Positions 1-64,000 of a stretch of 64,000 bases of DNA are shown piece by piece. The notes beneath the pieces are model-generated. The model did not search any database. It saw only the letters and a list, made by a program, of their open reading frames with translations, and had not been told where the DNA came from. The stretch's first letter is position 1. Each line of letters begins with the position of its first letter. Source of the DNA: Lachnospiraceae bacterium. GTDB lineage: Bacteria; Bacillota; Clostridia; Lachnospirales; Lachnospiraceae. The stretch is from assembly GCA_017473115.1 (NCBI GenBank), contig JAFUNC010000010.1:62001-126000 (forward strand), written 5' to 3'. A program made the translations under genes and the position numbers.

Positions 1-1430
1 TAATGGAGAAGTTGGAACCTGTGTTAAAGAAAGACCGGTTTGGCAAGGTTACATTGGATTTGGAGGCTTTGAAAACGGCGGAAGGTGTTGTTGAATTTGC
101 TTTGCAAATCGGTGAAGCAATACAAACGGCACATTGTAACCGGGTGTTACATCGTGATATTAAATTGGAAAATATATTTTATCATCCGCAAACCGGTAAG
201 TATGTATTGGGAGACTTTGGTATTGCAAAGTTTGTGGAGAATGGTACTGCGGAAACGATGGTATATACCGACGGATACGGAGCACCGGAGATTGAACGTT
301 GCCTGGCAGATCAATACAGTGCTACGGCAGATATTTATTCTTTTGGCGTGACCTTGTATCTTTTATTAAATGAATTATGTTTTCCGGCGTCGGAAGGCTA
401 TCGGGTAAATCCCATACAATATTCACCGGACTTTGTTTTTCCTGCACCGAAAAATGCAGGTGCGGATTTTGCGGGAATTGTCCAGAAGATGTGTTGTTAT
501 GACAGTGAAGACCGTTATGAATCAATGGAGACTGCATTAGCGGATGTGAAAAGGATGATGTCGAGGGAAGAAACTGCCGATGAGAATACCTTTTACCCGG
601 ATTTGGAAACGGAAACCTATAAAGAGAGTATCAAGAAAAACAAAATAAAAAAAGGAACCCGCAAGATACAAAAAACCAGAATGTTCCGCAAAGAAGAAAA
701 GCGGTTGGCGGAGAAAGATTATAGGATCATTTCTGTTGTGTCAGGCATCGGAATTGCTCTTTTGGTGATGTTGCTTATAAAGTCTGTGGGAATGGAAACG
801 AAAAGTGTTACAAGTCCGTTGTTTTGGCTTATGCCGATTGCATTGGCGGTACAGGCATTGTTGGTCAGAATCAAAGAGTTTCAATGGATATTTGGGATAT
901 TGGCGGTAGGATTAACTGTATATTCGGCGATTTCTTTAGGATGCGGTGTCGTCCACGTGGTAGTTTGCCTTGCGATACTTTTGGGGTTACCGCTTGTAAT
1001 GGCGGCAAGTGCCGGCGGAGTGTTTTTGTGGATGCTTTGGGATGTGTACGGAATCATTCCGGAGGTTGCGTCGTTTGAACATTCCAATATCGGATGGATA
1101 CCGGCGGCGCTTTTATTGTTGCTGATAAACGGTTATATCTGGCAGGGATGGTATTACGACAAACGAAGCGACCGTGTTGTGGATTGTTGGGATATCTTAT
1201 ACAGAGCAATCTATCATATTTTACTGTTGGTGGGCATAGTTGTCGGATTATTGCAATTAACAGGTGTGGTGCAGATGCCGGAATGGTGGAACCGTATTCA
1301 TCCCGGTTTGATTGGCCTCGTATTAAAAACGGTTGCAGCCATAGAACCGCTGATTGACGGAATCCGGGCGAAGATAATGCATGCGGAAGATGGGAAAGTG
1401 ATAAACGAAGAGGAAGAAGAGGCAGTGTAA
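1..1430 (+). CDS. Membrane-anchored Ser/Thr protein kinase, 5' end outside the window
   Basis: A Hanks-type Ser/Thr kinase whose N-terminal lobe is cut off by the window edge. The visible part contains the catalytic loop HRDIKLEN, the DFG motif and GAPEIE of the activation segment. A basic linker follows, and about 240 C-terminal residues form several hydrophobic segments, so the kinase domain probably sits in the cytoplasm on a membrane anchor. The ATG at position 3 aligns with an internal Met (residue 135) of the complete paralogue downstream, so about 134 residues, including the glycine loop and ATP-binding lysine, should lie upstream. No PASTA domains are seen. One base separates its stop from the next kinase. 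The substrate is unknown. Confidence 0.9.
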   Translation, partial: MEKLEPVLKKDRFGKVTLDLEALKTAEGVVEFALQIGEAIQTAHCNRVLHRDIKLENIFYHPQTGKYVLGDFGIAKFVENGTAETMVYTDGYGAPEIERCLADQYSATADIYSFGVTLYLLLNELCFPASEGYRVNPIQYSPDFVFPAPKNAGADFAGIVQKMCCYDSEDRYESMETALADVKRMMSREETADENTFYPDLETETYKESIKKNKIKKGTRKIQKTRMFRKEEKRLAEKDYRIISVVSGIGIALLVMLLIKSVGMETKSVTSPLFWLMPIALAVQALLVRIKEFQWIFGILAVGLTVYSAISLGCGVVHVVVCLAILLGLPLVMAASAGGVFLWMLWDVYGIIPEVASFEHSNIGWIPAALLLLLINGYIWQGWYYDKRSDRVVDCWDILYRAIYHILLLVGIVVGLLQLTGVVQMPEWWNRIHPGLIGLVLKTVAAIEPLIDGIRAKIMHAEDGKVINEEEEEAV

Positions 1431-1431
1431 A

Positions 1432-3039
1432 ATGTTTCTATGGTCGAGAAAAGAAATGGAAGATATACTTCTGCAGTTGGAAGAGAGAGGGCAACTTTTC
1501 GAAAGGTGCAGATTTTGCAGAAGGAAAGACGGATTCAGCCTGCTTGGAACCGGTGGTTTTGCGTGTGTGTATGAGGCTGAGAATATCAGGGATTCACGCA
1601 AACGATATGCCCTTAAAGTAATCGGATTCGGTGATAAGTATGTGGAGTCTGACGCATTTCAAAAGTCTGTATCCGCACAAAGGAATATCGGCAGATATCG
1701 TGACAGTATGATTCAAATCTACGATTATAAGGAATTGTGTGTGGAATTGGATCGAAATAATCAGGTGATTTCGATACTGTCTCAAACAGAAAAAAAGCCG
1801 GAGCAAAATTGTCTTACGCTTCAGTTTATCCTTATGGAGAAATGCAGACCGATTCTTGCGTATGATAAAACGGGAAATGCGTATTTGACGTGTCAGGAAT
1901 TGCAAGAGCGGGATGAAAAAGAGATTTTGAAACTTGCTTTTGATATCGGGAAAGCGTTATCTTTGGCACATACTAAAAATGTGATTCACAGGGATGTAAA
2001 ACTCGAAAACATCTTTTATGATGCCGGGAAAAAAGTATATAAACTGGGTGATTTCGGGATTGCCAAAGTGACGGATAACGGTATGGCAAGTACGATGGCG
2101 TACACAAAGGGATACGGCGCACCGGAGATTGTAACCGGTCCGGAGGAGCAGTACGACAATACGGCAGATATTTATTCCTTTGGGATTTTATTATATCTTT
2201 TGTTGAATGATTTGCAATTTCCGGATTCCGATGATTACCATTCCAACACTGCGAGACAATACAGTCAGGGATATGTGTTACCGAAACCACGTTACGGCTC
2301 GGAGAAACTGATTGCAATGGTTATCCGTATGTGCAGATATGAGCCGGAGGAACGTTATCAAAATGCGGACGAATTACTGGATGAACTGGAAGGGTTATAT
2401 TTGGATAGCGGATATCATTATAAAAAGCAGCATCGCAACGGAGCGGTGGCGGTTGGCAGTCTTTTCCTGTTAGCAGGCACGGTCATGTTAAAATTAACGG
2501 TGCATCCGGAATTATCGCTTTCTCCAAGTGTGTGGTTGTATATTATACTGGTCCCGGCATTGTTAAAATGTGTATGGGATATCCGGCGGGAGAGAATGTC
2601 CGGCATTGTTTTGGGGCAGATAGCAGGCGTGGCGGGCGTTATACATATCATGACACTGATTGAAAAATATAACGGCAGTTTACCGCTGTATTCCGGTTAT
2701 GCGTGGTCGGGTCCTGCATTTATTTCCATGGGTGTGATACTGACGTTTCAGGTATTCATTTTAAAAGAGCGGGACAGAAAAGTGATGCCATACTATTTTA
2801 AGGCTAATTTTTATTGGATTTGTATGTTTGCTTTTTATTTGGTATTGATTCTGCATGCATGGACATTTGGTCCGGCGCATGCAAGTATCCTTCGCTTTTT
2901 GCCGATGGGCGAATGGATGTCAGAGATTGCGGTACGTTATGATATTGCTAAAGTGGGAATTGCGGGAGCGATATTTGTGTTGCTGTGGAATGTCAGGGAA
3001 TGGGTGTTGCGTTTTATAAATAAGAAAGCAAACGGTTGA
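1432..3039 (+). CDS. Membrane-anchored Ser/Thr protein kinase (535 aa)
   Basis: A complete Hanks-type kinase. The glycine loop GTGGFACVYEAE is at about residues 39-50, the ATP-binding Lys at 62 (YALKV), the catalytic loop HRDVKLEN at about 186-193 and DFG at 207. After about residue 335 come several hydrophobic segments to the C-terminus. All catalytic residues look intact. It is a tandem paralogue of the kinase immediately upstream and is surely co-transcribed with it. The gene ends just before a terminator-like hairpin, and clpP starts beyond that. Two adjacent kinases with membrane tails but no visible extracellular sensor domain suggest that signals come from partner proteins. That role is inference. 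Confidence 0.93.
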   Translation: MFLWSRKEMEDILLQLEERGQLFERCRFCRRKDGFSLLGTGGFACVYEAENIRDSRKRYALKVIGFGDKYVESDAFQKSVSAQRNIGRYRDSMIQIYDYKELCVELDRNNQVISILSQTEKKPEQNCLTLQFILMEKCRPILAYDKTGNAYLTCQELQERDEKEILKLAFDIGKALSLAHTKNVIHRDVKLENIFYDAGKKVYKLGDFGIAKVTDNGMASTMAYTKGYGAPEIVTGPEEQYDNTADIYSFGILLYLLLNDLQFPDSDDYHSNTARQYSQGYVLPKPRYGSEKLIAMVIRMCRYEPEERYQNADELLDELEGLYLDSGYHYKKQHRNGAVAVGSLFLLAGTVMLKLTVHPELSLSPSVWLYIILVPALLKCVWDIRRERMSGIVLGQIAGVAGVIHIMTLIEKYNGSLPLYSGYAWSGPAFISMGVILTFQVFILKERDRKVMPYYFKANFYWICMFAFYLVLILHAWTFGPAHASILRFLPMGEWMSEIAVRYDIAKVGIAGAIFVLLWNVREWVLRFINKKANG

Positions 3040-3075
3040 ATTACAACAGAATAGCAAAAGATACATTTAAGAGAG

Positions 3076-3124
3076 AACACTTCTTATATCAGAGCAAAAA
3101 CCTGATGTAGGGGGTGTTTTTTTA
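3076..3124 (+). terminator. Rho-independent terminator after the kinase pair
   Basis: An imperfect inverted repeat (AACACttCTtatATCAGG against CCTGATgtAGggGGTGTT) is followed by a run of seven T. It would end the kinase transcript before the clpP promoter. Confidence 0.7.
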
Positions 3125-3196
3125 TTGCGATGGATGCATCGGTGTGTGAACGACATATAATCTGCCGTTTGTTTTTCGGACAGTTAAAATTATGTG

Positions 3197-3240
3197 TAAA
3201 CTTCAATTGAAAAGCAGAAGTTTGATTTGATATAAGATGA
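3197..3240 (+). promoter_or_regulatory. Promoter P1 of clpP with the system-specific upstream box
   Basis: TAAACTT (3197-3203), 4 bases, TGAAAA (3208-3213, within TTGAAA), 17 bases, then TATAAG (3231-3236). The same three blocks with identical spacing recur at 5251 and 11241. Read as sigma-A, the -35 is TTGAAA with an 18-base spacer. The TAAACTT block is then an additional activator or operator site. Confidence 0.65.
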
Positions 3241-3290
3241 AATTACTTCAAGAGACTTAAGAAACGAAAGCATAGAGGGGAGAATGAAAA

Positions 3291-3887
3291 ATGAATAAAA
3301 TATATCAGTCACCGGCAGTGGAAAGAGAGAGCGTAAGCGGCATCAGTACCGTATCCTTAAGCACCAACGCATTTAGCGGAAGGAAAATATATCTGTTCGG
3401 GGAAATCGACGAAGAACTTTTATATATGTTTACCATGCAGATGATGTATCTGATGGAGGATGAAATGTCAGAAATCAATCTTTATATCAACAGCCCGGGC
3501 GGCGAGGTAAATGCGGGGCTTGCCATATATGATTTGATTCAGGCGTGTAAAGCACCGGTGAATATCTACTGCATCGGGATGGCAGCCAGCATGGGAGCCG
3601 TTATTCTTGCAGGAGGACAAAAAGGACGCCGTTTTCTTTTGCCTCACAGCAAGGTGATGATTCATGAGCCATTGATTGCCGGAGGCGTTGGCGGTTCGGC
3701 GTCTTCCGTAAAAAGTACGGCAGAATCCATTTTAAAAACCAAGGAACTGTTAAATGGTCTGCTGGCAAAGCATACGGGAAAAAGTATGGAAGAGATTGAT
3801 AAAGCCACGGATCATGACAATTTTCTGTCGGCAGAAGAGGCTGTGGCATTTGGGTTGTGTGATAAGGTGGTTACCACGCTTATGTAA
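3291..3887 (+). CDS. clpP: ATP-dependent Clp protease proteolytic subunit (accessory ClpP)
   Basis: A serine protease of the ClpP family, 198 aa. The catalytic Ser is at residue 100 in GMAASMGA, the His at 125 in MIHEPL, and the catalytic Asp lies in TDHDNFLSAEEA near 174-176. The SPGGEVNAG oxyanion region is present. ClpP forms a barrel fed by an AAA+ unfoldase, but no clpX or clpA gene lies next to it. The N-terminus (first 30 residues) does not look like a typical housekeeping ClpP, and its neighbours are kinases and a VirD4-like ATPase, so this is probably a second, specialised copy. It is followed after 13 bases by the ATPase gene, with which it should be co-transcribed from P1. Confidence 0.93.
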   Translation: MNKIYQSPAVERESVSGISTVSLSTNAFSGRKIYLFGEIDEELLYMFTMQMMYLMEDEMSEINLYINSPGGEVNAGLAIYDLIQACKAPVNIYCIGMAASMGAVILAGGQKGRRFLLPHSKVMIHEPLIAGGVGGSASSVKSTAESILKTKELLNGLLAKHTGKSMEEIDKATDHDNFLSAEEAVAFGLCDKVVTTLM

Positions 3888-3900
3888 AGGAGGAAATAAG

Positions 3901-5202
3901 ATGAACGAGAATATGAAAAATAAGTACGGCGAAATGCTTTTGCCGGACGGCAGATATTACAGTCTCGATGACAGAGAGACGGGGTTAAATAATAATGTAT
4001 TGGTAGTGGGTACTACAGGGGCTGCTAAGACCAGGACGGTAATTACGCCCAATTTACTGGAATGTGTCGGGAGTTATGTGGTAACTGACCCGAAGGGAAA
4101 TTTGTACCGCCAATGGGGAGAGCATATGCGTGCGCACGGATACCGCGTGGTGCGCGTCAGTTTCATTCATCCTGAAATTTCGGCACATTACAATCCGCTG
4201 GTATATATCAAAAATACGCAACAAATCCAACAGTTGTCAAGTTCGCTGGTATTCAGTGAAAAAGGCAGAGGTTCGGTGGATCCGTTTTGGGATGACAGTT
4301 CATTAATGCTGATCAACAGTTTGATTGCTTATGTAAAAGAAATGATTCCGGAAGAATCCGAAAATCATAATTTTCATTATATTCTGGAACTGTTGCGCAA
4401 TGCCGGAAGAAACAGTACAAGTTCGAAGGTTACTGCCCTTTCCCGCATGATGGATGAACTGGGTTACTACGGTGAAAACAGTTGGGCTTTAAAACAATTC
4501 CGGAATGTTAACCAGGCACCGGAGAAGACGTTTAATACGATTGTGGCAACTTCCATCGCAAAGTTCTGTTCCGTGGATACGGAAGAATTAGCACAAATGA
4601 TGGCATACGATGAAATTGATTTTGCATCCATCGGACAACGTAAAACCGCAGTTTTTGTGGAAGTGTCAGATTCGGACCGCTCCATGGATGCACTGATTAA
4701 TATGTTTTTTACTCAGGCAATGAATCAATTATGTACCTATGCGGATGAAAAGTGCGAAAACAGTCAGTTACCGGTGCCGGTGAGATTTTTTATGGATGAC
4801 TTTGCAACCAACTGTAAAATTGTGAATTTCGAGAATATGATTTCTAACATCCGTTCCCGTAAAATCTCCGTGGTTATGGTGCTGCAGTCTTTGGCACAGT
4901 TGGAAGAAAGTTACGGCAGAAGCGCTCATACCATCGCGGACAATTGTGACACCATGATTTATATGGGCGGAAACGATCCGGAAACCGCAGCATCCATTGC
5001 AGTTCGTTGTAACAAAACCACGCAGACCATCCTTCATATGCCGTTACGCACCAGTTGGATTTTCCGCAGGGGACAAATGCCTTTTATGTGTAAAAACATG
5101 GAATTGAACGATTATTTGAAAGAACGTGGGATTGAGCAGGTGAATCACCCGAAAACAGAGGAAGAGGACAAAGCGTTTGAAATCATAAAAATTGCCGGAT
5201 AA
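3901..5202 (+). CDS. Soluble VirD4/TraG-like ATPase
   Basis: Similar to VirD4/TraG coupling-protein ATPases, which pump DNA or protein substrates. Walker A is GTTGAAKT at residues 37-44, in which the Gly before the invariant Lys is replaced by Ala. The DPKGNLYRQW and YNPLVYI motifs typical of the TraG family follow, and RFFMDDFAT near residue 300 is Walker B-like. At 433 aa it has no N-terminal membrane segments, unlike VirD4. The start is chosen at ATG 3901 because AAAGGAGG lies just upstream at the end of clpP; an in-frame extension to 3754 overlaps clpP and has no support. No relaxase or type IV secretion gene is present, so an ordinary conjugation role is unlikely. Confidence 0.85.
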   Translation: MNENMKNKYGEMLLPDGRYYSLDDRETGLNNNVLVVGTTGAAKTRTVITPNLLECVGSYVVTDPKGNLYRQWGEHMRAHGYRVVRVSFIHPEISAHYNPLVYIKNTQQIQQLSSSLVFSEKGRGSVDPFWDDSSLMLINSLIAYVKEMIPEESENHNFHYILELLRNAGRNSTSSKVTALSRMMDELGYYGENSWALKQFRNVNQAPEKTFNTIVATSIAKFCSVDTEELAQMMAYDEIDFASIGQRKTAVFVEVSDSDRSMDALINMFFTQAMNQLCTYADEKCENSQLPVPVRFFMDDFATNCKIVNFENMISNIRSRKISVVMVLQSLAQLEESYGRSAHTIADNCDTMIYMGGNDPETAASIAVRCNKTTQTILHMPLRTSWIFRRGQMPFMCKNMELNDYLKERGIEQVNHPKTEEEDKAFEIIKIAG

Positions 5203-5208
5203 ATCAAA

Positions 5209-5236
5209 AGGTCGGACTGTTTGAAACGGTCCGACC
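5209..5236. terminator. Hairpin between the VirD4-like gene and the RHH gene
   Basis: GGTCGGAC and GTCCGACC pair around a GTTT/AAAC inner stem, giving an almost perfect 27-base hairpin. On the plus strand there is no T run after it; on the minus strand TTTT follows. It may end the RHH transcript, or act on both strands as a weak terminator. Confidence 0.5.
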
Positions 5237-5250
5237 GAAATTGGAAAGTG

Positions 5251-5292
5251 TAAACTTTGCCTGAAAAACCTATGAACCAAATTGTATAAAAT
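5251..5292 (+). promoter_or_regulatory. Promoter P2 with the system-specific upstream box
   Basis: TAAACTT (5251-5257), 4 bases, TGAAAA (5262-5267), 17 bases, TATAAAAT (5285-5292). The spacing is identical to P1 and P3. It points rightward, so its transcript would run antisense through the RHH gene (5309-5491) before reaching the grpE/dnaK-like operon at 5650. Confidence 0.6.
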
Positions 5293-5308
5293 AGAGACAC
5301 AAGTAATT

Positions 5309-5491
5309 TTAATTCTGTTCGTTTTTGGATTCGGGCATATTGGCAAGGGCATATTCGATGCACTGAATAACTGCCTTGTTAAAAGAGATGTGGCTGGCAT
5401 CTGCTTTTTCGGACAATTCCCGAACCAGAACGGACGGAAGTCTTAAGGTTTTGGATTCATAATCTTTATAGTCTGCTTTTAGTTGAAACAT
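5309..5491 (-). CDS. Small ribbon-helix-helix-type DNA-binding protein
   Basis: A 60-aa protein with the layout of an Arc/MetJ-type ribbon-helix-helix repressor: a short strand (SKTLRLPSVLV) followed by two predicted helices (RELSEKADASHIS and FNKAVIQCIEYALANM). Such proteins bind DNA as dimers. The start is taken at ATG (5' end 5491) with AGGTG 5-9 bases upstream; a four-residue-longer GTG start exists but uses the ribosome binding site itself as coding sequence. It lies between the two halves of the kinase/chaperone locus, divergent from the chaperone operon, so it is a natural candidate to regulate the locus. No antitoxin-type partner toxin is adjacent. Confidence 0.75.
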   Translation of the reverse strand: MFQLKADYKDYESKTLRLPSVLVRELSEKADASHISFNKAVIQCIEYALANMPESKNEQN

Positions 5492-5570
5492 AGAGCACCT
5501 CACTTCTAAATCATAATTTAATTTTACTTGCCACCAAATATAAATCTACAACCAAAATATACGCAAACGT

Positions 5571-5623
5571 AGGTGCAAAATAGGTGCAAAATAATTGCAC
5601 ACGGAAAGAGTATGTGCTAAAAT
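5571..5623 (+). promoter_or_regulatory. Chaperone-operon promoter with two 11-base direct repeats
   Basis: TTGCAC (5595-5600), a 17-base spacer and TAAAAT (5618-5623) form a good sigma-A promoter 27 bases before the grpE-like start codon. Immediately upstream, AGGTGCAAAAT occurs twice head to tail (5571-5581 and 5582-5592), and the -35 region itself reads AATTGCAC. The tandem repeats are candidate binding sites for the divergent RHH protein, since RHH repressors commonly bind tandem short sites. I see neither a CIRCE nor a HrcA-type inverted repeat. Confidence 0.7.
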
Positions 5624-5649
5624 AAATAAAATATAAAGGAGGAAAAACA

Positions 5650-6216
5650 ATGGAAGAATTTACCCAAAATACGGAAGACGTCATTGAGACGGAAACTGTC
5701 GATTGTGAGACGGAGGAATGCACGCAACAGGATGAAATTGAGGAGATTTTGCTGAATACCAGGGAGCAGGGAGAGATGATAGAGAATTTGATTAAGCATC
5801 AAATTGAAGTCAAAGATGAAATGATTGAGAAACTCCACAAAGAACTGGAATATTATAAGCAGGATGCTGCAGAGAAGTTTGTTGACCAGGTTATGAAAGC
5901 AATTATTAAAGTTCGTAAAGACATGGGCAAATTAATTGCATCCGAAAAGTGGAATACAATGACGGCTGAGAATCTTCAGGAAGAATATCGGTATATTTTT
6001 GAAGATTTAACGGATTTGTTGGAACAACAAAACGTTGATGCATTTACAACGGCAGCAGGAGATGGTTTTGACGCATCACTGCATATGGCCAAAATTGAAA
6101 AAACGAAGGATCCTTCCTTAAACAAAACAATCAAAGAAAGCATAAGTGAAGGATACAAAAAGGGTGAAAAAGTGCTTTTGCCCGAACGTGTAATTGTATA
6201 TCAGTATAACGAATAA
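5650..6216 (+). CDS. GrpE-like nucleotide exchange factor
   Basis: 188 aa with the GrpE layout: an acidic N-terminal tail (residues 1-40), a long coiled-coil-like helix (about 40-80), further helices, and a C-terminal beta part ending ISEGYKKGEKVLLPERVIVYQ, which matches the end of GrpE (GYxxGDRVLRPARVxV). GrpE drives ADP release from Hsp70. The central part is divergent from housekeeping GrpE. It is first in the chaperone operon, with a strong AAAGGAGG site, and is followed 23 bases later by the Hsp70 gene. It is probably dedicated to that Hsp70 rather than the general DnaK; the pairing is inferred from adjacency. Confidence 0.8.
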   Translation: MEEFTQNTEDVIETETVDCETEECTQQDEIEEILLNTREQGEMIENLIKHQIEVKDEMIEKLHKELEYYKQDAAEKFVDQVMKAIIKVRKDMGKLIASEKWNTMTAENLQEEYRYIFEDLTDLLEQQNVDAFTTAAGDGFDASLHMAKIEKTKDPSLNKTIKESISEGYKKGEKVLLPERVIVYQYNE

Positions 6217-6239
6217 AACAGAAGAGGAGATTTATTATT

Positions 6240-7895
6240 ATGGGTTATGTATTTGGTATTGATTTAGGAACAACGTATTCTTGTATTGCATACATTGATG
6301 AGTATGGTAAGCCGGTTGTATTAAAAAACAGTGACGGAGATCATACGACCCCGTCGGTAGTGATGGTAGAGTCTGAAAGCAATATTATTGTCGGAACGGA
6401 AGCAAAGCGTTCCATCGAAATTGAGCCGGACAAAACGGTTCAGTTTATTAAACGAAAAATGGGTAAAGAAAATGATCAGGTAACTTTGAACGGAACAACA
6501 TATACCGCACCTGAGGTATCTGCATACATTTTGAAGAAACTTGTGACGGATGCGAATGAAGAATTAAAGCAGACCGGTGTCATCAAGGATGGCGAAGAGG
6601 TAAAAGATGTTGTTATCACTTGCCCTGCATATTTCGGAATGAACGAGAAGCAGGCGACTAAGACAGCCGGTGAACTGGCAGGTTTGAATGTACTAAATAT
6701 TATTAACGAGCCCACCGCGGCTGCAATTTCCTATGGTGTATCCGGAGGAGATAAAAACGAAACCGTATTGGTTTATGACCTTGGAGGCGGTACGTTCGAT
6801 ATCACGGTTATGAATGTAAACGGTGGTAATATTTCCGTTATTTGTACCGGTGGTGATGACCAGTTGGGCGGTAAAGACTGGGACGAAGCATTGATGGACT
6901 ATGTAATGCAGAGATATGAGGAAGAAAACGGTGAAGATTTGTCGGAAGATCCGGAAGCGGTAGCAGCATTGTATGTGGATGTTGAAACATGGAAGAAGTC
7001 GCTTACCTCAAGAGAAAAAGTAAACATGTCCGTAAACGGTCCTGCCGGAAGATTCCGTGAAGAATTGACCCGTGAAAAGTATGAGGAGTTAACAAGCGAT
7101 CTTTTAAACAGAACCAAAAACCTTTTGGAAGATGTTATGGCCGTTGCCACCAAACAAGGATATCCCATGGATAAAATTGACAAAGTATTATTGGTTGGCG
7201 GTTCCTCAAGAATGCCTCAGGTTGCGGCTATGATTGAGAGAGATTATCACGTGACACCGATTTTGGCAGACCCGGACGAAGCAGTTGCCAAGGGTGCAGC
7301 GGTTTATGCAAGTAACGAAAAAGCATATAACGATTTTGTACAGGACGAAGCCGTAAAAGCAGGTAAAACGGTAGAAGAAGTAAAAGAAGAAAATCTCCTT
7401 ACCGGTGAATTGGACAAGAAGTTTGCGATTTCTGCAGGCGGTTCCGCAGGCAGTGCATTGAAACTGAATATTACCAATGTATTGTCCAGAACATACGGCA
7501 TCGTTGCATTGCAGAACGGAAAACCGGTTATTTGTAATATGTTAATGATTAACGATCAGTTGCCGTCTACCAAAACACAGCGCTTCTATACCGCGGAAGA
7601 TAATCAGGATGCGGTTGTCATCAGTGTGTACGAAAGCCGTTCCACGGATGAAGTGATGGAATTGGAAGACCGTGTTGCATTAACGGATATTGATATGCGT
7701 TTTACCAAGAAGGTACCCTTCAATACTGCCGTTGATATGACGATGGCTCTGGATAATGCGGGTATGTTACATATCATTGCGGAAGAACAACAGTATCATT
7801 CCAAATTGGATACTACCTTCCAACTTTCCAATCAGATGACGGATGATGAAATGAACAGTGCAGCCTTAAGAATGTCATCCGCCAAAGTAGAATAG
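6240..7895 (+). CDS. DnaK-like Hsp70 lacking the C-terminal lid
   Basis: The nucleotide-binding domain is well conserved: GIDLGTTYSC at residues 6-15, NEPTAAAISYG, VYDLGGGTFDI and VLLVGGSSRMPQ. A beta-type substrate-binding domain follows from about residue 413, with a QLPSTKTQRFYTAEDNQ segment like that of DnaK. The protein is only 551 aa, against about 610-640 for DnaK, and ends shortly after the beta domain, so the helical lid is absent or reduced to a stub. The region between the two domains is about 55 residues, longer and more charged than the usual short linker. It sits directly after the GrpE-like gene. No trigger factor, hrcA or canonical dnaJ is next to it. Confidence 0.92.
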   Translation: MGYVFGIDLGTTYSCIAYIDEYGKPVVLKNSDGDHTTPSVVMVESESNIIVGTEAKRSIEIEPDKTVQFIKRKMGKENDQVTLNGTTYTAPEVSAYILKKLVTDANEELKQTGVIKDGEEVKDVVITCPAYFGMNEKQATKTAGELAGLNVLNIINEPTAAAISYGVSGGDKNETVLVYDLGGGTFDITVMNVNGGNISVICTGGDDQLGGKDWDEALMDYVMQRYEEENGEDLSEDPEAVAALYVDVETWKKSLTSREKVNMSVNGPAGRFREELTREKYEELTSDLLNRTKNLLEDVMAVATKQGYPMDKIDKVLLVGGSSRMPQVAAMIERDYHVTPILADPDEAVAKGAAVYASNEKAYNDFVQDEAVKAGKTVEEVKEENLLTGELDKKFAISAGGSAGSALKLNITNVLSRTYGIVALQNGKPVICNMLMINDQLPSTKTQRFYTAEDNQDAVVISVYESRSTDEVMELEDRVALTDIDMRFTKKVPFNTAVDMTMALDNAGMLHIIAEEQQYHSKLDTTFQLSNQMTDDEMNSAALRMSSAKVE

Positions 7896-7907
7896 GGGTG
7901 AACAGCG

Positions 7908-8291
7908 ATGGTGATATTCAGCATATTTTGGATTGCAGTATTTTGTTTGATTACATTGCTTCTGAGAATTGTTTTTGAAGTCGTATCTTCTGCCTTATGT
8001 GCTTTGTGGGATGCCGGTTGGATAGTTGCGCTTACAGGAGGAATCTCTACACTTTTCATTCTTACGTTAACACTTATATTTGAAATGTCCGTGGGAGAAA
8101 CCAGTGTGTTTAATGGTGTGTTTTTTATTATTATTATCGCTATCGCCTGTGTGATTGTAACAGCGCTTCTGGTTTTGCTGTGTTTAATCGGTCTGGGGCT
8201 TGGCAAATTATTGGAATATTTCGCTGATTTCTTTCGTAGTGAGTTTGAGAATTGGATTAAGCAATTGACTAAAAAACTGGAGAAGGCCTAG
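7908..8291 (+). CDS. Small membrane protein in the chaperone operon
   Basis: 127 aa with three or four hydrophobic segments (roughly residues 5-25, 32-58, 63-103) and a short charged C-terminus. I recognise no family. It starts 12 bases after the Hsp70 stop and ends 9 bases before the J-like gene, so it is translated as part of the operon. A membrane partner fits the idea that the chaperone works at the membrane together with the large membrane protein downstream. That is inference. Confidence 0.75.
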   Translation: MVIFSIFWIAVFCLITLLLRIVFEVVSSALCALWDAGWIVALTGGISTLFILTLTLIFEMSVGETSVFNGVFFIIIIAIACVIVTALLVLLCLIGLGLGKLLEYFADFFRSEFENWIKQLTKKLEKA

Positions 8292-8300
8292 GAGGAATGT

Positions 8301-10352
8301 ATGGCAGCTGATATACAAGAGATTATTTTAAGTCGCTATGGGATTGATATAGCGAAAGAAAATATTTTTAAATTATATAAAATTGACAAGCCTGATATAA
8401 CACCGCAAGAACTGGATATCAAAATTCAGGATACAAGGAAACGTTGGAATCAGAGTATTAACGGTGCAAATGAAAAAAATGCCATACGTGACAAGGAGCG
8501 TATGGATAAGGCGGATCAGTATGAAGCAATTCTAAAGGATGACAGATTACGTAAGGAATTATTTGCGTATTATAACGGTACCGGCGCCAAAGGCGGAAAA
8601 GAGGGCGGCACCGGCGGAAGCGTTGATTTTGCAAGAGAGTATTTTAAACTGCTGGAAACGTCTAAAAAAATCCGTCAGGATGATGTTAAGTTTTTCTTTG
8701 AGTATTATCAGGCAGAGCGTAAAAACAAAAAAGCCATTCTTGAAATGCTTGAAAAAGAGTTCAAGGTAAAGAAACTGGGGAAAGACGAAAAGTATGCGGA
8801 TGAAGAGGCGGAAAAGGAAGTCGAAGGTAAGACAAAAGATGAATCCAGTTCGTTAATTGTCAATCTGTTTCAGGAAGCAACGATTATGAAGTTGCAAAAA
8901 TGTTTTGCATTTTATGAGAAGGCAGTTGCGAGTAACGATGTATGTCAGAAGTTTCCTGCACTGAAAGCAGGTATGCTTGAGTTCCTTAAAATTGATGAGG
9001 CCAAGGATTGTAAAAGTTATGCCGGGGAGATTGCCGTGATGCAAAAAGATGCTTATGCGGTAAGACAGGAACGAGGCAATGAATACATTCCATTGGTGGA
9101 TTTGTTAAATACGATGCATACACTGTTATCTTATCGTGATGTCGTGGATAACTTTGACGAATTTAAATTGCTGGTTCATTACCCGAATCTGACTCCGTAT
9201 ATGTACAGTTTTACGGAAATGAAGCCGGATACGCTAAAAGGGATTATAAAAGTTGCGAACCGGGAGTATGTGTTCCGTGATGACGCTGATTTTATCGTTA
9301 ATTATTATAATCCGGTTCATGATAACTTCGGTATTACGAACAACGGCATTCGTTCCATTATCAAAAAGGCAGAGAAGAGGGCGAAAGCCAATAAAGTACT
9401 GGACAAAATCGATGAGAAGATTGGTCGGCAACAACTCAGTAAATTGCCGCTTGTTGCAAACTTATTACATTGGATTGCATATTGGCCGATTTTTGTGGTA
9501 TTTCTCGTATTTGAAGTATTTAAAATATTGTTTGAATCATTGAAAAAAACGGTTATACCGGTTACGGCTCTGTTTTTCATAGGATTAAACTGGTTGTTGC
9601 CTAAGTGTACGGAACTGGATAATATGACAGTGCTTTTCAAGATTATCGAAAAAAAAGAGTGGCAGGAGTATTTGCAGTCTTTTAGCGGATATGAGATGAC
9701 GGCAGATTCTCCGTATGTTGTTTTAAGCATTGTTGTTATTCTTATAATGTTACTGATATATGTGGTTCCGTCGGTGTTCGTTTGTATATTTACAAAAAAT
9801 ATGACAAACAAGTTAAGTAAAGAAATCGACTGGAAAGGTTATGAAAGAACACTCCAGGGAATTTTAAAGAATTTGCATGATAAGACAGAAAAACAATTTG
9901 CCGAAAAGAAAAATGCTTTTGTAAAGAATCAGATTATTATGGGCATTTTAAATATTCTGTACGTTGCGGTTATTGTTTTGACAATTATTTTTATACCGAA
10001 GGGATTTCAATGGTTTAGTGAAACGACAGGTTATTTCCAGCCTTCGGAAGAAGTGAGTGAAGTAATTACGAGTGAAGAAAATATCAGTGAAGAATTGTCA
10101 GAAGAAGTATCGGAAGAACCGGAAATTCTTATGGTGATTACGGCAAGTTCGGCCAATATCCGCGCCGGTGTGGGAACAAGTTATGATGTGGTTGCAACCG
10201 GTGTGCAGGGAGAGACTTTTGTGGCTACAGGCAATCAAGAGACTACAAGCAGCGGTAACGTCTGGTATGAAATCTATTTAGATGAAGAAAAGACGAAGAC
10301 CGGATGGGCAAGTCAGAAAGTAATTGAAATTTTGGAACAGGAGGAAGAATAA
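8301..10352 (+). CDS. Membrane protein with degenerate J-like N-terminus and C-terminal SH3b domain
   Basis: 683 aa. Residues 22-92 follow the outline of a J domain: a first helix ending at KLYKI, a TPQELDIKIQDTRKRW helix, a loop, and a last helix ending in KDDRLRKELFAYY, which resembles the DPEKRKEYD end of DnaJ. Where HPD should be, after RKRW, the sequence is NQS (residues 50-52). A charged helical region follows, then three or four membrane segments (about 386-433, 470-497, 545-568), an acidic Ser/Glu linker, and a bacterial SH3 domain (about 610-680, with ANIRAGVGTSYDVV and GWASQKV). Context beside Hsp70 and GrpE supports a J-like assignment. Without HPD it would probably not stimulate ATPase activity normally and may act as a tether. 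Confidence 0.75.
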   Translation: MAADIQEIILSRYGIDIAKENIFKLYKIDKPDITPQELDIKIQDTRKRWNQSINGANEKNAIRDKERMDKADQYEAILKDDRLRKELFAYYNGTGAKGGKEGGTGGSVDFAREYFKLLETSKKIRQDDVKFFFEYYQAERKNKKAILEMLEKEFKVKKLGKDEKYADEEAEKEVEGKTKDESSSLIVNLFQEATIMKLQKCFAFYEKAVASNDVCQKFPALKAGMLEFLKIDEAKDCKSYAGEIAVMQKDAYAVRQERGNEYIPLVDLLNTMHTLLSYRDVVDNFDEFKLLVHYPNLTPYMYSFTEMKPDTLKGIIKVANREYVFRDDADFIVNYYNPVHDNFGITNNGIRSIIKKAEKRAKANKVLDKIDEKIGRQQLSKLPLVANLLHWIAYWPIFVVFLVFEVFKILFESLKKTVIPVTALFFIGLNWLLPKCTELDNMTVLFKIIEKKEWQEYLQSFSGYEMTADSPYVVLSIVVILIMLLIYVVPSVFVCIFTKNMTNKLSKEIDWKGYERTLQGILKNLHDKTEKQFAEKKNAFVKNQIIMGILNILYVAVIVLTIIFIPKGFQWFSETTGYFQPSEEVSEVITSEENISEELSEEVSEEPEILMVITASSANIRAGVGTSYDVVATGVQGETFVATGNQETTSSGNVWYEIYLDEEKTKTGWASQKVIEILEQEEE

Positions 10353-11243
10353 ATGGACAGTTTGGAATTAAGTATGGAAGGATACATAGAGTATGCGCGA
10401 CAGCAACGTATATCCGCCGGAGATGTAAAAGGGGTATTTAAATCGCTTTTTGGTAAGACGGAAATATATACGCAGGAGCAGTTACAGGAAATTGATGCGC
10501 ATCGCAGGGAGATTCTGGAACGATATCGTAATCCGTATGCGATTACCCGTCAGGAAATTGAATGGGCGGCAAATAATTATAAAAATCTGAACGAGCCGCA
10601 AATTATTGATATTCTTACGCGTTATGGAGAGACTGCCATGCGTTCGGCCGACGGTTTGGATTTTAATAGGAATGCAACCTTATTTTCGTTAACCACATTT
10701 CCGGGAGTTATAATCGATTATGAGGATGTTTTTGCGATCGGTCTGGTGAGTAATGTGAAAGTTAACAAAAGAAATACCAGAACGGATACTGTGGTTTGTG
10801 TGATGTTTACCAATGACCCGTATATTCCTGTATTTCCGATTTGGTACAGATATGATTTAAAGTTAAATGAAATGATGTATAGTCAGCAAGCAAGGATTGA
10901 TATTGCGAATGCATATCAGGCAGTGTGCCCGAATCTTACATATCCGATTACGGAAGTTAAGGAGTTGAAGAAAATAATTGCTCAGGAACCGAATATAAAG
11001 GGGAACATCAGTAAGGAACAGATGGAAAAATATCTTACCGATGCAGATTACTGTTCCGGTATTTTTGATACAAGTGAGTACGAATGCTATGTGAATTACA
11101 GCGTGGAGGACCTTCTTGAAAGTTACGGTTATGTGCGCGGTCCGGTTGCTGAGAAAACTCTCGGTATGGGTTCTAAATCGACCAGGGATTTTTGGATGTT
11201 CCATATAGACAATATTTCCAAGCGTGTAAAAGGAAAACAGTAA
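10353..11243 (+). CDS. Unrecognised protein, last gene of the chaperone operon
   Basis: 296 aa, apparently soluble, with no signal peptide or membrane segment. The N-terminal third is helical and charged. The middle (about 105-190) is beta-rich (LFSLTTFPGVIIDYEDVFAIGL, then VVCVMFTNDPYIPVF) and could be a small globular domain. The start codon follows the previous stop directly, with AGGAGG inside the upstream gene, so the two are translationally coupled. It presumably works with the membrane J-like protein. I do not recognise a family. Confidence 0.8.
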   Translation: MDSLELSMEGYIEYARQQRISAGDVKGVFKSLFGKTEIYTQEQLQEIDAHRREILERYRNPYAITRQEIEWAANNYKNLNEPQIIDILTRYGETAMRSADGLDFNRNATLFSLTTFPGVIIDYEDVFAIGLVSNVKVNKRNTRTDTVVCVMFTNDPYIPVFPIWYRYDLKLNEMMYSQQARIDIANAYQAVCPNLTYPITEVKELKKIIAQEPNIKGNISKEQMEKYLTDADYCSGIFDTSEYECYVNYSVEDLLESYGYVRGPVAEKTLGMGSKSTRDFWMFHIDNISKRVKGKQ

Positions 11244-11282
11244 ACTTTGTCTGAAAATGATTTTTGGTATTGATTATACAAT
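11241..11282 (+). promoter_or_regulatory. Promoter P3 with the system-specific upstream box
   Basis: TAAACTT (11241-11247, overlapping the stop codon of the preceding gene), 4 bases, TGAAAA (11252-11257), 17 bases, TATACAAT (11275-11282). It matches P2 in 16 of 17 positions over the first 17 bases and repeats the spacing of P1 and P2. It should drive the gene starting at 11319. Confidence 0.65.
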
Positions 11283-11318
11283 AGGACTTACAACAAGATG
11301 AAACATTGAGGAGGGACT

Positions 11319-11732
11319 ATGGTTGATAAGTCGCTAAAAATGGTAATAAAAGCATTTTTAAAAGAGAAAAAGCAATTTAGAAAAGAAATTATGCATCCGC
11401 GTAAGAATAAAAATTACGAATTGGGTGCAGTGGAAAGGGCTGTTGTACTTGAACTAATCGAACTTGATATGCAGTTGTATAATGATTGGATGCATGAAAG
11501 AGAAGATGTGCAAGGAGGTGTTCCTTGGATAAGGGAATCTTGTATTAACATTAAACTAAGTGAATATATCGGAAAAGAACAATTTTATATTGTTCATAAT
11601 TGGTCTGATGTAAAATTTGGAGACCCGGAAGAGTTTAAAAAGATAGAAACTGAGTATCGTACATACCTTGATACATTCTGCGATGAAAAGATGAAGTATT
11701 ACGCGGAGCAGTCGAAAGAACAATTAAAATAA
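11319..11732 (+). CDS. Hypothetical protein under P3
   Basis: 137 aa, soluble, charged and mostly helical, with no recognised domain. GAGGAGGG lies directly upstream of ATG 11319. The shared promoter architecture is the main reason to group it with the kinase/ClpP/chaperone genes. It is followed by a possible 46-codon gene and then a strong terminator. Confidence 0.75.
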   Translation: MVDKSLKMVIKAFLKEKKQFRKEIMHPRKNKNYELGAVERAVVLELIELDMQLYNDWMHEREDVQGGVPWIRESCINIKLSEYIGKEQFYIVHNWSDVKFGDPEEFKKIETEYRTYLDTFCDEKMKYYAEQSKEQLK

Positions 11733-11766
11733 AAAAGGATGGAGATAATTAAATGCGAGGTATAGC

Positions 11767-11907
11767 GTGGAAAAATTAACACTGCGCAGCAATGACAGGG
11801 ATTACGTGACGGTAGATTTTCAGTCTGTTAAAATGACGGTTACTGTTAGAGATAGTTTGAATGCTGATTTGTATTCTCAAGATATTGGTATAGAATATAA
11901 AGAATAA
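11767..11907 (+). CDS. Possible small protein, 46 aa
   Basis: An open frame from GTG 11767 to TAA 11907 encodes a 46-residue acidic peptide with alternating hydrophobic residues (YVTVDFQSVKMTVTV), suggestive of beta strands. CGAGG lies 7-11 bases before the GTG. An upstream ATG at 11754 opens only an 8-codon peptide that overlaps this start, which could give translational coupling. The strong terminator just beyond the stop supports a transcribed unit. No family is recognised, and it could be non-coding. Confidence 0.4.
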   Translation: MEKLTLRSNDRDYVTVDFQSVKMTVTVRDSLNADLYSQDIGIEYKE

Positions 11908-11933
11908 TCTAAACATTATTGATTTATAGTGAA

Positions 11934-11972
11934 AGCAGGATGACAAATAATGTGTTATCCTGCTTCCTTTTA
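11934..11972 (+). terminator. Rho-independent terminator closing the left locus
   Basis: A perfect 12-base stem (AGCAGGATGACA with TGTTATCCTGCT, allowing one G-T pair) around a 7-base loop, followed by a T-rich stretch. It marks the right end of the kinase/chaperone locus. Confidence 0.85.
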
Positions 11973-12036
11973 TAGGAAAATATTAAGAAATATGATATTA
12001 TACATACAGTAACAGATTAGAGAAAGGAAGTATAAT

Positions 12037-12939
12037 ATGTTCGGATTTGGAAAAAAGAAACAGCAACCTTTAAAGGGTGCTCAGATTATGAGGCAGGAAA
12101 GATTGGAAAAAGAGGCTGCTGAATATGCTGCGAAGGGTTGGAAAAAGCCAGGGACCTGGGTGTCGGATCCGGTCTTGATTGGTCCCCATTCCAAAACTGC
12201 AGACGGACATTTGGTATCTCTTAGGGGGTACTGGGAAGACTATGAAGTTGCGATGTTTTGTGCAAGAGAAGAAACCAAAGGTGCTGTTGATGAGACAGAA
12301 TTAGATGCGTTTGCAAAGAGTTGCGGAGCAGATAATTATCGTTGGAGATTTTTGGGACAGTTTCAAACGGAAGAAGAGTATCGCGTAGAATATGTTGTAT
12401 TCTTTAATGACGTAGAGAAAATGGAACTTTTTATTCAGTGCATCGGAAGAGGAATGGGAATGGATTGTTTCAGACAAGGTAATTTTTACGTTGTTTATGA
12501 TTCCGAAGCGGATATTTTTCAGATGTGTCGCCTTTTTGAAGACTGTAAAAATATGGCACGTTATGAGATGCTTGATGTAAAACCGGACACAATCGGAATA
12601 GACAGCGATATTGATTTTGTTGACGAAGAAGGTGAGCGCTACTGTTTTGACCTGTTGGATGCATGCAGGGGCTTGGGACCCAAAAAGGATGAGTATAAAC
12701 AATGGTCGAAAGGTACACAATGGGAAGAAACGGAAGAGGACTGGAAATACAAAGAGGAGATGGCTGCAAAAATTAAAGATATGTACGTGGATTCTAATGG
12801 AGAATTCTGTCCGAAAGCATGGTGGTTACATCATAACAAGCCTTTTAATGTGCAAGTACCGGGAAGCATGGGATATTACAGGGCAGAACTTGAAGAACAT
12901 GAAAAGGCTCACGCCTTACATAAAATGATTATGAAATAA
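12037..12939 (+). CDS. Hypothetical soluble protein
   Basis: 300 aa, acidic, starting MFGFGKKKQQ, with no signal peptide or membrane segment. The sequence is rich in aromatic residues (YRWRFLGQFQ, AWWLHH). I recognise no domain. AAAGGAAG lies ahead of ATG 12037, and a terminator follows, so it is a single-gene unit. Its promoter region lacks the TAAACTT box found at P1-P3, so membership in the left system is doubtful. Confidence 0.75.
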   Translation: MFGFGKKKQQPLKGAQIMRQERLEKEAAEYAAKGWKKPGTWVSDPVLIGPHSKTADGHLVSLRGYWEDYEVAMFCAREETKGAVDETELDAFAKSCGADNYRWRFLGQFQTEEEYRVEYVVFFNDVEKMELFIQCIGRGMGMDCFRQGNFYVVYDSEADIFQMCRLFEDCKNMARYEMLDVKPDTIGIDSDIDFVDEEGERYCFDLLDACRGLGPKKDEYKQWSKGTQWEETEEDWKYKEEMAAKIKDMYVDSNGEFCPKAWWLHHNKPFNVQVPGSMGYYRAELEEHEKAHALHKMIMK

Positions 12940-12981
12940 TTGTTTTATTAAAATAAAAAAATTCCCATAAACGGTGAAAAA

Positions 12982-13014
12982 CACAAGGTATAGGGGTTAC
13001 CTTGTGCTTTTCTG
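12982..13014 (+). terminator. Rho-independent terminator
   Basis: CACAAGGTA and TACCTTGTG pair around a 7-base loop and are followed by C and a run of T. It ends the gene at 12037-12939. Confidence 0.8.
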
Positions 13015-13324
13015 TTAAAGGGAAAAACAATCGGAAAGACGATTGATTTTGGCTTATTCACATTTTAGGAAATCCTAAAACTTATTAATATAATATTCCC
13101 TTTTTGTCAAAATTACAATGCCTTTTTATAAAAAAATAGCAAATTTGTGCTATTTTTATCATAATCATAGTCCTTGTTTGAAATGAGCAGTTGAAACGAC
13201 ATAATTCGCCAAACAAAACTTTGCGGTTTATCTTTACAATCAAAATTTTTCGATATAAAATAAGCCTTGTGCGTAAATGTATAATGAATGGCAAGGCGGA
13301 ATCCTTGTGCGAAAGTGAGTGTAT
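13015..13324. other. Intergenic region before the MATE gene
   Basis: About 310 AT-rich bases. The only structure I see is a hairpin AAAAATAGC / GCTATTTTT (13132-13157), which has A and T runs on both sides and could terminate transcription in either direction. A weak 69-codon frame on the minus strand has no ribosome binding site and is not accepted as a gene. Confidence 0.4.
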
Positions 13325-14788
13325 ATGAGCGATTATTTTAAGGAAGAAGTAAGAGAAGAAAACAATATAAACTACTATGGTGAGGAAGAGACCGTTTGGG
13401 AGAGTTATGGCGCAGACAAACAGTCTGTACAGGAAGAAAACAAGATGGGTGTTATGCCGATGAATAAACTTCTCCTTACAATGTCCATTCCTATGATGGC
13501 ATCTATGCTGGTGCAGTCTTTGTATAACATTGTTGACAGTATTTTCGTTGCAAAGTTAAGCGAAGATGCGTTGACCGCGGTTTCGCTTGCGTTCCCTGTG
13601 CAGGTACTGTGTATGGCTGTGGGCGGCGGTACCGGTGTAGGTATCAATGCCGTATTGTCCAAGGCGTTGGGAGAGAAGAATCAGTCGGCGGTAAATAAGG
13701 CGGCCACGAATGGTATCTTTTTGATGATTTTAAGTTCGTTACTATTCCTGTTGGTGGGTATTTTCTTTGTAAAACCGTTTTATTATATGCAGGGAACCGA
13801 AAGCCCTGCCATCACAGAGTACGGTATTCAGTATTTAACAATTTGCTGTTGTTGTTCTTTCGGTGTGTTTACTCAGGTGACTTTCGAGCGTCTGCTGCAG
13901 TCTACCGGTAAAACCGTGTTGTCCATGATTACCCAGGCTACCGGTGCGGTCATTAACTTAATCCTGGATCCGATTATGATTTTTGGTTTGCTCGGATGTC
14001 CGAAAATGGGTGTTGCCGGTGCGGCACTTGCAACCGTAATCGGACAGGTTGCTGCCGGATGTTTGGCGATTTTCTTAAATCAGAAGTTTAATAAAGAGAT
14101 TCGAATTTCATTCAGGGGATTCAAGCCTGATGGAGCAATGATTGCAAAGATTTATTCGGTAGGTTTTCCTTCTATTATTATGCAGTCCATCGGTTCTATT
14201 ATGAACTATTGCATGAATCAGATTCTTCTGTCCTTTGCGGATACTGCGGCAACTGTATTCGGTGTATACTATAAGTTACAGAGTTTCTTCTTTATGCCGG
14301 TATTTGGTTTAAATAACGGTCTGGTGCCGATTATTGCGTATAACTTTGGCGCGGGCAAAAGAAGCCGTATGATGAAGGCGATTAAACTTGGTATTTTATA
14401 TGCGGAAATCATTTTTATCGTGGGAATGTTAAGTTTTGTATTGATTCCCGACAAGTTGTTGCTTCTGTTTAATGCGGAAGGTGATTTGATGGAGATGGGT
14501 AAGGTGGCGCTTCGTATTATCGGTGTACATTTCCCCATTGCAGCGTACTGTATCATTCTCAGTAGTTCCTTCCAGGCGCTGGGACACGGTTTCTACAGTA
14601 TGTGGGTATCCATTGCCCGTCAGTTGGCAGTGTTGTTACCGGTGGCGTATTTGTTCTCGCTGACAGGAGTGTTAAGTCTTGTTTGGTGGGCGTTCCCCAT
14701 TGCGGAACTTGCATCAATGATCATGTGTACACTTTTTATGATTGTTGTATATAAAAAGACCATCAAAAATATTCCGGATAATGTATAG
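13325..14788 (+). CDS. MATE family multidrug efflux transporter
   Basis: A multi-antimicrobial extrusion (MATE) antiporter of 487 aa with about 12 membrane segments. The first repeat opens with PMNKLLLTMSIPMMASMLVQSLYN, and the second repeat has the corresponding PSIIMQSIGSIMNYCMN segment; the family exports cationic drugs or metabolites using Na+ or H+. The ATG at 13325 is used rather than the GTG two codons upstream; both have only a weak ribosome binding site (GAAAGTGAG). The first 40 residues are hydrophilic and longer than usual. It is a single gene ahead of tRNA-Leu. Confidence 0.92.
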   Translation: MSDYFKEEVREENNINYYGEEETVWESYGADKQSVQEENKMGVMPMNKLLLTMSIPMMASMLVQSLYNIVDSIFVAKLSEDALTAVSLAFPVQVLCMAVGGGTGVGINAVLSKALGEKNQSAVNKAATNGIFLMILSSLLFLLVGIFFVKPFYYMQGTESPAITEYGIQYLTICCCCSFGVFTQVTFERLLQSTGKTVLSMITQATGAVINLILDPIMIFGLLGCPKMGVAGAALATVIGQVAAGCLAIFLNQKFNKEIRISFRGFKPDGAMIAKIYSVGFPSIIMQSIGSIMNYCMNQILLSFADTAATVFGVYYKLQSFFFMPVFGLNNGLVPIIAYNFGAGKRSRMMKAIKLGILYAEIIFIVGMLSFVLIPDKLLLLFNAEGDLMEMGKVALRIIGVHFPIAAYCIILSSSFQALGHGFYSMWVSIARQLAVLLPVAYLFSLTGVLSLVWWAFPIAELASMIMCTLFMIVVYKKTIKNIPDNV

Positions 14789-14843
14789 TTGGGATATGTG
14801 AGGAACGGCGAAAAGCCTTCTGAATTTAATCTCCTAAGTTGAA

Positions 14844-14878
14844 TTGACAAAAGGGTGTGTTCTATCTTAAAATAGAAC
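14844..14878 (+). promoter_or_regulatory. Promoter of tRNA-Leu with a palindrome over the -10 box
   Basis: TTGACA (14844-14849), 18 bases, TAAAAT (14868-14873). The inverted repeat GTTCTAT, 6 bases, ATAGAAC (14859-14878) covers the -10 box. Confidence 0.65.
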
Positions 14879-14928
14879 GCGTACAATATAAAAGTTGCGG
14901 ACGCTGAAACGGTTGTCCGGCAACATAA

Positions 14929-15008
<80 letters not shown>

Positions 15009-15012
15009 TTAG

Positions 15013-15048
15013 GTCCAAACTCTTATGATTCAGGGTTTGGACTTTTTT
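15013..15048 (+). terminator. Terminator of tRNA-Leu
   Basis: GTCCAAAC and GTTTGGAC form an 8-base stem directly followed by six T. Confidence 0.85.
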
Positions 15049-15245
15049 ATTTGTTTGAATGAAAAGATTTTCGGTGCTTCTTTTTGGAGATTTTTAGAAA
15101 GATGCTTTGACAGGATGACGGTTAAGATTCAGTTAAGAACATCATTACCCCCTTTTTTACAGTGGTAGAATACTATAAAATAAAAAAGATTTGAATTCAA
15201 AAGTATCTTAATAACAATAAGAAAAAGAAACGGAGTACATAAGTT

Positions 15246-16211
15246 ATGAGTTTATGGTTAGCGATTTTGTTCCTTGTTATTGGTTTCGCTCTGTTAATTT
15301 GGGGTGCTGATTTCCTGGTAGATGGTGCCAGCAAACTTGCAGACAAAATGAAAATCCCCCAGTTAATCATCGGTCTTACCATTGTAGCCTTTGGTACCAG
15401 TGCACCGGAAGCCGCAGTAAGTATTTCAGCGGGAATTAAGGGCAGTGCTGATTTGGCGGTAAGTAATGTTGTGGGAAGTAATATTTTGAATATTGGTATC
15501 ATTCTTGGCATTTCAGCCTTGATTACTCCCTTAGCAGTACAGAAGTGTACCATCAAATACGAAATTCCGTATGTAATGATTACTTCCGTTTTGTTACTTG
15601 GCCTTGGTATGTTTGACGGCAAACTTGGCTGGATAGACGGTATTATTCTTTGGGTTGGTATGATTCTCTTCCTTGTATACCTTTTGTGGATTGCAAAGAC
15701 CGGTCAAGCGGTGGTGGAAGAGCAGGAGCCGGAGAAGAAAAAGACGCCTGTTATTTGGATGATTGCTAAAGTAATTATTGGCCTTGTTGCAGTTGTATGG
15801 GGTAGTAATTTTGCCGTAGACGGTGCAACTGCCATTGCGACTGCCATTGGCTGGAGTGAACGTTTAATCGGTCTTACCATTGTTGCCCTGGGTACATCAT
15901 TACCGGAACTTGTAACTTCCGTTGTGGCAGCAATTAAGAAGAAAGCCGATATTGCGGTTGGTAATATTGTGGGTAGTAACATTTTCAATATCCTGTTTGT
16001 ATTGGGAACAACTTCATTGATTACACCCGTTATGTATGCGGAAGCATTTATCATTGATAATATCATCGCCTTTGTAATTGCACTTTTATTATTGATTCTT
16101 GTAATCAACAAAAAGAAGGAATTAAAACGCTGGGGCGGTGCGGTGCTTCTTGGATTTTATATCATTTACTTTGTATATCTGATGATTAATCCTTTCGGAT
16201 ACGGAGTATAA
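15246..16211 (+). CDS. Calcium/sodium antiporter, CaCA family (copy 1)
   Basis: 321 aa, with the two inverted CaCA repeats each carrying the alpha motif: GTSAPEAAVS and GTSLPELVTS, each followed by a GNIVGSN-type segment (VSNVVGSNILNI and VGNIVGSNIFNI). These motifs bind the exchanged ions. About 10-11 membrane segments are expected, with a short charged cytoplasmic loop in the middle (EEQEPEKKK). The family exports Ca2+ in exchange for Na+ or K+. It is the first of two adjacent paralogues (next at 16462). Confidence 0.93.
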   Translation: MSLWLAILFLVIGFALLIWGADFLVDGASKLADKMKIPQLIIGLTIVAFGTSAPEAAVSISAGIKGSADLAVSNVVGSNILNIGIILGISALITPLAVQKCTIKYEIPYVMITSVLLLGLGMFDGKLGWIDGIILWVGMILFLVYLLWIAKTGQAVVEEQEPEKKKTPVIWMIAKVIIGLVAVVWGSNFAVDGATAIATAIGWSERLIGLTIVALGTSLPELVTSVVAAIKKKADIAVGNIVGSNIFNILFVLGTTSLITPVMYAEAFIIDNIIAFVIALLLLILVINKKKELKRWGGAVLLGFYIIYFVYLMINPFGYGV

Positions 16212-16276
16212 AATCGGACTCTTGTCATAGACATCTATGGCAAACTTAATAGGTTAGTTCTATTGTTTTTTCTCGT

Positions 16277-16317
16277 AAAAACGGTTGTCCTACTGAGCAG
16301 GGACGGCCGTTTTTTTA
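16277..16317 (+). terminator. Terminator between the two antiporter genes
   Basis: AAAACGGttGTCC pairs with GGGACggCCGTTTT around a short loop and is followed by a T run, so the two antiporter genes have separate transcripts. Confidence 0.8.
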
Positions 16318-16461
16318 TTATAAAAATACGAAAAAAGCATCTTTTATAAAAACTTTGTATTTTTTATTTGTTTTCTGATAAAAGAATGCTATAATGGGTA
16401 AAGTTGGTTAAGAAATGGTAAAGAAAACAATAATACATAAAATAAGAACGGAGAAAAAACA

Positions 16462-17430
16462 ATGAGTTTATGGTTGGCAATTTTATTACTGGTGATAGGA
16501 TTTGTCCTTTTGATTTGGGGTGCTGATTTCTTTGTAGACGGTGCAAGCAAAGTGGCAGACCGAATGAAGATTCCTCAGATTGTAATTGGTCTTACGATTG
16601 TGGCCTTCGGTACCAGTGCACCGGAAGCGGCGGTAAGTATTTCTGCAGGTTTAAAAGGCAGCGCTGACTTGGCGGTAAGTAATGTGGTAGGAAGTAATAT
16701 TTTAAACATCGGTATCATTCTTGGTATTTCGGCGTTGATTACACCGCTGGCAGTACAGAAAGGCACCAGAAAATTTGAAATGCCTTATGTGATGATTACA
16801 ACGATTCTGTTGATGCTTTTGGGTATGTTCGACGGTAAACTCGGTTGGGTTGACGGTTTGATTCTTTGGGCAGGAATGATTTTATTCCTTGTATATCTTT
16901 TGAACGTTGCCAAGAAAGGTAAAAGTGAAGCCAAGGAAGAGGAAGATACCGGCAAAAAGAAAGCCCCGATTATCTGGCTGATTGCCAAGATTATTATCGG
17001 CGGTGTGGCGATTGTATTCGGTAGTGATTTTGCGGTAGACGGTGCGACTGCCATTGCAACTTCCATGGGCTGGAGCGAGCGCTTAATCGGTCTTACCATT
17101 GTGGCTCTCGGCACATCGCTTCCGGAACTTGTAACTTCTGTGATTGCGGCAATTAAGAAGAATGCAGATATTGCCATCGGTAACATTGTGGGAAGCAATA
17201 TTTTTAACATCTTGTTTGTACTCGGAACCACTGCGTTGATTACACCTGTGGCATACCAGAATGCATTTATCATAGATAATATTGTAGCATTTGTTATGGC
17301 ACTGTTGTTATTCCTTTTTGTGGTAAACAAAGATTGCAAACTGAAACGTTGGGGCGGTGTGGTACTCCTTGGCGCGTATGTGGTTTACTTTGTGTATTTG
17401 ATGATTAATCCCTTTGGATATGGGGTGTAA
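16462..17430 (+). CDS. Calcium/sodium antiporter, CaCA family (copy 2)
   Basis: 322 aa, nearly identical in layout to the preceding gene, with the same GTSAPEAAVS and GTSLPELVTS alpha motifs and the same C-terminal NPFGYGV. Differences cluster in the cytoplasmic loop (EAKEEEDTGKKK). The DNA is more diverged than the protein, with many synonymous differences, so the duplication is not very recent. A ribosome binding site (GGAG) precedes ATG 16462. Two copies with separate promoters suggest different regulation rather than dosage alone. Confidence 0.93.
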   Translation: MSLWLAILLLVIGFVLLIWGADFFVDGASKVADRMKIPQIVIGLTIVAFGTSAPEAAVSISAGLKGSADLAVSNVVGSNILNIGIILGISALITPLAVQKGTRKFEMPYVMITTILLMLLGMFDGKLGWVDGLILWAGMILFLVYLLNVAKKGKSEAKEEEDTGKKKAPIIWLIAKIIIGGVAIVFGSDFAVDGATAIATSMGWSERLIGLTIVALGTSLPELVTSVIAAIKKNADIAIGNIVGSNIFNILFVLGTTALITPVAYQNAFIIDNIVAFVMALLLFLFVVNKDCKLKRWGGVVLLGAYVVYFVYLMINPFGYGV

Positions 17431-17462
17431 AAATACAGCGCAACAATCGAAAACAAAGAGAT

Positions 17463-17479
17463 TGTCGGAATTTGTCGAT
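17463..17479 (+). promoter_or_regulatory. Possible tandem Spo0A-like boxes
   Basis: TGTCGGA (17463) and TGTCGAT (17473) lie 10 bases apart. They resemble the 0A box TGTCGAA. A similar pair with the same spacing is at 55225. Here they sit upstream of the type III toxin-antitoxin promoter. Confidence 0.3.
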
Positions 17480-17545
17480 GAGTATTGCTTGAAAAAAATT
17501 GTTGAATTGATATAATAACGTTACAACAACGAATGGAGCACCTTG

Positions 17546-17574
17546 TTGACAGTACGTATAAAGTGCTATATACT
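17546..17574 (+). promoter_or_regulatory. Promoter of the type III antitoxin RNA
   Basis: TTGACA (17546-17551), a 17-base spacer and TATACT (17569-17574): a near-perfect sigma-A promoter placed about 24 bases before the first RNA repeat. A second possible promoter (TTGAAA 17489, 16 bases, TATAAT 17511) lies upstream. Confidence 0.8.
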
Positions 17575-17580
17575 ATTATC

Positions 17581-17734
17581 AAGAGATAATGTATTATTTC
17601 AAATGTTTGTTGCTCCCCGATATGCAACTTAAATATGGTCGGGTTCAAATGTCTGTCGCTACTCGATATGCGACTAAGAAAATGTCGGGTTCAAATGATT
17701 GTAAACTCCATTCGTATGAATGGAGTTTATTTTT
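17581..17734 (+). ncRNA. Type III antitoxin RNA (two 46-base repeats, attenuator)
   Basis: Two exact-length tandem repeats occupy 17598-17643 and 17644-17689, each starting TTCAAATG and ending TCGGG; a third partial repeat starts at 17690. In each, GTTGC/GCAAC (repeat 1) or GTCGC/GCGAC (repeat 2) forms a first stem, and CCCGA or CTCGA pairs with TCGGG in an interleaved second stem, which is an H-type pseudoknot. The T-to-C and A-to-G changes in stem 1 compensate each other. A terminator hairpin follows (11-base stem 17703-17728, then TTTTT), placed before the toxin ribosome binding site. This is the known layout of toxIN/cptIN/tenpIN loci, in which the RNA is cut into units that bind and inhibit the toxin. 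Confidence 0.85.
17703..17734 (+). terminator. Attenuating terminator between antitoxin RNA and toxin gene
   Basis: An 11-base perfect stem (AAACTCCATTC / GAATGGAGTTT) with a 4-base loop, then ATTTTT. In type III systems this hairpin keeps toxin transcripts scarce relative to antitoxin RNA. Confidence 0.85.
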
Positions 17735-17744
17735 GGGAGGGATT

Positions 17745-18230
17745 ATGGTCGACGGACATTTTTATTACATTAATGAGCAATATTTTATCGACTTTCCGGA
17801 TACAAGGCTAATGCAAAATAAAGAGAAAGTCAAAGGTGAAGTGCATGATAGGCCTTGTTATTATGCTTTTAAAGATTCTTCAACACAACTATATTGGATG
17901 ATTCCGATTTCGTCGCAGATTATAAAGTATCGAAAATATTATAATGATAAAGTTACCAAATATAAGCGCTGTGATACAATTATATTTGGCGAAGTGTTGG
18001 GGCGTGAAAAGGCATTTTTAATACAAAATATGTTTCCAATCACACCACAATATATAAAAAATGAGTACATAGACAGTAATGCAGGAATACCGGTTAGGAT
18101 TAGTAGGATACTGGAAAAGAAACTTCGTGAAAAGGCGAAGCGTATACTTGCATTACAACGAAAAGGATTTCATATCATATTTCCGGATGTTCTTACAATC
18201 GAATCAAAACTTCTAAACAATAATTCATAA
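17745..18230 (+). CDS. Type III toxin-antitoxin endoribonuclease, ToxN/AbiQ-like (CptN/TenpN type likely)
   Basis: 161 aa. The order of motifs fits the ToxN/AbiQ superfamily: an N-terminal FYYINEQYFIDF strand, HDRPCYYAFKD, LYWMIPISSQI, a basic YNDKVTKYKR segment, FLIQNMFPITPQYI and a C-terminal helix (LREKAKRILALQRKG). These toxins are endoribonucleases that cleave mRNA and their own antitoxin precursor. The start is ATG 17745 because GGGAGG precedes it directly after the attenuator; the longer open frame upstream runs through the RNA repeats and is not coding. Loci of this type give abortive phage resistance or plasmid maintenance. The exact family needs a profile search. Confidence 0.85.
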   Translation: MVDGHFYYINEQYFIDFPDTRLMQNKEKVKGEVHDRPCYYAFKDSSTQLYWMIPISSQIIKYRKYYNDKVTKYKRCDTIIFGEVLGREKAFLIQNMFPITPQYIKNEYIDSNAGIPVRISRILEKKLREKAKRILALQRKGFHIIFPDVLTIESKLLNNNS

Positions 18231-18282
18231 TAAAATCCCTATATTTTCTATATTTTTCGGCACTTTTACAAAGCGCTAATAC

Positions 18283-18311
18283 TTGCAAAACTTGCGTTTT
18301 CATTGTAAACT
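18283..18311 (+). promoter_or_regulatory. Probable promoter of the glycogen phosphorylase gene
   Basis: TTGCAA (18283-18288), 17 bases, TAAACT (18306-18311), 46 bases before the start codon. Confidence 0.5.
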
Positions 18312-18357
18312 AATGAGCGTATGAGTAGATGTTTTTAAGTAAGAAAGGAAGTTTGAA

Positions 18358-20670
18358 ATGTCAGTACAGTCTGAAATGATTCAAAAACAACTTTTAGAAG
18401 CAAATATGGAAACTGAACTTGGAAAGACCGCAGAGAGACTTTACGGCAAAAGCCTGAAGGACTGCAGCGAAGCAGAACTTTATTATGTGTTGCTTAGTTT
18501 TACCAAGGATATGTCTAAAGTAACCGACCCTATTGTGGGAGAGAAGAAGGTTTACTATATCTCAGCAGAATTTCTGATTGGTAAATTGCTTTCCAATAAT
18601 TTAATTAACTTAGGTATTTATGATCGTGTAAACGATATTTTAAAAGCAAACGGCAAGGAACTTTCCAAAGTGGAAGAATATGAGCCCGAACCTTCACTTG
18701 GTAACGGTGGTCTCGGACGTCTTGCGGCTTGTTTCTTAGATTCTATTGCAACTTTAGGCTTGCCCGGTGACGGTATCGGTTTGAATTACCATTTTGGTCT
18801 TTTTAAGCAGGTATTTAAAGATTACAAGCAGTGCGCAGAGAAGAACGACTGGATTGAAGACCAGTCATGGTTAAACCGCACTGACATCAGTTTTGATGTA
18901 AAATACAAAGATTTTACCGTGAAATCAAGATTGTTTGATATTGATGTGGTTGGTTATGAAAACGGTGTGAACAAGTTACACCTGTTTGACTTGGAAAGCA
19001 TCGATGAAAGCCTTGTAAAGAGCGGTATCGATTTTGACAAAGAAGACATCGAGAAGAACTTAACATTGTTCTTATATCCCGATGACTCTGACGAAGCAGG
19101 TAACCTCCTTCGTATTTATCAGCAGTATTTTATGGTAAGCAACGCAGCGCAGTTGATTCTTCATGAAATGAAACAGCGTAAGTACGATTTGAGAAAGATG
19201 TATGATCATGCGGTAATCCAGATTAACGATACCCATCCTACCATGATTATTCCTGAATTGATTCGTATCCTTACGGAAGATAAGGCAATCAGTATGGATG
19301 AAGCCATCGAAATCGTAAGTAAGACCTGCGCATATACAAACCATACCATTTTAGCGGAAGCACTTGAAAAATGGCCTTTGAAGTACTTAGAGAAGGTAGT
19401 TCCTTCTTTGGTGCCTATTATCAAGGAATTGGATAAGCGCGTTGCGGCTAAATATGACGATCCTAAGGTGCAGATTATTGATGCGGATGAGCGTGTACAT
19501 ATGGCTCATATTGATATTCACTACGGATTTTCAATCAATGGTGTTGCAGCAATTCATACCGATATCTTAAAAGATACCGAATTGAATGCATTTTATAAAA
19601 TTTATCCTGAGAAGTTTAACAACAAGACAAACGGTATTACATTCCGTCGTTGGTTGTTGTCATGCAACAGCGAGTTGGCAGAGTACATTTCTTCTTTAAT
19701 CGGTAACGGTTACAAGAAGGATGCTGACGAACTTGAGAAACTTCTTGCTTTTAAGGATGACGAAGCTGTTCTTGCTAAGTTGGAAGAAATTAAAAAGAAT
19801 AAAAAGGCCGCACTTGCAGCATACATTGCAGAAAAAGAAGGCGTTACTCTGGATACAGAGTCAATTTTTGACATCCAGATTAAGAGAATGCATGAGTATA
19901 AGCGTCAGCAGATGAATGTTTTATACATCATTCATAAATATCTTGAAATTAAGGCAGGTAAGAAGCCTGTACGTCCTCTCACTTTTATCTTTGGTGCGAA
20001 GGCAGCGCCTGCATACGTAATTGCGCAGGATATTATTCATTTAATCCTTGTAATGCAGGAAATTATCAATAAGGATCCTGAAGTAAGTCCTTATATGAAA
20101 CTGGTTATGGTTGAGAACTACAATGTGGCATATGCGGAACGTCTGATTCCTGCCTGCGATATCTCTGAGCAGATTTCATTGGCAAGTAAAGAAGCATCCG
20201 GTACCGGTAATATGAAGTTTATGTTAAACGGTGCGGTAACGCTTGGTACAGCAGATGGTGCAAACGTAGAAATCCATGAATTGGTAGGCGATGACAATAT
20301 TTATAAATTCGGTAAGTCCAGTGAAGTGGTTATCGAGCACTATGCAAAGGCTGATTACGTATCGAAGGATTACTACAAGAACAGCCCTGTTATTAAAGAA
20401 GCAGTAGACTTCATTGTAAGCGAAGAAACCATGAAGATTGGTCATAAAGAACAGTTAGAGCGTCTCTACAATGAGTTATTGAACAAAGACTGGTTCATGA
20501 CATTGCTTGATTTGGAAGAATACATCGAAGTAAAAGATAAGATGTTTGCAGACTTTGAAGATCGTGCAATGTGGAGAAGAATGATGCTTGTAAACATTGC
20601 AAAGGCAGGTTTCTTCTCATCAGATCGTACGATTGCAGAGTACAACAGAGACATCTGGAAGTTGAAGTAA
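18358..20670 (+). CDS. glgP: Glycogen/maltodextrin phosphorylase
   Basis: A GT35 alpha-glucan phosphorylase of 770 aa that releases glucose 1-phosphate from glycogen or maltodextrins. The pyridoxal-phosphate lysine lies in the signature [15 protein letters not shown] near residue 620. The glycine-rich [17 protein letters not shown] and the NDTHPT segment are also present. It is somewhat shorter than the animal enzymes, as is usual for bacterial forms. A good AAGGAAG site precedes ATG 18358. With malQ immediately downstream it forms a glycogen/maltodextrin breakdown pair. A stem-loop between the two genes (20716-20740) could attenuate readthrough. Confidence 0.95.
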
Positions 20671-20715
20671 ATTAAAATTTGTTATATAATGCTTATACGC
20701 AGGAAATAGCAATGC

Positions 20716-20740
20716 AGGGCTTTGGAGTTTCCGAAGCCCT
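20716..20740 (+). other. Stem-loop between glgP and malQ
   Basis: AGGGCTT and AAGCCCT pair around an 11-base loop. There is no T run behind it, so it may be an mRNA-stabilising or weakly attenuating structure rather than a terminator. Confidence 0.45.
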
Positions 20741-20819
20741 GTTGTGTTATATGAATGAAAAGTGCATTCTTTGTTGAGATTGCACATGGTGTATTAAAGG
20801 GGTAGAAAGGGAACAGGAA

Positions 20820-22298
20820 ATGGTTAGAAAAAGCGGGGTTTTATTGGCAATTACCAGTTTGCCGTCGAAGTACGGTATTGGTTGTTTCTCAAAAGAGGCT
20901 TATGATTTTGTAGATTACCTTGAGGCAGCAGGCCAGCATTACTGGCAGGTGCTTCCTATGGGACCTACAGGCTATGGTGATTCGCCTTATCAGTCATTCT
21001 CTACGTTTGCAGGCAATCCGTATTTTATTGATTTGGAAGATTTGATTGAACGCAAGTGGCTGACTGCTGCAGAATGTGATGCAGTAGATTTTGGCGATAT
21101 GGAGCAGTATATCGACTATGAGAAGATTTACAAGGGACGCTTCAAATTGCTTCGTAAGGCTTATGAGAGGTCGAATATAGCGGAGAATGAAGATTTTATT
21201 GCATTCTGTGAAGAAGAGAAGGACTGGTTGCCGGATTATTGTTTGTATATGGCAATTAAGGACGAGAATGGCGGTAAAAGTTTTATCGAGTGGCCGGAGA
21301 AACTTCGTAAAAGAGATAAAAAAGAAATTGCAGTAGCAAAACGTCGCTTGGCAACAGAGATTGAATTTTATGCCTTTTTGCAGTATATGTTTACCTTACA
21401 GTGGTTATCCATCAAGGATTATGCAAATGATAAGGGCATTGAGATTATCGGTGATATTCCTATTTATGTGGCATATGACAGTGCGGATACCTGGTCAAGA
21501 CCGGAATTGTTCCTTTTAGACGAAGAAGGGTATCCTACCGGTGTGGCTGGTTGTCCTCCCGATTATTTCTCTAAGACCGGTCAGTTGTGGGGAAATCCTT
21601 TGTATGACTGGGATTATCACGAGGATACGGAATTCGAGTGGTGGATTGACAGAATGGCACAGTGCTTTAAGTTATATGATATGGTACGTATTGACCACTT
21701 CAGAGGTTTTGATGAATACTACAATATTCCTTATGGTGATGAGACGGCAGAGTTTGGTGAGTGGGAGTATGGCCCAGGCTTTGAATTGTTCCGTGCAATG
21801 CGAGATGCTTTGGGCGATAAGCCTATTATAGCTGAGGATTTAGGATTTTTGACTAAGTCGGTCATTCGTCTTGTGAAGCGTACAGGATACCCCGGAATGA
21901 AGATTCTGGAGTTTGCTTTCGACTCTAATGAAGAGAATGATTACCTTCCTCATAATTTCTCCAGAAATTGTGTGGTATACACAGGTACGCATGATAATGA
22001 TACAGTGCAGGGGTGGTATGCATCTGCCAACAGAACGGATAAAAAGCAGATTAAGTTATATCTGGGAGTGCCCAACAGTAAAAACCTTCATTGGGATATG
22101 ATTCGTCTGGCGTTGTCCAGTGTAGCGGATACAGCGATTATTCCGATGCAGGATATTTTGGGACTTGGTTCCGAGGCAAGAATGAATGTTCCTTCGACCA
22201 TGGGATTGAATTGGAAGTGGAGATTGCTTCCCGAACAGTTGAAGGATGAAGATGCCGCACTTTTATACGAAATGACGAAGGTGTACGGCAGATTATAA
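20820..22298 (+). CDS. malQ: 4-alpha-glucanotransferase (amylomaltase)
   Basis: A GH77 enzyme of 492 aa that transfers alpha-1,4-glucan segments between maltodextrins. The signature LLAITSLPSKYGIG opens the protein; MVRIDHFRGF carries the nucleophile Asp, IIAEDLG the acid/base Glu, and GTHDNDT the third catalytic Asp. Length matches bacterial MalQ. GAAAGGGAACAGGAA upstream is the ribosome binding region. It converts maltodextrins into chains usable by the phosphorylase encoded upstream. Confidence 0.95.
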   Translation: MVRKSGVLLAITSLPSKYGIGCFSKEAYDFVDYLEAAGQHYWQVLPMGPTGYGDSPYQSFSTFAGNPYFIDLEDLIERKWLTAAECDAVDFGDMEQYIDYEKIYKGRFKLLRKAYERSNIAENEDFIAFCEEEKDWLPDYCLYMAIKDENGGKSFIEWPEKLRKRDKKEIAVAKRRLATEIEFYAFLQYMFTLQWLSIKDYANDKGIEIIGDIPIYVAYDSADTWSRPELFLLDEEGYPTGVAGCPPDYFSKTGQLWGNPLYDWDYHEDTEFEWWIDRMAQCFKLYDMVRIDHFRGFDEYYNIPYGDETAEFGEWEYGPGFELFRAMRDALGDKPIIAEDLGFLTKSVIRLVKRTGYPGMKILEFAFDSNEENDYLPHNFSRNCVVYTGTHDNDTVQGWYASANRTDKKQIKLYLGVPNSKNLHWDMIRLALSSVADTAIIPMQDILGLGSEARMNVPSTMGLNWKWRLLPEQLKDEDAALLYEMTKVYGRL

Positions 22299-22306
22299 GG
22301 TGGACA

Positions 22307-22409
22307 CAAATCAGGGTATCTATATTCGTCTCATACACGTTTGCACTCTCTGCAAAACGTAGCATCGCAATTGCAAAAGGTATTCGAAGAATATAGATAC
22401 CCTGATTTG
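22307..22409. repeat. Intergenic inverted-repeat element A (ACGTAGC core family)
   Basis: A 21-base perfect inverted repeat (arms 22307-22327 and 22389-22409, beginning CAAATCAGGGTATC) encloses 61 bases. The interior contains ACGTAGC and ATTGCAAAA, both shared with the element at 50731, and a smaller hairpin ACGTTTGC/GCAAAACGT. It lies between two convergent genes and fills most of the 308-base gap. It may also act as a terminator. Confidence 0.7.
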
Positions 22410-22606
22410 CTGTTTTACGAATATAATAGAGATTATATACATTTGTACAATGAGATAAAGAGATGGCAAAGAGCGTTTTTTATATGCTTAAATATATTAA
22501 TGCCGTACACCGGTTGATAAGATGGGTGTGCGGCATTTGTTTTATAGACAGATTACGATTGCATACTTTACATATATTTTATATGTTTATTGGAGTAAAA
22601 TTTCGT

Positions 22607-23053
22607 CTAGAACATTTTGCTGAGTTCCGAATTGGAGAAGGAGCGGTCTTCGGTGACATCCTTTTCAAACCACGCAGGAGGAGTGAAGGCGTTGGCTTCT
22701 TCAATGCTTTCAAATTCCACTTCTGCCAGAACCAAAGGAGCCAGGGGCGCTTCAAAGATATCCAATTCAATGGTCAATTTCCGATTGTAGGGGATGCGGT
22801 AGCGTTTCTTGGAAATAATCAAACCATCTGCCTTTTCGCGCAAGTGATAATAGGCTTCTTCGTTTAAGGGAAGATTATATTCTTCTCTTGCAAGGAAGCC
22901 TTTTCCTTTGTAGGTAAGATAAAAATTATCATCCTCACGGCGTACGCGAACGACAGGGTCGGTATTTAAATAAGCCTGCTCCAACATGAGGTAAGGGTAT
23001 TGGTCCAGATTGTTTGGTAATTTATTGATCGTAAATTTTCTTTCGATTTCCAT
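22607..23053 (-). CDS. CYTH domain (triphosphate tunnel) protein
   Basis: 148 aa starting MEIERKF, which is the ExExK signature of CYTH/TTM enzymes. Further alternating charged strands follow (VVRVRRED, YLTYKGKG, LTIELDIFEAPLAPLVLAEVEFES). The fold binds triphosphate compounds and divalent metal in a tunnel of acidic and basic residues; bacterial members include triphosphatases and class IV adenylate cyclases. From sequence alone the substrate cannot be given, though inorganic triphosphatase activity is most common for short forms. AAAAAGGAG precedes the ATG on the minus strand. Confidence 0.88.
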   Translation of the reverse strand: MEIERKFTINKLPNNLDQYPYLMLEQAYLNTDPVVRVRREDDNFYLTYKGKGFLAREEYNLPLNEEAYYHLREKADGLIISKKRYRIPYNRKLTIELDIFEAPLAPLVLAEVEFESIEEANAFTPPAWFEKDVTEDRSFSNSELSKMF

Positions 23054-23229
23054 AGCGGCTCCTTTTTATGTTAAAAAATGTCTCGTAAAACATACATATG
23101 AATTCCGGCACACTCTATTTTATAATAATTATAGCAGAAAGGCATGTGTATATACAAGAAAGGAAAGGGTTTTATTCAAAAAGAGGATATGGTATAATAA
23201 ATACACAATAATCCGAAAGGAGGTATCCT

Positions 23230-23931
23230 ATGACTTGGTTGGAGACTTTAAGTAATTTTAATGTAATATCTGTAGTTGTACGCGTGTTTCTGGCAATGTT
23301 TCTCGGAGGATGTATCGGATTGGAACGAGAGAAGAGTAAGCGTCCGGCAGGCTTTCGTACGCATATTTTAGTGTGTGTCGGCTCATGTATGACTGCGTTG
23401 ATTGGTTTGTATGTAGTGTATGTGATGGGGGCAACCTCGGATCCCTTACGTATTGCGGCACAGGTTATTTCGGGTATCGGTTTTCTTGGTGTGGGTACCA
23501 TCCTGGTAAAAGAGCATGACCACATCACGGGACTTACCACTGCAGCGGGGCTTTGGACGACGGCGGCAATCGGTATTGCCTGCGGTTACGGCTTTTATAT
23601 CGGTGCTTTGCTCGGAACCTTAGTTGTGGCGATTACCTCTGCAATTTTATATAAATTAGAAGGAAGAGGGCGCAAGAAGAACCGCAAGGTGACCTTATAC
23701 ATAGAAATAAAAGGTTTGGATTGCCTGAATGAGTATATAGATTGGATCAATGATACATATAAAGCAAGATGCGTTACCGTGGTGGCACCGAGAAGCGCAA
23801 CTGCAGGGAATGTGGGCTTGGAAGCAGTGTTGCCGGTAGTTGGTAACGAAGATATGCAAAACGTGATTGAAGCGGTGAGAGCGAAGGATAACGTGGTATT
23901 TGTCATGGAGAGCGTGAAGCGGGAGAAGTAG
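23230..23931 (+). CDS. MgtC/SapB family membrane protein
   Basis: 233 aa. Four or five membrane segments in the first 140 residues carry the family signature FLGGCIGLEREKSKRPAGFRTH followed by ILVCVGSCMTALIG. A soluble C-terminal ACT-like domain of about 85 residues follows (VTLYIEIKGLD onward). MgtC proteins modulate membrane ATPases and Mg2+ or phosphate homeostasis; they are not simple Mg2+ importers. AAAGGAGG precedes ATG 23230. TATAAT (23193-23198) is a likely -10 box. I see no Mg2+ riboswitch in the short leader. Confidence 0.9.
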   Translation: MTWLETLSNFNVISVVVRVFLAMFLGGCIGLEREKSKRPAGFRTHILVCVGSCMTALIGLYVVYVMGATSDPLRIAAQVISGIGFLGVGTILVKEHDHITGLTTAAGLWTTAAIGIACGYGFYIGALLGTLVVAITSAILYKLEGRGRKKNRKVTLYIEIKGLDCLNEYIDWINDTYKARCVTVVAPRSATAGNVGLEAVLPVVGNEDMQNVIEAVRAKDNVVFVMESVKREK

Positions 23932-23961
23932 AATTGTGTATATCGGAACCGCAAGGAAATA

Positions 23962-24384
23962 ATGAGGATTGTTATGGAACTTTTGGTTTATGCATTGATT
24001 ATATTGTGTCAGGAATTTTTTATTCCGATTATATTAGGACTTTTTGCTGTGACGGCATTGTTTTTCGGTATTGTAGGATATTTTGCGAAGAAAAAAAGTC
24101 TTATTTGGATTTCGGGAACCGTTTTGGCTTTGTTTATAATTGGTATAGTGACGTTTTTTATATTGTTCCCTACAGAGTTTCCTTATGTGGATTTATGGGT
24201 ATATGGCAAAACCAAAGAACAGATTATAGAAGTTTATGGTGAGCCTGAGTATAATGAATATCGGGAATTGGCGTATGAAACCAAATGGATGTTTATGGAT
24301 ATGTTTTACTATGTCATAGAATTTGATGAGAACGGGAGAGCGTACAGAATGCATGAATCTCCGTATGTGGGTCCGGGAGGCTGA
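23962..24384 (+). CDS. Membrane protein with SmpA/OmlA-like tail (copy 1)
   Basis: 140 aa with two hydrophobic segments (about 8-34 and 46-70), then FPYVDLWVYGKTKEQIIEVYGEPEYNE and a beta-rich tail. The GKTxEQIIEVYGEP stretch resembles the start of the SmpA/OmlA (BamE-like) fold, here on an extracytoplasmic domain. The next gene is a diverged copy. An ATG at 23977 (MELLVY) could be the true start. Function unknown. Confidence 0.7.
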   Translation: MRIVMELLVYALIILCQEFFIPIILGLFAVTALFFGIVGYFAKKKSLIWISGTVLALFIIGIVTFFILFPTEFPYVDLWVYGKTKEQIIEVYGEPEYNEYRELAYETKWMFMDMFYYVIEFDENGRAYRMHESPYVGPGG

Positions 24385-24387
24385 TCA

Positions 24388-24810
24388 ATGATTTTATTTT
24401 TGGTTGCTTGCATATTAAGTGCTTTATATGATGAGGCCAGAGACTTTGCACTTGCAATTTATATGGCATATCTGGCGGTTAAGTTCATAATATTATTATG
24501 CTGTGGCGCTCATATAAAGAATAAAAAAATAATTGCAGTGTCAGTTGCGGCATTACCGGTGTTGCTCGCCGGAATTATAGCATATTGTGTGATATTTCCT
24601 ACGGATTTTCCTTACGCGGATCCTTGGGTTCTTGGTAAAACAAAAGAAGAAATCATAGAGGTCTATGGTGAGCCGGAATATAATGAAGATGAGTTGGCAT
24701 ATCCTACGGAATATGGTGTTTTGGATATGGAATATTATGTGATTGAGTTTGATGAAGAAGGCAGAGCAATTCGAGTAAGCGAAATGCCTTATGTTGGTAA
24801 AGGCGGTTGA
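24388..24810 (+). CDS. Membrane protein with SmpA/OmlA-like tail (copy 2)
   Basis: 140 aa, a tandem paralogue of the preceding gene: the tails GKTKEEIIEVYGEPEYNE...EMPYVGKGG and GKTKEQIIEVYGEPEYNE...ESPYVGPGG align throughout, while the membrane halves differ. It starts three bases after the previous stop, so the pair is translationally coupled. Only Gram-positive-type genes are present in the window, so this is not an outer-membrane BamE. Function unknown. Confidence 0.7.
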   Translation: MILFLVACILSALYDEARDFALAIYMAYLAVKFIILLCCGAHIKNKKIIAVSVAALPVLLAGIIAYCVIFPTDFPYADPWVLGKTKEEIIEVYGEPEYNEDELAYPTEYGVLDMEYYVIEFDEEGRAIRVSEMPYVGKGG

Positions 24811-24837
24811 AATATATTATTATAGGAATAAAATCTT

Positions 24838-25182
24838 ATGATGACTTCATCTTATGAGTATTGGTGTTATGACCCGGGTGCCAAAACGGGGATTGTAACG
24901 TTGGAATATCAGCAATATTATTGCGAAGATCCGGGCGGTCCCAGTATAGAATGTGATTCCTTTGAGATGACGTTTGAAGTATATCCAAATGGTGAAGTGC
25001 GTCAAATATCGGGTATGGAGCCCAATGGACAGATTGAAAGTTGGGAAGATTTTAAAAGAGAGTTGAGTGTAGCGAGGGATTTAACCTACGGAAAATATTT
25101 CAAATTTTTTTTATTCGTTTGTATAGTTCTGATAGAATTTTTGTCGGGTGTATTTTACGATATAAAACATTTATTTCGATGA
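24838..25182 (+). CDS. Small protein with C-terminal membrane segment
   Basis: 114 aa. A beta-rich domain (residues 1-85, VTLEYQQYYCEDPGG, FEMTFEVYPNGEV) is followed by a single membrane segment (FKFFLFVCIVLIEFLSG). No signal peptide is seen. The ribosome binding site is weak (AGGAA). The gene completes a row of three small membrane genes and ends before a strong hairpin. Unrecognised. Confidence 0.55.
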   Translation: MMTSSYEYWCYDPGAKTGIVTLEYQQYYCEDPGGPSIECDSFEMTFEVYPNGEVRQISGMEPNGQIESWEDFKRELSVARDLTYGKYFKFFLFVCIVLIEFLSGVFYDIKHLFR

Positions 25183-25203
25183 TTTATGTGAGTGTAAAAA
25201 TAA

Positions 25204-25256
25204 AAACTGCATTCGGAGTACATATCTTATGAAGATTGTACTGAATGCAGTTTTTG
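25204..25256. terminator. Hairpin between convergent genes, probably bidirectional terminator
   Basis: AAAACTGCATTCGgAGTACA pairs with TGTACTgaATGCAGTTTT over about 19 bases, with A runs on the left and T on the right. It serves the small membrane genes and, on the other strand, cysK. Confidence 0.8.
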
Positions 25257-25326
25257 TATTGTTTATCAAATTAAATAAATCAATAGAATATAAAACAAGA
25301 TAATGTCTAAATTATTTTAAGATAAA

Positions 25327-26229
25327 TTAAATCAACGCAGTACTGAAATATCTTTCGACTCTGTCGGGAAGGATAGTGGCAATTACCTTATCCTTACCAT
25401 ATTTCTCCGCCATCTTCTTGGCTGCCCATACATTAGCACCTGCTGAGGTTCCGCAAAGTAAGCCTTGAACCCGTGCTAATTCTCTTGCGGTTTCGATGGC
25501 GTCTTCATCGGTTACTTCCACAATGTCGTTGATAATGGATACATCTAAAATATCGGGGATAAAACCGTCGCCGATACCCTGAATCTGGTGAAGACCGGGT
25601 TCGTCACCGAGAAGTGCAGATACGTTCTTAGGTTCTACCGCAACAATCTTGGTATTGGGATTCTTTTCCAATAAATACTTGGATACACCCTGTAAAGTTC
25701 CGCCGCTACCAATGCCGGAAACATAGATATCAATCTGTTGACCAAGTTGGTCACAAAGTTCGACGGCAGTAGTTTTATAATGAATATCAGGGTTTGCAGG
25801 GTTCTGGAACTGTTGAGGTACAAAATACTGATCGGAAGAAGCAGCAATACGTTCCGCTTCTTCTACAGAACCTCCGATGCTTAATTCGGGAGGGGTTAAA
25901 ACAAGCTCAGCGCCCAAAGCACGAATGATTTTCTTGCGTTCCTCGCTCATATTTTCAGGCATAACGATAATTACTTTGTACCCTTTGCGGATACCGCAGA
26001 GTGCAAGGCCAATACCGGTATTGCCGGAAGTGGGTTCGATAATGGTCATGCCGGGTTTTAATTTGCCGGATTTCTCGGCTTCATCCAACATATTCTTGGC
26101 AATACGGTCTTTGATGCTTCCGCCGGGATTTAAAAATTCTGCTTTCGCAAAAATGTTTAATCCGGTAGTTTCTTTTAAGGAAATCAAAGGTGTGTTGCCG
26201 ATTAAATCTAAAACATTTGTGTAATACAT
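25327..26229 (-). CDS. cysK: Cysteine synthase (O-acetylserine sulfhydrylase)
   Basis: A PLP-dependent fold-type II enzyme of 300 aa that makes cysteine from O-acetylserine and sulfide. The PLP lysine is in NPGGSIKDRIAKNML near residue 40; PTSGNTGIGLA binds the substrate carboxylate, and GIGSGGTLQG holds the phosphate. It is slightly short for CysK (about 305-310) but complete. GGAG lies about 7-10 bases before the ATG on the minus strand. It is a single gene between hairpin terminators. Confidence 0.93.
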   Translation of the reverse strand: MYYTNVLDLIGNTPLISLKETTGLNIFAKAEFLNPGGSIKDRIAKNMLDEAEKSGKLKPGMTIIEPTSGNTGIGLALCGIRKGYKVIIVMPENMSEERKKIIRALGAELVLTPPELSIGGSVEEAERIAASSDQYFVPQQFQNPANPDIHYKTTAVELCDQLGQQIDIYVSGIGSGGTLQGVSKYLLEKNPNTKIVAVEPKNVSALLGDEPGLHQIQGIGDGFIPDILDVSIINDIVEVTDEDAIETARELARVQGLLCGTSAGANVWAAKKMAEKYGKDKVIATILPDRVERYFSTALI

Positions 26230-26419
26230 AGTGGCTCCATTTCTTCATAGTGAATTCTGTTTGCTTTTTTTATAATGTGCCGGGCAAACAGACATATCTT
26301 ATATGTATATATAATATGCATGCGTTCGCACACTTTCTATATTATAGTACATTTCTTTGCGAAAAACCATCGTTTTATTGGATTTTATTGAGGATTCTTT
26401 GTAGAACGGTCCACAACCT

Positions 26420-26459
26420 AAAAAACCTCCCTCACGAATCCGTGAGAGAGGTCTTTTTT
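26420..26459. terminator. Terminator of the cellobiose phosphorylase gene
   Basis: ACCTCcCTCACG and CGTGAGaGAGGT pair around AATC, flanked by AAAAAA on the left and TTTTTT on the right, so it can work on both strands. On the minus strand it follows the phosphorylase stop codon. Confidence 0.85.
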
Positions 26460-26479
26460 ATAAAAGTATAAAGTTTGGA

Positions 26480-28963
26480 TTAGCCAAGTGTTACAACTAC
26501 ATTGTAAACTTCTTTGCCCTTTTCGTAAGGGATGATGCATCCGTCTACTTCCTGTCCGTCAACTACCAATGATTTAACGCCCTTGCATACATGAGAAGGG
26601 TTCTTAATGGTGATGTTGTAAACAGCACCTCTAAACTGACGAGTAGCGGTAAGTCCGTCCCAAGCAGCAGGGATGGAAGGATCAATCTTCAAACCATCGA
26701 AGTCAGGAGCGATACCGAGAATGTACTGTGAAATCGCTACCATGTTCCAAGCTGCAGTACCGGTCAACCATGAGTTCTTACCCTGACCAAAGTTCTTGCC
26801 GGGTCTGCCGATATCGGAACCTGCATCCTTACCACCGATCATCTGGCCGTATACATAAGGCTCAGTCTTGTGGATATCAGAAGTTTCCTCGGTGAAAGCG
26901 GGAGCAATCTTTGAGTAGTACTCAAATGCCTTGTCTCCACGACCTGCGTATGCTTCTGCACAGATAATCCATGCATTGTTGTGAGTGAAGATACCTGCGT
27001 TCTCTTTGTAACCGCCGGGATAAGTAGAAATCTCACCGTACTGGATATAGTACTTAGTGAATGCGGGGTTGTTAAGTACGAGACCGAAGTCTGTATTCAG
27101 GTATTTATCAATAGAGTTCAAAGTCTTGATATCAGCGCCTTCTTCTTTACCGATATCAGACATAACTGCGAATCCCTGAGGCTCGATGAAGATCTTACCT
27201 TCTTCACATTCCTTAGAGCCCATCTTAGCGCCTGTTGCATCGTATGCTCTTAAGAACCAGTCACCATCGAATGCATGATCCATAACAGCTTTCTTCATCT
27301 TATCGATTTCAGCCTGAGCTGCAGCTGCTTCTTCGTCCTTGCCTAAGTGCTTCAAAATAGACACATAGTTAGGGCCGGCATAAGTAAAGAGTGTAGCAAC
27401 GAATACGGATTCAGCTACCTTAGAGTAGCCACCTTCTGCTGCAAACTTAGGATTGGTGTAAGTCTGGAAAGATTCACCGGGTGTGTCTGAGTAGCAAGAA
27501 AGGTTGATACAGTCGTTCCAGTCTGCTCTCATTGCAAGCGGTAAACCATGAGGTCCTAAGTTGTTAACGATATGATAGAAGGAAACCTTCAAGTGATCCA
27601 ACATAGGCTGTGCGATAGACATATCGTTGTCATAAGGAACCATCTCATCAAGGATGCCCCAGTCGCCTGTTTCCTTAATATATGCAGAAACAGAAAGGAT
27701 TAACCATAAAGGATCATCGGAGAAGTCACCACCGATATCGGAGTTACCCTTCTTGGTAAGAGGCTGATACTGATGGTAGCAACCACCGTCAGGGAACTGA
27801 GTAGAAGCGATATCAATGATACGTTCTTTTGCTCTGTCAGGAATCTGATGTACAAATCCGAGAACGTCCTGGTTGGAATCACGGAAGCCCATACCACGGC
27901 CGATTCCGGACTCGAAGTAAGATGCGGAACGTGAAAGGTTGAAAGTAACCATACACTGATACTGGTTCCAGATGTTAACCATTCTGTTAACCTTGTCATC
28001 GGGAGTGTCTACAGTCAGGATACCAAGGAGTCTATCCCAGTAAGCCTTCAAATCAGCCATACCCTGAGCAAATTTCTCGGGGCTGTTGAACTGTTCGATC
28101 ATCTTGAGCGCTTTTACTTTATTAATAGTCTTGCCGTCTGCCTCGAACTTTTCTTCAACGGGCATTTCTACATAACCAAGTACGAATACGAGAGTCTTGG
28201 TTTCGCCGGGAGCAAGGGTAATCTTCTTATAATGAGAAGCGATAGGTGCCCAGCCGTCTGCAAAGGAGTCGGTTGCTTTGTTAGCAATAACTGCCTCAGG
28301 ATTGTTAAATCCATTGTATAAACCGATGAAAGAATCTCTGTCGGTATCATAACCGTCAATGGTATCGTTTACAGAGTAGAATGCGTAATGATTACGACGA
28401 TCTCTGTACTCGGTCTTGTGGTAAATTACGGAATCCTTAACTTCTACACGACCGGTAGAGAAGTTACGCTGGAAGTTGTTGCTGTCATCCTGTGCATCCC
28501 ACAGACACCACTCTGCGAAAGAGAACAGGGAGAATGTCTTCTCTGCGCTACCTTCGTTGGTCAAAACTACCTGCTGAACTTCACCATCGTAATCCTGAGG
28601 AACGAAGAAAGTAACTTCTGCCTTCAAATCATTTTTCTTACCGGTAATAACGGTATAACCCATACCATGACGGCATTCGTAAGAGTCTAATTCTGTTTTA
28701 ACAGGTGACCAACCGGGATTCCAGATGGTACCACTATCATTGATATAGAAATAACGGCCGCCCATATCAATAGGAACGTTGTTATAACGATATCTGGTAA
28801 TTCTGCGGAGACGAGCATCTTTATAGAAAGAATATCCTCCGGCAGTGTTGGAAATCAACGAAAAGAAACCTTGTGTGCCCAAGTAGTTAATCCAGGGATA
28901 AGGTGTTCTCGGGGTTGTAATGACATACTCTCTGCGAGCGTCATCGAAATAACCAAATTTCAT
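26480..28963 (-). CDS. Cellobiose phosphorylase, GH94
   Basis: An 827-aa GH94 glycoside phosphorylase that splits a beta-linked disaccharide, most likely cellobiose, with phosphate to give a hexose 1-phosphate. The N-terminal beta-sandwich opens [24 protein letters not shown], and the catalytic (alpha/alpha)6 barrel carries RADWNDC near residue 483, whose Asp is the general acid. The [21 protein letters not shown] segment forms the sugar-binding site in cellobiose phosphorylases, and [11 protein letters not shown] is also typical. It is cytoplasmic, with no signal peptide. It is divergent from a sugar ABC importer that likely supplies the substrate. Chitobiose or other specificity is possible but less likely. 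Confidence 0.93.
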
Positions 28964-29041
28964 ACTACTTTCTCCTTATTCTGTTTGTATTCTTTTTTAT
29001 AAGTAGGAACGGTCGCGTTCAGACCGCGCCTCATGTCCTAA

Positions 29042-29071
29042 ATTATACAATAACTGTATAGAGAAAAGCAA
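29042..29071 (-). promoter_or_regulatory. Promoter of the cellobiose phosphorylase gene
   Basis: Read on the minus strand: TTGCTT (29071-29066), 18 bases, TATAAT (29047-29042). The leader between it and the ATG contains a stable hairpin (CGGTCGCGTTCAGACCG). Confidence 0.6.
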
Positions 29072-29511
29072 GCAGAATTAGGCGAAAACGGCAAGGATTT
29101 CTTCAATATAATATAAATAATTATGAATTTTATAAAATAACAGTTTTCACACATGAAATGCATAAAACAGAAGAGGGCTTAATAAAAATGATTAAGGGCG
29201 AAATATAAGTTTATGAAGAGAGACTTCTATAATATATGAAAAGAAAACATCGAGGTGGTTTTTAAAAATAAAATTATAAATGTGAGATGATTTTTTTCTA
29301 TATAATAATAGACAATATAAGATGGATTTTTGATAAAATACCGGATGACTTCATATAAAAGCGGATATAAAATACTTTTATAAGAATAGAAAAAGACAGC
29401 CAATGACACAAAAATGAACAAAAAAACAATAAATTGTGAACAAAAAATGAACAAAAAACTATTAATATTCCACAAAAGTATGAATTTTATACAAAAATAA
29501 CATAAAAATGC
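29072..29511. other. AT-rich divergent control region with phased A-tracts
   Basis: No gene. TGAACAAAAAA occurs at 29415, 29437 and 29448, all in 11-base register, giving A-tracts in phase with the helix upstream of the binding-protein promoter. Such arrays usually bend DNA. I see no clear CcpA (cre) site. Confidence 0.5.
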
Positions 29512-29540
29512 TTGCTTTAATGGATAATCTGTTATATACT
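29512..29540 (+). promoter_or_regulatory. Promoter of the sugar-binding protein gene
   Basis: TTGCTT (29512-29517), 17 bases, TATACT (29535-29540), followed by an 88-base leader. The same TTGCTT -35 occurs in the divergent phosphorylase promoter. Confidence 0.65.
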
Positions 29541-29628
29541 AACCTTGCCAGCAAAAAACAGAGCAATCTGTTATTGCCGGTTGTTACTATTAACAACACT
29601 ATAATAATTAAGAGGAGGAAAACAAAAA

Positions 29629-31023
29629 GTGAAAAAGAAATTATTGAGTGTATTGTTATCTACAGCAATGGTTGCAGCTCTTTTAGTTGGTTGTAACAAT
29701 GAAGCAGCAGCTCCTGCAGATCCTGCAGAACCCGCAGATCCCGCAGCTCCTGTTGAAAGCGACGAACCCGTTGCAGAAGAAGGTAAAGTTCTTAACATTT
29801 ACTGCTGGAACGAAGAATTCAAGTCTCGTGTAACAGATCATTATCCTGGATACGTAGAAGTTGATGGTACTACAGGTACAATCGGTGATGTAACAGTTAT
29901 GTGGAACATCACTCCTTCAGCTGACAACGCTTACCAGAACAACCTTGACGAAACATTACTTGGCCAGGCTGATGCAGCTGCTGACGACAAGATCGATATC
30001 TTCTTGGTAGAAGCTGACTACGCTGGAAAGTATGTTAACACAGATTACTCTTTAGCTCTTTCTGAATTAGGTATTACTGATGCAGATTTAGCTAACCAGT
30101 ACAAGTATACTCAGGACGTTGTAACTGATACAAACGGAAACCTTAAAGGTTCTTCATGGCAGGGATGCCCTGGTGTTCTCATTTACTCTCGTGCAGTAGC
30201 AGAAGAAGTATTAGGAACTCAGGATCCTGCAGAAGTTCAGGAATACGTTAAGGACTGGGCTACATTCCAGGAAACAGCAGCAACAATGAAGGACGCTGGA
30301 TACTTTATGACAGCATCTGTAAACGACACATATCGTGTATACTCTAACAACGTAACCAGCAAGTGGGTTGAAGACGGTGTTATCAACATCGACGCTAACA
30401 TCATGAACTGGGTAGCTGATTCAAAGGCTATGGTTGACGCTGGACAGACAAACACATATGACTTATGGTCAGATGACTGGTCTAAGGGCTTCTATCCCGA
30501 TGGAAAGGTATTCTGCTACTTTGGACCCGCTTGGTTCGTAGACTTCTCTATGGCAGCAGATGCTGAAGGTTCTATCGCTAACGCTGGACAGTGGGGCGCT
30601 TGCTCAGGTCCTCAGGGATTCTTCTGGGGTGGTACATGGATGTGTCCTGCAACTGGAACAGATAACCCTACACTCGTTAAGGATCTCATCTTAACTATGA
30701 CAGCTAACGATGACGTTCTTAAGGAAATCGTTGTTGATGATAACGACTTCACAAACAGCAAGCCCGTTATGGATGCTATGGCAGCTGATACTTCTTACTC
30801 AAGCAAGGTACTTGGCGGCCAGAACCCTCTTGGTATGTACTGTGCAGGTGTTGAAACTATCGACTTAAGCAACCTCTCAGACTACGATCAGGGATGTAAC
30901 GAAGAATTCCAGAAGGCTATGAAGGGATACTTCGAAGGCACATACGCAACAGAAGATGAAGCAATCGCTGCATTCTATGCTGCAGTAGTTGAAAAATATC
31001 CTGCATTATCTGCTCCCCAGTAA
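29629..31023 (+). CDS. Sugar ABC transporter substrate-binding lipoprotein
   Basis: 464 aa. A lipoprotein signal peptide ends in the lipobox LLVGC (Cys near residue 22), followed by an Ala/Pro/Glu/Asp-rich linker and a type 1 carbohydrate-binding protein fold. It would sit on the outer face of the membrane and deliver an oligosaccharide, probably cellobiose or cellodextrin, to the permeases downstream. The start is GTG 29629 with AAGAGGAGG upstream. Codon use is strongly biased to GCT, AAC, TTC, AAG and ACA, unlike neighbouring genes, pointing to very high expression. A terminator separates it from the permease genes. Confidence 0.92.
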   Translation: MKKKLLSVLLSTAMVAALLVGCNNEAAAPADPAEPADPAAPVESDEPVAEEGKVLNIYCWNEEFKSRVTDHYPGYVEVDGTTGTIGDVTVMWNITPSADNAYQNNLDETLLGQADAAADDKIDIFLVEADYAGKYVNTDYSLALSELGITDADLANQYKYTQDVVTDTNGNLKGSSWQGCPGVLIYSRAVAEEVLGTQDPAEVQEYVKDWATFQETAATMKDAGYFMTASVNDTYRVYSNNVTSKWVEDGVINIDANIMNWVADSKAMVDAGQTNTYDLWSDDWSKGFYPDGKVFCYFGPAWFVDFSMAADAEGSIANAGQWGACSGPQGFFWGGTWMCPATGTDNPTLVKDLILTMTANDDVLKEIVVDDNDFTNSKPVMDAMAADTSYSSKVLGGQNPLGMYCAGVETIDLSNLSDYDQGCNEEFQKAMKGYFEGTYATEDEAIAAFYAAVVEKYPALSAPQ

Positions 31024-31056
31024 GTAGAATTTTGTAGTTAGTGCTAAATAAAAGAT

Positions 31057-31092
31057 GTGCCTGCCTATTGTAAAGTGGGCAGGCACGTTTTT
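31057..31092 (+). terminator. Attenuating terminator between binding protein and permeases
   Basis: GTGCCTGCCTA and TGGGCAGGCAC form an 11-base stem, followed by GTTTTT. This would give more binding protein than permease, as is usual in such operons. Confidence 0.85.
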
Positions 31093-31219
31093 ATGTGATT
31101 GAACGGCGAAGGTGGTTTCTTTATAATTTAGGGGATAACGGAGCCGATGATAAGTTGATTGCGGTGTAAAAACCGCGTAATTATAGCTACAAATTGCACG
31201 AAATGGAGGACGTTTGTTT

Positions 31220-32143
31220 ATGAGTAAAGCAAAAAAAGGGAAAGTTGTAAGCTATAACAAATGGGGTTACATATTTTTAATACCGTTTATTGTTGTATAT
31301 GTTACCTTCCAGCTTGTTCCTTTATTTAATACAATTTATTGGAGTTTCTTTGAATATTACCGTGATGGTATGACACAAATCGGACCTAATGTAGTAGGTC
31401 TGAGCAACTATATTCAGTTGTTTACAAGTACAGATCCTAATGTACCTACAATTTTTGACTATACATGGAATACATTGATTATGTGGATTATGGGCTTCGT
31501 TCCCCAGATTATTGTATCCTTGCTTTTAGGTTCTTGGTTCTCAGATAATCGTCTTAGATTAAAATGCCAGGCATTCTTTAAGACAGTTATCTACTTACCG
31601 AACTTAATTATGGCTTCCGCTATGGCGATGTTATTCTTTACATTGTTCTCAGAAAGCGGTCCTATCAACTCAATGTTGATGCAGATGGGTGTTTTAGACG
31701 AACCCTTTAAGTTCTTATATAATACATTGTCAGTAAGAACCATTGTTGCGTTTATGAACTTCTTAATGTGGTTTGGTAATACAACAATCCTCTTAATGGC
31801 AGGTATGATGGGTATTGATGCTTCACTTTTCGAAGCAGCAGAAGTAGACGGCGCTACACCGACTCAGGTATTCTGGCGCATCACTTTACCTCTGTTAAGA
31901 CCTATTTTGATTTATGTTATGATTACATCCTTAATCGGTGGTTTGCAGATGTTCGACGTACCTCAGATTTTGACAAACGGTACCGGTGAACCTGCTCGTA
32001 CATCAATGACCTTGATTATGTATCTGAATAAGCACTTGTTTAGTAAGAACTATGGCTTGGGTGGTGCCCTTTCCGTAATTCTGTTCATTATTACAGGTAT
32101 CCTTAGCATGATCGTATACAAGTTCTCAAACAATAATGATTAG
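31220..32143 (+). CDS. Sugar ABC transporter permease, MalF type
   Basis: 307 aa with six membrane segments and the EAA loop EAAEVDGATPTQVFWRITLPLLRP, which contacts the ATPase. It is the first of the two permeases of a carbohydrate uptake-1 importer. The start is ATG 31220, nine bases after GGAGGA; a TTG two codons earlier is too close to that site. No ATPase gene is in the cluster, so a shared MsmK/UgpC-type ATPase encoded elsewhere is expected. Confidence 0.92.
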   Translation: MSKAKKGKVVSYNKWGYIFLIPFIVVYVTFQLVPLFNTIYWSFFEYYRDGMTQIGPNVVGLSNYIQLFTSTDPNVPTIFDYTWNTLIMWIMGFVPQIIVSLLLGSWFSDNRLRLKCQAFFKTVIYLPNLIMASAMAMLFFTLFSESGPINSMLMQMGVLDEPFKFLYNTLSVRTIVAFMNFLMWFGNTTILLMAGMMGIDASLFEAAEVDGATPTQVFWRITLPLLRPILIYVMITSLIGGLQMFDVPQILTNGTGEPARTSMTLIMYLNKHLFSKNYGLGGALSVILFIITGILSMIVYKFSNNND

Positions 32144-32156
32144 GAGGTAATGAAAC

Positions 32157-33059
32157 ATGGCAAGTAATAGTTCAATGTCTCTTCAGATTGAAGATTCAAA
32201 GAATACCGGTGGCGTGAAGGCCAGACGTGTTGTTGCATACATTGTTTTGGTTGCTATCAGTATTTTATGTTTGTTCTGGTTCTATGTTTTGTTCATTAAC
32301 TCGACCAGATCACATTCGGAATTGACTTCTGGTTTCCAGGCGCTTCCGAATTTTAAGAATTTTAAATTTATCACACAGTTCTTTACAAACTTTAAGAACC
32401 TTATGGCAGGTACATTGCCTATTTGGAACGGTTTGTTGAACTCTATCATTGTTGCAGGTTCATGTGCGGTTTTAAGTACATATTTCTCTACAATGACAGC
32501 TTATGCGATTCACGCATATGACTTTAAGTTAAAGAAAGCTATCTTTACTTTCATTCTTATGGTTATGATGATCCCTACACAGGTTACTGCTTTAGGTTTC
32601 ATTAACTTAATTACAGATATGAAATTGGATAATACATTTATCCCCTTGATTATTCCGGCAATTGCTGCACCGGCTACATTCTTCTATATGAAGCAGTATA
32701 TGGAATCTACATTGCCTTTGGCAATTATCGAAGCTGCTCGTATCGATGGTTCCGGTGAATTCAGAACATTTAATACGATTGTATTGCCTATGATGAAACC
32801 TGCTATCGCAGTTCAGGCTATCTTTACATTCGTACAGAACTGGAATAACTACTTTACACCGGCATTGGTGTTGAAGAAAGACAAATTACAGACACTCCCT
32901 ATCTTAATCGCTCGTTTGCGTTCTGCTGACTGGTTGAAGTTCGATATGGGTCAGGTTTATGTAATGATTGCATTCTCAATCTTCCCTGTTATTATCGTAT
33001 ATCTTTGCTTATCTAAGTTTATCGTTTCAGGTGTTGCATTGGGTAGCGTTAAGGGTTAA
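32157..33059 (+). CDS. Sugar ABC transporter permease, MalG type
   Basis: 300 aa with six membrane segments and the EAA loop EAARIDGSGEFRTFNTIVLPMMKP. It pairs with the permease 13 bases upstream. TAGGAGG precedes the start. Its N-terminal 25 residues are cytoplasmic and polar. The final segment VSGVALGSVKG is the usual ending of MalG-type permeases. Confidence 0.93.
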   Translation: MASNSSMSLQIEDSKNTGGVKARRVVAYIVLVAISILCLFWFYVLFINSTRSHSELTSGFQALPNFKNFKFITQFFTNFKNLMAGTLPIWNGLLNSIIVAGSCAVLSTYFSTMTAYAIHAYDFKLKKAIFTFILMVMMIPTQVTALGFINLITDMKLDNTFIPLIIPAIAAPATFFYMKQYMESTLPLAIIEAARIDGSGEFRTFNTIVLPMMKPAIAVQAIFTFVQNWNNYFTPALVLKKDKLQTLPILIARLRSADWLKFDMGQVYVMIAFSIFPVIIVYLCLSKFIVSGVALGSVKG

Positions 33060-33103
33060 TTTAACCCCATCAAACTTATCAAAAAGCGAATGTTATCGCA
33101 CAA

Positions 33104-33133
33104 GGGACAGCGGATTTCTGCTGTCCCTTTTTT
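33104..33133 (+). terminator. Terminator of the sugar transporter operon
   Basis: GGGACAGC and GCTGTCCC pair around an 8-base loop, followed directly by six T. Confidence 0.88.
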
Positions 33134-33165
33134 GAATATATTGGACTTGTATAAATCATTGATAT

Positions 33166-33317
33166 TTCCGCATAGCATATTATAATTCCAACGGAACACG
33201 CTCGCGCTCGTTCGATTACGTAGCAGTACTAAACTCGCAGAGTATTTCATACCTGCTCGTCAAGTGCTGACGCAGTCGAAAACGGTTCTTTATGGAATTA
33301 TAATATGCCATGCGGAA
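33166..33317. repeat. Intergenic inverted-repeat element B (ACGTAGC core family)
   Basis: A 25-base inverted repeat with one mismatch (arms 33166-33190 and 33293-33317, TTCCGCATaGCATATTATAATTCCA on the left) encloses 102 bases. The interior shares an ACGCTC.CGCTCG block, ACGTAGC(A/G)GT, and a CAAG..C.GACG.AG.C.AAACG block with the reverse complement of the element at 50731. It occupies the middle of a 476-base gap. Confidence 0.75.
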
Positions 33318-33535
33318 TTTCATAGTGAAAATGTCTTATTCATTTTATATATTTAAGATAAAATAAAAGGAATCTGCTTTTGTATGTTCACAGTTTCTTC
33401 ACTTGACAGTAAATGGAGAATTGGTTATGATTTACCCGGTATAAAATATCGAAATAGCATAAAAGATATATACACATGATAAATTATATATGATTATGAT
33501 TAGTTTTTGAATTGATAATACAGTGAAGGGTAATT

Positions 33536-34051
33536 ATGGAAACAAAGCAGGATTTCGTAAATGGACTGAGAAGGTCGTTAACAGGCAAAATTAGCGCAGA
33601 AGAGATAGAAGAGCATATTCGATACTATGAAGAGTATATTACGGCAGAAACGCAAATGAGAGGCTCTGAGAAGGCTGTTTTAGATTTGCTGGGAGACCCT
33701 AAACTCATTGCGATGAGTATTTGTGCTGCTGATGCAGCAGGAGAGTGTTCAGCGGACGGACATCAAGCGAGAAACACAGGTAACAGACAATGTGCAGATG
33801 ATTATACAGATTTTCATAATGGATATAATGCCTATGGTGAATCGCAGGAACATAAAAAGGATGACAGGCCGTTTATATTTAGGCATCCTAAAATTACAAT
33901 TGCGTTGATTGTTGCGATTGTAATACTGATTATTGTATTGTTTATTGCTTTGGCGTTTTCGTTGTTGAAACTTTTGTGGCCGGCACTGGTTGCGATTATT
34001 GCAGTGGTTTTGCTGGTGCGTTTGATAACCTATTTGCAAGATCATATATGA
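33536..34051 (+). CDS. HAAS/DUF1700-like membrane protein
   Basis: 171 aa. Residues 1-65 (FVNGLRRSL...EEIEEHIRYYEEYI...GSEKAVLDLLGDPKLIA) match the helical HAAS/DUF1700 signalling domain. A polar Asn/Asp-rich linker and two C-terminal hydrophobic stretches (about 120-141 and 146-162) follow. Such proteins are often paired with a PadR-type regulator, but none is adjacent here. The ribosome binding site is weak (AAGGGT), and a terminator follows. Confidence 0.75.
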   Translation: METKQDFVNGLRRSLTGKISAEEIEEHIRYYEEYITAETQMRGSEKAVLDLLGDPKLIAMSICAADAAGECSADGHQARNTGNRQCADDYTDFHNGYNAYGESQEHKKDDRPFIFRHPKITIALIVAIVILIIVLFIALAFSLLKLLWPALVAIIAVVLLVRLITYLQDHI

Positions 34052-34093
34052 TAACAAGTTTACGAAAAATTTAAAGAACTTTGGATATCTGAC

Positions 34094-34128
34094 AAAAAAG
34101 GAGTTTGGCTGACTGCCAAACTCCTTTT
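34094..34128. terminator. Bidirectional terminator
   Basis: AAGGAGTTTGGC and GCCAAACTCCTT pair perfectly around TGACT, with A6 before and TTTT after. It serves the gene on the left and the chemoreceptor gene on the minus strand. Confidence 0.88.
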
Positions 34129-34158
34129 GCATATATTATCACAATAATTATGAAACTT

Positions 34159-36216
34159 TTATGATAACTTGAAGATTTCAAGTTCACGGGTTAAGTCGTC
34201 GGACATATTCTTAAGTTTCTGCGAAGCATCTTCAACAGCCTGCATAGCGTCGTTCATTGTCTGTGCGGCTTCGATTGTTCCGTTAGTAGAAGCTGCATAC
34301 TGCTGTGATACTGCAGAAAGGTCTGAAATAACATCCAAAATAACATCTCGAGACTTTCTTAATTCGTTCATACCATTGGTAATATTTCCGATATTTACAA
34401 GGGAGTTATCCACTCCGTTTGCTACAGCACTGAACTTATCAATTGTCATATCTAATTTTTCGCGCTGTTCGGAAATTTTAACTTTTACATCATCCATGTA
34501 ACTTACCATTAAGTTGGACTGGTCTAACAGTGCATTGATAATTTTTTCGATTTCGGTTGCATTGTTACCGGACTGTGCGGCAAGTTTGGAAATCTGTTCT
34601 GCTACAACTGCGAAACCACGTCCTGCATCACCCGCGTGGGCAGCCTCAATACTTGCGTTAATAGAAAGTAAATCGGTTTCGTCTGAAATGGATTGAATCA
34701 TTGCGATTGCGGTTCTGATTTCCTGTACGGAAGAGTTTGTAATCTCAATCTGAGTAGCAATCTTTTCGATAGAATCAATCATTTCTTCGTTAGAAGCATT
34801 TAATTCGTTAATAATGTTTGTAGACGCTTTTTCTGCCTCGGCCATCTGTGAAGCGGCTTCTGTTAAGGAAGTAACATCTTCTGAAATACTGTCAATCTGG
34901 TCACCGATGTTGGAAACCTGAATTGCTGCTACGGATGTTTGATCTGCCTGATCTGCAGCGCCCTTTGAAATAAATTCCACGGAATCATATAAGCCGGATA
35001 CGTTTTCTACGGTATCCTGTGATAAATGCATCAAATCTTCGGAAGAAAGTGCGAGGTCATCAGCAGATGCCTTGATGTTAGTAACAATACCTTTTAATTC
35101 TTCCTGCAATGAATAGGAGATTGCATACATATCACCTAATTCATCGTCGCGCTTGAGATATTTTAATTTGGCACGTTGTCTTAAATCACCGGTAGAAACA
35201 ATTTCAAGGAAGTTCTTGGTTCTAACCATATTCTTTGACATGCTGTTGGAAATCACGACGATTAAAACAACACATGCTACGGAAATTAAAAGTGCCCATA
35301 ATGTAATCTTACTTGTTTCTGCTTTAATCTGTGCTTCGACTTCGGCTGCGGGTTTTCCGGAGAAAATACAACCAACGATTGTTCCGTCTGAGTTAATCAG
35401 GGGCTTGAAATATCCATAATACTGTACTTCCTGAAGCATGAAGTCTGTACGGAATACTTCGTTTCCTGCCATTACTTCGTTTAAGATGTCTTCGGGCATA
35501 TGTTTGTTACCGGTAATACGTCCGCCGGCTAATTCGCCGTTTAACATTCTTTTCACCGAAGTGATAATAACGCGGTCGCCAAAGTAGTAAGAACTGTCGA
35601 AACCGGTATTATCTTTAAGTGAGTCGAACAAAGCAGTATCATTAAGAACTGTGCCACCTTTGTAAAGTTTACCGTCCTGACCCATTGTGTAGTCGCCTTC
35701 GTACAAAGTGGAGTAGGTTTCCTCCAAGGAAGTTGCAACGATTTTTAAGGAACCTTCAATTTCTTTCTCTAAGTTTGAAGTTAAGATGTTCGAACTTATG
35801 GAAGAAATAACGATTACCAAAACAATGAGAGGAATGATACACATTACTGCCAAACGTCTCGAGAAGTTCATAAAGTGGAATTTCTTACGCTTGCCAAGGA
35901 TTGATTTGGCTTTCTCGTCGTCGCTCATGGCAACTTTAGGAGTCTTTTCTTTCTTCTGTTTCGGTGTTTTCTCCTTCTTTTCTTTGGAAGCCTTTTCTTT
36001 CTTAGGTTTTTTAGCCTTTTTTCCTTTCTTCTCTGTCTGAAGTTCCGGAAGATTTTCTGAGATATCTGATGAAACAGTGTATTCTTCTGCAAGAGCAACT
36101 GCTTCTTCGGCACTGTCAACATAACCCTCTTCTGTGACAGCATTTTCTGATGCGGCGAATTCGTTTAATACAACTTCTTCGACATCAGGAGTTAAGTTTT
36201 CATAATTATTGTCCAT
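34159..36216 (-). CDS. Methyl-accepting chemotaxis protein with long lysine-rich cytoplasmic N-terminus
   Basis: 685 aa. The first ~120 residues are cytoplasmic: an acidic stretch (1-60), then a lysine-rich run (62-94, repeats of KEKxPKxKK). TM1 is at about 122-144; a single-Cache-type extracytoplasmic sensor (about 145-305) and TM2 (about 308-330) follow, then HAMP-like and signalling domains. The hairpin tip reads SETDLLSINASIEAAHAGDAGRGFAVVAEQISKLA, close to the canonical MCP tip that contacts CheA and CheW. The N-terminal extension is unusual for a chemoreceptor. GGAGACACC precedes the ATG. No che genes are nearby. Confidence 0.9.
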   Translation of the reverse strand: MDNNYENLTPDVEEVVLNEFAASENAVTEEGYVDSAEEAVALAEEYTVSSDISENLPELQTEKKGKKAKKPKKEKASKEKKEKTPKQKKEKTPKVAMSDDEKAKSILGKRKKFHFMNFSRRLAVMCIIPLIVLVIVISSISSNILTSNLEKEIEGSLKIVATSLEETYSTLYEGDYTMGQDGKLYKGGTVLNDTALFDSLKDNTGFDSSYYFGDRVIITSVKRMLNGELAGGRITGNKHMPEDILNEVMAGNEVFRTDFMLQEVQYYGYFKPLINSDGTIVGCIFSGKPAAEVEAQIKAETSKITLWALLISVACVVLIVVISNSMSKNMVRTKNFLEIVSTGDLRQRAKLKYLKRDDELGDMYAISYSLQEELKGIVTNIKASADDLALSSEDLMHLSQDTVENVSGLYDSVEFISKGAADQADQTSVAAIQVSNIGDQIDSISEDVTSLTEAASQMAEAEKASTNIINELNASNEEMIDSIEKIATQIEITNSSVQEIRTAIAMIQSISDETDLLSINASIEAAHAGDAGRGFAVVAEQISKLAAQSGNNATEIEKIINALLDQSNLMVSYMDDVKVKISEQREKLDMTIDKFSAVANGVDNSLVNIGNITNGMNELRKSRDVILDVISDLSAVSQQYAASTNGTIEAAQTMNDAMQAVEDASQKLKNMSDDLTRELEIFKLS

Positions 36217-36395
36217 ATGGTGTCTCCTGTCCTATATGTATTCCCTTTTTGTAATAAAAGCGTATAAAAAACGCACATTACATCAACCATTTTCATCATA
36301 CCACAATTCGACAATATTTGCTAGAAAAATATACAAAAAATGTACGGAAATTATAAAAAAATTATACAAATAGACAAAAATGAAAGTTCGCCTTA

Positions 36396-36424
36396 TTGAC
36401 ACTATGAAAAAGTGCGGATAAGAT
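36396..36424 (+). promoter_or_regulatory. Promoter of the rRNA methyltransferase-like gene
   Basis: TTGACA (36396-36401), 17 bases, TAAGAT (36419-36424), 32 bases before the start codon. Confidence 0.75.
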
Positions 36425-36456
36425 GTATAAGGAATTAGAAGGAAAAGGTATTTTTT

Positions 36457-37620
36457 ATGAAAAATTACAGTCGTTTTGAATTGATTGCGCCCTGCCATTT
36501 CGGTTTGGAAGCAGTATTAAAAAGAGAGATTACGGATTTGGGATATGAGATTGCTGAGGTAATGGACGGCAGGGTCACTTTTTATGGTGATGAGCAAGCC
36601 ATTTGCTACGGCAATGTCTTTTTGCGCACTGCAGAGCGTATTTTGATTAAAGTAGGTAGTTTCCATGCGGAAACCTTTGAGGAGTTATTTGAGGGCACTA
36701 AAAATCTGCCCTGGGAAGAATACATTCCGAAAGACGGTAAGTTTGGCGTGGCTAAGGCTGCCAGTGTAAAGAGCAAACTGTTCAGCCCTTCCGATATACA
36801 GTCCATTATGAAAAAAGCCATGGTGGAGCGAATGAAAGAAAGGTACCGCTTAGAGTGGTTTCCGGAGACCGGGGATAACTTTCCGGTGAGAGTTTTTATC
36901 CTGAAAGATGAAGTGACGGTGGGATTGGATACTACCGGTGAATCGCTTCATAAAAGAGGATACCGTAAATTGACTGCAAAGGCACCTATCGCTGAGAATC
37001 TTGCTGCATCTTTAATTATGCTGACACCGTGGAAAAAGGACAGAATCCTTGTGGATCCGTTTTGCGGAAGCGGCACCATTCCCATTGAGGCGGCATTGAT
37101 GGCGGCTAATGTGGCTCCGGGTATGAATCGGGAGTTTTTAGCGGAGAATTGGAGCCATTTAATACCGAAAAAGCATTGGTATGACTGTCTGGATGAAGCC
37201 AATGAACTGGTTGATTACAATGTGGAAACCGATATCCAGGGATATGATATTGATGAAAAAATGACTAAAACTGCAAGAGAAAATGCAAAATTGGCGGGAG
37301 TGGACAAATTGATTCACTTCCAGACCAGGGCAGTGAAGGATTTGAGTCATCCGAAAAAGTACGGTTTTATCATTACCAATCCGCCTTACGGAGAACGTTT
37401 GGAAGAAAAAGCAGATTTGCCGCCTATTTATGAGGCTCTTGGCGAAAGATACAAAGCGTTGGATGCCTGGTCTATGTATTTGATTACTTCCTATGAGAAT
37501 GCGGAACGTGATTTGGGTAAAAAAGCGGATAAAAACCGTAAAATCTATAACGGTATGATGAAAACTTATTTTTTACAGTATATGGGTCCGAAACCACCGA
37601 AAAGAACGGACGGAAATTAA
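36457..37620 (+). CDS. THUMP-domain class I SAM-dependent RNA methyltransferase
   Basis: 387 aa. The N-terminal half is a ferredoxin-like plus THUMP RNA-binding region, and the C-terminal half is a Rossmann methyltransferase with the SAM-binding DPFCGSGTIPIEAA and the catalytic NPPYGERL (N-P-P-Y), typical of N-guanine or N-adenine methylation. This matches the YpsC/RlmL-N family, whose E. coli relative methylates G2445 of 23S rRNA. It acts in the cytoplasm during ribosome assembly. The first gene of a short rightward cluster with the pyrophosphatase and phosphodiesterase genes. Confidence 0.9.
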   Translation: MKNYSRFELIAPCHFGLEAVLKREITDLGYEIAEVMDGRVTFYGDEQAICYGNVFLRTAERILIKVGSFHAETFEELFEGTKNLPWEEYIPKDGKFGVAKAASVKSKLFSPSDIQSIMKKAMVERMKERYRLEWFPETGDNFPVRVFILKDEVTVGLDTTGESLHKRGYRKLTAKAPIAENLAASLIMLTPWKKDRILVDPFCGSGTIPIEAALMAANVAPGMNREFLAENWSHLIPKKHWYDCLDEANELVDYNVETDIQGYDIDEKMTKTARENAKLAGVDKLIHFQTRAVKDLSHPKKYGFIITNPPYGERLEEKADLPPIYEALGERYKALDAWSMYLITSYENAERDLGKKADKNRKIYNGMMKTYFLQYMGPKPPKRTDGN

Positions 37621-37710
37621 GAGTAGCCTTATAACGTCATAAAATGACACTGTAGTTATGATCGGGATACAAGCGAAAAGAATATTGATAAGAAAGAATG
37701 AGTATAAGAG

Positions 37711-38298
37711 ATGAAAATTATAATTGCTACCGGAAATGCCGGAAAGATGAAAGAAATTAAATCTATATTTAATAATTCTGAATATGAAGTGGTATCCATG
37801 AAGGAAGAAGGCATTATTGCGGATGTGGACGAGAATGGTACTACTTTTGAGGAAAATGCTTTGATTAAGGCAAGAGAGATTGCGAAGTTAAGCGGTCATA
37901 TTGTACTTGCCGATGATTCCGGATTGGAAGTGGATTATTTGAACAAAGAACCCGGAATTTATTCTGCAAGATATATGGGCGAAGATACACCGTATTCTGT
38001 CAAAAATGCAAGTTTAATTGCAAGATTGGATGGCGTAGACTTTGAAAAACGTACTGCACGATTTGTATGTGCGGTGGCAGCGGTTTATCCGGACGGAAAA
38101 GAGTTGGTGGTTCGTGAGACGATGGAAGGCTATATCGGATATGAAGAAAAGGGAAGCAATGGTTTTGGCTATGATCCTATCTTTTATTTAAAAGAGTTTG
38201 ATAAAACCAGTGCGGAAATTTCATTGGAAGAGAAAAACCAAATCAGTCACCGTGGTAAGGCTTTTCGCGCAATTAAGGCTTTGATGGAAGAAGCATAA
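37711..38298 (+). CDS. XTP/dITP diphosphatase (RdgB/HAM1)
   Basis: 195 aa. The family signature IIATGNAGKMKEI opens the protein, and LADDSGLEVDYLNKEPGIYSARYMGED plus GNGFGYDPIFY contain the metal- and base-binding residues. It hydrolyses non-canonical purine triphosphates to monophosphates, preventing their incorporation into DNA or RNA. The start codon is ATG 37711 with AGAAAGAATGAG upstream, a weak site. Confidence 0.95.
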   Translation: MKIIIATGNAGKMKEIKSIFNNSEYEVVSMKEEGIIADVDENGTTFEENALIKAREIAKLSGHIVLADDSGLEVDYLNKEPGIYSARYMGEDTPYSVKNASLIARLDGVDFEKRTARFVCAVAAVYPDGKELVVRETMEGYIGYEEKGSNGFGYDPIFYLKEFDKTSAEISLEEKNQISHRGKAFRAIKALMEEA

Positions 38299-38372
38299 AA
38301 CATTGATTTATAAGGGGCTGTGCGGTTTTTAAGTTGTTTTAAAATGACCGCGCTGCTTGAAAAGGTGATAAT

Positions 38373-38864
38373 GTGAAGATTTTGATATGTAGTGATACTC
38401 ATCGGGTCAATGACAACTTTTATACGGTTTTGGAGCAGGAAGTTCCCTTGGATTTGATTATTCATTGCGGAGATGCGGAAGGTACCGAGTGCGAAATGGA
38501 AGCGATAGCAGGGTGCGATTTCGAAGTGGTCAGCGGAAATAATGATTTCTTTACCATTTTACCGAAAGAACGCGTTCTGGATATTGCCGGAAATAAAATT
38601 CTGGTGACACACGGGCATTATTACAGTGTGTCTGCAGGATATGAGCGTTTGGCGGAAGAGGCGGCATCAAGAGGCTGTAATATGGCGTTTTTCGGCCATA
38701 CGCATTTGCCATATATGGGTGAAATGAACGGCGTATTTCTGGTGAATCCGGGCAGTCTTACTTATCCGAGACAGTTTGGGCGGATTCCTACCTATGTTAT
38801 TATGGAAGTAGACGAGAAGGGCGAGGTTCATTTTACGCAGCGTAGCGTAGGAGGAGACGAGTAA
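38373..38864 (+). CDS. YfcE-family metallophosphoesterase
   Basis: 163 aa with the calcineurin-like metal motifs in order: SDTH, HCGDAEG, SGNND, THGHYY and FGHTH. Relatives are Mn2+-dependent phosphodiesterases. The natural substrate is unknown. GTG 38373 is the start, with AAAGGTG upstream; an ATG two bases earlier would stop at once. It commonly follows rdgB in Firmicutes, as here. Confidence 0.92.
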   Translation: MKILICSDTHRVNDNFYTVLEQEVPLDLIIHCGDAEGTECEMEAIAGCDFEVVSGNNDFFTILPKERVLDIAGNKILVTHGHYYSVSAGYERLAEEAASRGCNMAFFGHTHLPYMGEMNGVFLVNPGSLTYPRQFGRIPTYVIMEVDEKGEVHFTQRSVGGDE

Positions 38865-38917
38865 AAGCGAATTTTTGGCAAAGTGGCCAAAACCGTCAAA
38901 TCGAAGGGGAATGAAGA

Positions 38918-39748
38918 ATGTCCAAATTATATGAAAAATTATCAAGTATCATCGAATACGAACCGGATAAAGAGGAAGAGATTAAAACAGATAAACTCTG
39001 TAATAATTTGCGGGTAACAGCAAATGTTCTTCGTGTTGTTATTAATCTGTTGGGAATTGCGACAATTTGCTGTATATTCGCAGATATCATATGGGTCTTT
39101 TGGGTATTTATGATTTTTACTGTCACAAGTCTTGTCCTTTTTGCGCGGTATCGGAAAAAGAGTGTCTTTCAAATTACCAATCTGCTTAACGAATGTGAAA
39201 TAAACAAGGCGCTGACGGCATATATGGTATTAGCGAAATATGATAAGGGTGAAATTAAAAAAGCAGCATCTCTCTTGACAAATGTGGCATTTATGCTTTT
39301 TTACCTGGGAAAAAGGCAAGAGGCAAAGGATGTAGCGGCGGTAATCGGTAAATATTGTGATACGCCGGACGGAAACGGTGGCCGCATTTCTGTATTGGCA
39401 ATGATCGCAGGTTATGAAAAAGACTTAGAGACGGTTAAGAACTGCATAAGTGAAATGGAGGCGCTCAGAGCCGGTAAAAAGACACCTTATACCACTATGG
39501 CATATGAGATTATATCTCAATACCCTTTGATTATTGATGCGGAAGAGCGGGGCGATTATGCCAAGGCGCTGGAACTTCTGCCCATAAAAGAAGAATATTC
39601 TACGCTTAAGCAAGTAAATATAAACTATCGTTTGCATAAAATTGCCGCAGCTGCCGGTATGGAAGAAGAAGCTACCAAGCATCGCGAATATGTAGTGGAA
39701 AACGGCGGAGATACTTTCTATAAAAGCGAGTTGGAAGATTTTAATTAA
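38918..39748 (+). CDS. Hypothetical membrane protein with helical repeat tail
   Basis: 276 aa. Two adjacent membrane segments (about residues 36-80) are followed by a cytoplasmic-looking helical region of about 180 residues that resembles TPR-type repeats (for example EINKALTAYMVLAKYDKGEIKKAASLL and GDYAKALELLP). Function unknown. GAAGGGGAATGAAG upstream serves as ribosome binding region. A GC-rich hairpin (39763-39789) lies just past the stop. Confidence 0.75.
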   Translation: MSKLYEKLSSIIEYEPDKEEEIKTDKLCNNLRVTANVLRVVINLLGIATICCIFADIIWVFWVFMIFTVTSLVLFARYRKKSVFQITNLLNECEINKALTAYMVLAKYDKGEIKKAASLLTNVAFMLFYLGKRQEAKDVAAVIGKYCDTPDGNGGRISVLAMIAGYEKDLETVKNCISEMEALRAGKKTPYTTMAYEIISQYPLIIDAEERGDYAKALELLPIKEEYSTLKQVNINYRLHKIAAAAGMEEEATKHREYVVENGGDTFYKSELEDFN

Positions 39749-39762
39749 GCTGTGAACTGTGA

Positions 39763-39789
39763 GCGTTGCCCCGATTAAACGGGGCACGC
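39763..39789 (+). other. GC-rich stem-loop ahead of the tRNA pair
   Basis: GCGTtGCCCCG and CGGGGCaCGC pair around ATTAAA. It lacks a T run, so it is only a possible terminator. Confidence 0.4.
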
Positions 39790-39820
39790 AGAATTAAAAT
39801 AAAAAAATTAAAAAAAGATG

Positions 39821-39849
39821 TTGACAATTTAATCAACATTGCATATAAT
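39821..39849 (+). promoter_or_regulatory. Perfect consensus promoter of the tRNA pair
   Basis: TTGACA (39821-39826), 17 bases, TATAAT (39844-39849), with an A-rich upstream element. The tRNA-Pro starts 43 bases downstream. Confidence 0.9.
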
Positions 39850-39891
39850 AACACTTGCGTCAAGACGAAGCGCACTGGTCGATACAGACTA

Positions 39892-39965
39892 CGGGGTGTG
39901 GCTCAGTTTGGTAGAGCACCTGGTTTGGGACCAGGGGGTCGCAGGTTCGAATCCTGTCACCCCGA
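39892..39965 (+). tRNA. tRNA-Pro (anticodon UGG)
   Basis: Acceptor stem CGGGGTG/CACCCCG, anticodon stem CCTGG/CCAGG with loop TTTGGGA giving anticodon TGG, T arm GCAGG-TTCGAAT-CCTGT. CCA is not encoded. Confidence 0.96.
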
Positions 39966-39987
39966 GTACAATTTCATATTTTTACAT

Positions 39988-40058
39988 GCGGGTGTAGTTC
40001 AATGGTAGAACATCAGCCTTCCAAGCTGAATACGTGGGTTCGATTCCCATCACCCGCT
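39988..40058 (+). tRNA. tRNA-Gly (anticodon UCC)
   Basis: Acceptor stem GCGGGTG/CACCCGC, anticodon loop CTTCCAA giving anticodon TCC, T loop TTCGATT. It is co-transcribed with tRNA-Pro. Its 3' end faces the integrase gene and is a possible attachment site. Confidence 0.96.
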
Positions 40059-40069
40059 TTTTTATTTTG

Positions 40070-40108
40070 TTAGGGAAGTCTTTAAATTGAGGCTTCCCTA
40101 AATTTTTT
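40070..40108 (+). terminator. Terminator of the tRNA pair
   Basis: TTAGGGAAG and CTTCCCTAA pair around a 14-base loop, followed by ATTTTTT. Confidence 0.85.
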
Positions 40109-40164
40109 GCAATTATTATTTTTGTGGTACGTTTTGGTACGAAAAAGTTTTAAACTTATAAAAG

Positions 40165-41544
40165 TTAGAGTTGCAAGGCTTTATCGATTGCTAATGCCTG
40201 TTCTTCTTTGGTTCTTCTTTCAAAGGAATAGAAGGTAAAAGTTGTTGAAATATCTTTATGTCCTGCAAATCTTTGAACGGTTCGGTTATTAATATCGGGA
40301 CAGTCTAATAAAGTTGAGATACATGTTTTTCTGCATTTATGTGGACTCTTTGTTATGATATCAAGCCGTGCACACAATTTCCGGAGTTTTCTGTCTGCTG
40401 CGTTGTAACTTAATCTGTAACCATAGTCAGGATTCGAACTCTGAAAAATCCATTCTGCCTCTAATCCGTGTTCTTCATTGTAGGATTTTACCTTATCTAA
40501 AATTTTATTTGCTTCGGTTGTTAAAGGGATGTCCCTATAACCGGCATTGGACTTTGTCCATTCTTTCACCATTTCGTTATTTGCCTGTCTCCGAATGTAA
40601 AGGCGATTATGTCTGATATCGGTCCATTTTAGACCGCAACATTCGCCGATTCGCAAGCCTGTTTCAAAGAGAAACAGTATTTGTAAGCCTGCACTGGTTG
40701 GATGTTTTGTATAACGAATCAGATCCTTTTCTACCATATCTTTAATTAGTTTTCGTTCGGTGTCAGTAAATACTTGTTCTTCATCAGCCGGCACCGGATT
40801 TGATACGATAAGACACTTATTGATTTTCTTCTTGGCTCTTTGCCAAGTATTACATTCAAGAATGTGAATATCTTCATCGGTAGCATACTCAAAGCATTGA
40901 TTTACAATGGAGAATATGCGATAAAACTTCTTTTTGTCGACCGGGTAGTGTTTTTTTAAGAGTGCTTCAGCCCATTCTCGTAGTTCCAAGGAGGTAATTT
41001 GAGCAATCGGCTTTGCTATAATGGTTTTGCTTATTGGTTCTTCTTGATAATAAGCCTTCCATGCAGCCTTGATGCGCTTGATATTGTCGTAGTTTGCCGG
41101 AGTTTCCTTCCATTGAAGCCATTTAGGAAAAATGTCTCTGAGTGATATTATTTTGTCTTTGTCAATGTACCAGTTGACTAGTGCATTCCATAAACTCTCT
41201 TCACTACAACGCCGGAATTTACGTTTGCCGTTTGGGGAAGCAATATCATCCACAACCGTAAACCATCCGCTTTTTGTTGTGTGGTAGACCGGATAAGGAT
41301 GTATACACTTTACATGCTGTATTTTTTTTGCAATAGAAATTATATTTATCGTTTCTACATCAATCATACGCTGTAGAAAATTTTCGCAAAGCATGTGATT
41401 GTAAATGTTTAGATATTCATAGTTATCGATAAATTTTTCTGTTGCGAAGTTAATTTGAAAATAATTTTTGTTCTTTTCCTTTGAGATTATTTCAGGAACA
41501 GAAGTTGTTCTTTCGGGGGAAAAGAACGTTGTGAGATCATTCAT
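40165..41544 (-). CDS. Tyrosine recombinase / integrase
   Basis: 459 aa. The C-terminal catalytic domain has the tyrosine recombinase residues: Arg in TGLRIGECCGLKW (about 294), His and Arg in SPHKCRKTCIS (about 400-403), His in GHKDISTTFTFYS, and the nucleophile Tyr in that same segment (about 438). A SAM-like core-binding domain lies before it, and the first ~150 residues are an unusual extension. GAAAGGAGACAAAAC precedes the ATG. Its gene ends 107 bases from the 3' end of tRNA-Gly, the usual place for an integrase of an island inserted in a tRNA gene. Confidence 0.92.
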   Translation of the reverse strand: MNDLTTFFSPERTTSVPEIISKEKNKNYFQINFATEKFIDNYEYLNIYNHMLCENFLQRMIDVETINIISIAKKIQHVKCIHPYPVYHTTKSGWFTVVDDIASPNGKRKFRRCSEESLWNALVNWYIDKDKIISLRDIFPKWLQWKETPANYDNIKRIKAAWKAYYQEEPISKTIIAKPIAQITSLELREWAEALLKKHYPVDKKKFYRIFSIVNQCFEYATDEDIHILECNTWQRAKKKINKCLIVSNPVPADEEQVFTDTERKLIKDMVEKDLIRYTKHPTSAGLQILFLFETGLRIGECCGLKWTDIRHNRLYIRRQANNEMVKEWTKSNAGYRDIPLTTEANKILDKVKSYNEEHGLEAEWIFQSSNPDYGYRLSYNAADRKLRKLCARLDIITKSPHKCRKTCISTLLDCPDINNRTVQRFAGHKDISTTFTFYSFERRTKEEQALAIDKALQL

Positions 41545-41582
41545 GTTTTGTCTCCTTTCGAAATAACATATTTTGTTGTATT

Positions 41583-41633
41583 AAAAAAAGTGCCAAAAGA
41601 AGACCATATAAAAATGATTTTTCTTTGACACTT
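41583..41633 (-). terminator. Terminator of the HNH gene (minus strand)
   Basis: On the minus strand AAGTGTCAAAGAA pairs with TTCTTTTGGCACTT (one bulge), followed by seven T. It lies between the HNH gene and the integrase gene, so these are separate transcripts. Confidence 0.75.
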
Positions 41634-41701
41634 ATTTCAAACATAAATTGTATGTGTGATATAAATCTGAATTGGCAAAAGGGTCAATTAAAAGTTAGCA
41701 A

Positions 41702-42586
41702 TTAATCATCCGATTCAACATTAGCATTATATATTTGCTTTAACCATAGTAAAACATCTTCAGAAACGAATTTGTTAATTTGCTTTTCTTTTAGAAAGTC
41801 TTTTTTGATTTTATATATTTCCTCGAGCATAAAAGCAATTTCTTCTGATGTGCCTAAATGAATTTTTCTATGGCAATAAGGGCATAAGTGTATAAAATTT
41901 TCGGCATTATCAATTATATCTGCATATTTTTGATTGCCGGGAAAGTATTTCTTGGTGTGTTCAGGAACAAAATGGTGTTTTTCATAGTATTTCAGATTAT
42001 TACTTCTTCTATAAAATGAAAGTGGATCTTTGTTTGGATGTAAAATATCTTGAAAAAAACAAGGTGCTTCAAAATATTTAATTAAATCATCAAAATCTCC
42101 ATTTTTATTATTAGCAATTGAGTCTTCAATGTCATAATATAGTTGCTTTTTGTCCTCGTACAGAATCATAACATTTCCCCATCTTGCAGGAAAATTGTAA
42201 TGAAGCATTAAACTTTCACGGTTGAACTTTTTGTAATCATTCAGTTCGATGGTCTGCAAATTATTAATAGCAAACGCATCTACGATTGTTTTCCTGTCGT
42301 CCCTATATACTTTGCCTTCTTCCATCTTCTTTGTTTCTTCACAGACAGTACCTTTCAATAAGATACGTCTTTCTAATTTTGATGTGGCGGAGGGGAGATT
42401 AAAGTAATAGAAATAAATTATATCTCCAACTTTACAACCCTTATTTCCTTTGGTGCCGGTTTTCCATAGTATGCGTTTGTTTTCCTTGTATTCATCTTGC
42501 ATTCTTTTAAAATCACATGTTAAAAAATCAGCATTTATAATATATACATTGTTGTTTGTTTCGGTTTTAAATTCATGTAGAATCAT
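41702..42586 (-). CDS. HNH endonuclease with PUA/EVE-like N-terminal region
   Basis: 294 aa. The C-terminal half has an HNH nuclease motif: HHFVPEH (about 204), an Asn in NAENFIHL, and CPYCHRKIH (about 233). The N-terminal ~120 residues read like a PUA-superfamily domain (KVGDIIYFYYF, then RRILLKGTVCEE), the same kind as EVE or ASCH domains that recognise modified bases. EVE-like/HNH fusions are known among modification-dependent restriction enzymes; assigning that role here is inference. The gene is beside an integrase. It could be an anti-phage protein or a homing-type nuclease. Confidence 0.75.
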   Translation of the reverse strand: MILHEFKTETNNNVYIINADFLTCDFKRMQDEYKENKRILWKTGTKGNKGCKVGDIIYFYYFNLPSATSKLERRILLKGTVCEETKKMEEGKVYRDDRKTIVDAFAINNLQTIELNDYKKFNRESLMLHYNFPARWGNVMILYEDKKQLYYDIEDSIANNKNGDFDDLIKYFEAPCFFQDILHPNKDPLSFYRRSNNLKYYEKHHFVPEHTKKYFPGNQKYADIIDNAENFIHLCPYCHRKIHLGTSEEIAFMLEEIYKIKKDFLKEKQINKFVSEDVLLWLKQIYNANVESDD

Positions 42587-43027
42587 TTTTTTTATCCTCC
42601 GTGTATCATAATAATTTTTAAGTCTTGCTACCTGATGATATCTTCATTGCATCGCTTTCGCGACCGAACCATTCTGATTGTATTTCTTATTTCATTAACC
42701 GCATTGTAGCATACCCTTTCTCTAAAAACTATATTTTTCAAAGAAATTATACGTGACAAAAGGAATTATTGCGTGTCGACGTATTCGGCTGGCAACTGTA
42801 AAAAATGTTGTTGAAAGTATACACAGATTATTGAAATGCATATGCGGATTGTTAAAAACACATCTAAATTATTAAAAACCATAAAACTTTTACAGAGATT
42901 ACATTTCTTTTTGATTCCCCCGAGCGTAAAATGCAGGCTAACACAAATTCGGAAGTGTAAAAATCGGAAATGGTTTTTATACGGTATGCCGTATTAAATT
43001 GTGAGAAACAAAAAAGGAGGAACGAAG
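42587..43027. other. Divergent intergenic region with palindrome and short repeats
   Basis: 441 bases between the HNH gene and the paralogous pair. It holds three imperfect ATTRTTAAAAAC-like repeats about 20-22 bases apart (42828-42879) and a perfect 16-base palindrome ATACGG-TATG-CCGTAT (42979-42994) about 20 bases before the ribosome binding site of the next gene, a likely operator. I see no complete attachment-site repeat of the tRNA-Gly end. Confidence 0.4.
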
Positions 43028-43909
43028 ATGTTGGTAAGAAAAAAAGACGTAACAACGGAAAAGAAAGAGGTGAAGGCATTAACACTTTTAAGTTTAGTGG
43101 AGAGTTTGGAAGAATTTCGCAAACTGGGATATTTTTATTTCAATCAGTTGGTTGTTTGCTCGGATGAAGCGGGTATTACGATGGGAAAAGAAAGGGAAAA
43201 GTTATGTTTGCCACCGGAGTGGAACGCAAAGAACATAAAAGAAAAAAATATCGCAGTAGTAGGAATTTGTTTTAAACACATTCTTACGAATAAGGAAAAG
43301 TACTTGTTTATACAGGATGAAATGTTTGAGGGCGAGATGCAAACGGTAATATGGACGGGGGATGGTTTTGCTGACGAATATCAAAAAAACGGAAGAATTG
43401 ATTATGCAAAAGATATGCCTGTACTATTTGAAGAAATTTTACAAAGATGTGAAATGAAAATTGTTCCCGGAAAAATTTATCAGTTAGATTTAGAGTGTTT
43501 TAAAGACACAATCCAAGATTCTTTATTTGCATTTCTGTACCGGCACCATTATAGGCAAAGAAAAGAGGGAAAAGTAGCAATGAAAGAAGAGAAAAAGGCA
43601 GCAAACAGTTTTGCCTGGGCCGGTGAATTTCTTGCTCCGTATAAGTGCTGGGATAATTGTATGTACGCAGAAATTATGATATATCACCGTGAATCTAAAG
43701 AATGGGAATATTTTGATGATAACTTGAAACGGGTCTGGAGTGAAGAAATGACGGATGTTTATGTGGCGCGATGTGAGGAGAGCCTTACGGAAGTGGGACC
43801 GTTTGATGAAATAAAAATACCGCTGAAACTGCTTAGTGCCGGAAGTGAAATGGATCAGTATCTGGAAGGATACCGGTTTTTAGATTTTAAACTTAAGTGT
43901 TGCGAATAA
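43028..43909 (+). CDS. Unrecognised protein, paralogue of the next gene
   Basis: 293 aa, soluble, charged, rich in Glu and Lys. The start is ATG 43028, with AAAAAAGGAGGAACGAAG directly upstream; the open frame extends to a GTG at 43001 that has no such site. Segments LVESLEEFRKLGYFYFNQL and FAWAGEFLAPYKCWDN resemble IRKIRELRDYGFFYHYEW and YKCWVGEFIQENV in the next protein, so the two are diverged paralogues. No family is recognised. It lies in the region between the integrase and the next housekeeping gene. Confidence 0.7.
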   Translation: MLVRKKDVTTEKKEVKALTLLSLVESLEEFRKLGYFYFNQLVVCSDEAGITMGKEREKLCLPPEWNAKNIKEKNIAVVGICFKHILTNKEKYLFIQDEMFEGEMQTVIWTGDGFADEYQKNGRIDYAKDMPVLFEEILQRCEMKIVPGKIYQLDLECFKDTIQDSLFAFLYRHHYRQRKEGKVAMKEEKKAANSFAWAGEFLAPYKCWDNCMYAEIMIYHRESKEWEYFDDNLKRVWSEEMTDVYVARCEESLTEVGPFDEIKIPLKLLSAGSEMDQYLEGYRFLDFKLKCCE

Positions 43910-43942
43910 AAGTGCAGGATGAGAAAGGAAGGAATTTATAAA

Positions 43943-45463
43943 ATGGCATTGACACGGTTAAGACAAAGAAGAAATTGGAATGAAATGGATAGCGAAAGAT
44001 TCAGTTATGGTAATTTAATAAGAAAAATCAGGGAATTAAGAGACTATGGATTTTTTTATCATTATGAATGGTATCGGGACAGTGAAAACGGTGAGCAGGA
44101 TCAGTTGTGGAAGTATGATAAGGTATGGCTTGAGCGCGTTATTACAAAAAAGTGGTTACAAAAAAACATGACAGAGATTTCTATGGAATTTGTGCATTTT
44201 CTCTCCGGAGAAAAGAAGTATCTGCACGTGGTTTGGAAAAATTACGGGTGCAGAGACGCAAAGCGGGCTTTTTTATATATGGACAGAAGAAAAGCCGTTG
44301 AGGAAGAAAGTGCAATGAAGCAAAATGCCGGGACGGCATGCTTTGATAAGATAATTTTAGATTGCGATGCATATATGGCGAAAGAGAAAGTTTATGAAAT
44401 TTTTGAATATGGTATAAGATGCAGGGATGAAAACTTTTTGGCTGTGTTAAGCAAGAATAGATATAAGCAGACAAAAGTTTCAATGAAAACTTTTGATACG
44501 GTAGAAAAGGAATATAAATGCTGGGTGGGAGAGTTTATACAGGAGAATGTAACGGAGAAAAAGAATGCAGAGTATCTGTATCTGTTAAAAGTGCAAAAGT
44601 ACGAGATATATGGTGATAAGCCTCCTTATGGAAAGGGTAAGATAAGTGTTAAGTATTTTATGCAAAAGACGGAGAATAGAAAAGAGGAAATTGAGATCGA
44701 TAATATTGGAAAATTATGTTTACGTGATATGCAGTGGACTGAGTGCTTTTTGGGGAATTATTATGATTTGCCCGAGGAAGAATGTGTGATTCAGAAAACT
44801 GTTGTCCGCGATGTACAATATTGTCATGATACAAAAGATGTATTGGCGTTATGGTTTGGGGAAATCAAAGAAAAAGGATATATGTATCGTCGTGAGCAAG
44901 TTTGGCTTGCAGAGGATGAGAGCAGGGAAAAGGAAGAGGTGATAAAAGGCGTAAGCGGTTTAAACTCGAAGTTTCTGAAATGTGGTCTTTCCGGAGTTTT
45001 AATCGAATTTGCCAATTCGCAGACGGGAGAAAATCTGTGCATAGAGATAGAACCGGAACGGATGCAGTATTATATCAGTAATGGAGCAAATGGAGGAAGA
45101 TGTAAAAAAATGCATACAGATTTTTTTCGGCAAGATCGTTCGCCGTTGGCAATTTTTTACGGGGAGAAAAAAACGTCGCCTTTTGAAGAAGAAATTATTT
45201 TGCCGGAACCGATTTGCCTGAAATTACTTAAAATGAATGATTTAATTGAGAAAGATCAGATTGATTTGAGTTATTTGTCGGGGCAGAAAGCGTTTCAGGA
45301 GTGGTTCGGACAGAAGTATTTTTCGGTAAGCGATTTGGAACGCTTAAATGATGAAAAATCGTTTCGGCGAGAGGAGTTGGAAAGAATGGCCAGGGCAAGA
45401 CGTATTGCTCGGAGATTAAGGTATTCTATTGTTAAAACCCGGGAAACGGCGGCCGGAAGATAG
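43943..45463 (+). CDS. Unrecognised protein, larger paralogue
   Basis: 506 aa, soluble, with a basic C-terminal helix (RARRIARRLRYS). The start is taken at ATG 43943 because GAAAGGAAGGA lies 10-20 bases upstream; an ATG at 43919 is possible but has no ribosome binding site. It shares two blocks with the gene before it and has about 200 additional C-terminal residues. It contains no catalytic motif I can name. The separation of 33 bases suggests one operon. Confidence 0.7.
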   Translation: MALTRLRQRRNWNEMDSERFSYGNLIRKIRELRDYGFFYHYEWYRDSENGEQDQLWKYDKVWLERVITKKWLQKNMTEISMEFVHFLSGEKKYLHVVWKNYGCRDAKRAFLYMDRRKAVEEESAMKQNAGTACFDKIILDCDAYMAKEKVYEIFEYGIRCRDENFLAVLSKNRYKQTKVSMKTFDTVEKEYKCWVGEFIQENVTEKKNAEYLYLLKVQKYEIYGDKPPYGKGKISVKYFMQKTENRKEEIEIDNIGKLCLRDMQWTECFLGNYYDLPEEECVIQKTVVRDVQYCHDTKDVLALWFGEIKEKGYMYRREQVWLAEDESREKEEVIKGVSGLNSKFLKCGLSGVLIEFANSQTGENLCIEIEPERMQYYISNGANGGRCKKMHTDFFRQDRSPLAIFYGEKKTSPFEEEIILPEPICLKLLKMNDLIEKDQIDLSYLSGQKAFQEWFGQKYFSVSDLERLNDEKSFRREELERMARARRIARRLRYSIVKTRETAAGR

Positions 45464-45465
45464 AA

Positions 45466-45615
45466 GTGTATGCAAATGAGCAGAGAGACAGAGCTATATG
45501 TATATATGATAAAGGGGATGTGGCAGATATTCGGTTTGTGGATAGATATATGAATGTGAATGAAGCGTTGTGCGGAAAGCGGATGCAGGTATGTGTTGAT
45601 TTTGACGCTTTTTAA
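45466..45615 (+). CDS. Possible small protein, 49 aa
   Basis: An open frame from GTG 45466 to TAA 45615, starting two bases after the previous stop codon, in an order suggesting coupled translation. The product is acidic with a plausible amino-acid mix (YDKGDVADIRFVDRYMNVNEALCG). No family recognised; it could also be a decayed gene tail. Confidence 0.35.
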   Translation: MYANEQRDRAICIYDKGDVADIRFVDRYMNVNEALCGKRMQVCVDFDAF

Positions 45616-45723
45616 AAATATATTTCTCTTCGGAATTGTCAAAATATACCTCAAACCTCTTCCAATTTGTGCGACAATTTGATACAATAATACTATGTAT
45701 TGGAATACAGGGGAGGGACTTAC

Positions 45724-47328
45724 ATGAAACTTACTTTTGTGGGCGCTACACATGAGGTTACGGGCAGTTGTCATTATCTGCATGCCTGTGGGAAACATAT
45801 CCTTGTGGATTGTGGTATGGAACAGGGCATTAATGTATATGAGAACGTGGAAATTCCCGTAGAACCGGCGTTGATTGATTATGTTTTGTTGACACATGCG
45901 CATGTTGACCATTCGGGTCATTTGCCTCTTTTGTACGCAAGAGGATTCCGAGGACAGGTCATTACAACGGATGCGACGGCGGATTTGTGCAGTATTATGT
46001 TACGTGACTGTGCACATATCCAGATGCAGGAAGCAGAATGGAAGAGTCGTAAGGCAAAACGTCACTCTGACCATGAAAAACCGGAACCGCTCTACACCAT
46101 GGAAGATGCCGACGGCATTATTAAAAGAATTATTCCCTATCATTATGACCATAAATTTGAATTGTGTCCGGGTATTGAACTCCGTTTTACCGATGTGGGA
46201 CATTTGCTTGGTTCTGCCAGCATTGAAGTATGGATTTGTGAAAACGGCGTAAATAAAAAGATTGTATTTTCCGGAGACATCGGTAATACGGATCAGCCTC
46301 TGCTCCGCGATCCGCAGTTTATCAAAGAAGCGGATTATGTGGTTATGGAATCTACTTACGGTACCCGTATTCATTCCAACGAGAAGCCTGATTATGTAAG
46401 AGATTTGACTGAAATTCTGCAGGAAACCTTTGACAGAGGCGGTAATGTGGTCATTCCTTCTTTTGCAGTAGGCAGAACGCAGGAAATGCTTTATTTCTTA
46501 CGCCAGATTAAGAATCAGGGCCTCGTAAAAGGTCACGAGAATTTTAAGGTATTTGTGGATAGTCCTCTTGCGGTGGAAGCAACCGGTATTTTCCAGATGA
46601 ATGTGCAGTATTGTTATGATGAAGAAGCGCTTGCTTTGGTAAAGGCCGGAATTAATCCCATTGCATTTCCGGGATTAAATCTTTCCATTACCAGTGAAGA
46701 ATCCAAGGCAATTAACTTTGATGATGACCCTAAGGTTATTCTTTCTGCTTCCGGTATGTGTGAAGCCGGTCGTATCCGCCATCACTTGAAGCATAACTTA
46801 TGGCGTCCCGAGTCTACGATTTTGTTCGTAGGTTATCAGTCTGTAGGAACCTTAGGACGTATTCTCGTTGAAGGTGTGGATGAAGTAAGGTTGTTTGGTG
46901 AGCCTATTGAGGTTCGCGCACAGATTCGTACACTTGCCGGAATGAGCGGTCATGCCGATAAGAACGGTTTGATTCAGTGGTTACAGGCGATTGAAACCAA
47001 TCCGGAACGTGTATTCGTTGTACACGGTGAAGATATGACCTGTAATGCATTTACGGATTGCTTGAAGCATGAATACGGCTACAATGCTTATGCGCCTTTT
47101 AGCGGTACCAGAGTAAATCTTGTCACCAACGAAATTGAGTACGAAGCATATCCCGTTCCTGTTAAGAAGAAAGAAACCCAAAAGAGAGTTACCGAAGTCT
47201 TTGCGCGCCTCCTGGCAGCAGGAAATCGTTTGCTTGCAGTTATTGCCAAGAACGAAGGCGGAGCAAACAAAGACTTGGCAAAGTTTGCTGACCAAATTAA
47301 TTCCCTTTGTGATAAATGGGACAGATAG
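45724..47328 (+). CDS. Beta-CASP metallo-beta-lactamase-fold hydrolase
   Basis: 534 aa. The metal motif THAHVDHSGHLPLL is followed by the CASP motifs (VMESTYG, SFAVGRTQEML, SASGMCEAGRIRHHL and GMSGHADKNGL). This is the COG1236 group of RNA-processing or nuclease-like enzymes related to CPSF73; bacterial members are mostly uncharacterised. The start is ATG 45724 with AGGGGAGGG upstream; a TTG at 45700 is less likely. The C-terminal ~60 residues are an extra helical tail. A terminator follows. Confidence 0.9.
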   Translation: MKLTFVGATHEVTGSCHYLHACGKHILVDCGMEQGINVYENVEIPVEPALIDYVLLTHAHVDHSGHLPLLYARGFRGQVITTDATADLCSIMLRDCAHIQMQEAEWKSRKAKRHSDHEKPEPLYTMEDADGIIKRIIPYHYDHKFELCPGIELRFTDVGHLLGSASIEVWICENGVNKKIVFSGDIGNTDQPLLRDPQFIKEADYVVMESTYGTRIHSNEKPDYVRDLTEILQETFDRGGNVVIPSFAVGRTQEMLYFLRQIKNQGLVKGHENFKVFVDSPLAVEATGIFQMNVQYCYDEEALALVKAGINPIAFPGLNLSITSEESKAINFDDDPKVILSASGMCEAGRIRHHLKHNLWRPESTILFVGYQSVGTLGRILVEGVDEVRLFGEPIEVRAQIRTLAGMSGHADKNGLIQWLQAIETNPERVFVVHGEDMTCNAFTDCLKHEYGYNAYAPFSGTRVNLVTNEIEYEAYPVPVKKKETQKRVTEVFARLLAAGNRLLAVIAKNEGGANKDLAKFADQINSLCDKWDR

Positions 47329-47343
47329 AATGAATGTGATAAA

Positions 47344-47376
47344 AGGAACAGTTGCTGTGGCGACTGTTCCTTTTTT
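47344..47376 (+). terminator. Terminator of the beta-CASP gene
   Basis: GGAACAGT and ACTGTTCC pair around a 10-base loop, followed by six T. Confidence 0.85.
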
Positions 47377-47428
47377 GTGTTTTTTATTTGGGGCGGATTG
47401 TTATTTTACAGCAGGACAAATGATATAA

Positions 47429-48829
47429 TTATGCAAATATCCCCCGGAAAAGTCTGTCGACCGCTTCTTCTATTTTGGCAGGTTCCATACCGGAGTAATT
47501 AATAATCAGAGTATGTTTTTTTGCATCTTTTTTATCATAAAAATATTCGCTGAGGCAGGATGCGCGGATTCCTTTGTCAGCAATTCGCTTAATTAATTCT
47601 TCGTCAGAATATTTGGTATCTGCTTCCAACAGAAAATGCAGACCGGCATGCTCTTCTTTGATTTTAACTTTGTTATAGTGTACCTGTTTTTTGATGCAGG
47701 AGAGAATGGTATCTCTTTGCATACGATAATAATTGCGCATACGGTTAATGTGTTTCTCGAGATACCCTTTTTCGATGAACTGGTAGAGGGTATATTGGTC
47801 AAAATTAGAAACGGTACATGCATAAAAGTTGAGTGTTTGGTGATAGGTTTCGGCCAGTGCTTTCGGCAGTACCATATAACTGATACGTATGGTAGAACTC
47901 AAACTCTTGGAAAAAGTATTCATATAAATTACTTTGCCGGCGGAATCGATACTTTGCAGGGTGGGAATCGGTTTACCGGTCAGTCGAAATTCACTGTCGT
48001 AATCATCTTCGATGATATAGCGGCTGGAATTTTGCATTGCCCACTGCAGCAATTCGTATCTTCGCCGGATTGGTGTGACAATACCCGTAGGAAAATGGTG
48101 GGAAGGGGATATGTGCAGAATATCAGCCTCCGTTTTTTCTAACGAAGCAACGTTAACGCCGTTTTTATCCATGGGAACGTGAACGCAGGAGACGTCGTTG
48201 GCTTCGTATACGTGGGTAATTTTTTGATAGCCGGGATCTTCCACGGCATAAATTTTATCACGGCCCAGCAACTGGATTAAAATATTATACAGATACTCTG
48301 TTCCGGCGCCTACGAGAATCTGCTCCGGTTCCACAAGAATACCGCGGAACTGATAGAGGTAGTCGGCGATGGCTTCGCGGAGGGGCAGAATACCGCCGGA
48401 AGGAGAACGTTGCATCAGTTCATTGGCATAATCTGCCATAGTCAGTCGGGTTAATTTGTTCCAGGTGGCGAAAGGAAATGTATCGGCTAACGTGGAATTG
48501 TTTGCAAAATCTTCAAAAAAAGTCTGCGAAGTCTCCGGTAAACTTCGAACTCTCTCCGGACGTATGGTTACCAAGGGCTTTTGCGAACTGATGTCACTGA
48601 CATAAAAACCGCTTTTGGGTACGGAATACAAATAACCCTCCGCCATTAACTGGTTGTAACTGTTTTCTACCGTAATGACACTGATGTTTAAATGTTTGGC
48701 AAGTGCCCGCTTGGAAGGTAGTTTTTCGCCTGCTTTCAGTATGCCTGATAAAATGTCTTCCTTGATTTTATTATATAAAAATTCATACAGGCTCTCATTG
48801 CCTTTGTGTTCGAAAGAGTATGTCAGCAT
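47429..48829 (-). CDS. PdxR/MocR-type regulator (GntR fused to aminotransferase)
   Basis: 466 aa. An N-terminal winged helix of GntR type (YNKIKEDILSGILKAGEKLPSKRALAKHLNIS, residues 10-75) is fused to a fold-type I aminotransferase-like domain, with the PLP-binding Lys in MNTFSKSLSSTIR. Such regulators sense pyridoxal phosphate and control its synthesis or salvage. The start is the ATG at 48829 with GGGAGAA upstream; a 57-residue upstream extension runs through the shared promoter region and is not coding. It is divergent from a pyridoxal kinase-like gene, the expected target. Confidence 0.9.
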   Translation of the reverse strand: MLTYSFEHKGNESLYEFLYNKIKEDILSGILKAGEKLPSKRALAKHLNISVITVENSYNQLMAEGYLYSVPKSGFYVSDISSQKPLVTIRPERVRSLPETSQTFFEDFANNSTLADTFPFATWNKLTRLTMADYANELMQRSPSGGILPLREAIADYLYQFRGILVEPEQILVGAGTEYLYNILIQLLGRDKIYAVEDPGYQKITHVYEANDVSCVHVPMDKNGVNVASLEKTEADILHISPSHHFPTGIVTPIRRRYELLQWAMQNSSRYIIEDDYDSEFRLTGKPIPTLQSIDSAGKVIYMNTFSKSLSSTIRISYMVLPKALAETYHQTLNFYACTVSNFDQYTLYQFIEKGYLEKHINRMRNYYRMQRDTILSCIKKQVHYNKVKIKEEHAGLHFLLEADTKYSDEELIKRIADKGIRASCLSEYFYDKKDAKKHTLIINYSGMEPAKIEEAVDRLFRGIFA

Positions 48830-48858
48830 AAAAATTCTCCCTTTTAAAGTCCAAAAAC

Positions 48859-48916
48859 TGACCTTAAAGAAAAGTTTTGAATTGAACATTTTAATAAGGT
48901 CAAATAAAAGTATAAT
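48859..48916 (+). promoter_or_regulatory. Promoter region of the kinase gene with inverted operator
   Basis: TGACCTTA (48859-48866) and TAAGGTCA (48895-48902) form a perfect inverted repeat separated by 28 bases, followed by TATAAT (48911-48916). No good -35 lies 17 bases upstream; the right half-site takes up that space. This fits an activator-dependent promoter bound by the divergent PdxR-type regulator. Confidence 0.55.
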
Positions 48917-49025
48917 GTACAGTGTAGCAAATGTAAAGTACGATGATGAAATTTGTGAGGCACCGGGCAGAAGTTTGCTTGGGAAGTATACATAGAGCAT
49001 TGATGGAAAAGGAGAGTAACAGAAT

Positions 49026-49859
49026 ATGAAAAGAATTGTAACCGTTCAGGATATTTCATGTGTGGGAAAATGTTCCCTTACCGTGGCATTGCCCATTATT
49101 TCGGCTATGGGTGTAGAGACGGCAATCATACCGACGGCGGTTTTATCCACCCATACCATGTTCAGTGAATTTACCTGTAAGGATTTGACCGATCAGGTGG
49201 AACCGATCACAGCGCATTGGAAGAGAGAAAAATTAGATTTTGATGCAATTTATACCGGATATCTTGCATCGGAAGAGCAGATTGCACTTTTAAAAAAGAT
49301 GTTTTCCGATTTTAAGACGGAGAAGAATTTGATTGTAGTGGACCCGGCAATGGCGGACAACGGTAAGTTGTATCCGGCGTTTGATGAAAAGTTTGCAAAG
49401 AAGATGGCAGAACTTTGCGGATGTGCAGATATGATCTTGCCGAATATCACGGAAGCCTCTTTTATGACGGGCATTGAATACAGGGAAAATTATGATGAGG
49501 CTTATGTCAAAGAGATGTTGCTTGCCTTGGCAAAACTGGGTGCGAAGACCGTGATTCTGACCGGCGTAAGTTTTAAGGAAGGAACTACCGGTGTTATGGG
49601 GTACGACAGTGCGTCGGGAGAATTCCATTATTACTGTCATACCAAACATGCGCAGTCATATCACGGAACCGGTGATATTTTCTCCAGCACATTTGTGGGA
49701 GCGATGATGAACGGCCTTACCTGGCAGGAAGCAATCAAAGTGGCAGCAGACTATACTGCGGAATGCATTCGTATTACTATGGAAGATGAAGAAGGATGCT
49801 GGTATGGTGTAAACTTTGAGACTGCAATCCCCGGGCTTTTGAAGGCACTTGGGAAGTAG
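49026..49859 (+). CDS. Pyridoxamine/pyridoxal kinase
   Basis: A ribokinase-superfamily enzyme of 277 aa. The start VTVQDISCVGKCSLTVALPIISAMG and the anion-hole segment HGTGDIFSSTFVGAMM, with the catalytic Asp, match PdxY/PdxK-like kinases, which phosphorylate vitamin B6 vitamers to the 5'-phosphates. The divergent PdxR-type gene supports a role in PLP salvage. A hairpin with a long T-rich loop ends the gene. Confidence 0.92.
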   Translation: MKRIVTVQDISCVGKCSLTVALPIISAMGVETAIIPTAVLSTHTMFSEFTCKDLTDQVEPITAHWKREKLDFDAIYTGYLASEEQIALLKKMFSDFKTEKNLIVVDPAMADNGKLYPAFDEKFAKKMAELCGCADMILPNITEASFMTGIEYRENYDEAYVKEMLLALAKLGAKTVILTGVSFKEGTTGVMGYDSASGEFHYYCHTKHAQSYHGTGDIFSSTFVGAMMNGLTWQEAIKVAADYTAECIRITMEDEEGCWYGVNFETAIPGLLKALGK

Positions 49860-49912
49860 GAACTTTACAAAATGAATCATATAATGAACGGAAAAATATC
49901 ATAGACTGAATC

Positions 49913-49949
49913 AGGTTGCAAAATTTTTTGAAAATTTTTGCAACCTTTT
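49913..49949 (+). terminator. Terminator of the pyridoxal kinase gene
   Basis: AGGTTGCAAAA and TTTTGCAACCT pair around an AT loop, followed by TTT. Confidence 0.8.
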
Positions 49950-50015
49950 CATTTTTGACACAGTGTTATAGGCAAAGGGGCTGAAATATATTTATAAAAA
50001 AAGGAGATTGAAAAA

Positions 50016-50336
50016 ATGAAGAAAGTAGTATCCTGTATATTATCATTTTTACCTTTGTTAATGATTTTTTTAACGATGATTGTTTTCTTTCTGTCGTACT
50101 TTATTATTGGGGAAGGAACTATGACTGCCGGCGAAACAATTTTCATGTTGGGACTGGTGTTATTCACGCTGATTGCTGTTGTATTGACATTTGCCCTGAT
50201 GATATGGTATATGATAAAGGCATGTAAGAATCCGGAGTTTTCTGTGGGAATGAAGGTCCTTTGGTGTGTGCTGTTATATTGCTTCAATATTATGGCATTT
50301 CCGGTTTATTGGATTCTGTATATTCGAAAAGAATAA
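50016..50336 (+). CDS. Small membrane protein (copy 1)
   Basis: 106 aa with three or four hydrophobic segments, beginning MKKVVSCILSFLPLLMI and ending with FPVYWILYIRKE. AAAGGAG precedes ATG 50016. The next gene encodes a clear paralogue. Function unknown. Confidence 0.75.
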   Translation: MKKVVSCILSFLPLLMIFLTMIVFFLSYFIIGEGTMTAGETIFMLGLVLFTLIAVVLTFALMIWYMIKACKNPEFSVGMKVLWCVLLYCFNIMAFPVYWILYIRKE

Positions 50337-50366
50337 AATAGTTTGTACATAAAAGGAGATTCTAAA

Positions 50367-50699
50367 ATGAAAAAAACAATGTCTTGTATCTTAAGTTTTT
50401 TACCCACTGTTTTGATTGTGTTGGGTATGATTACATTAATTATTATTACCGGTTTCCAGAACAGCGGATTTGAAACCGGCGTGTTTGTAACCATTTTGCA
50501 GATTTTAGCGTTGATGGTTGAAATGGCAGGTTGGATTATGGGATTTGTAATGATGATTATTTACATTGTCAAAACCATCAAAAACAAAAATTTCAGCGTG
50601 GGAATCAAAATTCTCTGGTGCGCATTGCTCTTTTATCTGAGCGTATTCTTATTCGCGATTCTGCCTGTTTACTGGTTTGTGGTAGTGCGCAAGGAATAG
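50367..50699 (+). CDS. Small membrane protein (copy 2)
   Basis: 110 aa. MKKTMSCILSFLPTVLI, NFSVGIKILWCALLF and LPVYWFVVVRKE align with the preceding gene (KKVVSCILSFLPLL, EFSVGMKVLWCVLLY, FPVYWILYIRKE), so it is a tandem duplicate. The start is ATG 50367 with AAAAGGAG upstream; a TTG eight codons earlier would overlap that site. Function unknown. Confidence 0.75.
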   Translation: MKKTMSCILSFLPTVLIVLGMITLIIITGFQNSGFETGVFVTILQILALMVEMAGWIMGFVMMIIYIVKTIKNKNFSVGIKILWCALLFYLSVFLFAILPVYWFVVVRKE

Positions 50700-50730
50700 G
50701 TTTCATCCCTTACACATAATACAAAAACAA

Positions 50731-50867
50731 GGTGAGGAAGATATCTGTATTTCGAAGGGCGTTTTGGCTCCGTCGGTGCTTGGATTGCGTATTTTGCAAT
50801 CCTATGCACCGCTACGTTGAGACAAGCGAGCGGGAGCGTCCCTGAGAAAACAGATATCTTCCTCACC
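50731..50867. repeat. Intergenic inverted-repeat element C (ACGTAGC core family)
   Basis: An 18-base perfect inverted repeat (GGTGAGGAAGATATCTGT, arms 50731-50748 and 50850-50867) encloses 101 bases. On the minus strand the interior carries ACGCTCCCGCTCG, then ACGTAGCGGT, then a block ending AAAACG, matching element B. A nested hairpin GGTGC-tt-GGATTGC / GCAATCC-tat-GCACC forms the centre. It lies between convergent genes. Confidence 0.75.
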
Positions 50868-50885
50868 GTATTATTTATAAAAAAC

Positions 50886-51650
50886 CTATTTCTTCTGTTG
50901 ATATACCGGGTCGGCAGGATAGCCGCCTTTTAATTTCTGCATGCCGCGTTGGATGGCGTCTCTGGAATTCTTCCAGTCTGCATCTTTGTTGCGGTAGTCA
51001 AATTTCTCTACCAGCCAGGAAACGTCTTCCTGTAAACGGTCCATATGCTTGGTCTGTAACTCAAACATAGCCGGATAAAACTCTGCCTTTTGTTTATCGT
51101 TCAACTTACTTTCACCTGCTTCGCACAAATCGCCGAAGTGGTGGAGGCAGAAGCCTTTGCTGTTTTTTACTTTTTCTACGAATTCAGGGTCTCTTTTATA
51201 CATAACGAAAAAGGTATCCAAATAACGCTCGTAGGTGTCTGCAAATCGTTTGCAGATATAGCAGGAAGCATCTTTCTCTTTTATCCAGGCTGCTACGGAA
51301 TTCTTGCATTCCGGACCGGATTTGGCAAATTTGGAACGGAAGGTGGTTTTCTCGGGCTGATACTTCTTCATCACGTCCGCCATCTGCTTACGCATTTCCA
51401 TATAATGTGTTTTCAAAATCCATGCATTACCCAATGTGTTGCCATAGTCGAACATCTTTTTGAAATGTGCACGGCAGAACCCCGCTTTGTCGGTGGCTTC
51501 ACGGACATCGCTTTCCATGTAGGAAGAACCGGAGCCTAAGGCGAAGTCCAAAAGATCCTGTTCCACTTCGCGTTCCACAAAGCAAAACGGACATTCATCG
51601 TGGGCATTCATTGCATCGTTTAAAGGTATGGTATATAACTGTTCTTTCAT
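50886..51650 (-). CDS. Cysteine-rich cytoplasmic protein (DUF6062-like)
   Basis: 254 aa with two CxxC pairs, CPFC (about 20) and CYIC (about 130), each followed later by a C-x-x-H element (GFCRAH and GFCLHH). The twofold repetition suggests a duplicated metal-binding unit. It resembles the uncharacterised DUF6062 proteins of Clostridia as far as I can recall. No membrane segment. GAAAGGATAACATACAG precedes the ATG only weakly. Confidence 0.7.
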   Translation of the reverse strand: MKEQLYTIPLNDAMNAHDECPFCFVEREVEQDLLDFALGSGSSYMESDVREATDKAGFCRAHFKKMFDYGNTLGNAWILKTHYMEMRKQMADVMKKYQPEKTTFRSKFAKSGPECKNSVAAWIKEKDASCYICKRFADTYERYLDTFFVMYKRDPEFVEKVKNSKGFCLHHFGDLCEAGESKLNDKQKAEFYPAMFELQTKHMDRLQEDVSWLVEKFDYRNKDADWKNSRDAIQRGMQKLKGGYPADPVYQQKK

Positions 51651-51730
51651 AAGTGTACCGATACAGCCAAGGCTGTATGTTATCCTTTCGTTTCTTGTGT
51701 ATAAAAGTATTTGGTGTTTCTTAATTCTTT

Positions 51731-52438
51731 TTACGGGGTTTCAAAAATATACTCTACAAATTTCACGGCAGTATCCGTCCGATCCGAAAGGCTGACGATG
51801 GCAAGCATCACTTCCGCATCCTCTTCGTACAGTCCGATTTCCGTAAAGAGGGGGGCGTCGCCGACATAGATGCCGATAGGATATTCCTTATCGGATGCTT
51901 CATCATAATAATAGTAGATTAAGCCGGCATCATCCAATGCTTGGAAATGGTCCGGCGGAAGCAGGATATCCAGAGTGTCCGCATAAAAACCGTTTACCAC
52001 ATAAAAGTCAATCTGTTTTTGAGAACCGATGAGAATATCTAAGTTGCCATCCTGTCCTGCTTTGACAATGTTCATATCAATGGCCATATCCAACATATCA
52101 CTGGAGTCGGGATTTACGGCGTTGGACACATCAAAAACCACCTGATACTCCTCCGTATTGATTCCCTGTTCGTTCGCAAACTCTTGTATCATGGCATCTA
52201 CGGCGCTTGTGTCTTCACTCAGGTAATAATTGGAACTTAAGGCGTAGGCACAGAACCCGAAGGGCTTCGGAGCCAGAACCGTTTGCAATAAAATAATATA
52301 AGTCACAAAAGCAATCAACACAATTGCTACAATGGTATGAATTTTATAATAATGCCAAAAGTGTTTTATTTTTTTATCAAGGGGCATTTCCTTAAAGTTT
52401 TTGCGGTTTTCCGCCCGGATTTCATCTCTGATGGACAT
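51731..52438 (-). CDS. Single-pass membrane protein with extracytoplasmic domain
   Basis: 235 aa: a basic cytoplasmic N-terminus (1-32), one membrane segment (about 33-53, TIVAIVLIAFVTYIILLQTVL), and an extracytoplasmic domain of about 180 residues. The latter contains a DMAIDMNIVKAGQDGNLDILIGSQKQID stretch reminiscent of periplasmic binding-protein folds. Function unknown. Confidence 0.75.
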   Translation of the reverse strand: MSIRDEIRAENRKNFKEMPLDKKIKHFWHYYKIHTIVAIVLIAFVTYIILLQTVLAPKPFGFCAYALSSNYYLSEDTSAVDAMIQEFANEQGINTEEYQVVFDVSNAVNPDSSDMLDMAIDMNIVKAGQDGNLDILIGSQKQIDFYVVNGFYADTLDILLPPDHFQALDDAGLIYYYYDEASDKEYPIGIYVGDAPLFTEIGLYEEDAEVMLAIVSLSDRTDTAVKFVEYIFETP

Positions 52439-52591
52439 AAAAGTGCCTCGTTTCGTTGTTTTTTGATTTCACACTAAAAATATCATAATATTTTTGTTGT
52501 ACAGCGGTCAAGTTGATTTCTATATTTTGCCTCTTGATTATGTCCTTTTTATGAAAATAAAATAAAAAAAGAAATAAGTCTGTTTTTTGCC

Positions 52592-52620
52592 TTGCAACTT
52601 TTCGCGGAATGTACTATTAT
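52592..52620 (+). promoter_or_regulatory. Promoter ahead of the 52.7 kb membrane protein and guaB
   Basis: TTGCAA (52592-52597), 17 bases, TATTAT (52615-52620), preceded by an A-rich stretch that could act as an UP element. Confidence 0.65.
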
Positions 52621-52692
52621 GTTAGAAATCGTATTTTTTCTTGTACGGTTTTCGTATAAATGGGGGACAAAGTTTAACATCAGGAGTGGAAC

Positions 52693-53196
52693 ATGAGCGT
52701 AGCTTTTAAGGAACTTTTGATTAAGCAGAGAGAGAACAAGAAGGATAAGATGTTAGGTACCGTAATGGTGGTGGCAGCAGTCCTTTCTCTAATCAGCGGA
52801 TTAATTTTGCATCCCTTATTTCTTTTGGGGGCAGTGGCTTTCGGAATTTTGTCCTATGTTGTATACTTCCGTAAAATGAAAGTGGAATATGAGTACACTT
52901 ACATGGACAAGGAGTTACGCATTGATCGTATCTACAATGAATCCAAACGTAAAAGTATAGTTGTTTTAGATTTAAATAAGATGGAAATTCTTGCCAAAGA
53001 GAATTCATATCATTTGGACAGTTATAAAAATCGCGCCGTGAAAGAGTGGGATTTTTCTACAGGGTTGGAAGATGATGAGGAACTGGCAACTTATATTATG
53101 TATTATGCAGGCTCGGACAAGTACTATTTGTCCTTGAGCGAAGATTTTATGAAAACAATACGCCAAACCATGCCACATAAGGTGAAGGCGGATTGA
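52693..53196 (+). CDS. Hypothetical membrane protein upstream of guaB
   Basis: 167 aa. Two adjacent membrane segments (about residues 20-55) are followed by a cytoplasmic, PH-like beta-rich domain (YEYTYMDKELRIDRIYNESKRKSIVVLDLNKMEIL). CAGGAG lies 8-12 bases before ATG 52693. It is 37 bases from guaB and may share its promoter. Function unknown. Confidence 0.75.
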   Translation: MSVAFKELLIKQRENKKDKMLGTVMVVAAVLSLISGLILHPLFLLGAVAFGILSYVVYFRKMKVEYEYTYMDKELRIDRIYNESKRKSIVVLDLNKMEILAKENSYHLDSYKNRAVKEWDFSTGLEDDEELATYIMYYAGSDKYYLSLSEDFMKTIRQTMPHKVKAD

Positions 53197-53209
53197 TATA
53201 CAACACTAA

Positions 53210-54688
<1,479 letters not shown>

Positions 54689-54696
54689 TAAATGCG

Positions 54697-54734
54697 AGCC
54701 GGATGAATCGGTGACTTGGCCGATTGATCCGGCT
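54697..54734 (+). terminator. Strong stem-loop after guaB
   Basis: AGCCGGATgaATCGG pairs with CCGATtgATCCGGCT around TGACTTGG. No T run follows, so termination is uncertain. Confidence 0.5.
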
Positions 54735-54784
54735 GCTTAAGTCAAGACGAATTTGTTAAAAATAAAATATTGGAGGTTTTACTG

Positions 54785-55153
54785 ATGAGAGCGCAGCATG
54801 CGACAGAATGTGAGTTGCTGGTTATGAAGTGCGTGTGGATGAATCCTGATAAGGAGTTGTCTATGCCTGCCATTAATGAACTGGTAAACAAGACCTATGA
54901 CAAAGATTGGGCTCCGCAGACAGTTTCTACATTTTTGAAGAGACTGCGTAACCGAGGATTCTTAGAGGCTGAACGCCGTGGACGTTCTTTTGTGTATCAT
55001 AGTTTAATTGATGCAGAAGAGTATAAGGCCGCGACTGTTATGGACTGCTGTGAATTCTGGTGCAACGGTGATGCAGCAAAGATGATTGAAATTGTAAAAA
55101 ACGACAGAGGTCTCTCTCAAGAAGAGGTCAAAAAAATAAAAGAACTTTTATAA
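54785..55153 (+). CDS. BlaI/MecI/CopY-family repressor
   Basis: 122 aa. A winged-helix domain (ATECELLVMKCVWMN, INELVNKTYDKDWAPQTVSTFLKRLRNRGFLEAERRGRSFVYHSLI) is followed by a dimerisation tail. These repressors are usually released by cleavage by a BlaR1-type sensor, but no such gene is adjacent. The start is ATG 54785 with TTGGAGG upstream; a TTG at 54770 overlaps that site. A terminator ends the gene. Confidence 0.88.
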   Translation: MRAQHATECELLVMKCVWMNPDKELSMPAINELVNKTYDKDWAPQTVSTFLKRLRNRGFLEAERRGRSFVYHSLIDAEEYKAATVMDCCEFWCNGDAAKMIEIVKNDRGLSQEEVKKIKELL

Positions 55154-55164
55154 GTTCCTTTATG

Positions 55165-55210
55165 AAAAAAGAGGTTCGTCCCCAGGGTAGAGGATGGACC
55201 TCTTTTTTTA
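55165..55210 (+). terminator. Terminator of the BlaI-like gene
   Basis: AAAAAGAGGTtCGTCC pairs with GATGGACCTCTTTTT around a short loop, followed by a T run. Confidence 0.88.
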
Positions 55211-55547
55211 GTATGTGAATAAACTGTCGAAATTTGTCGACGTGTGGGGACTTGATTTTTTACTTTATGCAGTTTACACATTATGTAGGTTTTGTTCCTC
55301 TGTCTTAAGAGGTTCACGTCTAATAAAATATCTAAAACCAATCGGTCCATACAGGACTTAAATCTGTTAGATTTCTATTTGTTCGGTGAGATAATCAAAA
55401 CTCCTGAAAATGCAGAATATATTGCGTAAATCATTATTGAAAGAACCCCGAAGTATAAAATGAAGAAAATATTGTCTATGCAGGCTTTTCGTAATTGTGA
55501 AGTCGTTTTTTTGATATTAGGTTATGAATGAAATGTGGGGTGGTCTT
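55211..55547. other. Intergenic region with tandem Spo0A-like boxes
   Basis: No gene seen. TGTCGAA (55225) and TGTCGAC (55235) lie 10 bases apart, as at 17463. A short hairpin (CCTCTGTCTTAAGAGG) is near 55297. Otherwise nothing recognisable. Confidence 0.3.
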
Positions 55548-56569
55548 ATGGAGAAGAATAGAGAGGTGTTTTTGATAACGGAGCAATTGTTACAGGATAA
55601 AATATACTACGTTCGAGGGCACAAAGTTATGTTGAATTTTGACTTGGCGGCAATATATGGATATACTACGAAGACGTTTAATCAACAAGTAAAAATAATG
55701 AAAATCGCTTTGATGATGATTTTAGATTTAAACTTACCAGAGAAGAAGTTGAGAACTTGAGGTCAAAAAAATTGACCTCAAATTGGGGTGGTTCAAGATA
55801 TTTACCATTTGCTTTTACCGAGCAAGGGATATATATGTTGATGACAGTTCTTCGAGGAGAACTTGCGATAAAGCAGAGCAAGGCTTTAATTCGAACATTC
55901 AAAAAAATGAAAGATTATATCATGGATAATCGTGAACTGATGGGACAAAGAGAGTATATACAACTTTCTTTGCAGACTGCTGAAAATATACGTGATATTT
56001 CAAAACTGAAATCAGATATAGGTTTTGTCGAAAAACAAATGTCCGATGTTATGGATCAACTGGGAGATGTTGTCACCAAATCAGACCTTGCTGAAATGAT
56101 GAATAGTTTTGTAGATAATGAGGACAATGGTTGGCTTATGTTTAATGCAAAGTATTGTACGGCTGATTTGGCCTATTCGGAAGTCTATGGGCAAGCAAAG
56201 AAGACCATTTTTGTAGTAGATAATTATATCGGATTGCGTACTTTGGTGTTGCTAAAGAATGCACCGAAAGGTGTGTCGATAACGATTTTTAGTGATAATG
56301 TGGGTAATAAATTACACCGCATTAAGTATAATGATTTTTGTAGTGAATATCCTTGTGTAAGTATTGACTTGAAAAAGACAGGAGGAATTTACCACGATAG
56401 ATTTATTGTACTTGATTATGGTACAAATGATGAAAGAATATTTTTATGTGGAGCATCATCAAAAGATGCCGGCGCCAGAATAACATGCATCGTAGAAGAT
56501 TTCGGAATAGAGAAATATAAGGAGTTGATTGGAAGATTACTTGGCAATCCTACTTTACAACTTACATAA
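55548..56569 (+). pseudogene. ORF6N-domain protein interrupted by a frameshift
   Basis: The N-terminal half of an ORF6N DNA-binding domain (YYVRGHKVMLNFDLAAIYGYTTKTFNQQVK) is read from ATG 55548. Its continuation (NNENRFDDDFRFKLTREEVENLRSKK) is in another frame, which then stays open to 56569. One A is missing in the run at 55691-55695: with six A instead of five the frame would be continuous. The C-terminal part ends in a phospholipase-D-like region (YHDRFIVLDYG, FLCGASSKDAG). ORF6N proteins are common in phages and mobile DNA. It could be a true frameshift, a sequencing error, or a site of slippage. Confidence 0.75.
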
Positions 56570-56717
56570 TTTGTGAACGTATGTTAAATACATTCGGTTA
56601 ATACCGGACTGTTAACTTATTTAATATGGGAGGCGCGTTATTACGTGCCTCTATTTTGATTGTAAAAAGATAAAATGCAGGTGTTTGTATAAAGGACTAT
56701 TTATGTGAAAATACTGC

Positions 56718-56787
56718 AAGGATAAAATATCCTTGACATGAATATTCGGCAGATGTAGAATGAAAATATATTCGGCAAATGCCGAAT
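56718..56787 (+). promoter_or_regulatory. BlaI-operon promoter with operator palindromes
   Basis: TTGACA (56733-56738), 17 bases, TAGAAT (56756-56761). A perfect 18-base palindrome ATTCGGCA-AA-TGCCGAAT lies at 56770-56787, and an imperfect copy at 56744-56761 (ATTCGGCA-GA-TGTAGAAT) covers the -10 box. Another palindrome, AAGGATA-AAA-TATCCTT (56718-56734), touches the -35. The paired ATTCGGCA sites are likely operators of the BlaI-like protein encoded downstream. Confidence 0.75.
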
Positions 56788-56839
56788 GATAAAACAGAAA
56801 GATATGTTTATATACTTGGAAGGATTTTAGGAGAGAAAT

Positions 56840-57217
56840 ATGAAACGTTTACCGGATTCCGAACTTGAAATTATGATGATTATTTGGGAACTGAATAAGC
56901 CCGTTACAAGATTTGAAATCGAAGAGAAGATGGAGGGTGAGAGAAAATTATCGCCTACTACGATTTTATCTTTTTTATCAAGGTTACAGGAAAAAGGCTT
57001 CCTTGCGGTTGAGAAGGAGGGCAAGAATAATATCTACGTAGCGCTGGTGGAGAAAGAAGTTTACATACAGCGGGAGAGCCGGAACATATTAAAGCGCTTG
57101 TATCAGAATTCGGTGAAGCATTTCTTGGCGGCGTTATATGACGGAGACGGATTGTCGGACGAAGAGTTAGAGGAACTGGAAGAGTTTATTCGAAATAAGA
57201 GGAATAGCGATGACTAA
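56840..57217 (+). CDS. BlaI/MecI-family repressor paired with a BlaR1-like sensor
   Basis: 125 aa. A winged helix (LPDSELEIMMIIWELNKPVTRFEIEEKM, LSPTTILSFLSRLQEKGFLAVEKEGKNNIYVALV) is followed by an acidic dimerisation tail. AGGAGAG precedes ATG 56840. It overlaps the next gene by 8 bases and is in the same operon as an M56 peptidase two genes down, the classical repressor/sensor pair. It probably binds the ATTCGGCA palindromes at its own promoter. Confidence 0.92.
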   Translation: MKRLPDSELEIMMIIWELNKPVTRFEIEEKMEGERKLSPTTILSFLSRLQEKGFLAVEKEGKNNIYVALVEKEVYIQRESRNILKRLYQNSVKHFLAALYDGDGLSDEELEELEEFIRNKRNSDD

Positions 57218-58766
57218 AAAGATATTAATTACAATCGGAGTAATATTAGCTGCAGTGGTGCTGATTGTGGTTCTGCTGGTAGTGGCGTTACTTTGGGGCT
57301 TATATTACATTACGGAATTGGAAGAAACGAAAGTAAATGAATTTTACAGTGATGACGGGAAGTATACGTTAACCATGTATGAGGTGGGAGACGCTGATTT
57401 TCCTTTTGGTTCCGTAAACGGCAAATTCGTATTAAAAGATAATACCCAGGCTGTTATCAATACCTGTAAATTCTCGGTAGCAGATGACGGCGCCGGCTTA
57501 AAGGGCAATGTTCCTGCGATTCGCTGGACAGATAATTCTGTTATGGCCATTGTCAGCGGAAGCGAGCAAAAGGACCAACTCTATATTATGTATTATGACG
57601 GCACATTGGAGGATAGGCAGAGCAGTGGCTGGTATACCACGGAAGAACTGACCGCTTTGGTGAAAGATGCTTACGGTGAGAATGCAGAGTATGTGAGGAC
57701 GGTAGAACCAAGCAATCAAATCTATACCGGAAACGGGCCTTATATTGAACCGACAGAAGGGTATCACGTGTTCCGGATAAAAGTGGATATGCCGGAAGAA
57801 GGAACCTTTAAATTCCGCGTAAGTGAGGATAAGGGCGTATTGGTGAGTAATTATGTTTCGGAATATTTTAAATATACGACTGATTGTTTTGTGGCGCAGA
57901 ATGATGTGTTGATGGAATGGGAAAAGTATGGGAGTGATTCAAAAGTACGCTATATTCCGGAATTCCATGCACAAATCGAAAATGATCGTCAGCAGATGGA
58001 ATTTAGCGGTATGATTTGTGATTATGTAGAATATTGTAAGGCTGTTGACGCGTTGGCAACGGAGAATGAGTGGTTTGAACAATTTGATTTTCTAATCAGT
58101 GGTAAACCCGGTACGCTTAAGCCGACGATTACCATTGACCGGTATGACAGAACCTTGTTTTATAATGAAGTGTATCAGAAGATTGATGACGTGTTAAGAA
58201 ACAATCATAACATAGTAGGGCAGGAAGCGAACACAGACGCGCCAAGCGAGGAAGTTTTGGCAGATTGGCTAAGCAGGGAGCCTGCGTGTACGTTTACGAT
58301 GGAAGATGGTATGGAATTGCGCTTGGTAGCCGTGGACAGGGTGACCGGAAATGATTACTATGCTTTAATTGGTACTTATGATGGAGAGAACTGTGCATTT
58401 TACAATACGGATCCCTATAACAACAGGGGCGGTTTGGCAACCGGAATGTTGTTTGTAGACGAGAATGTCGGCTTTATTACCATAAGCTGGGGTGGTGAAG
58501 AAGAGGGTGCTGTTTATCGTACGGAGGACGGCGGTAAAACCTTTGAACTTTCCCATATTCCTTCGCCGATGATTGAGGCGGGGAACGGTACCTTTTATAA
58601 TCCCTATGTTTTGCCGGAGAAGATTTATGAAAAAGAGGGCCTTCTGTATCTGGAAGTCAGTCAGGGTGCTAATAAAACATACGAGAGTGAGCAGGGATAT
58701 TGTAAGGGCTTATACAGTTCGGACGATTTAGGCCTGCATTGGGACTATGTAAGAGAAGTCTATTAA
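57210..58766 (+). CDS. Single-pass membrane protein with extracellular BNR-like tail
   Basis: 518 aa. One N-terminal membrane segment (residues 4-33) is followed by a large extracytoplasmic region. The C-terminal part has BNR/Asp-box-like repeats (VYRTEDGGKTFELS and LYSSDDLGLHWDYV), typical of beta-propeller modules. Translation overlaps the repressor gene by 8 bases. It lies between repressor and M56 sensor and could present or sense a ligand for that sensor; that is inference. Confidence 0.75.
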   Translation: MTKKILITIGVILAAVVLIVVLLVVALLWGLYYITELEETKVNEFYSDDGKYTLTMYEVGDADFPFGSVNGKFVLKDNTQAVINTCKFSVADDGAGLKGNVPAIRWTDNSVMAIVSGSEQKDQLYIMYYDGTLEDRQSSGWYTTEELTALVKDAYGENAEYVRTVEPSNQIYTGNGPYIEPTEGYHVFRIKVDMPEEGTFKFRVSEDKGVLVSNYVSEYFKYTTDCFVAQNDVLMEWEKYGSDSKVRYIPEFHAQIENDRQQMEFSGMICDYVEYCKAVDALATENEWFEQFDFLISGKPGTLKPTITIDRYDRTLFYNEVYQKIDDVLRNNHNIVGQEANTDAPSEEVLADWLSREPACTFTMEDGMELRLVAVDRVTGNDYYALIGTYDGENCAFYNTDPYNNRGGLATGMLFVDENVGFITISWGGEEEGAVYRTEDGGKTFELSHIPSPMIEAGNGTFYNPYVLPEKIYEKEGLLYLEVSQGANKTYESEQGYCKGLYSSDDLGLHWDYVREVY

Positions 58767-58784
58767 ATATTGGAGATGGCAGTT

Positions 58785-61709
58785 ATGAGAAACATTTTAT
58801 TTGATGTTCTTGAAATTAATATTGTAATGACTTTGGTTATCGTATTATTGTGCCTTTTTGCAGGAAAAATCCGTAAAAGATACGGCGCGATATGGCTGAA
58901 ACTGATGTGGATTGTGCTTATGGTGCGTCTGTTGATTCCTTACAATTTCTCGCTGCCGGCTACGGAGTTTCGCCTTTTTAATGTGCCCGGATTCGAGCAG
59001 GAGATTGCGGAGAATGAAGAGGATCAGGTATTAAATAATTATGCGCAGAATGTTTGGCCGGAGTTGAATGGCGATGCTATACAGTCAGACGGCGTTTCTC
59101 AGAAGGTGCCTGCTGATAATGCGGACCCTTATGTGCAGGGGGATAAATTCGGTAGCGAAGAGAGTCAAACGAATTCAAACGGTATTGCCGGAGATGCTGT
59201 TGTGGCGAAGCCTGAGAATGCAGAAGGTAATGCCGGTGGAGTGAATTCTGAAAATGCAGAAGGTAATACCGGCGGAATGAATTCCGAGAATCCGGGTAGT
59301 AACGCAGAAAACGTAGGATATTCTGATGTAGGAAGTATGAATAATATTGTGACAGATGTTGCGGACACTGTTGAAGATGTGCATACGCCGGGTGTATTCC
59401 GCTATACGGATATTCTTTTATACATATGGCTTATCGGGATTGGAGGCAGTGCGGTATATCACGTAGTGGTTTATTTAATGATGCGTCGTACTTACATGAA
59501 AGATTTAGAGCCTGTTCAAAATGCATCTTTGCAGGAAGAAATTGACAAACTGCAAAACAAATATCTTGGACAAAAAAGGCTTACCGTTTATGAGAGCAAG
59601 CGGGTGCAAAGTCCGCTTATTACAGGCATTTTACACCCTAAATTAATCATTCCGTCCTATGAAGGCGATTGGAATGCAAAGGAGCTGGAATTGATTACTG
59701 CCCACGAATTGTGCCACTATCGTAAAAAAGACTTGTGGCTTAAAATGCTTATGCTGGCAGTGACTTGTTTTAACTGGTTTAACCCAGCTGTTTATATGAT
59801 GAAAAAGCAGTTTTACTATGATATGGAATTGGTCTGCGATGAAAGCGTAATGCGTGGCAGAAGCAAGGAAGAGAAGGAAACTTATGCCAAAATCCTTATG
59901 TCTTATGCGGGTAAAGGGCGTAGAAACTATACTTTTATGTCAGGATTGGCAGCAGGCAGTAAATTTACCAAAAACAGGATTTATCACATCTGGGAAGATG
60001 GCAAAAAGAAAAAAGGTGTGATTGTTTTTGCAACGATTTTGGCGGGATTTATAGGTATTGGTTTGTTTGTGTCCTGTGGATATAAGCCGGGAGAGGTTAA
60101 GAGCTTGGGGGCAAATAGTACCATAAGATATGAGAATGCGGATCAGAATAAGGAACATTTCGTATATGGTAGTGAATTAGGGAGATATGTGCCGGGAGAA
60201 ACGGAAGGAAGCGATCGTGTTAGTGATGAGAGTGTGTCGTTTGCCTGGAAAGATGTAGAAGGCCTTTGTTTTCAATGTCCCGGTTTGAATGGTGATTATC
60301 CAACATGGTTATACGTGTCTTCGGACGGAAGTTTTTCGGGAAGTTATAAGGATCTAAATCTGGAAAATACCGGTGAAGAATATCCAAATGGAACAATCGA
60401 TTTGTGTAACTTTGAAGGTAAATTTGCAGAGCCAAAGAAGATTAATTCATATACATATTCTTTGGAAGTGTCAACGATGACATATGAGGAGCATATCGGA
60501 AGCCACATTAAAAAAGATGACTTGTATTATTATTATGTATGGCCGGCGGGTCTGTATGATTTGGAAGAACTTGTTCTTTATACGCCCGGTGCGCCTTTGC
60601 GTGAATTGCCTGTGGCATTTTTAGAAAGTGTAGGGTATCAGGCGTTGTCATTGGAAAAAGATGCAACATTGCCTTTTTATGCTATCTATAATGTGAAAGA
60701 AGAAAAGGGATTTTGCAGTTTTTACCTGATGGAGGAAGTTTGGGATGTAATACATGATGCAGATGGCTTTGAACTGGAATATGAAGATAAGCTTGCAAAT
60801 GATACAGTGACAGAGGCGGAGTGTTTGGAATATTCCAAAGCAATTTGGGAACAGTGGGAATTGGCGCTGGATTCTTTAATACATACCTTGAATATGCAGT
60901 TAGACGGCAAGGAAATTGTTATTTTAAAAGAGCAGAATGAAGAATGGATTACAGCAAGAGCGCAGGAAGTGGAGGCGTATATCAGCACTTCTTATACCAA
61001 CGATCCGCTGGAATCTATGTATACGAATCTGAAAATGGCAGAGATAACGCGGGAACGCGTATATGAACTTTGGAATGTGGCGGAAGGGATTTATTGCGGA
61101 TCTGTTAATCCGGAAGAGATATTTGTAGATCCAAGTGTTGTAGAGACTGATGAGAGCGGAAATGTGCTTTTATATGCGATGCAATATGAAGTGCAGCCCG
61201 GTGAGTTATGTCAGATCAAATTATATGGGAAAATGCTTAATGAATATAACTATGGAATCAGTTATGTTGAAATTACATCGGAAGACGGTGAGGACTACAG
61301 TTTTTCAACAGAGGAAGCGATGACTGAAATGTGGGGGCAGAAGACGGTGTATACCGAATGCTGGTCAAAAGACGGCGGAATAAAATTAGAGGATATTAAT
61401 TTTGATGGCTATGTGGATATTGGGCTGATAGCACAAATTCCGGCATACAATCTTCCGTACATTTATTATGTGTTTGATGCTGATAATGGAAAATATGAAT
61501 ATTATGATGATTTTATGTGTTATTTAAAAGTGGATACAGAGGCGGAAACCTGTTTGGAAGAGTATCACGTGGGAACCGCCTATTATAAAGATGTGTGGGC
61601 CAAAGATAATGAAGGCGGTCTGTATCTTATGCAACGAACCATAAGGGATTATGATTTTGCGACCGAGGAATTTACGGATACTACGGAGTATTATTCGTTG
61701 GATGGATAA
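58785..61709 (+). CDS. BlaR1-like M56 metallopeptidase sensor with large C-terminal domain
   Basis: 974 aa. The N-terminal membrane region (segments at about 7-25 and 30-47) is followed by an extracytoplasmic low-complexity loop (about 80-200) with NAEGNxGGxNSEN repeats. Further membrane segments flank the zinc site TAHELCHYRKKD (HELCH near residue 307), with the third ligand in MELVCDESVM. After the last membrane segment (about 405-425) an extracytoplasmic domain of about 550 residues follows, in place of the penicillin-binding domain of BlaR1. The start is ATG 58785, with TTGGAG upstream. It should cleave or inactivate the BlaI-like repressor on sensing an unknown signal. Confidence 0.88.
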   Translation: MRNILFDVLEINIVMTLVIVLLCLFAGKIRKRYGAIWLKLMWIVLMVRLLIPYNFSLPATEFRLFNVPGFEQEIAENEEDQVLNNYAQNVWPELNGDAIQSDGVSQKVPADNADPYVQGDKFGSEESQTNSNGIAGDAVVAKPENAEGNAGGVNSENAEGNTGGMNSENPGSNAENVGYSDVGSMNNIVTDVADTVEDVHTPGVFRYTDILLYIWLIGIGGSAVYHVVVYLMMRRTYMKDLEPVQNASLQEEIDKLQNKYLGQKRLTVYESKRVQSPLITGILHPKLIIPSYEGDWNAKELELITAHELCHYRKKDLWLKMLMLAVTCFNWFNPAVYMMKKQFYYDMELVCDESVMRGRSKEEKETYAKILMSYAGKGRRNYTFMSGLAAGSKFTKNRIYHIWEDGKKKKGVIVFATILAGFIGIGLFVSCGYKPGEVKSLGANSTIRYENADQNKEHFVYGSELGRYVPGETEGSDRVSDESVSFAWKDVEGLCFQCPGLNGDYPTWLYVSSDGSFSGSYKDLNLENTGEEYPNGTIDLCNFEGKFAEPKKINSYTYSLEVSTMTYEEHIGSHIKKDDLYYYYVWPAGLYDLEELVLYTPGAPLRELPVAFLESVGYQALSLEKDATLPFYAIYNVKEEKGFCSFYLMEEVWDVIHDADGFELEYEDKLANDTVTEAECLEYSKAIWEQWELALDSLIHTLNMQLDGKEIVILKEQNEEWITARAQEVEAYISTSYTNDPLESMYTNLKMAEITRERVYELWNVAEGIYCGSVNPEEIFVDPSVVETDESGNVLLYAMQYEVQPGELCQIKLYGKMLNEYNYGISYVEITSEDGEDYSFSTEEAMTEMWGQKTVYTECWSKDGGIKLEDINFDGYVDIGLIAQIPAYNLPYIYYVFDADNGKYEYYDDFMCYLKVDTEAETCLEEYHVGTAYYKDVWAKDNEGGLYLMQRTIRDYDFATEEFTDTTEYYSLDG

Positions 61710-61760
61710 AGGGTTTGCGGCTATATGCGAGAAGTATTTTATGATTGTGGAGTGAGTTGG

Positions 61761-62612
61761 ATGAAAAGAGGAGTATTAATTTGCATTGCGGTCTTGATGC
61801 TAGTTTTTTGTGCATGTGATACTGCAGATAATACGAATGTTGATGGTGCAAGTATTGTGCATGAAGCGGAGTCGGTAAGTTCCGAAATGCAAAAGTTGTC
61901 TTCAGAAGTTGTGGTGGAACAGATGGCGTCAGAAGTTGTATGTGAAGAAAGTTCTTGTTTGACCCAAGTAGAAGATCCTGTATATAGGGACTTAATCACC
62001 GAAATGTTGGATACCGGCAAATTTCCTGCCGGAGGAAGTGAGTGGTATGGAAATCCGTATGATAATTATTATGCGATAGCGGATGTGGATATGGATGGGC
62101 AGGATGAATTAATTATTGATTATCCTAATGGTATTTCTATGGCAGATAGTGTGTGTTATATCTATGATTATGACAGAACCACAGGGGAACCGTATATTCA
62201 GTGCTTAGGATACCCCAGTTTTATCATATATGATAATGGATATATTATTGAAATGGCATCCCATAATCATGGACGTTCTAATTTGGATGATTTTTGGCCT
62301 TACAGTGTTCTCAAATACAATGAGCAAACAGATACTTATGAGTGCATTGCCCATATGGATGCGTGGCAGGAGGAGTACAATAGCGGTAATTTGGAATTCC
62401 CGGAAGAAAAGGATGCGGACGGTGACGGAGTCGTGTACTATAACTGGACGGCAGAAGAATGGGATAATCCGTCTCTTGTAATGGATAATGCAGAGTATGA
62501 AATGTGGTATCAGGAAATAACGGAGGGGGACGTAATACAAATTACGAGGTATCCGATTATTTCGGAAGATGAGTATTATGAGTTGTATCCGCAACCGGAG
62601 GCGAATGGATAA
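61761..62612 (+). CDS. Putative lipoprotein
   Basis: 283 aa from ATG 61761, with TGGAGTGAG upstream. The signal sequence MKRGVLICIAVLMLVFCAC ends in a lipobox (VFCAC). A Ser/Glu-rich linker and a domain with EF-hand-like or dockerin-like acidic loops (ADVDMDGQDELIIDY and DADGDGVVYYN) follow. A longer open frame from 61725 would hide the signal peptide behind 12 extra residues. It belongs to the BlaI/BlaR1-type operon and probably sits on the outer membrane face. Confidence 0.75.
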   Translation: MKRGVLICIAVLMLVFCACDTADNTNVDGASIVHEAESVSSEMQKLSSEVVVEQMASEVVCEESSCLTQVEDPVYRDLITEMLDTGKFPAGGSEWYGNPYDNYYAIADVDMDGQDELIIDYPNGISMADSVCYIYDYDRTTGEPYIQCLGYPSFIIYDNGYIIEMASHNHGRSNLDDFWPYSVLKYNEQTDTYECIAHMDAWQEEYNSGNLEFPEEKDADGDGVVYYNWTAEEWDNPSLVMDNAEYEMWYQEITEGDVIQITRYPIISEDEYYELYPQPEANG

Positions 62613-62683
62613 TGTCAGGGCTGAACTTTAAGTTACTTTTTGTGTATACAAAATGGTAAATCAGAATTTTAGGAGGGGATCTT

Positions 62684-63547
62684 GTGAGGAAAATAAAAAT
62701 ATCTGCTTTGATACTTATTTGTATGTTCGGATTAGTAGCTTGCACAGCGTCAGAACAGGAGATTACAGAAGAGAATTCTGTTGTTGAAGAAGAGAGTGTT
62801 GGTGATAGTGAAGACAATATTTCCGAAGATATAGCGGATGATAGCGGTGAGAATAATGGAGTAGTTGAATCTTCAGAAATACTTTTACAAGATGAAGATG
62901 TCCGAAGCATTACGATAGATTTGTCTGACGTGAAAGAAACATATGCAGAAGGCGATGCTGTTACGCCATTAAATCTTAAAATTATATCTGAAGAGGAAAA
63001 TGGTATTACTTGGGCAGACGATTGGTATAATGAAATGAATTTGTCGTTACCGATGGTTGATGGTGCTTGGAAACGTTTTTACGATGCAACGTATGAATAT
63101 TTATGGATTGACGAATGCCTTAAAATCTATGAAAGAGAAACAGGAAAACATTTGTATACATTAGAATATCCAACTGACCGGTGGTATGTAAACGGCAATA
63201 ATGCGTATATTAAAGATGGTATATTCTATGGAGCAAGTATTGCCAACGGCTACGCAGACTCGGATACCTGCTTTATGTTTGCGTATGATTTGAATAACGA
63301 GAAAATACTTTGGAGAAGTGCCAGTCAGTCATATAATACGATGAATTTTATTGTAATAGACGATGTAATAATATGTGGCTATGGTTTTACGGAAGAGAAG
63401 GATTATTTATATCAGATAAATATGAATACGGGAGAAGTCATTGATAAACTTGAACTTAAGAAGATGCCTGATCTGCTTGTGGAACAAGATGGTAAAATTT
63501 ATGTTCATACCTATAGTTATGATTATGTAATAGAAATAGATTCATAA
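62684..63547 (+). CDS. Putative lipoprotein with PQQ/WD-like repeats
   Basis: 287 aa, starting at GTG 62684 with AGGAGGGG upstream. The signal sequence ends in LVAC (lipobox, about residues 17-20). A long acidic Glu/Ser linker (about 24-75) leads into a domain with PQQ-like beta-propeller blades (YERETGKHLYTLEYPTDR, AYDLNNEKILWRS, INMNTGEVIDKLEL). It could bind a ligand or protein at the cell surface. It is the last gene of the operon. Confidence 0.75.
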   Translation: MRKIKISALILICMFGLVACTASEQEITEENSVVEEESVGDSEDNISEDIADDSGENNGVVESSEILLQDEDVRSITIDLSDVKETYAEGDAVTPLNLKIISEEENGITWADDWYNEMNLSLPMVDGAWKRFYDATYEYLWIDECLKIYERETGKHLYTLEYPTDRWYVNGNNAYIKDGIFYGASIANGYADSDTCFMFAYDLNNEKILWRSASQSYNTMNFIVIDDVIICGYGFTEEKDYLYQINMNTGEVIDKLELKKMPDLLVEQDGKIYVHTYSYDYVIEIDS

Positions 63548-63630
63548 ATTTTCGTCAAAATGATTGTATCTTTCGTACAATAGGAATAAAGTAGTAAATA
63601 AGAAAAGATGAAAAAAAACGAGGTGAAAAC

Positions 63631-64000
63631 ATGAAAGTTTTATTGGTATGCGGAAGTCCCCACAAAGAGGGATGCACACACACTGCATTGGCGGAAGTGG
63701 CCAAAACATTGCAGGAAGAAGGTATTGAAACCAAAGAAGTATGGATTGGAAATAAGCCGGTGGGCGGTTGTACGGCTTGCGGTGCCTGCAGTAAACTTGG
63801 CAAATGTATGTATGATGATGTGGTAAACGAAGTGTTGGCAGAAATCGATACATATGACGGTTTTATTTTTGGTACGCCGGTATATTATGCATCGCCCAAC
63901 GGAAGTATGTTGGGATTTATGGATCGCCTTTTTTATGCGGGTGCGGCGAAAATGGCTTACAAGCCTGCGGCAGCAGTGGCATCTGCAAGACGTGGCGGTA
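63631..64000 (+). CDS. Flavodoxin-like NAD(P)H-dependent FMN reductase, 3' end outside the window
   Basis: The visible 123 residues start MKVLLVCGSPHKEGCTHTAL, the flavin phosphate loop of the NADPH-dependent FMN reductase / iron-sulfur flavoprotein family. GGCTACGACSKLGKC resembles the cysteine cluster seen in such flavoproteins, and GTPVYYASPNGSMLGFMDRLFY is the conserved flavin-binding segment. CGAGGTG lies 6-12 bases before ATG 63631. The frame stays open to the end of the window. Confidence 0.9.
   Translation, partial: MKVLLVCGSPHKEGCTHTALAEVAKTLQEEGIETKEVWIGNKPVGGCTACGACSKLGKCMYDDVVNEVLAEIDTYDGFIFGTPVYYASPNGSMLGFMDRLFYAGAAKMAYKPAAAVASARRGG

What the first reader, a model, noticed from the sequence alone, without database searches (positions are those of the whole stretch)
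1..11907. Candidate new system: paired Ser/Thr kinases, extra ClpP, VirD4-like ATPase and a dedicated Hsp70/GrpE/J-like chaperone set
Seen: two membrane kinases, ClpP, a soluble VirD4/TraG-like ATPase, an RHH regulator, a GrpE-like protein, a lid-less Hsp70, a small membrane protein, a membrane J-like/SH3b protein and an unknown, packed in 11.9 kb and closed by a strong terminator. Known: Hsp70 and ClpP are usually housekeeping, in hrcA-grpE-dnaK-dnaJ and clp operons, and VirD4 belongs with conjugation genes; none of that context is here. Inference: phosphorylation controls a membrane-localised chaperone/protease machine that may handle or move a specific protein or DNA substrate, possibly in cell-envelope stress, secretion or defence. 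Part of it may lie left of the window.
Basis: partly seen in the sequence, partly recalled or inferred. Interest (0 to 1): 0.85.

Follow-up and report, generated by a model that had tools for sequence, protein, structure and literature searches.

The report
ClpP–VirD4 gene pair beside kinase-Hsp70 genes
A bacterium related to common gut bacteria carries a cluster of kinases, a spare Hsp70 chaperone and a Clp-type protease gene whose partner is not the usual Clp motor but a cut-down DNA-transfer motor; the same two-gene pair recurs in related bacteria and may be an unrecognised kind of protein-destroying machine.

Summary
The genes are real and the grouping is mostly right. The locus starts about 2 kb left of the window and consists of three separable modules: (A) HTH–FHA–kinase–kinase; (B) GrpE–lid-less Hsp70–small membrane protein–membrane protein, within 3 kb of A in 11 of 16 loci with B, once in swapped order; (C) ClpP plus a soluble VirD4-like ATPase. 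The genome also has separate hrcA-grpE-dnaK-dnaJ and clpP-clpX-like genes.

Module C is the surprise. Of 57 short VirD4-like genes examined, 55 have ClpP on the same strand within 900 nt; the other two run off contig ends. None of 54 long, conjugation-type relatives has ClpP in the flank held. The short class forms one side of a tree split (support 0.98) and has DD where all 54 long ones have DE at Walker B. The ClpP triad is intact in 38 of 38 pairs aligned. C sits beside A or B in three genomes and is commoner in Hsp70-core genomes (10 of 17 against 35 of 397).

Best reading: a chambered protease driven by a VirD4-class ATPase instead of an AAA+ unfoldase, here under kinase and Hsp70 control. 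Linkage is shown; the complex is inferred. The 'J-like' domain is not supported. My open-access searches showed no paper on the pair.

The parts
1..1430 (+). Ser/Thr kinase STK1 with C-terminal membrane segments, 3' part (gene starts 436 bases left of the window; HTH and FHA genes lie further left at L007:16024-17031 and 17027-17572)
   Evidence: Pkinase 92 bits on the part, 110.7 on the full 621 aa protein; 5 hydrophobic segments
1432..3039 (+). Ser/Thr kinase STK2 with C-terminal membrane segments
   Evidence: Pkinase 109.9 bits; 5 hydrophobic segments
3291..3887 (+). ClpP peptidase paired with the VirD4-like ATPase
   Evidence: CLP_protease 200 bits; Ser-His-Asp triad intact
3901..5202 (+). 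soluble VirD4-like ATPase, DD-type Walker B, 433 aa; Walker A is the atypical GTTGAAKT
   Evidence: T4SS-DNA_transf 167.6 bits, NF045973 325.6 bits, no TM, motifs
5309..5503 (-). small RHH-like protein, 64 aa, sub-threshold HicB/Arc similarity
   Evidence: a 44% relative over 55 aa in L252
5650..6216 (+). GrpE-family nucleotide exchange factor
   Evidence: Pfam GrpE 51.5 bits; a relative in all 16 core loci
6240..7895 (+). lid-less Hsp70
   Evidence: HSP70 352 bits; R167 equivalent replaced and linker Asp absent
7908..8291 (+). small membrane protein, 127 aa
   Evidence: 3 hydrophobic segments; group of 12 members, window included
8301..10352 (+). membrane protein with conserved N-terminal part and variable, SH3b-like tail
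   Evidence: 3 hydrophobic segments; SH3_3 26.8 bits, just under cut-off; alignment A1
10353..11243 (+). unknown 296 aa protein; one relative (33%) between STK2 and GrpE in L048
   Evidence: no Pfam hit
11319..11732 (+). unknown 137 aa protein
   Evidence: no family hit
11933..11965 (+). terminator-like hairpin, 13 pairs
   Evidence: class not enriched over shuffles

Best explanation
The ClpP (3291-3887) and the soluble VirD4-like ATPase (3901-5202) are the two halves of one ATP-dependent chambered protease. The VirD4-like protein, a coupling-protein relative without a membrane anchor, would form the hexameric motor that unfolds and feeds substrates into the ClpP barrel, in place of an AAA+ Clp ATPase. 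In this genome the pair lies inside a two-part control locus: HTH–FHA–kinase–kinase (phospho-Thr signalling at the membrane) and GrpE–lid-less Hsp70–two membrane proteins (a membrane-tethered Hsp70 machine that would capture or present substrates). Shown: gene content, pairing, signature residues, class split, co-occurrence. Inferred: hexamer, docking on ClpP, substrate feeding, kinase control, stress or defence role.
For: Short VirD4-like genes: ClpP on the same strand within 900 nt in 55 of 57, the 2 misses running off contig ends (L141, L228); long conjugation-type: 0 of 54. Both flanks held are at least 900 nt in 45 of the 54 long ones. The 57 short fall into 54 clusters at 80% identity and 42 at 60%; the long into 34 and 17. 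Both gene orders occur. DD at Walker B in 57 of 57 short, DE in 54 of 54 long. One tree edge (support 0.983, D/E column left out) separates 56 short from 54 long. No hydrophobic segment in 56 of 57 short; at least one in 46 of 54 long. ClpP triad intact in 38 of 38; Walker A lysine in 38 of 38 and the arginine at window residue 318 in 36 of 38. ClpP and VirD4 distances correlate (Mantel r 0.70, n=38; highest of 2000 permutations 0.19). Link to the rest: pair beside the kinase module in the window, L076/L221 (G543) and L109/L204 (G691); beside the Hsp70 module in the window and L043. Short VirD4 in 10 of 17 genomes (16 with the Hsp70 core, plus that of L054) against 35 of 397 family genomes: Fisher 9.5e-7; 9e-5 without the three genomes in both sets, 5e-4 if one of two near relatives is also dropped. 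Kinase and Hsp70 modules within 3 kb in 11 of 16 loci, once in swapped order.
Against: No short-class docking motif equivalent to the IGF loop or HbYX was seen among conserved columns or C-termini. The Asp in place of the Walker B Glu could mean slow or no hydrolysis. In 7 of 38 short proteins a Walker A Gly is missing (6 of them the Gly before the Lys), and the window's own copy is one of these (GTTGAAKT). 53 of 57 show no kinase or Hsp70 module in the flanks fetched (some only 2.6-4 kb); only 4 of 40 pair genomes have the Hsp70-module membrane protein and 6 of 40 the HTH. Linked genes co-inherit, so the Mantel result alone does not prove contact, and nearest neighbours agree in only 21 of 38. 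The enrichment is not corrected for phylogeny, and its two searches used different profiles and scoring depth.
Confidence: 0.5

Rival explanations
1. The VirD4-like ATPase acts on DNA (for example incoming or damaged DNA), and ClpP, working with housekeeping ClpX or ClpC, removes its protein partners or tunes its level. The genes are linked functionally but do not form one protease.
For: All 20 short members scanned match the conjugation model NF045973 at E <= 1e-10, and by sequence the solved relatives are the coupling ATPases Cag5 and TrwB. Three pair loci lie within some kilobases of type III-D-like CRISPR-Cas genes.
Against: No relaxase or conjugation gene was recognised by eye in the neighbour lists printed (not an HMM search). 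No membrane anchor in 56 of 57. The constant partner is ClpP rather than a nuclease.
Confidence: 0.25
2. Decoy against conjugation: a membrane-free, weakened coupling protein mixes into or blocks the coupling hexamers of invading integrative elements, and its ClpP destroys the trapped parts.
For: Relationship to CD1115-type VirD4; DD instead of DE in 57 of 57; atypical Walker A in 7 of 38, the window copy included; patchy distribution.
Against: Walker A Gly and Lys positions are kept in 31 of 38. The class is very divergent (27-74% identity to the window copy among 19 others), more than a decoy of one target would suggest. It also occurs in other families of the phylum.
Confidence: 0.15
3. The cluster is a chance pile-up or a remnant of an integrative element.
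For: The same-genus genome G120 lacks the Hsp70-module membrane protein and shows none of the locus in the stretch that looks colinear (partly by eye); patchy distribution.
Against: Same genes together in separate loci, including a swapped order; 55 of 57 against 0 of 54 pairing; flanking genes differ between loci.
Confidence: 0.03

Closest known systems
Clp proteases (ClpXP, ClpAP, ClpCP)
   Same: ClpP fold with intact Ser-His-Asp triad; motor-plus-peptidase logic
   Different: the linked ATPase is VirD4-class, not AAA+. ClpP position 82 (aromatic in the genome's own ClpP and in the solved ClpPs aligned) is Ala, Gly, Ser or Leu in 30 of 34 paired ClpPs with a residue there (numbering and pocket role recalled)
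VirD4/TraG type IV coupling proteins, CD1115 family (NF045973)
   Same: ATPase core; the window copy is above the model cut-off (325.6 against 250 bits)
   Different: no membrane anchor, DD not DE, ClpP partner, no recognised conjugation genes beside it
TepA–FtsK neighbours (ClpP-like protein next to FtsK/SpoIIIE)
   Same: a ClpP-fold protein beside a related DNA-pump ATPase, in this very genome (C2; the name TepA is recalled)
   Different: FtsK has the 4TM, alpha and gamma domains; the TepA-like protein is only 24% identical to the window ClpP
GAP1-N2 GTPase-centred conflict systems, HSP70/GrpE theme (Kaur et al. 2020, PMC7159879; section 29 and passages read)
   Same: HSP70, GrpE, sometimes a second HSP70 (as in L053), membrane proteins with SH3, kinases in a third theme
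   Different: no GAP1-N2, GTPase or FNIII hit among the 13 locus proteins scanned; the paper's main text has no occurrence of ClpP
DnaK–DnaJ–GrpE chaperone machine
   Same: Hsp70 nucleotide-binding domain (44% to the genome's DnaK) and GrpE
   Different: no lid, DnaJ-contact Arg replaced, linker Asp absent, no J domain found in the operon
MADS defence system (mad6 kinase, mad8)
   Same: STK2 matches PADLOC mad6 (133 bits) and the VirD4-like protein mad8 weakly (26 bits)
   Different: far below the NCBIfam cut-off for MAD6 (79 against 460 bits); no other mad gene among the hits shown (kinase lists cut at 25)

Membership tests
ClpP peptidase | ClpP domain over cut-off with Ser-His-Asp triad | tested here: met
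   200.4 bits; triad 38 of 38
Clp protease (ATP-dependent) | partner ATPase is an AAA+ Clp ATPase | tested here: inconclusive
   linked ATPase is VirD4-class; the genome's ClpX-like ATPase could still serve it
Type IV coupling protein (VirD4) | VirD4/TraG ATPase core | tested here: met
Type IV coupling protein (VirD4) | N-terminal membrane anchor | tested here: not met
   0 hydrophobic segments in the window copy and in 56 of 57 of the class, by a simple hydropathy scan; the scan also misses it in 8 of 54 long ones
Type IV coupling protein (VirD4) | Walker B Asp-Glu | tested here: not met
   DD in 57 of 57, against DE in 54 of 54 long relatives
Type IV coupling protein (VirD4) | conjugation or secretion genes nearby | tested here: inconclusive
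   none recognised in neighbour lists by eye or in the proteins scanned; not searched gene by gene with HMMs
DnaK-type Hsp70 machine | Hsp70 nucleotide-binding domain plus GrpE | tested here: met
DnaK-type Hsp70 machine | alpha-helical lid | tested here: not met
   138 residues after linker, DnaK 262
DnaK-type Hsp70 machine | J-contact residues: NBD Arg (R167) and linker Asp (D393) | tested here: not met
   Arg replaced by Asn or Asp in 13 of 13; no Asp in the linker segment in 13 of 13; role of residues from PMC7289447 passages
J-domain protein | J domain with HPD | tested here: not met
   no HPD in the members aligned; hhalign probability 0.7% and 0.2%, each against one sequence; no DnaJ hit in Pfam for 12 members
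GAP1-N2 conflict system | GAP1-N2 and GTPase components | tested here: not met
   no such Pfam hit among the 13 locus proteins scanned
MADS defence system | mad6 at curated cut-off plus other mad genes | tested here: not met
   79 against 460 bits; only a weak mad8 match besides
New ClpP–VirD4 protease | the two proteins form one complex that degrades protein with ATP | not testable with these tools
   structure prediction off; needs biochemistry

The most novel reading that the evidence does not exclude
A whole class of ATP-dependent chambered proteases exists in Bacillota in which the unfolding motor is not an AAA+ protein but a soluble VirD4 (FtsK-HerA clan) ATPase with a fixed Asp-Asp Walker B; it matches, and is probably annotated under, a conjugation model, and it is plugged into different upstream sensors: kinase–Hsp70 loci, MoxR-like–DUF2201 cassettes and type III-D-like CRISPR loci.
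Probability: 0.4. Interest if true: 0.93.

Novelty: new variant of a known kind. Interest (0 to 1): 0.77.

Why it matters
As far as I know (recall), the ATP-dependent unfoldases that feed compartment proteases are AAA+; the non-AAA+ activators named in PMC5515868 (passages) are nucleotide-independent (PafE/Bpa). A VirD4-class motor on ClpP would mean that protein unfolding for degradation evolved a second time from a DNA/protein pump, and would bear on how coupling proteins handle protein substrates. It also shows that genes matching the NCBIfam model 'VirD4-like conjugal transfer protein' (20 of 20 short ones scanned, E <= 1e-10; the curated cut-off was seen only for the window copy, which passes it) can have a fixed ClpP partner, so the name is probably wrong for this class. 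The accompanying Hsp70, which lacks the J-contact residues in all 13 members aligned, is a natural test of how an Hsp70 works without a J protein.

Tried and rejected
Profile comparisons gave no support. They are weak tests, since the hhalign partners were single sequences; only the Hsp70 half (R167, linker) is kept.

Terminator between kinase 2 and ClpP: noted by eye while reading; the scan did not find it, so it is not claimed.

Whole-set-as-one-system: rejected. Of 40 genomes with a ClpP–VirD4-class gene, the HTH is in 6 and the Hsp70-module membrane protein in 4.

Viral origin: scans of viral contigs found one short VirD4-like gene with ClpP (L165) and one distant VirD4 (L166); six contigs (L167-L172) encode Hsp70s 31-54% identical to the family, not examined further; none was found to encode the membrane protein.

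ClpP pocket: of eight recalled docking positions, 62, 90 and 114 stay hydrophobic in nearly all of 38, position 82 does not. Suggestive only; one canonical sequence was the yardstick.

Rows dropped: L054 (partial Hsp70, no GrpE or membrane protein found) and L055 (29% Bacteroidaceae relative) are left out of the 16 core loci; L054's genome is in the 17. From the Mantel set L132 and L138 (truncated) were dropped, L134 was added by hand, L141 had no ClpP. L241, L246 and L248 (distant or truncated VirD4 rows) were not put in the 54. In one search at most 4 candidates per genome were scored and the list is cut, so 39 short genes in 35 of 397 genomes is a lower bound. My short/long classes were set from match coverage, score and length before the Walker B check, but the first profile (A6) came from four ClpP-adjacent genes. 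G561 and G698 are the same genome, counted once among the 57. In L250 two ATPase genes share one ClpP.

Papers: searches; of the larger result sets (18, 3496, 1348 and 78 papers) only the first 15, 10, 12 and 8 listings were seen. Passages were read of PMC7159879 (plus its section 29), PMC12419801, PMC7289447 and PMC5515868; the rest were seen as listings.


Full report
WHERE IT LIES. The window is G000:C9:62001-126000 of a 2.23 Mb, 85% complete genome. The 15 closest Hsp70 loci are in records named Lachnospiraceae or other Clostridia. Reading left (L007): the operon begins with an HTH_3 protein and an FHA protein, then STK1, whose 3' part opens the window. Left of that lie a small RHH-type antitoxin-like gene, then spoIIAA-spoIIAB-sigF, a TPR protein, folC and valS (mostly named by eye).

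THE OBSERVATION. HMM scans confirm kinases, ClpP, VirD4-like ATPase, GrpE and Hsp70, and find an SH3_3 tail just under its cut-off. The Hsp70 is not DnaK by the curated model (350 bits against 822), is 44% identical to the genome's DnaK over the nucleotide-binding domain, and has 138 residues after the linker against 262. A hrcA-grpE-dnaK-dnaJ cluster lies on C11 (named by sequence, size and order; dnaK by HMM). Four ClpP-family genes exist: the best-scoring one beside a ClpX-like ATPase (by eye), the window one, one on C18 and a TepA-like one beside FtsK.

THE HSP70 HALF. Sixteen loci hold GrpE, Hsp70 and the membrane protein together: the window, L040-L053 and L058 (the membrane protein is cut by the contig end in L042 and L044 and split in L051; L041 and L050 are near relatives). 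In 11 of these 16 the HTH–FHA–kinase–kinase module lies within 3 kb, with none to a few genes between; in L058 (G068) the two modules are in swapped order. In L043 and L047 the HTH lies elsewhere in the genome; in the genomes of L049, L052 and L053 it was not found (completeness unknown). The membrane protein is rare: its body was found in 2 of 200 genomes of the family (23 further genomes match only in the SH3 tail) and in 2 of 392 of the order, own genome included in both; a complete same-genus genome (G120) lacks it. The Hsp70 is strongly conserved (58-83% to the window copy). In all 13 aligned members the Arg that DnaK uses to respond to J domains (R167) is Asn or Asp, and no Asp stands in the linker segment; PMC7289447 (passages) names R167 and D393 as residues in the interaction network that the HPD Asp of the J domain perturbs. 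The membrane protein's N-terminus has no HPD and no profile similarity to J domains. Thus this Hsp70 probably does not take the normal J signal; what replaces it is unknown. Downstream genes vary: a CHAT protease in L053, a protein with a sub-threshold DnaJ match in L045.

THE ClpP–VirD4 PAIR. A second ClpP in this genome (C18) also has a VirD4-like gene directly beside it. In G543 (the genome of L043) there are two more pairs: one beside GrpE–Hsp70 (L043), one in ClpP–VirD4–HTH–FHA–STK1–STK2 order (L076, L221). In G691 the order is HTH–FHA–STK1–STK2–XRE-like–ClpP–VirD4 (L109, L204), with no match to the Hsp70-module membrane protein in the genome. A profile of four of these ATPases (A6) was run over 397 family genomes. 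The listed matches split into full-length short ones (39 in 35 genomes, a lower bound) and long conjugation-type ones matched only in the core. A wider profile (A8, 20 rows) in 398 phylum genomes found short ones in 5 genomes, own included. All 39, and the 5 non-own ones, were fetched as far as contigs allow, with 20 long ones as controls, plus 25 long loci and 8.

COUNTS; short 57, DD 57, ClpP on the same strand within 900 nt 55; misses L141 and L228 both run off a contig end. Long 54 (one of them the second VirD4 gene in L117), DE 54, ClpP 0; both flanks are at least 900 nt in 45 of these 54. Redundancy: 54 short and 34 long clusters at 80% identity, 42 and 17 at 60%. ClpP first in most; L113, L117, L075, L137 and L138 have the ATPase first; L250 has ATPase–ClpP–ATPase; with the D/E column removed, one edge of a FastTree tree (support 0.983) separates 56 short from 54 long; of 38 pairs aligned, triad intact in 38; Walker A Gly positions kept in 31, and the window copy is among the 7 that depart (GTTGAAKT). 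ClpP and ATPase distances correlate (r 0.70; none of 2000 permutations reached it), while nearest neighbours agree in only 21 of 38. For one copy in each of five two-pair genomes the nearest relative of ATPase and ClpP is the same locus, so pairs tend to travel as units.

CONTEXTS. Besides kinases and Hsp70: L120, L140 and L142 lie within some kilobases of type III-D-like CRISPR-Cas genes (Cas10d, Cas5 and Cas6 in L120, Cas7 in L140, Cas5 in L142); L251 holds two tandem cassettes of an AAA_5 (MoxR-like by eye) protein, an unknown, a DUF2201 metallopeptidase/VWA-like protein, ClpP and VirD4 (first cassette by Pfam, second by eye); L115 has another protein kinase next to the pair; small XRE-like regulators (by eye) form a cluster in 8 of the 40 loci compared. 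The other pairs seem to stand among ordinary genes (by eye, which printed 19 of those loci). In 17 genomes searched (16 with the Hsp70 core, plus L054's), 10 carry a short VirD4, against 35 of 397. Three genomes are in both sets; without them Fisher gives 9e-5, and 5e-4 after dropping one of two near relatives. This ties the pair to the Hsp70 half beyond the few physically linked loci, though relatedness is not modelled.

MECHANISM. Coupling proteins are hexameric pumps for DNA and protein (recalled; the solved relatives by sequence are Cag5, 8dol, and TrwB). A soluble relative that is regularly encoded with an active-site-intact ClpP is most simply the motor of a ClpP protease. The kinases and FHA protein would report a membrane or envelope signal; the membrane-bound Hsp70/GrpE set would hold or present clients; the protease would destroy them. 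Only the gene evidence is shown. Against it: no docking motif was recognised, the Walker B Asp-Asp is of unknown effect, the window copy's Walker A is atypical, and 53 of 57 show neither other module nearby. Hence 0.5 for the mechanism, higher for the claim that the two proteins act together.

NOVELTY. Literature searches in an open-access library listed no paper that by title or abstract treats a ClpP–VirD4 pair; the two papers that came nearest by terms were checked by passages. Subscription papers and preprints are not held. The nearest described systems are the GAP1-N2 conflict systems with HSP70/GrpE (PMC7159879, section 29), whose defining GTPase parts were not found here. I file it as a new variant of ATP-dependent chambered protease, with the categorically new reading kept as the novel case.

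Noticed in passing
L120, L140, L142: ClpP–VirD4 pairs near type III-D-like CRISPR-Cas genes; L140 and L142 also have a large WYL-domain protein beside the pair.
   Followed up: partly
L251:412-18697: Two tandem copies of a cassette: AAA_5 protein, unknown, DUF2201 metallopeptidase/VWA-like, ClpP, VirD4-like (second copy by eye).
   Followed up: partly
L256:4361-9672, L250, L007:12219-13836: In G558 a ClpP–VirD4 pair lies just downstream of spoIIAA-spoIIAB-sigF, with a GH25 lysozyme-like gene between; G550 looks the same at its contig end, and the window locus also lies downstream of sigF, so the place may be shared.
   Followed up: partly
L053:8242-17697: Two adjacent Hsp70 genes after GrpE, then the small and large membrane proteins and a 1142 aa CHAT protease.
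   Followed up: partly
L250:6280-9966: One ClpP between two VirD4-like genes in G550.
   Followed up: no
L114, L118, L043 upstream of ClpP: A recurring 273-298 aa protein upstream of ClpP in three loci; the L118 member has no Pfam match; possible adaptor.
   Followed up: partly
L078:2317-5901: TepA-like ClpP-fold protein next to FtsK/SpoIIIE, another ClpP-fold and DNA-pump neighbour pair in the same genome.
   Followed up: partly
L040:953-2122 and L046:5918-7105: Lipoprotein-like proteins near the locus that fall in the same BLAST cluster as the membrane protein family.
   Followed up: no
L007:15061-15740: RHH antitoxin-like gene followed by a RelE/ParE-like reading frame left of the HTH gene; by eye only.
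   Followed up: no
window 15246-16211 and L060:4462-5430: Two adjacent closely similar Na+/Ca2+-exchanger-like genes, a tandem duplication by eye.
   Followed up: no
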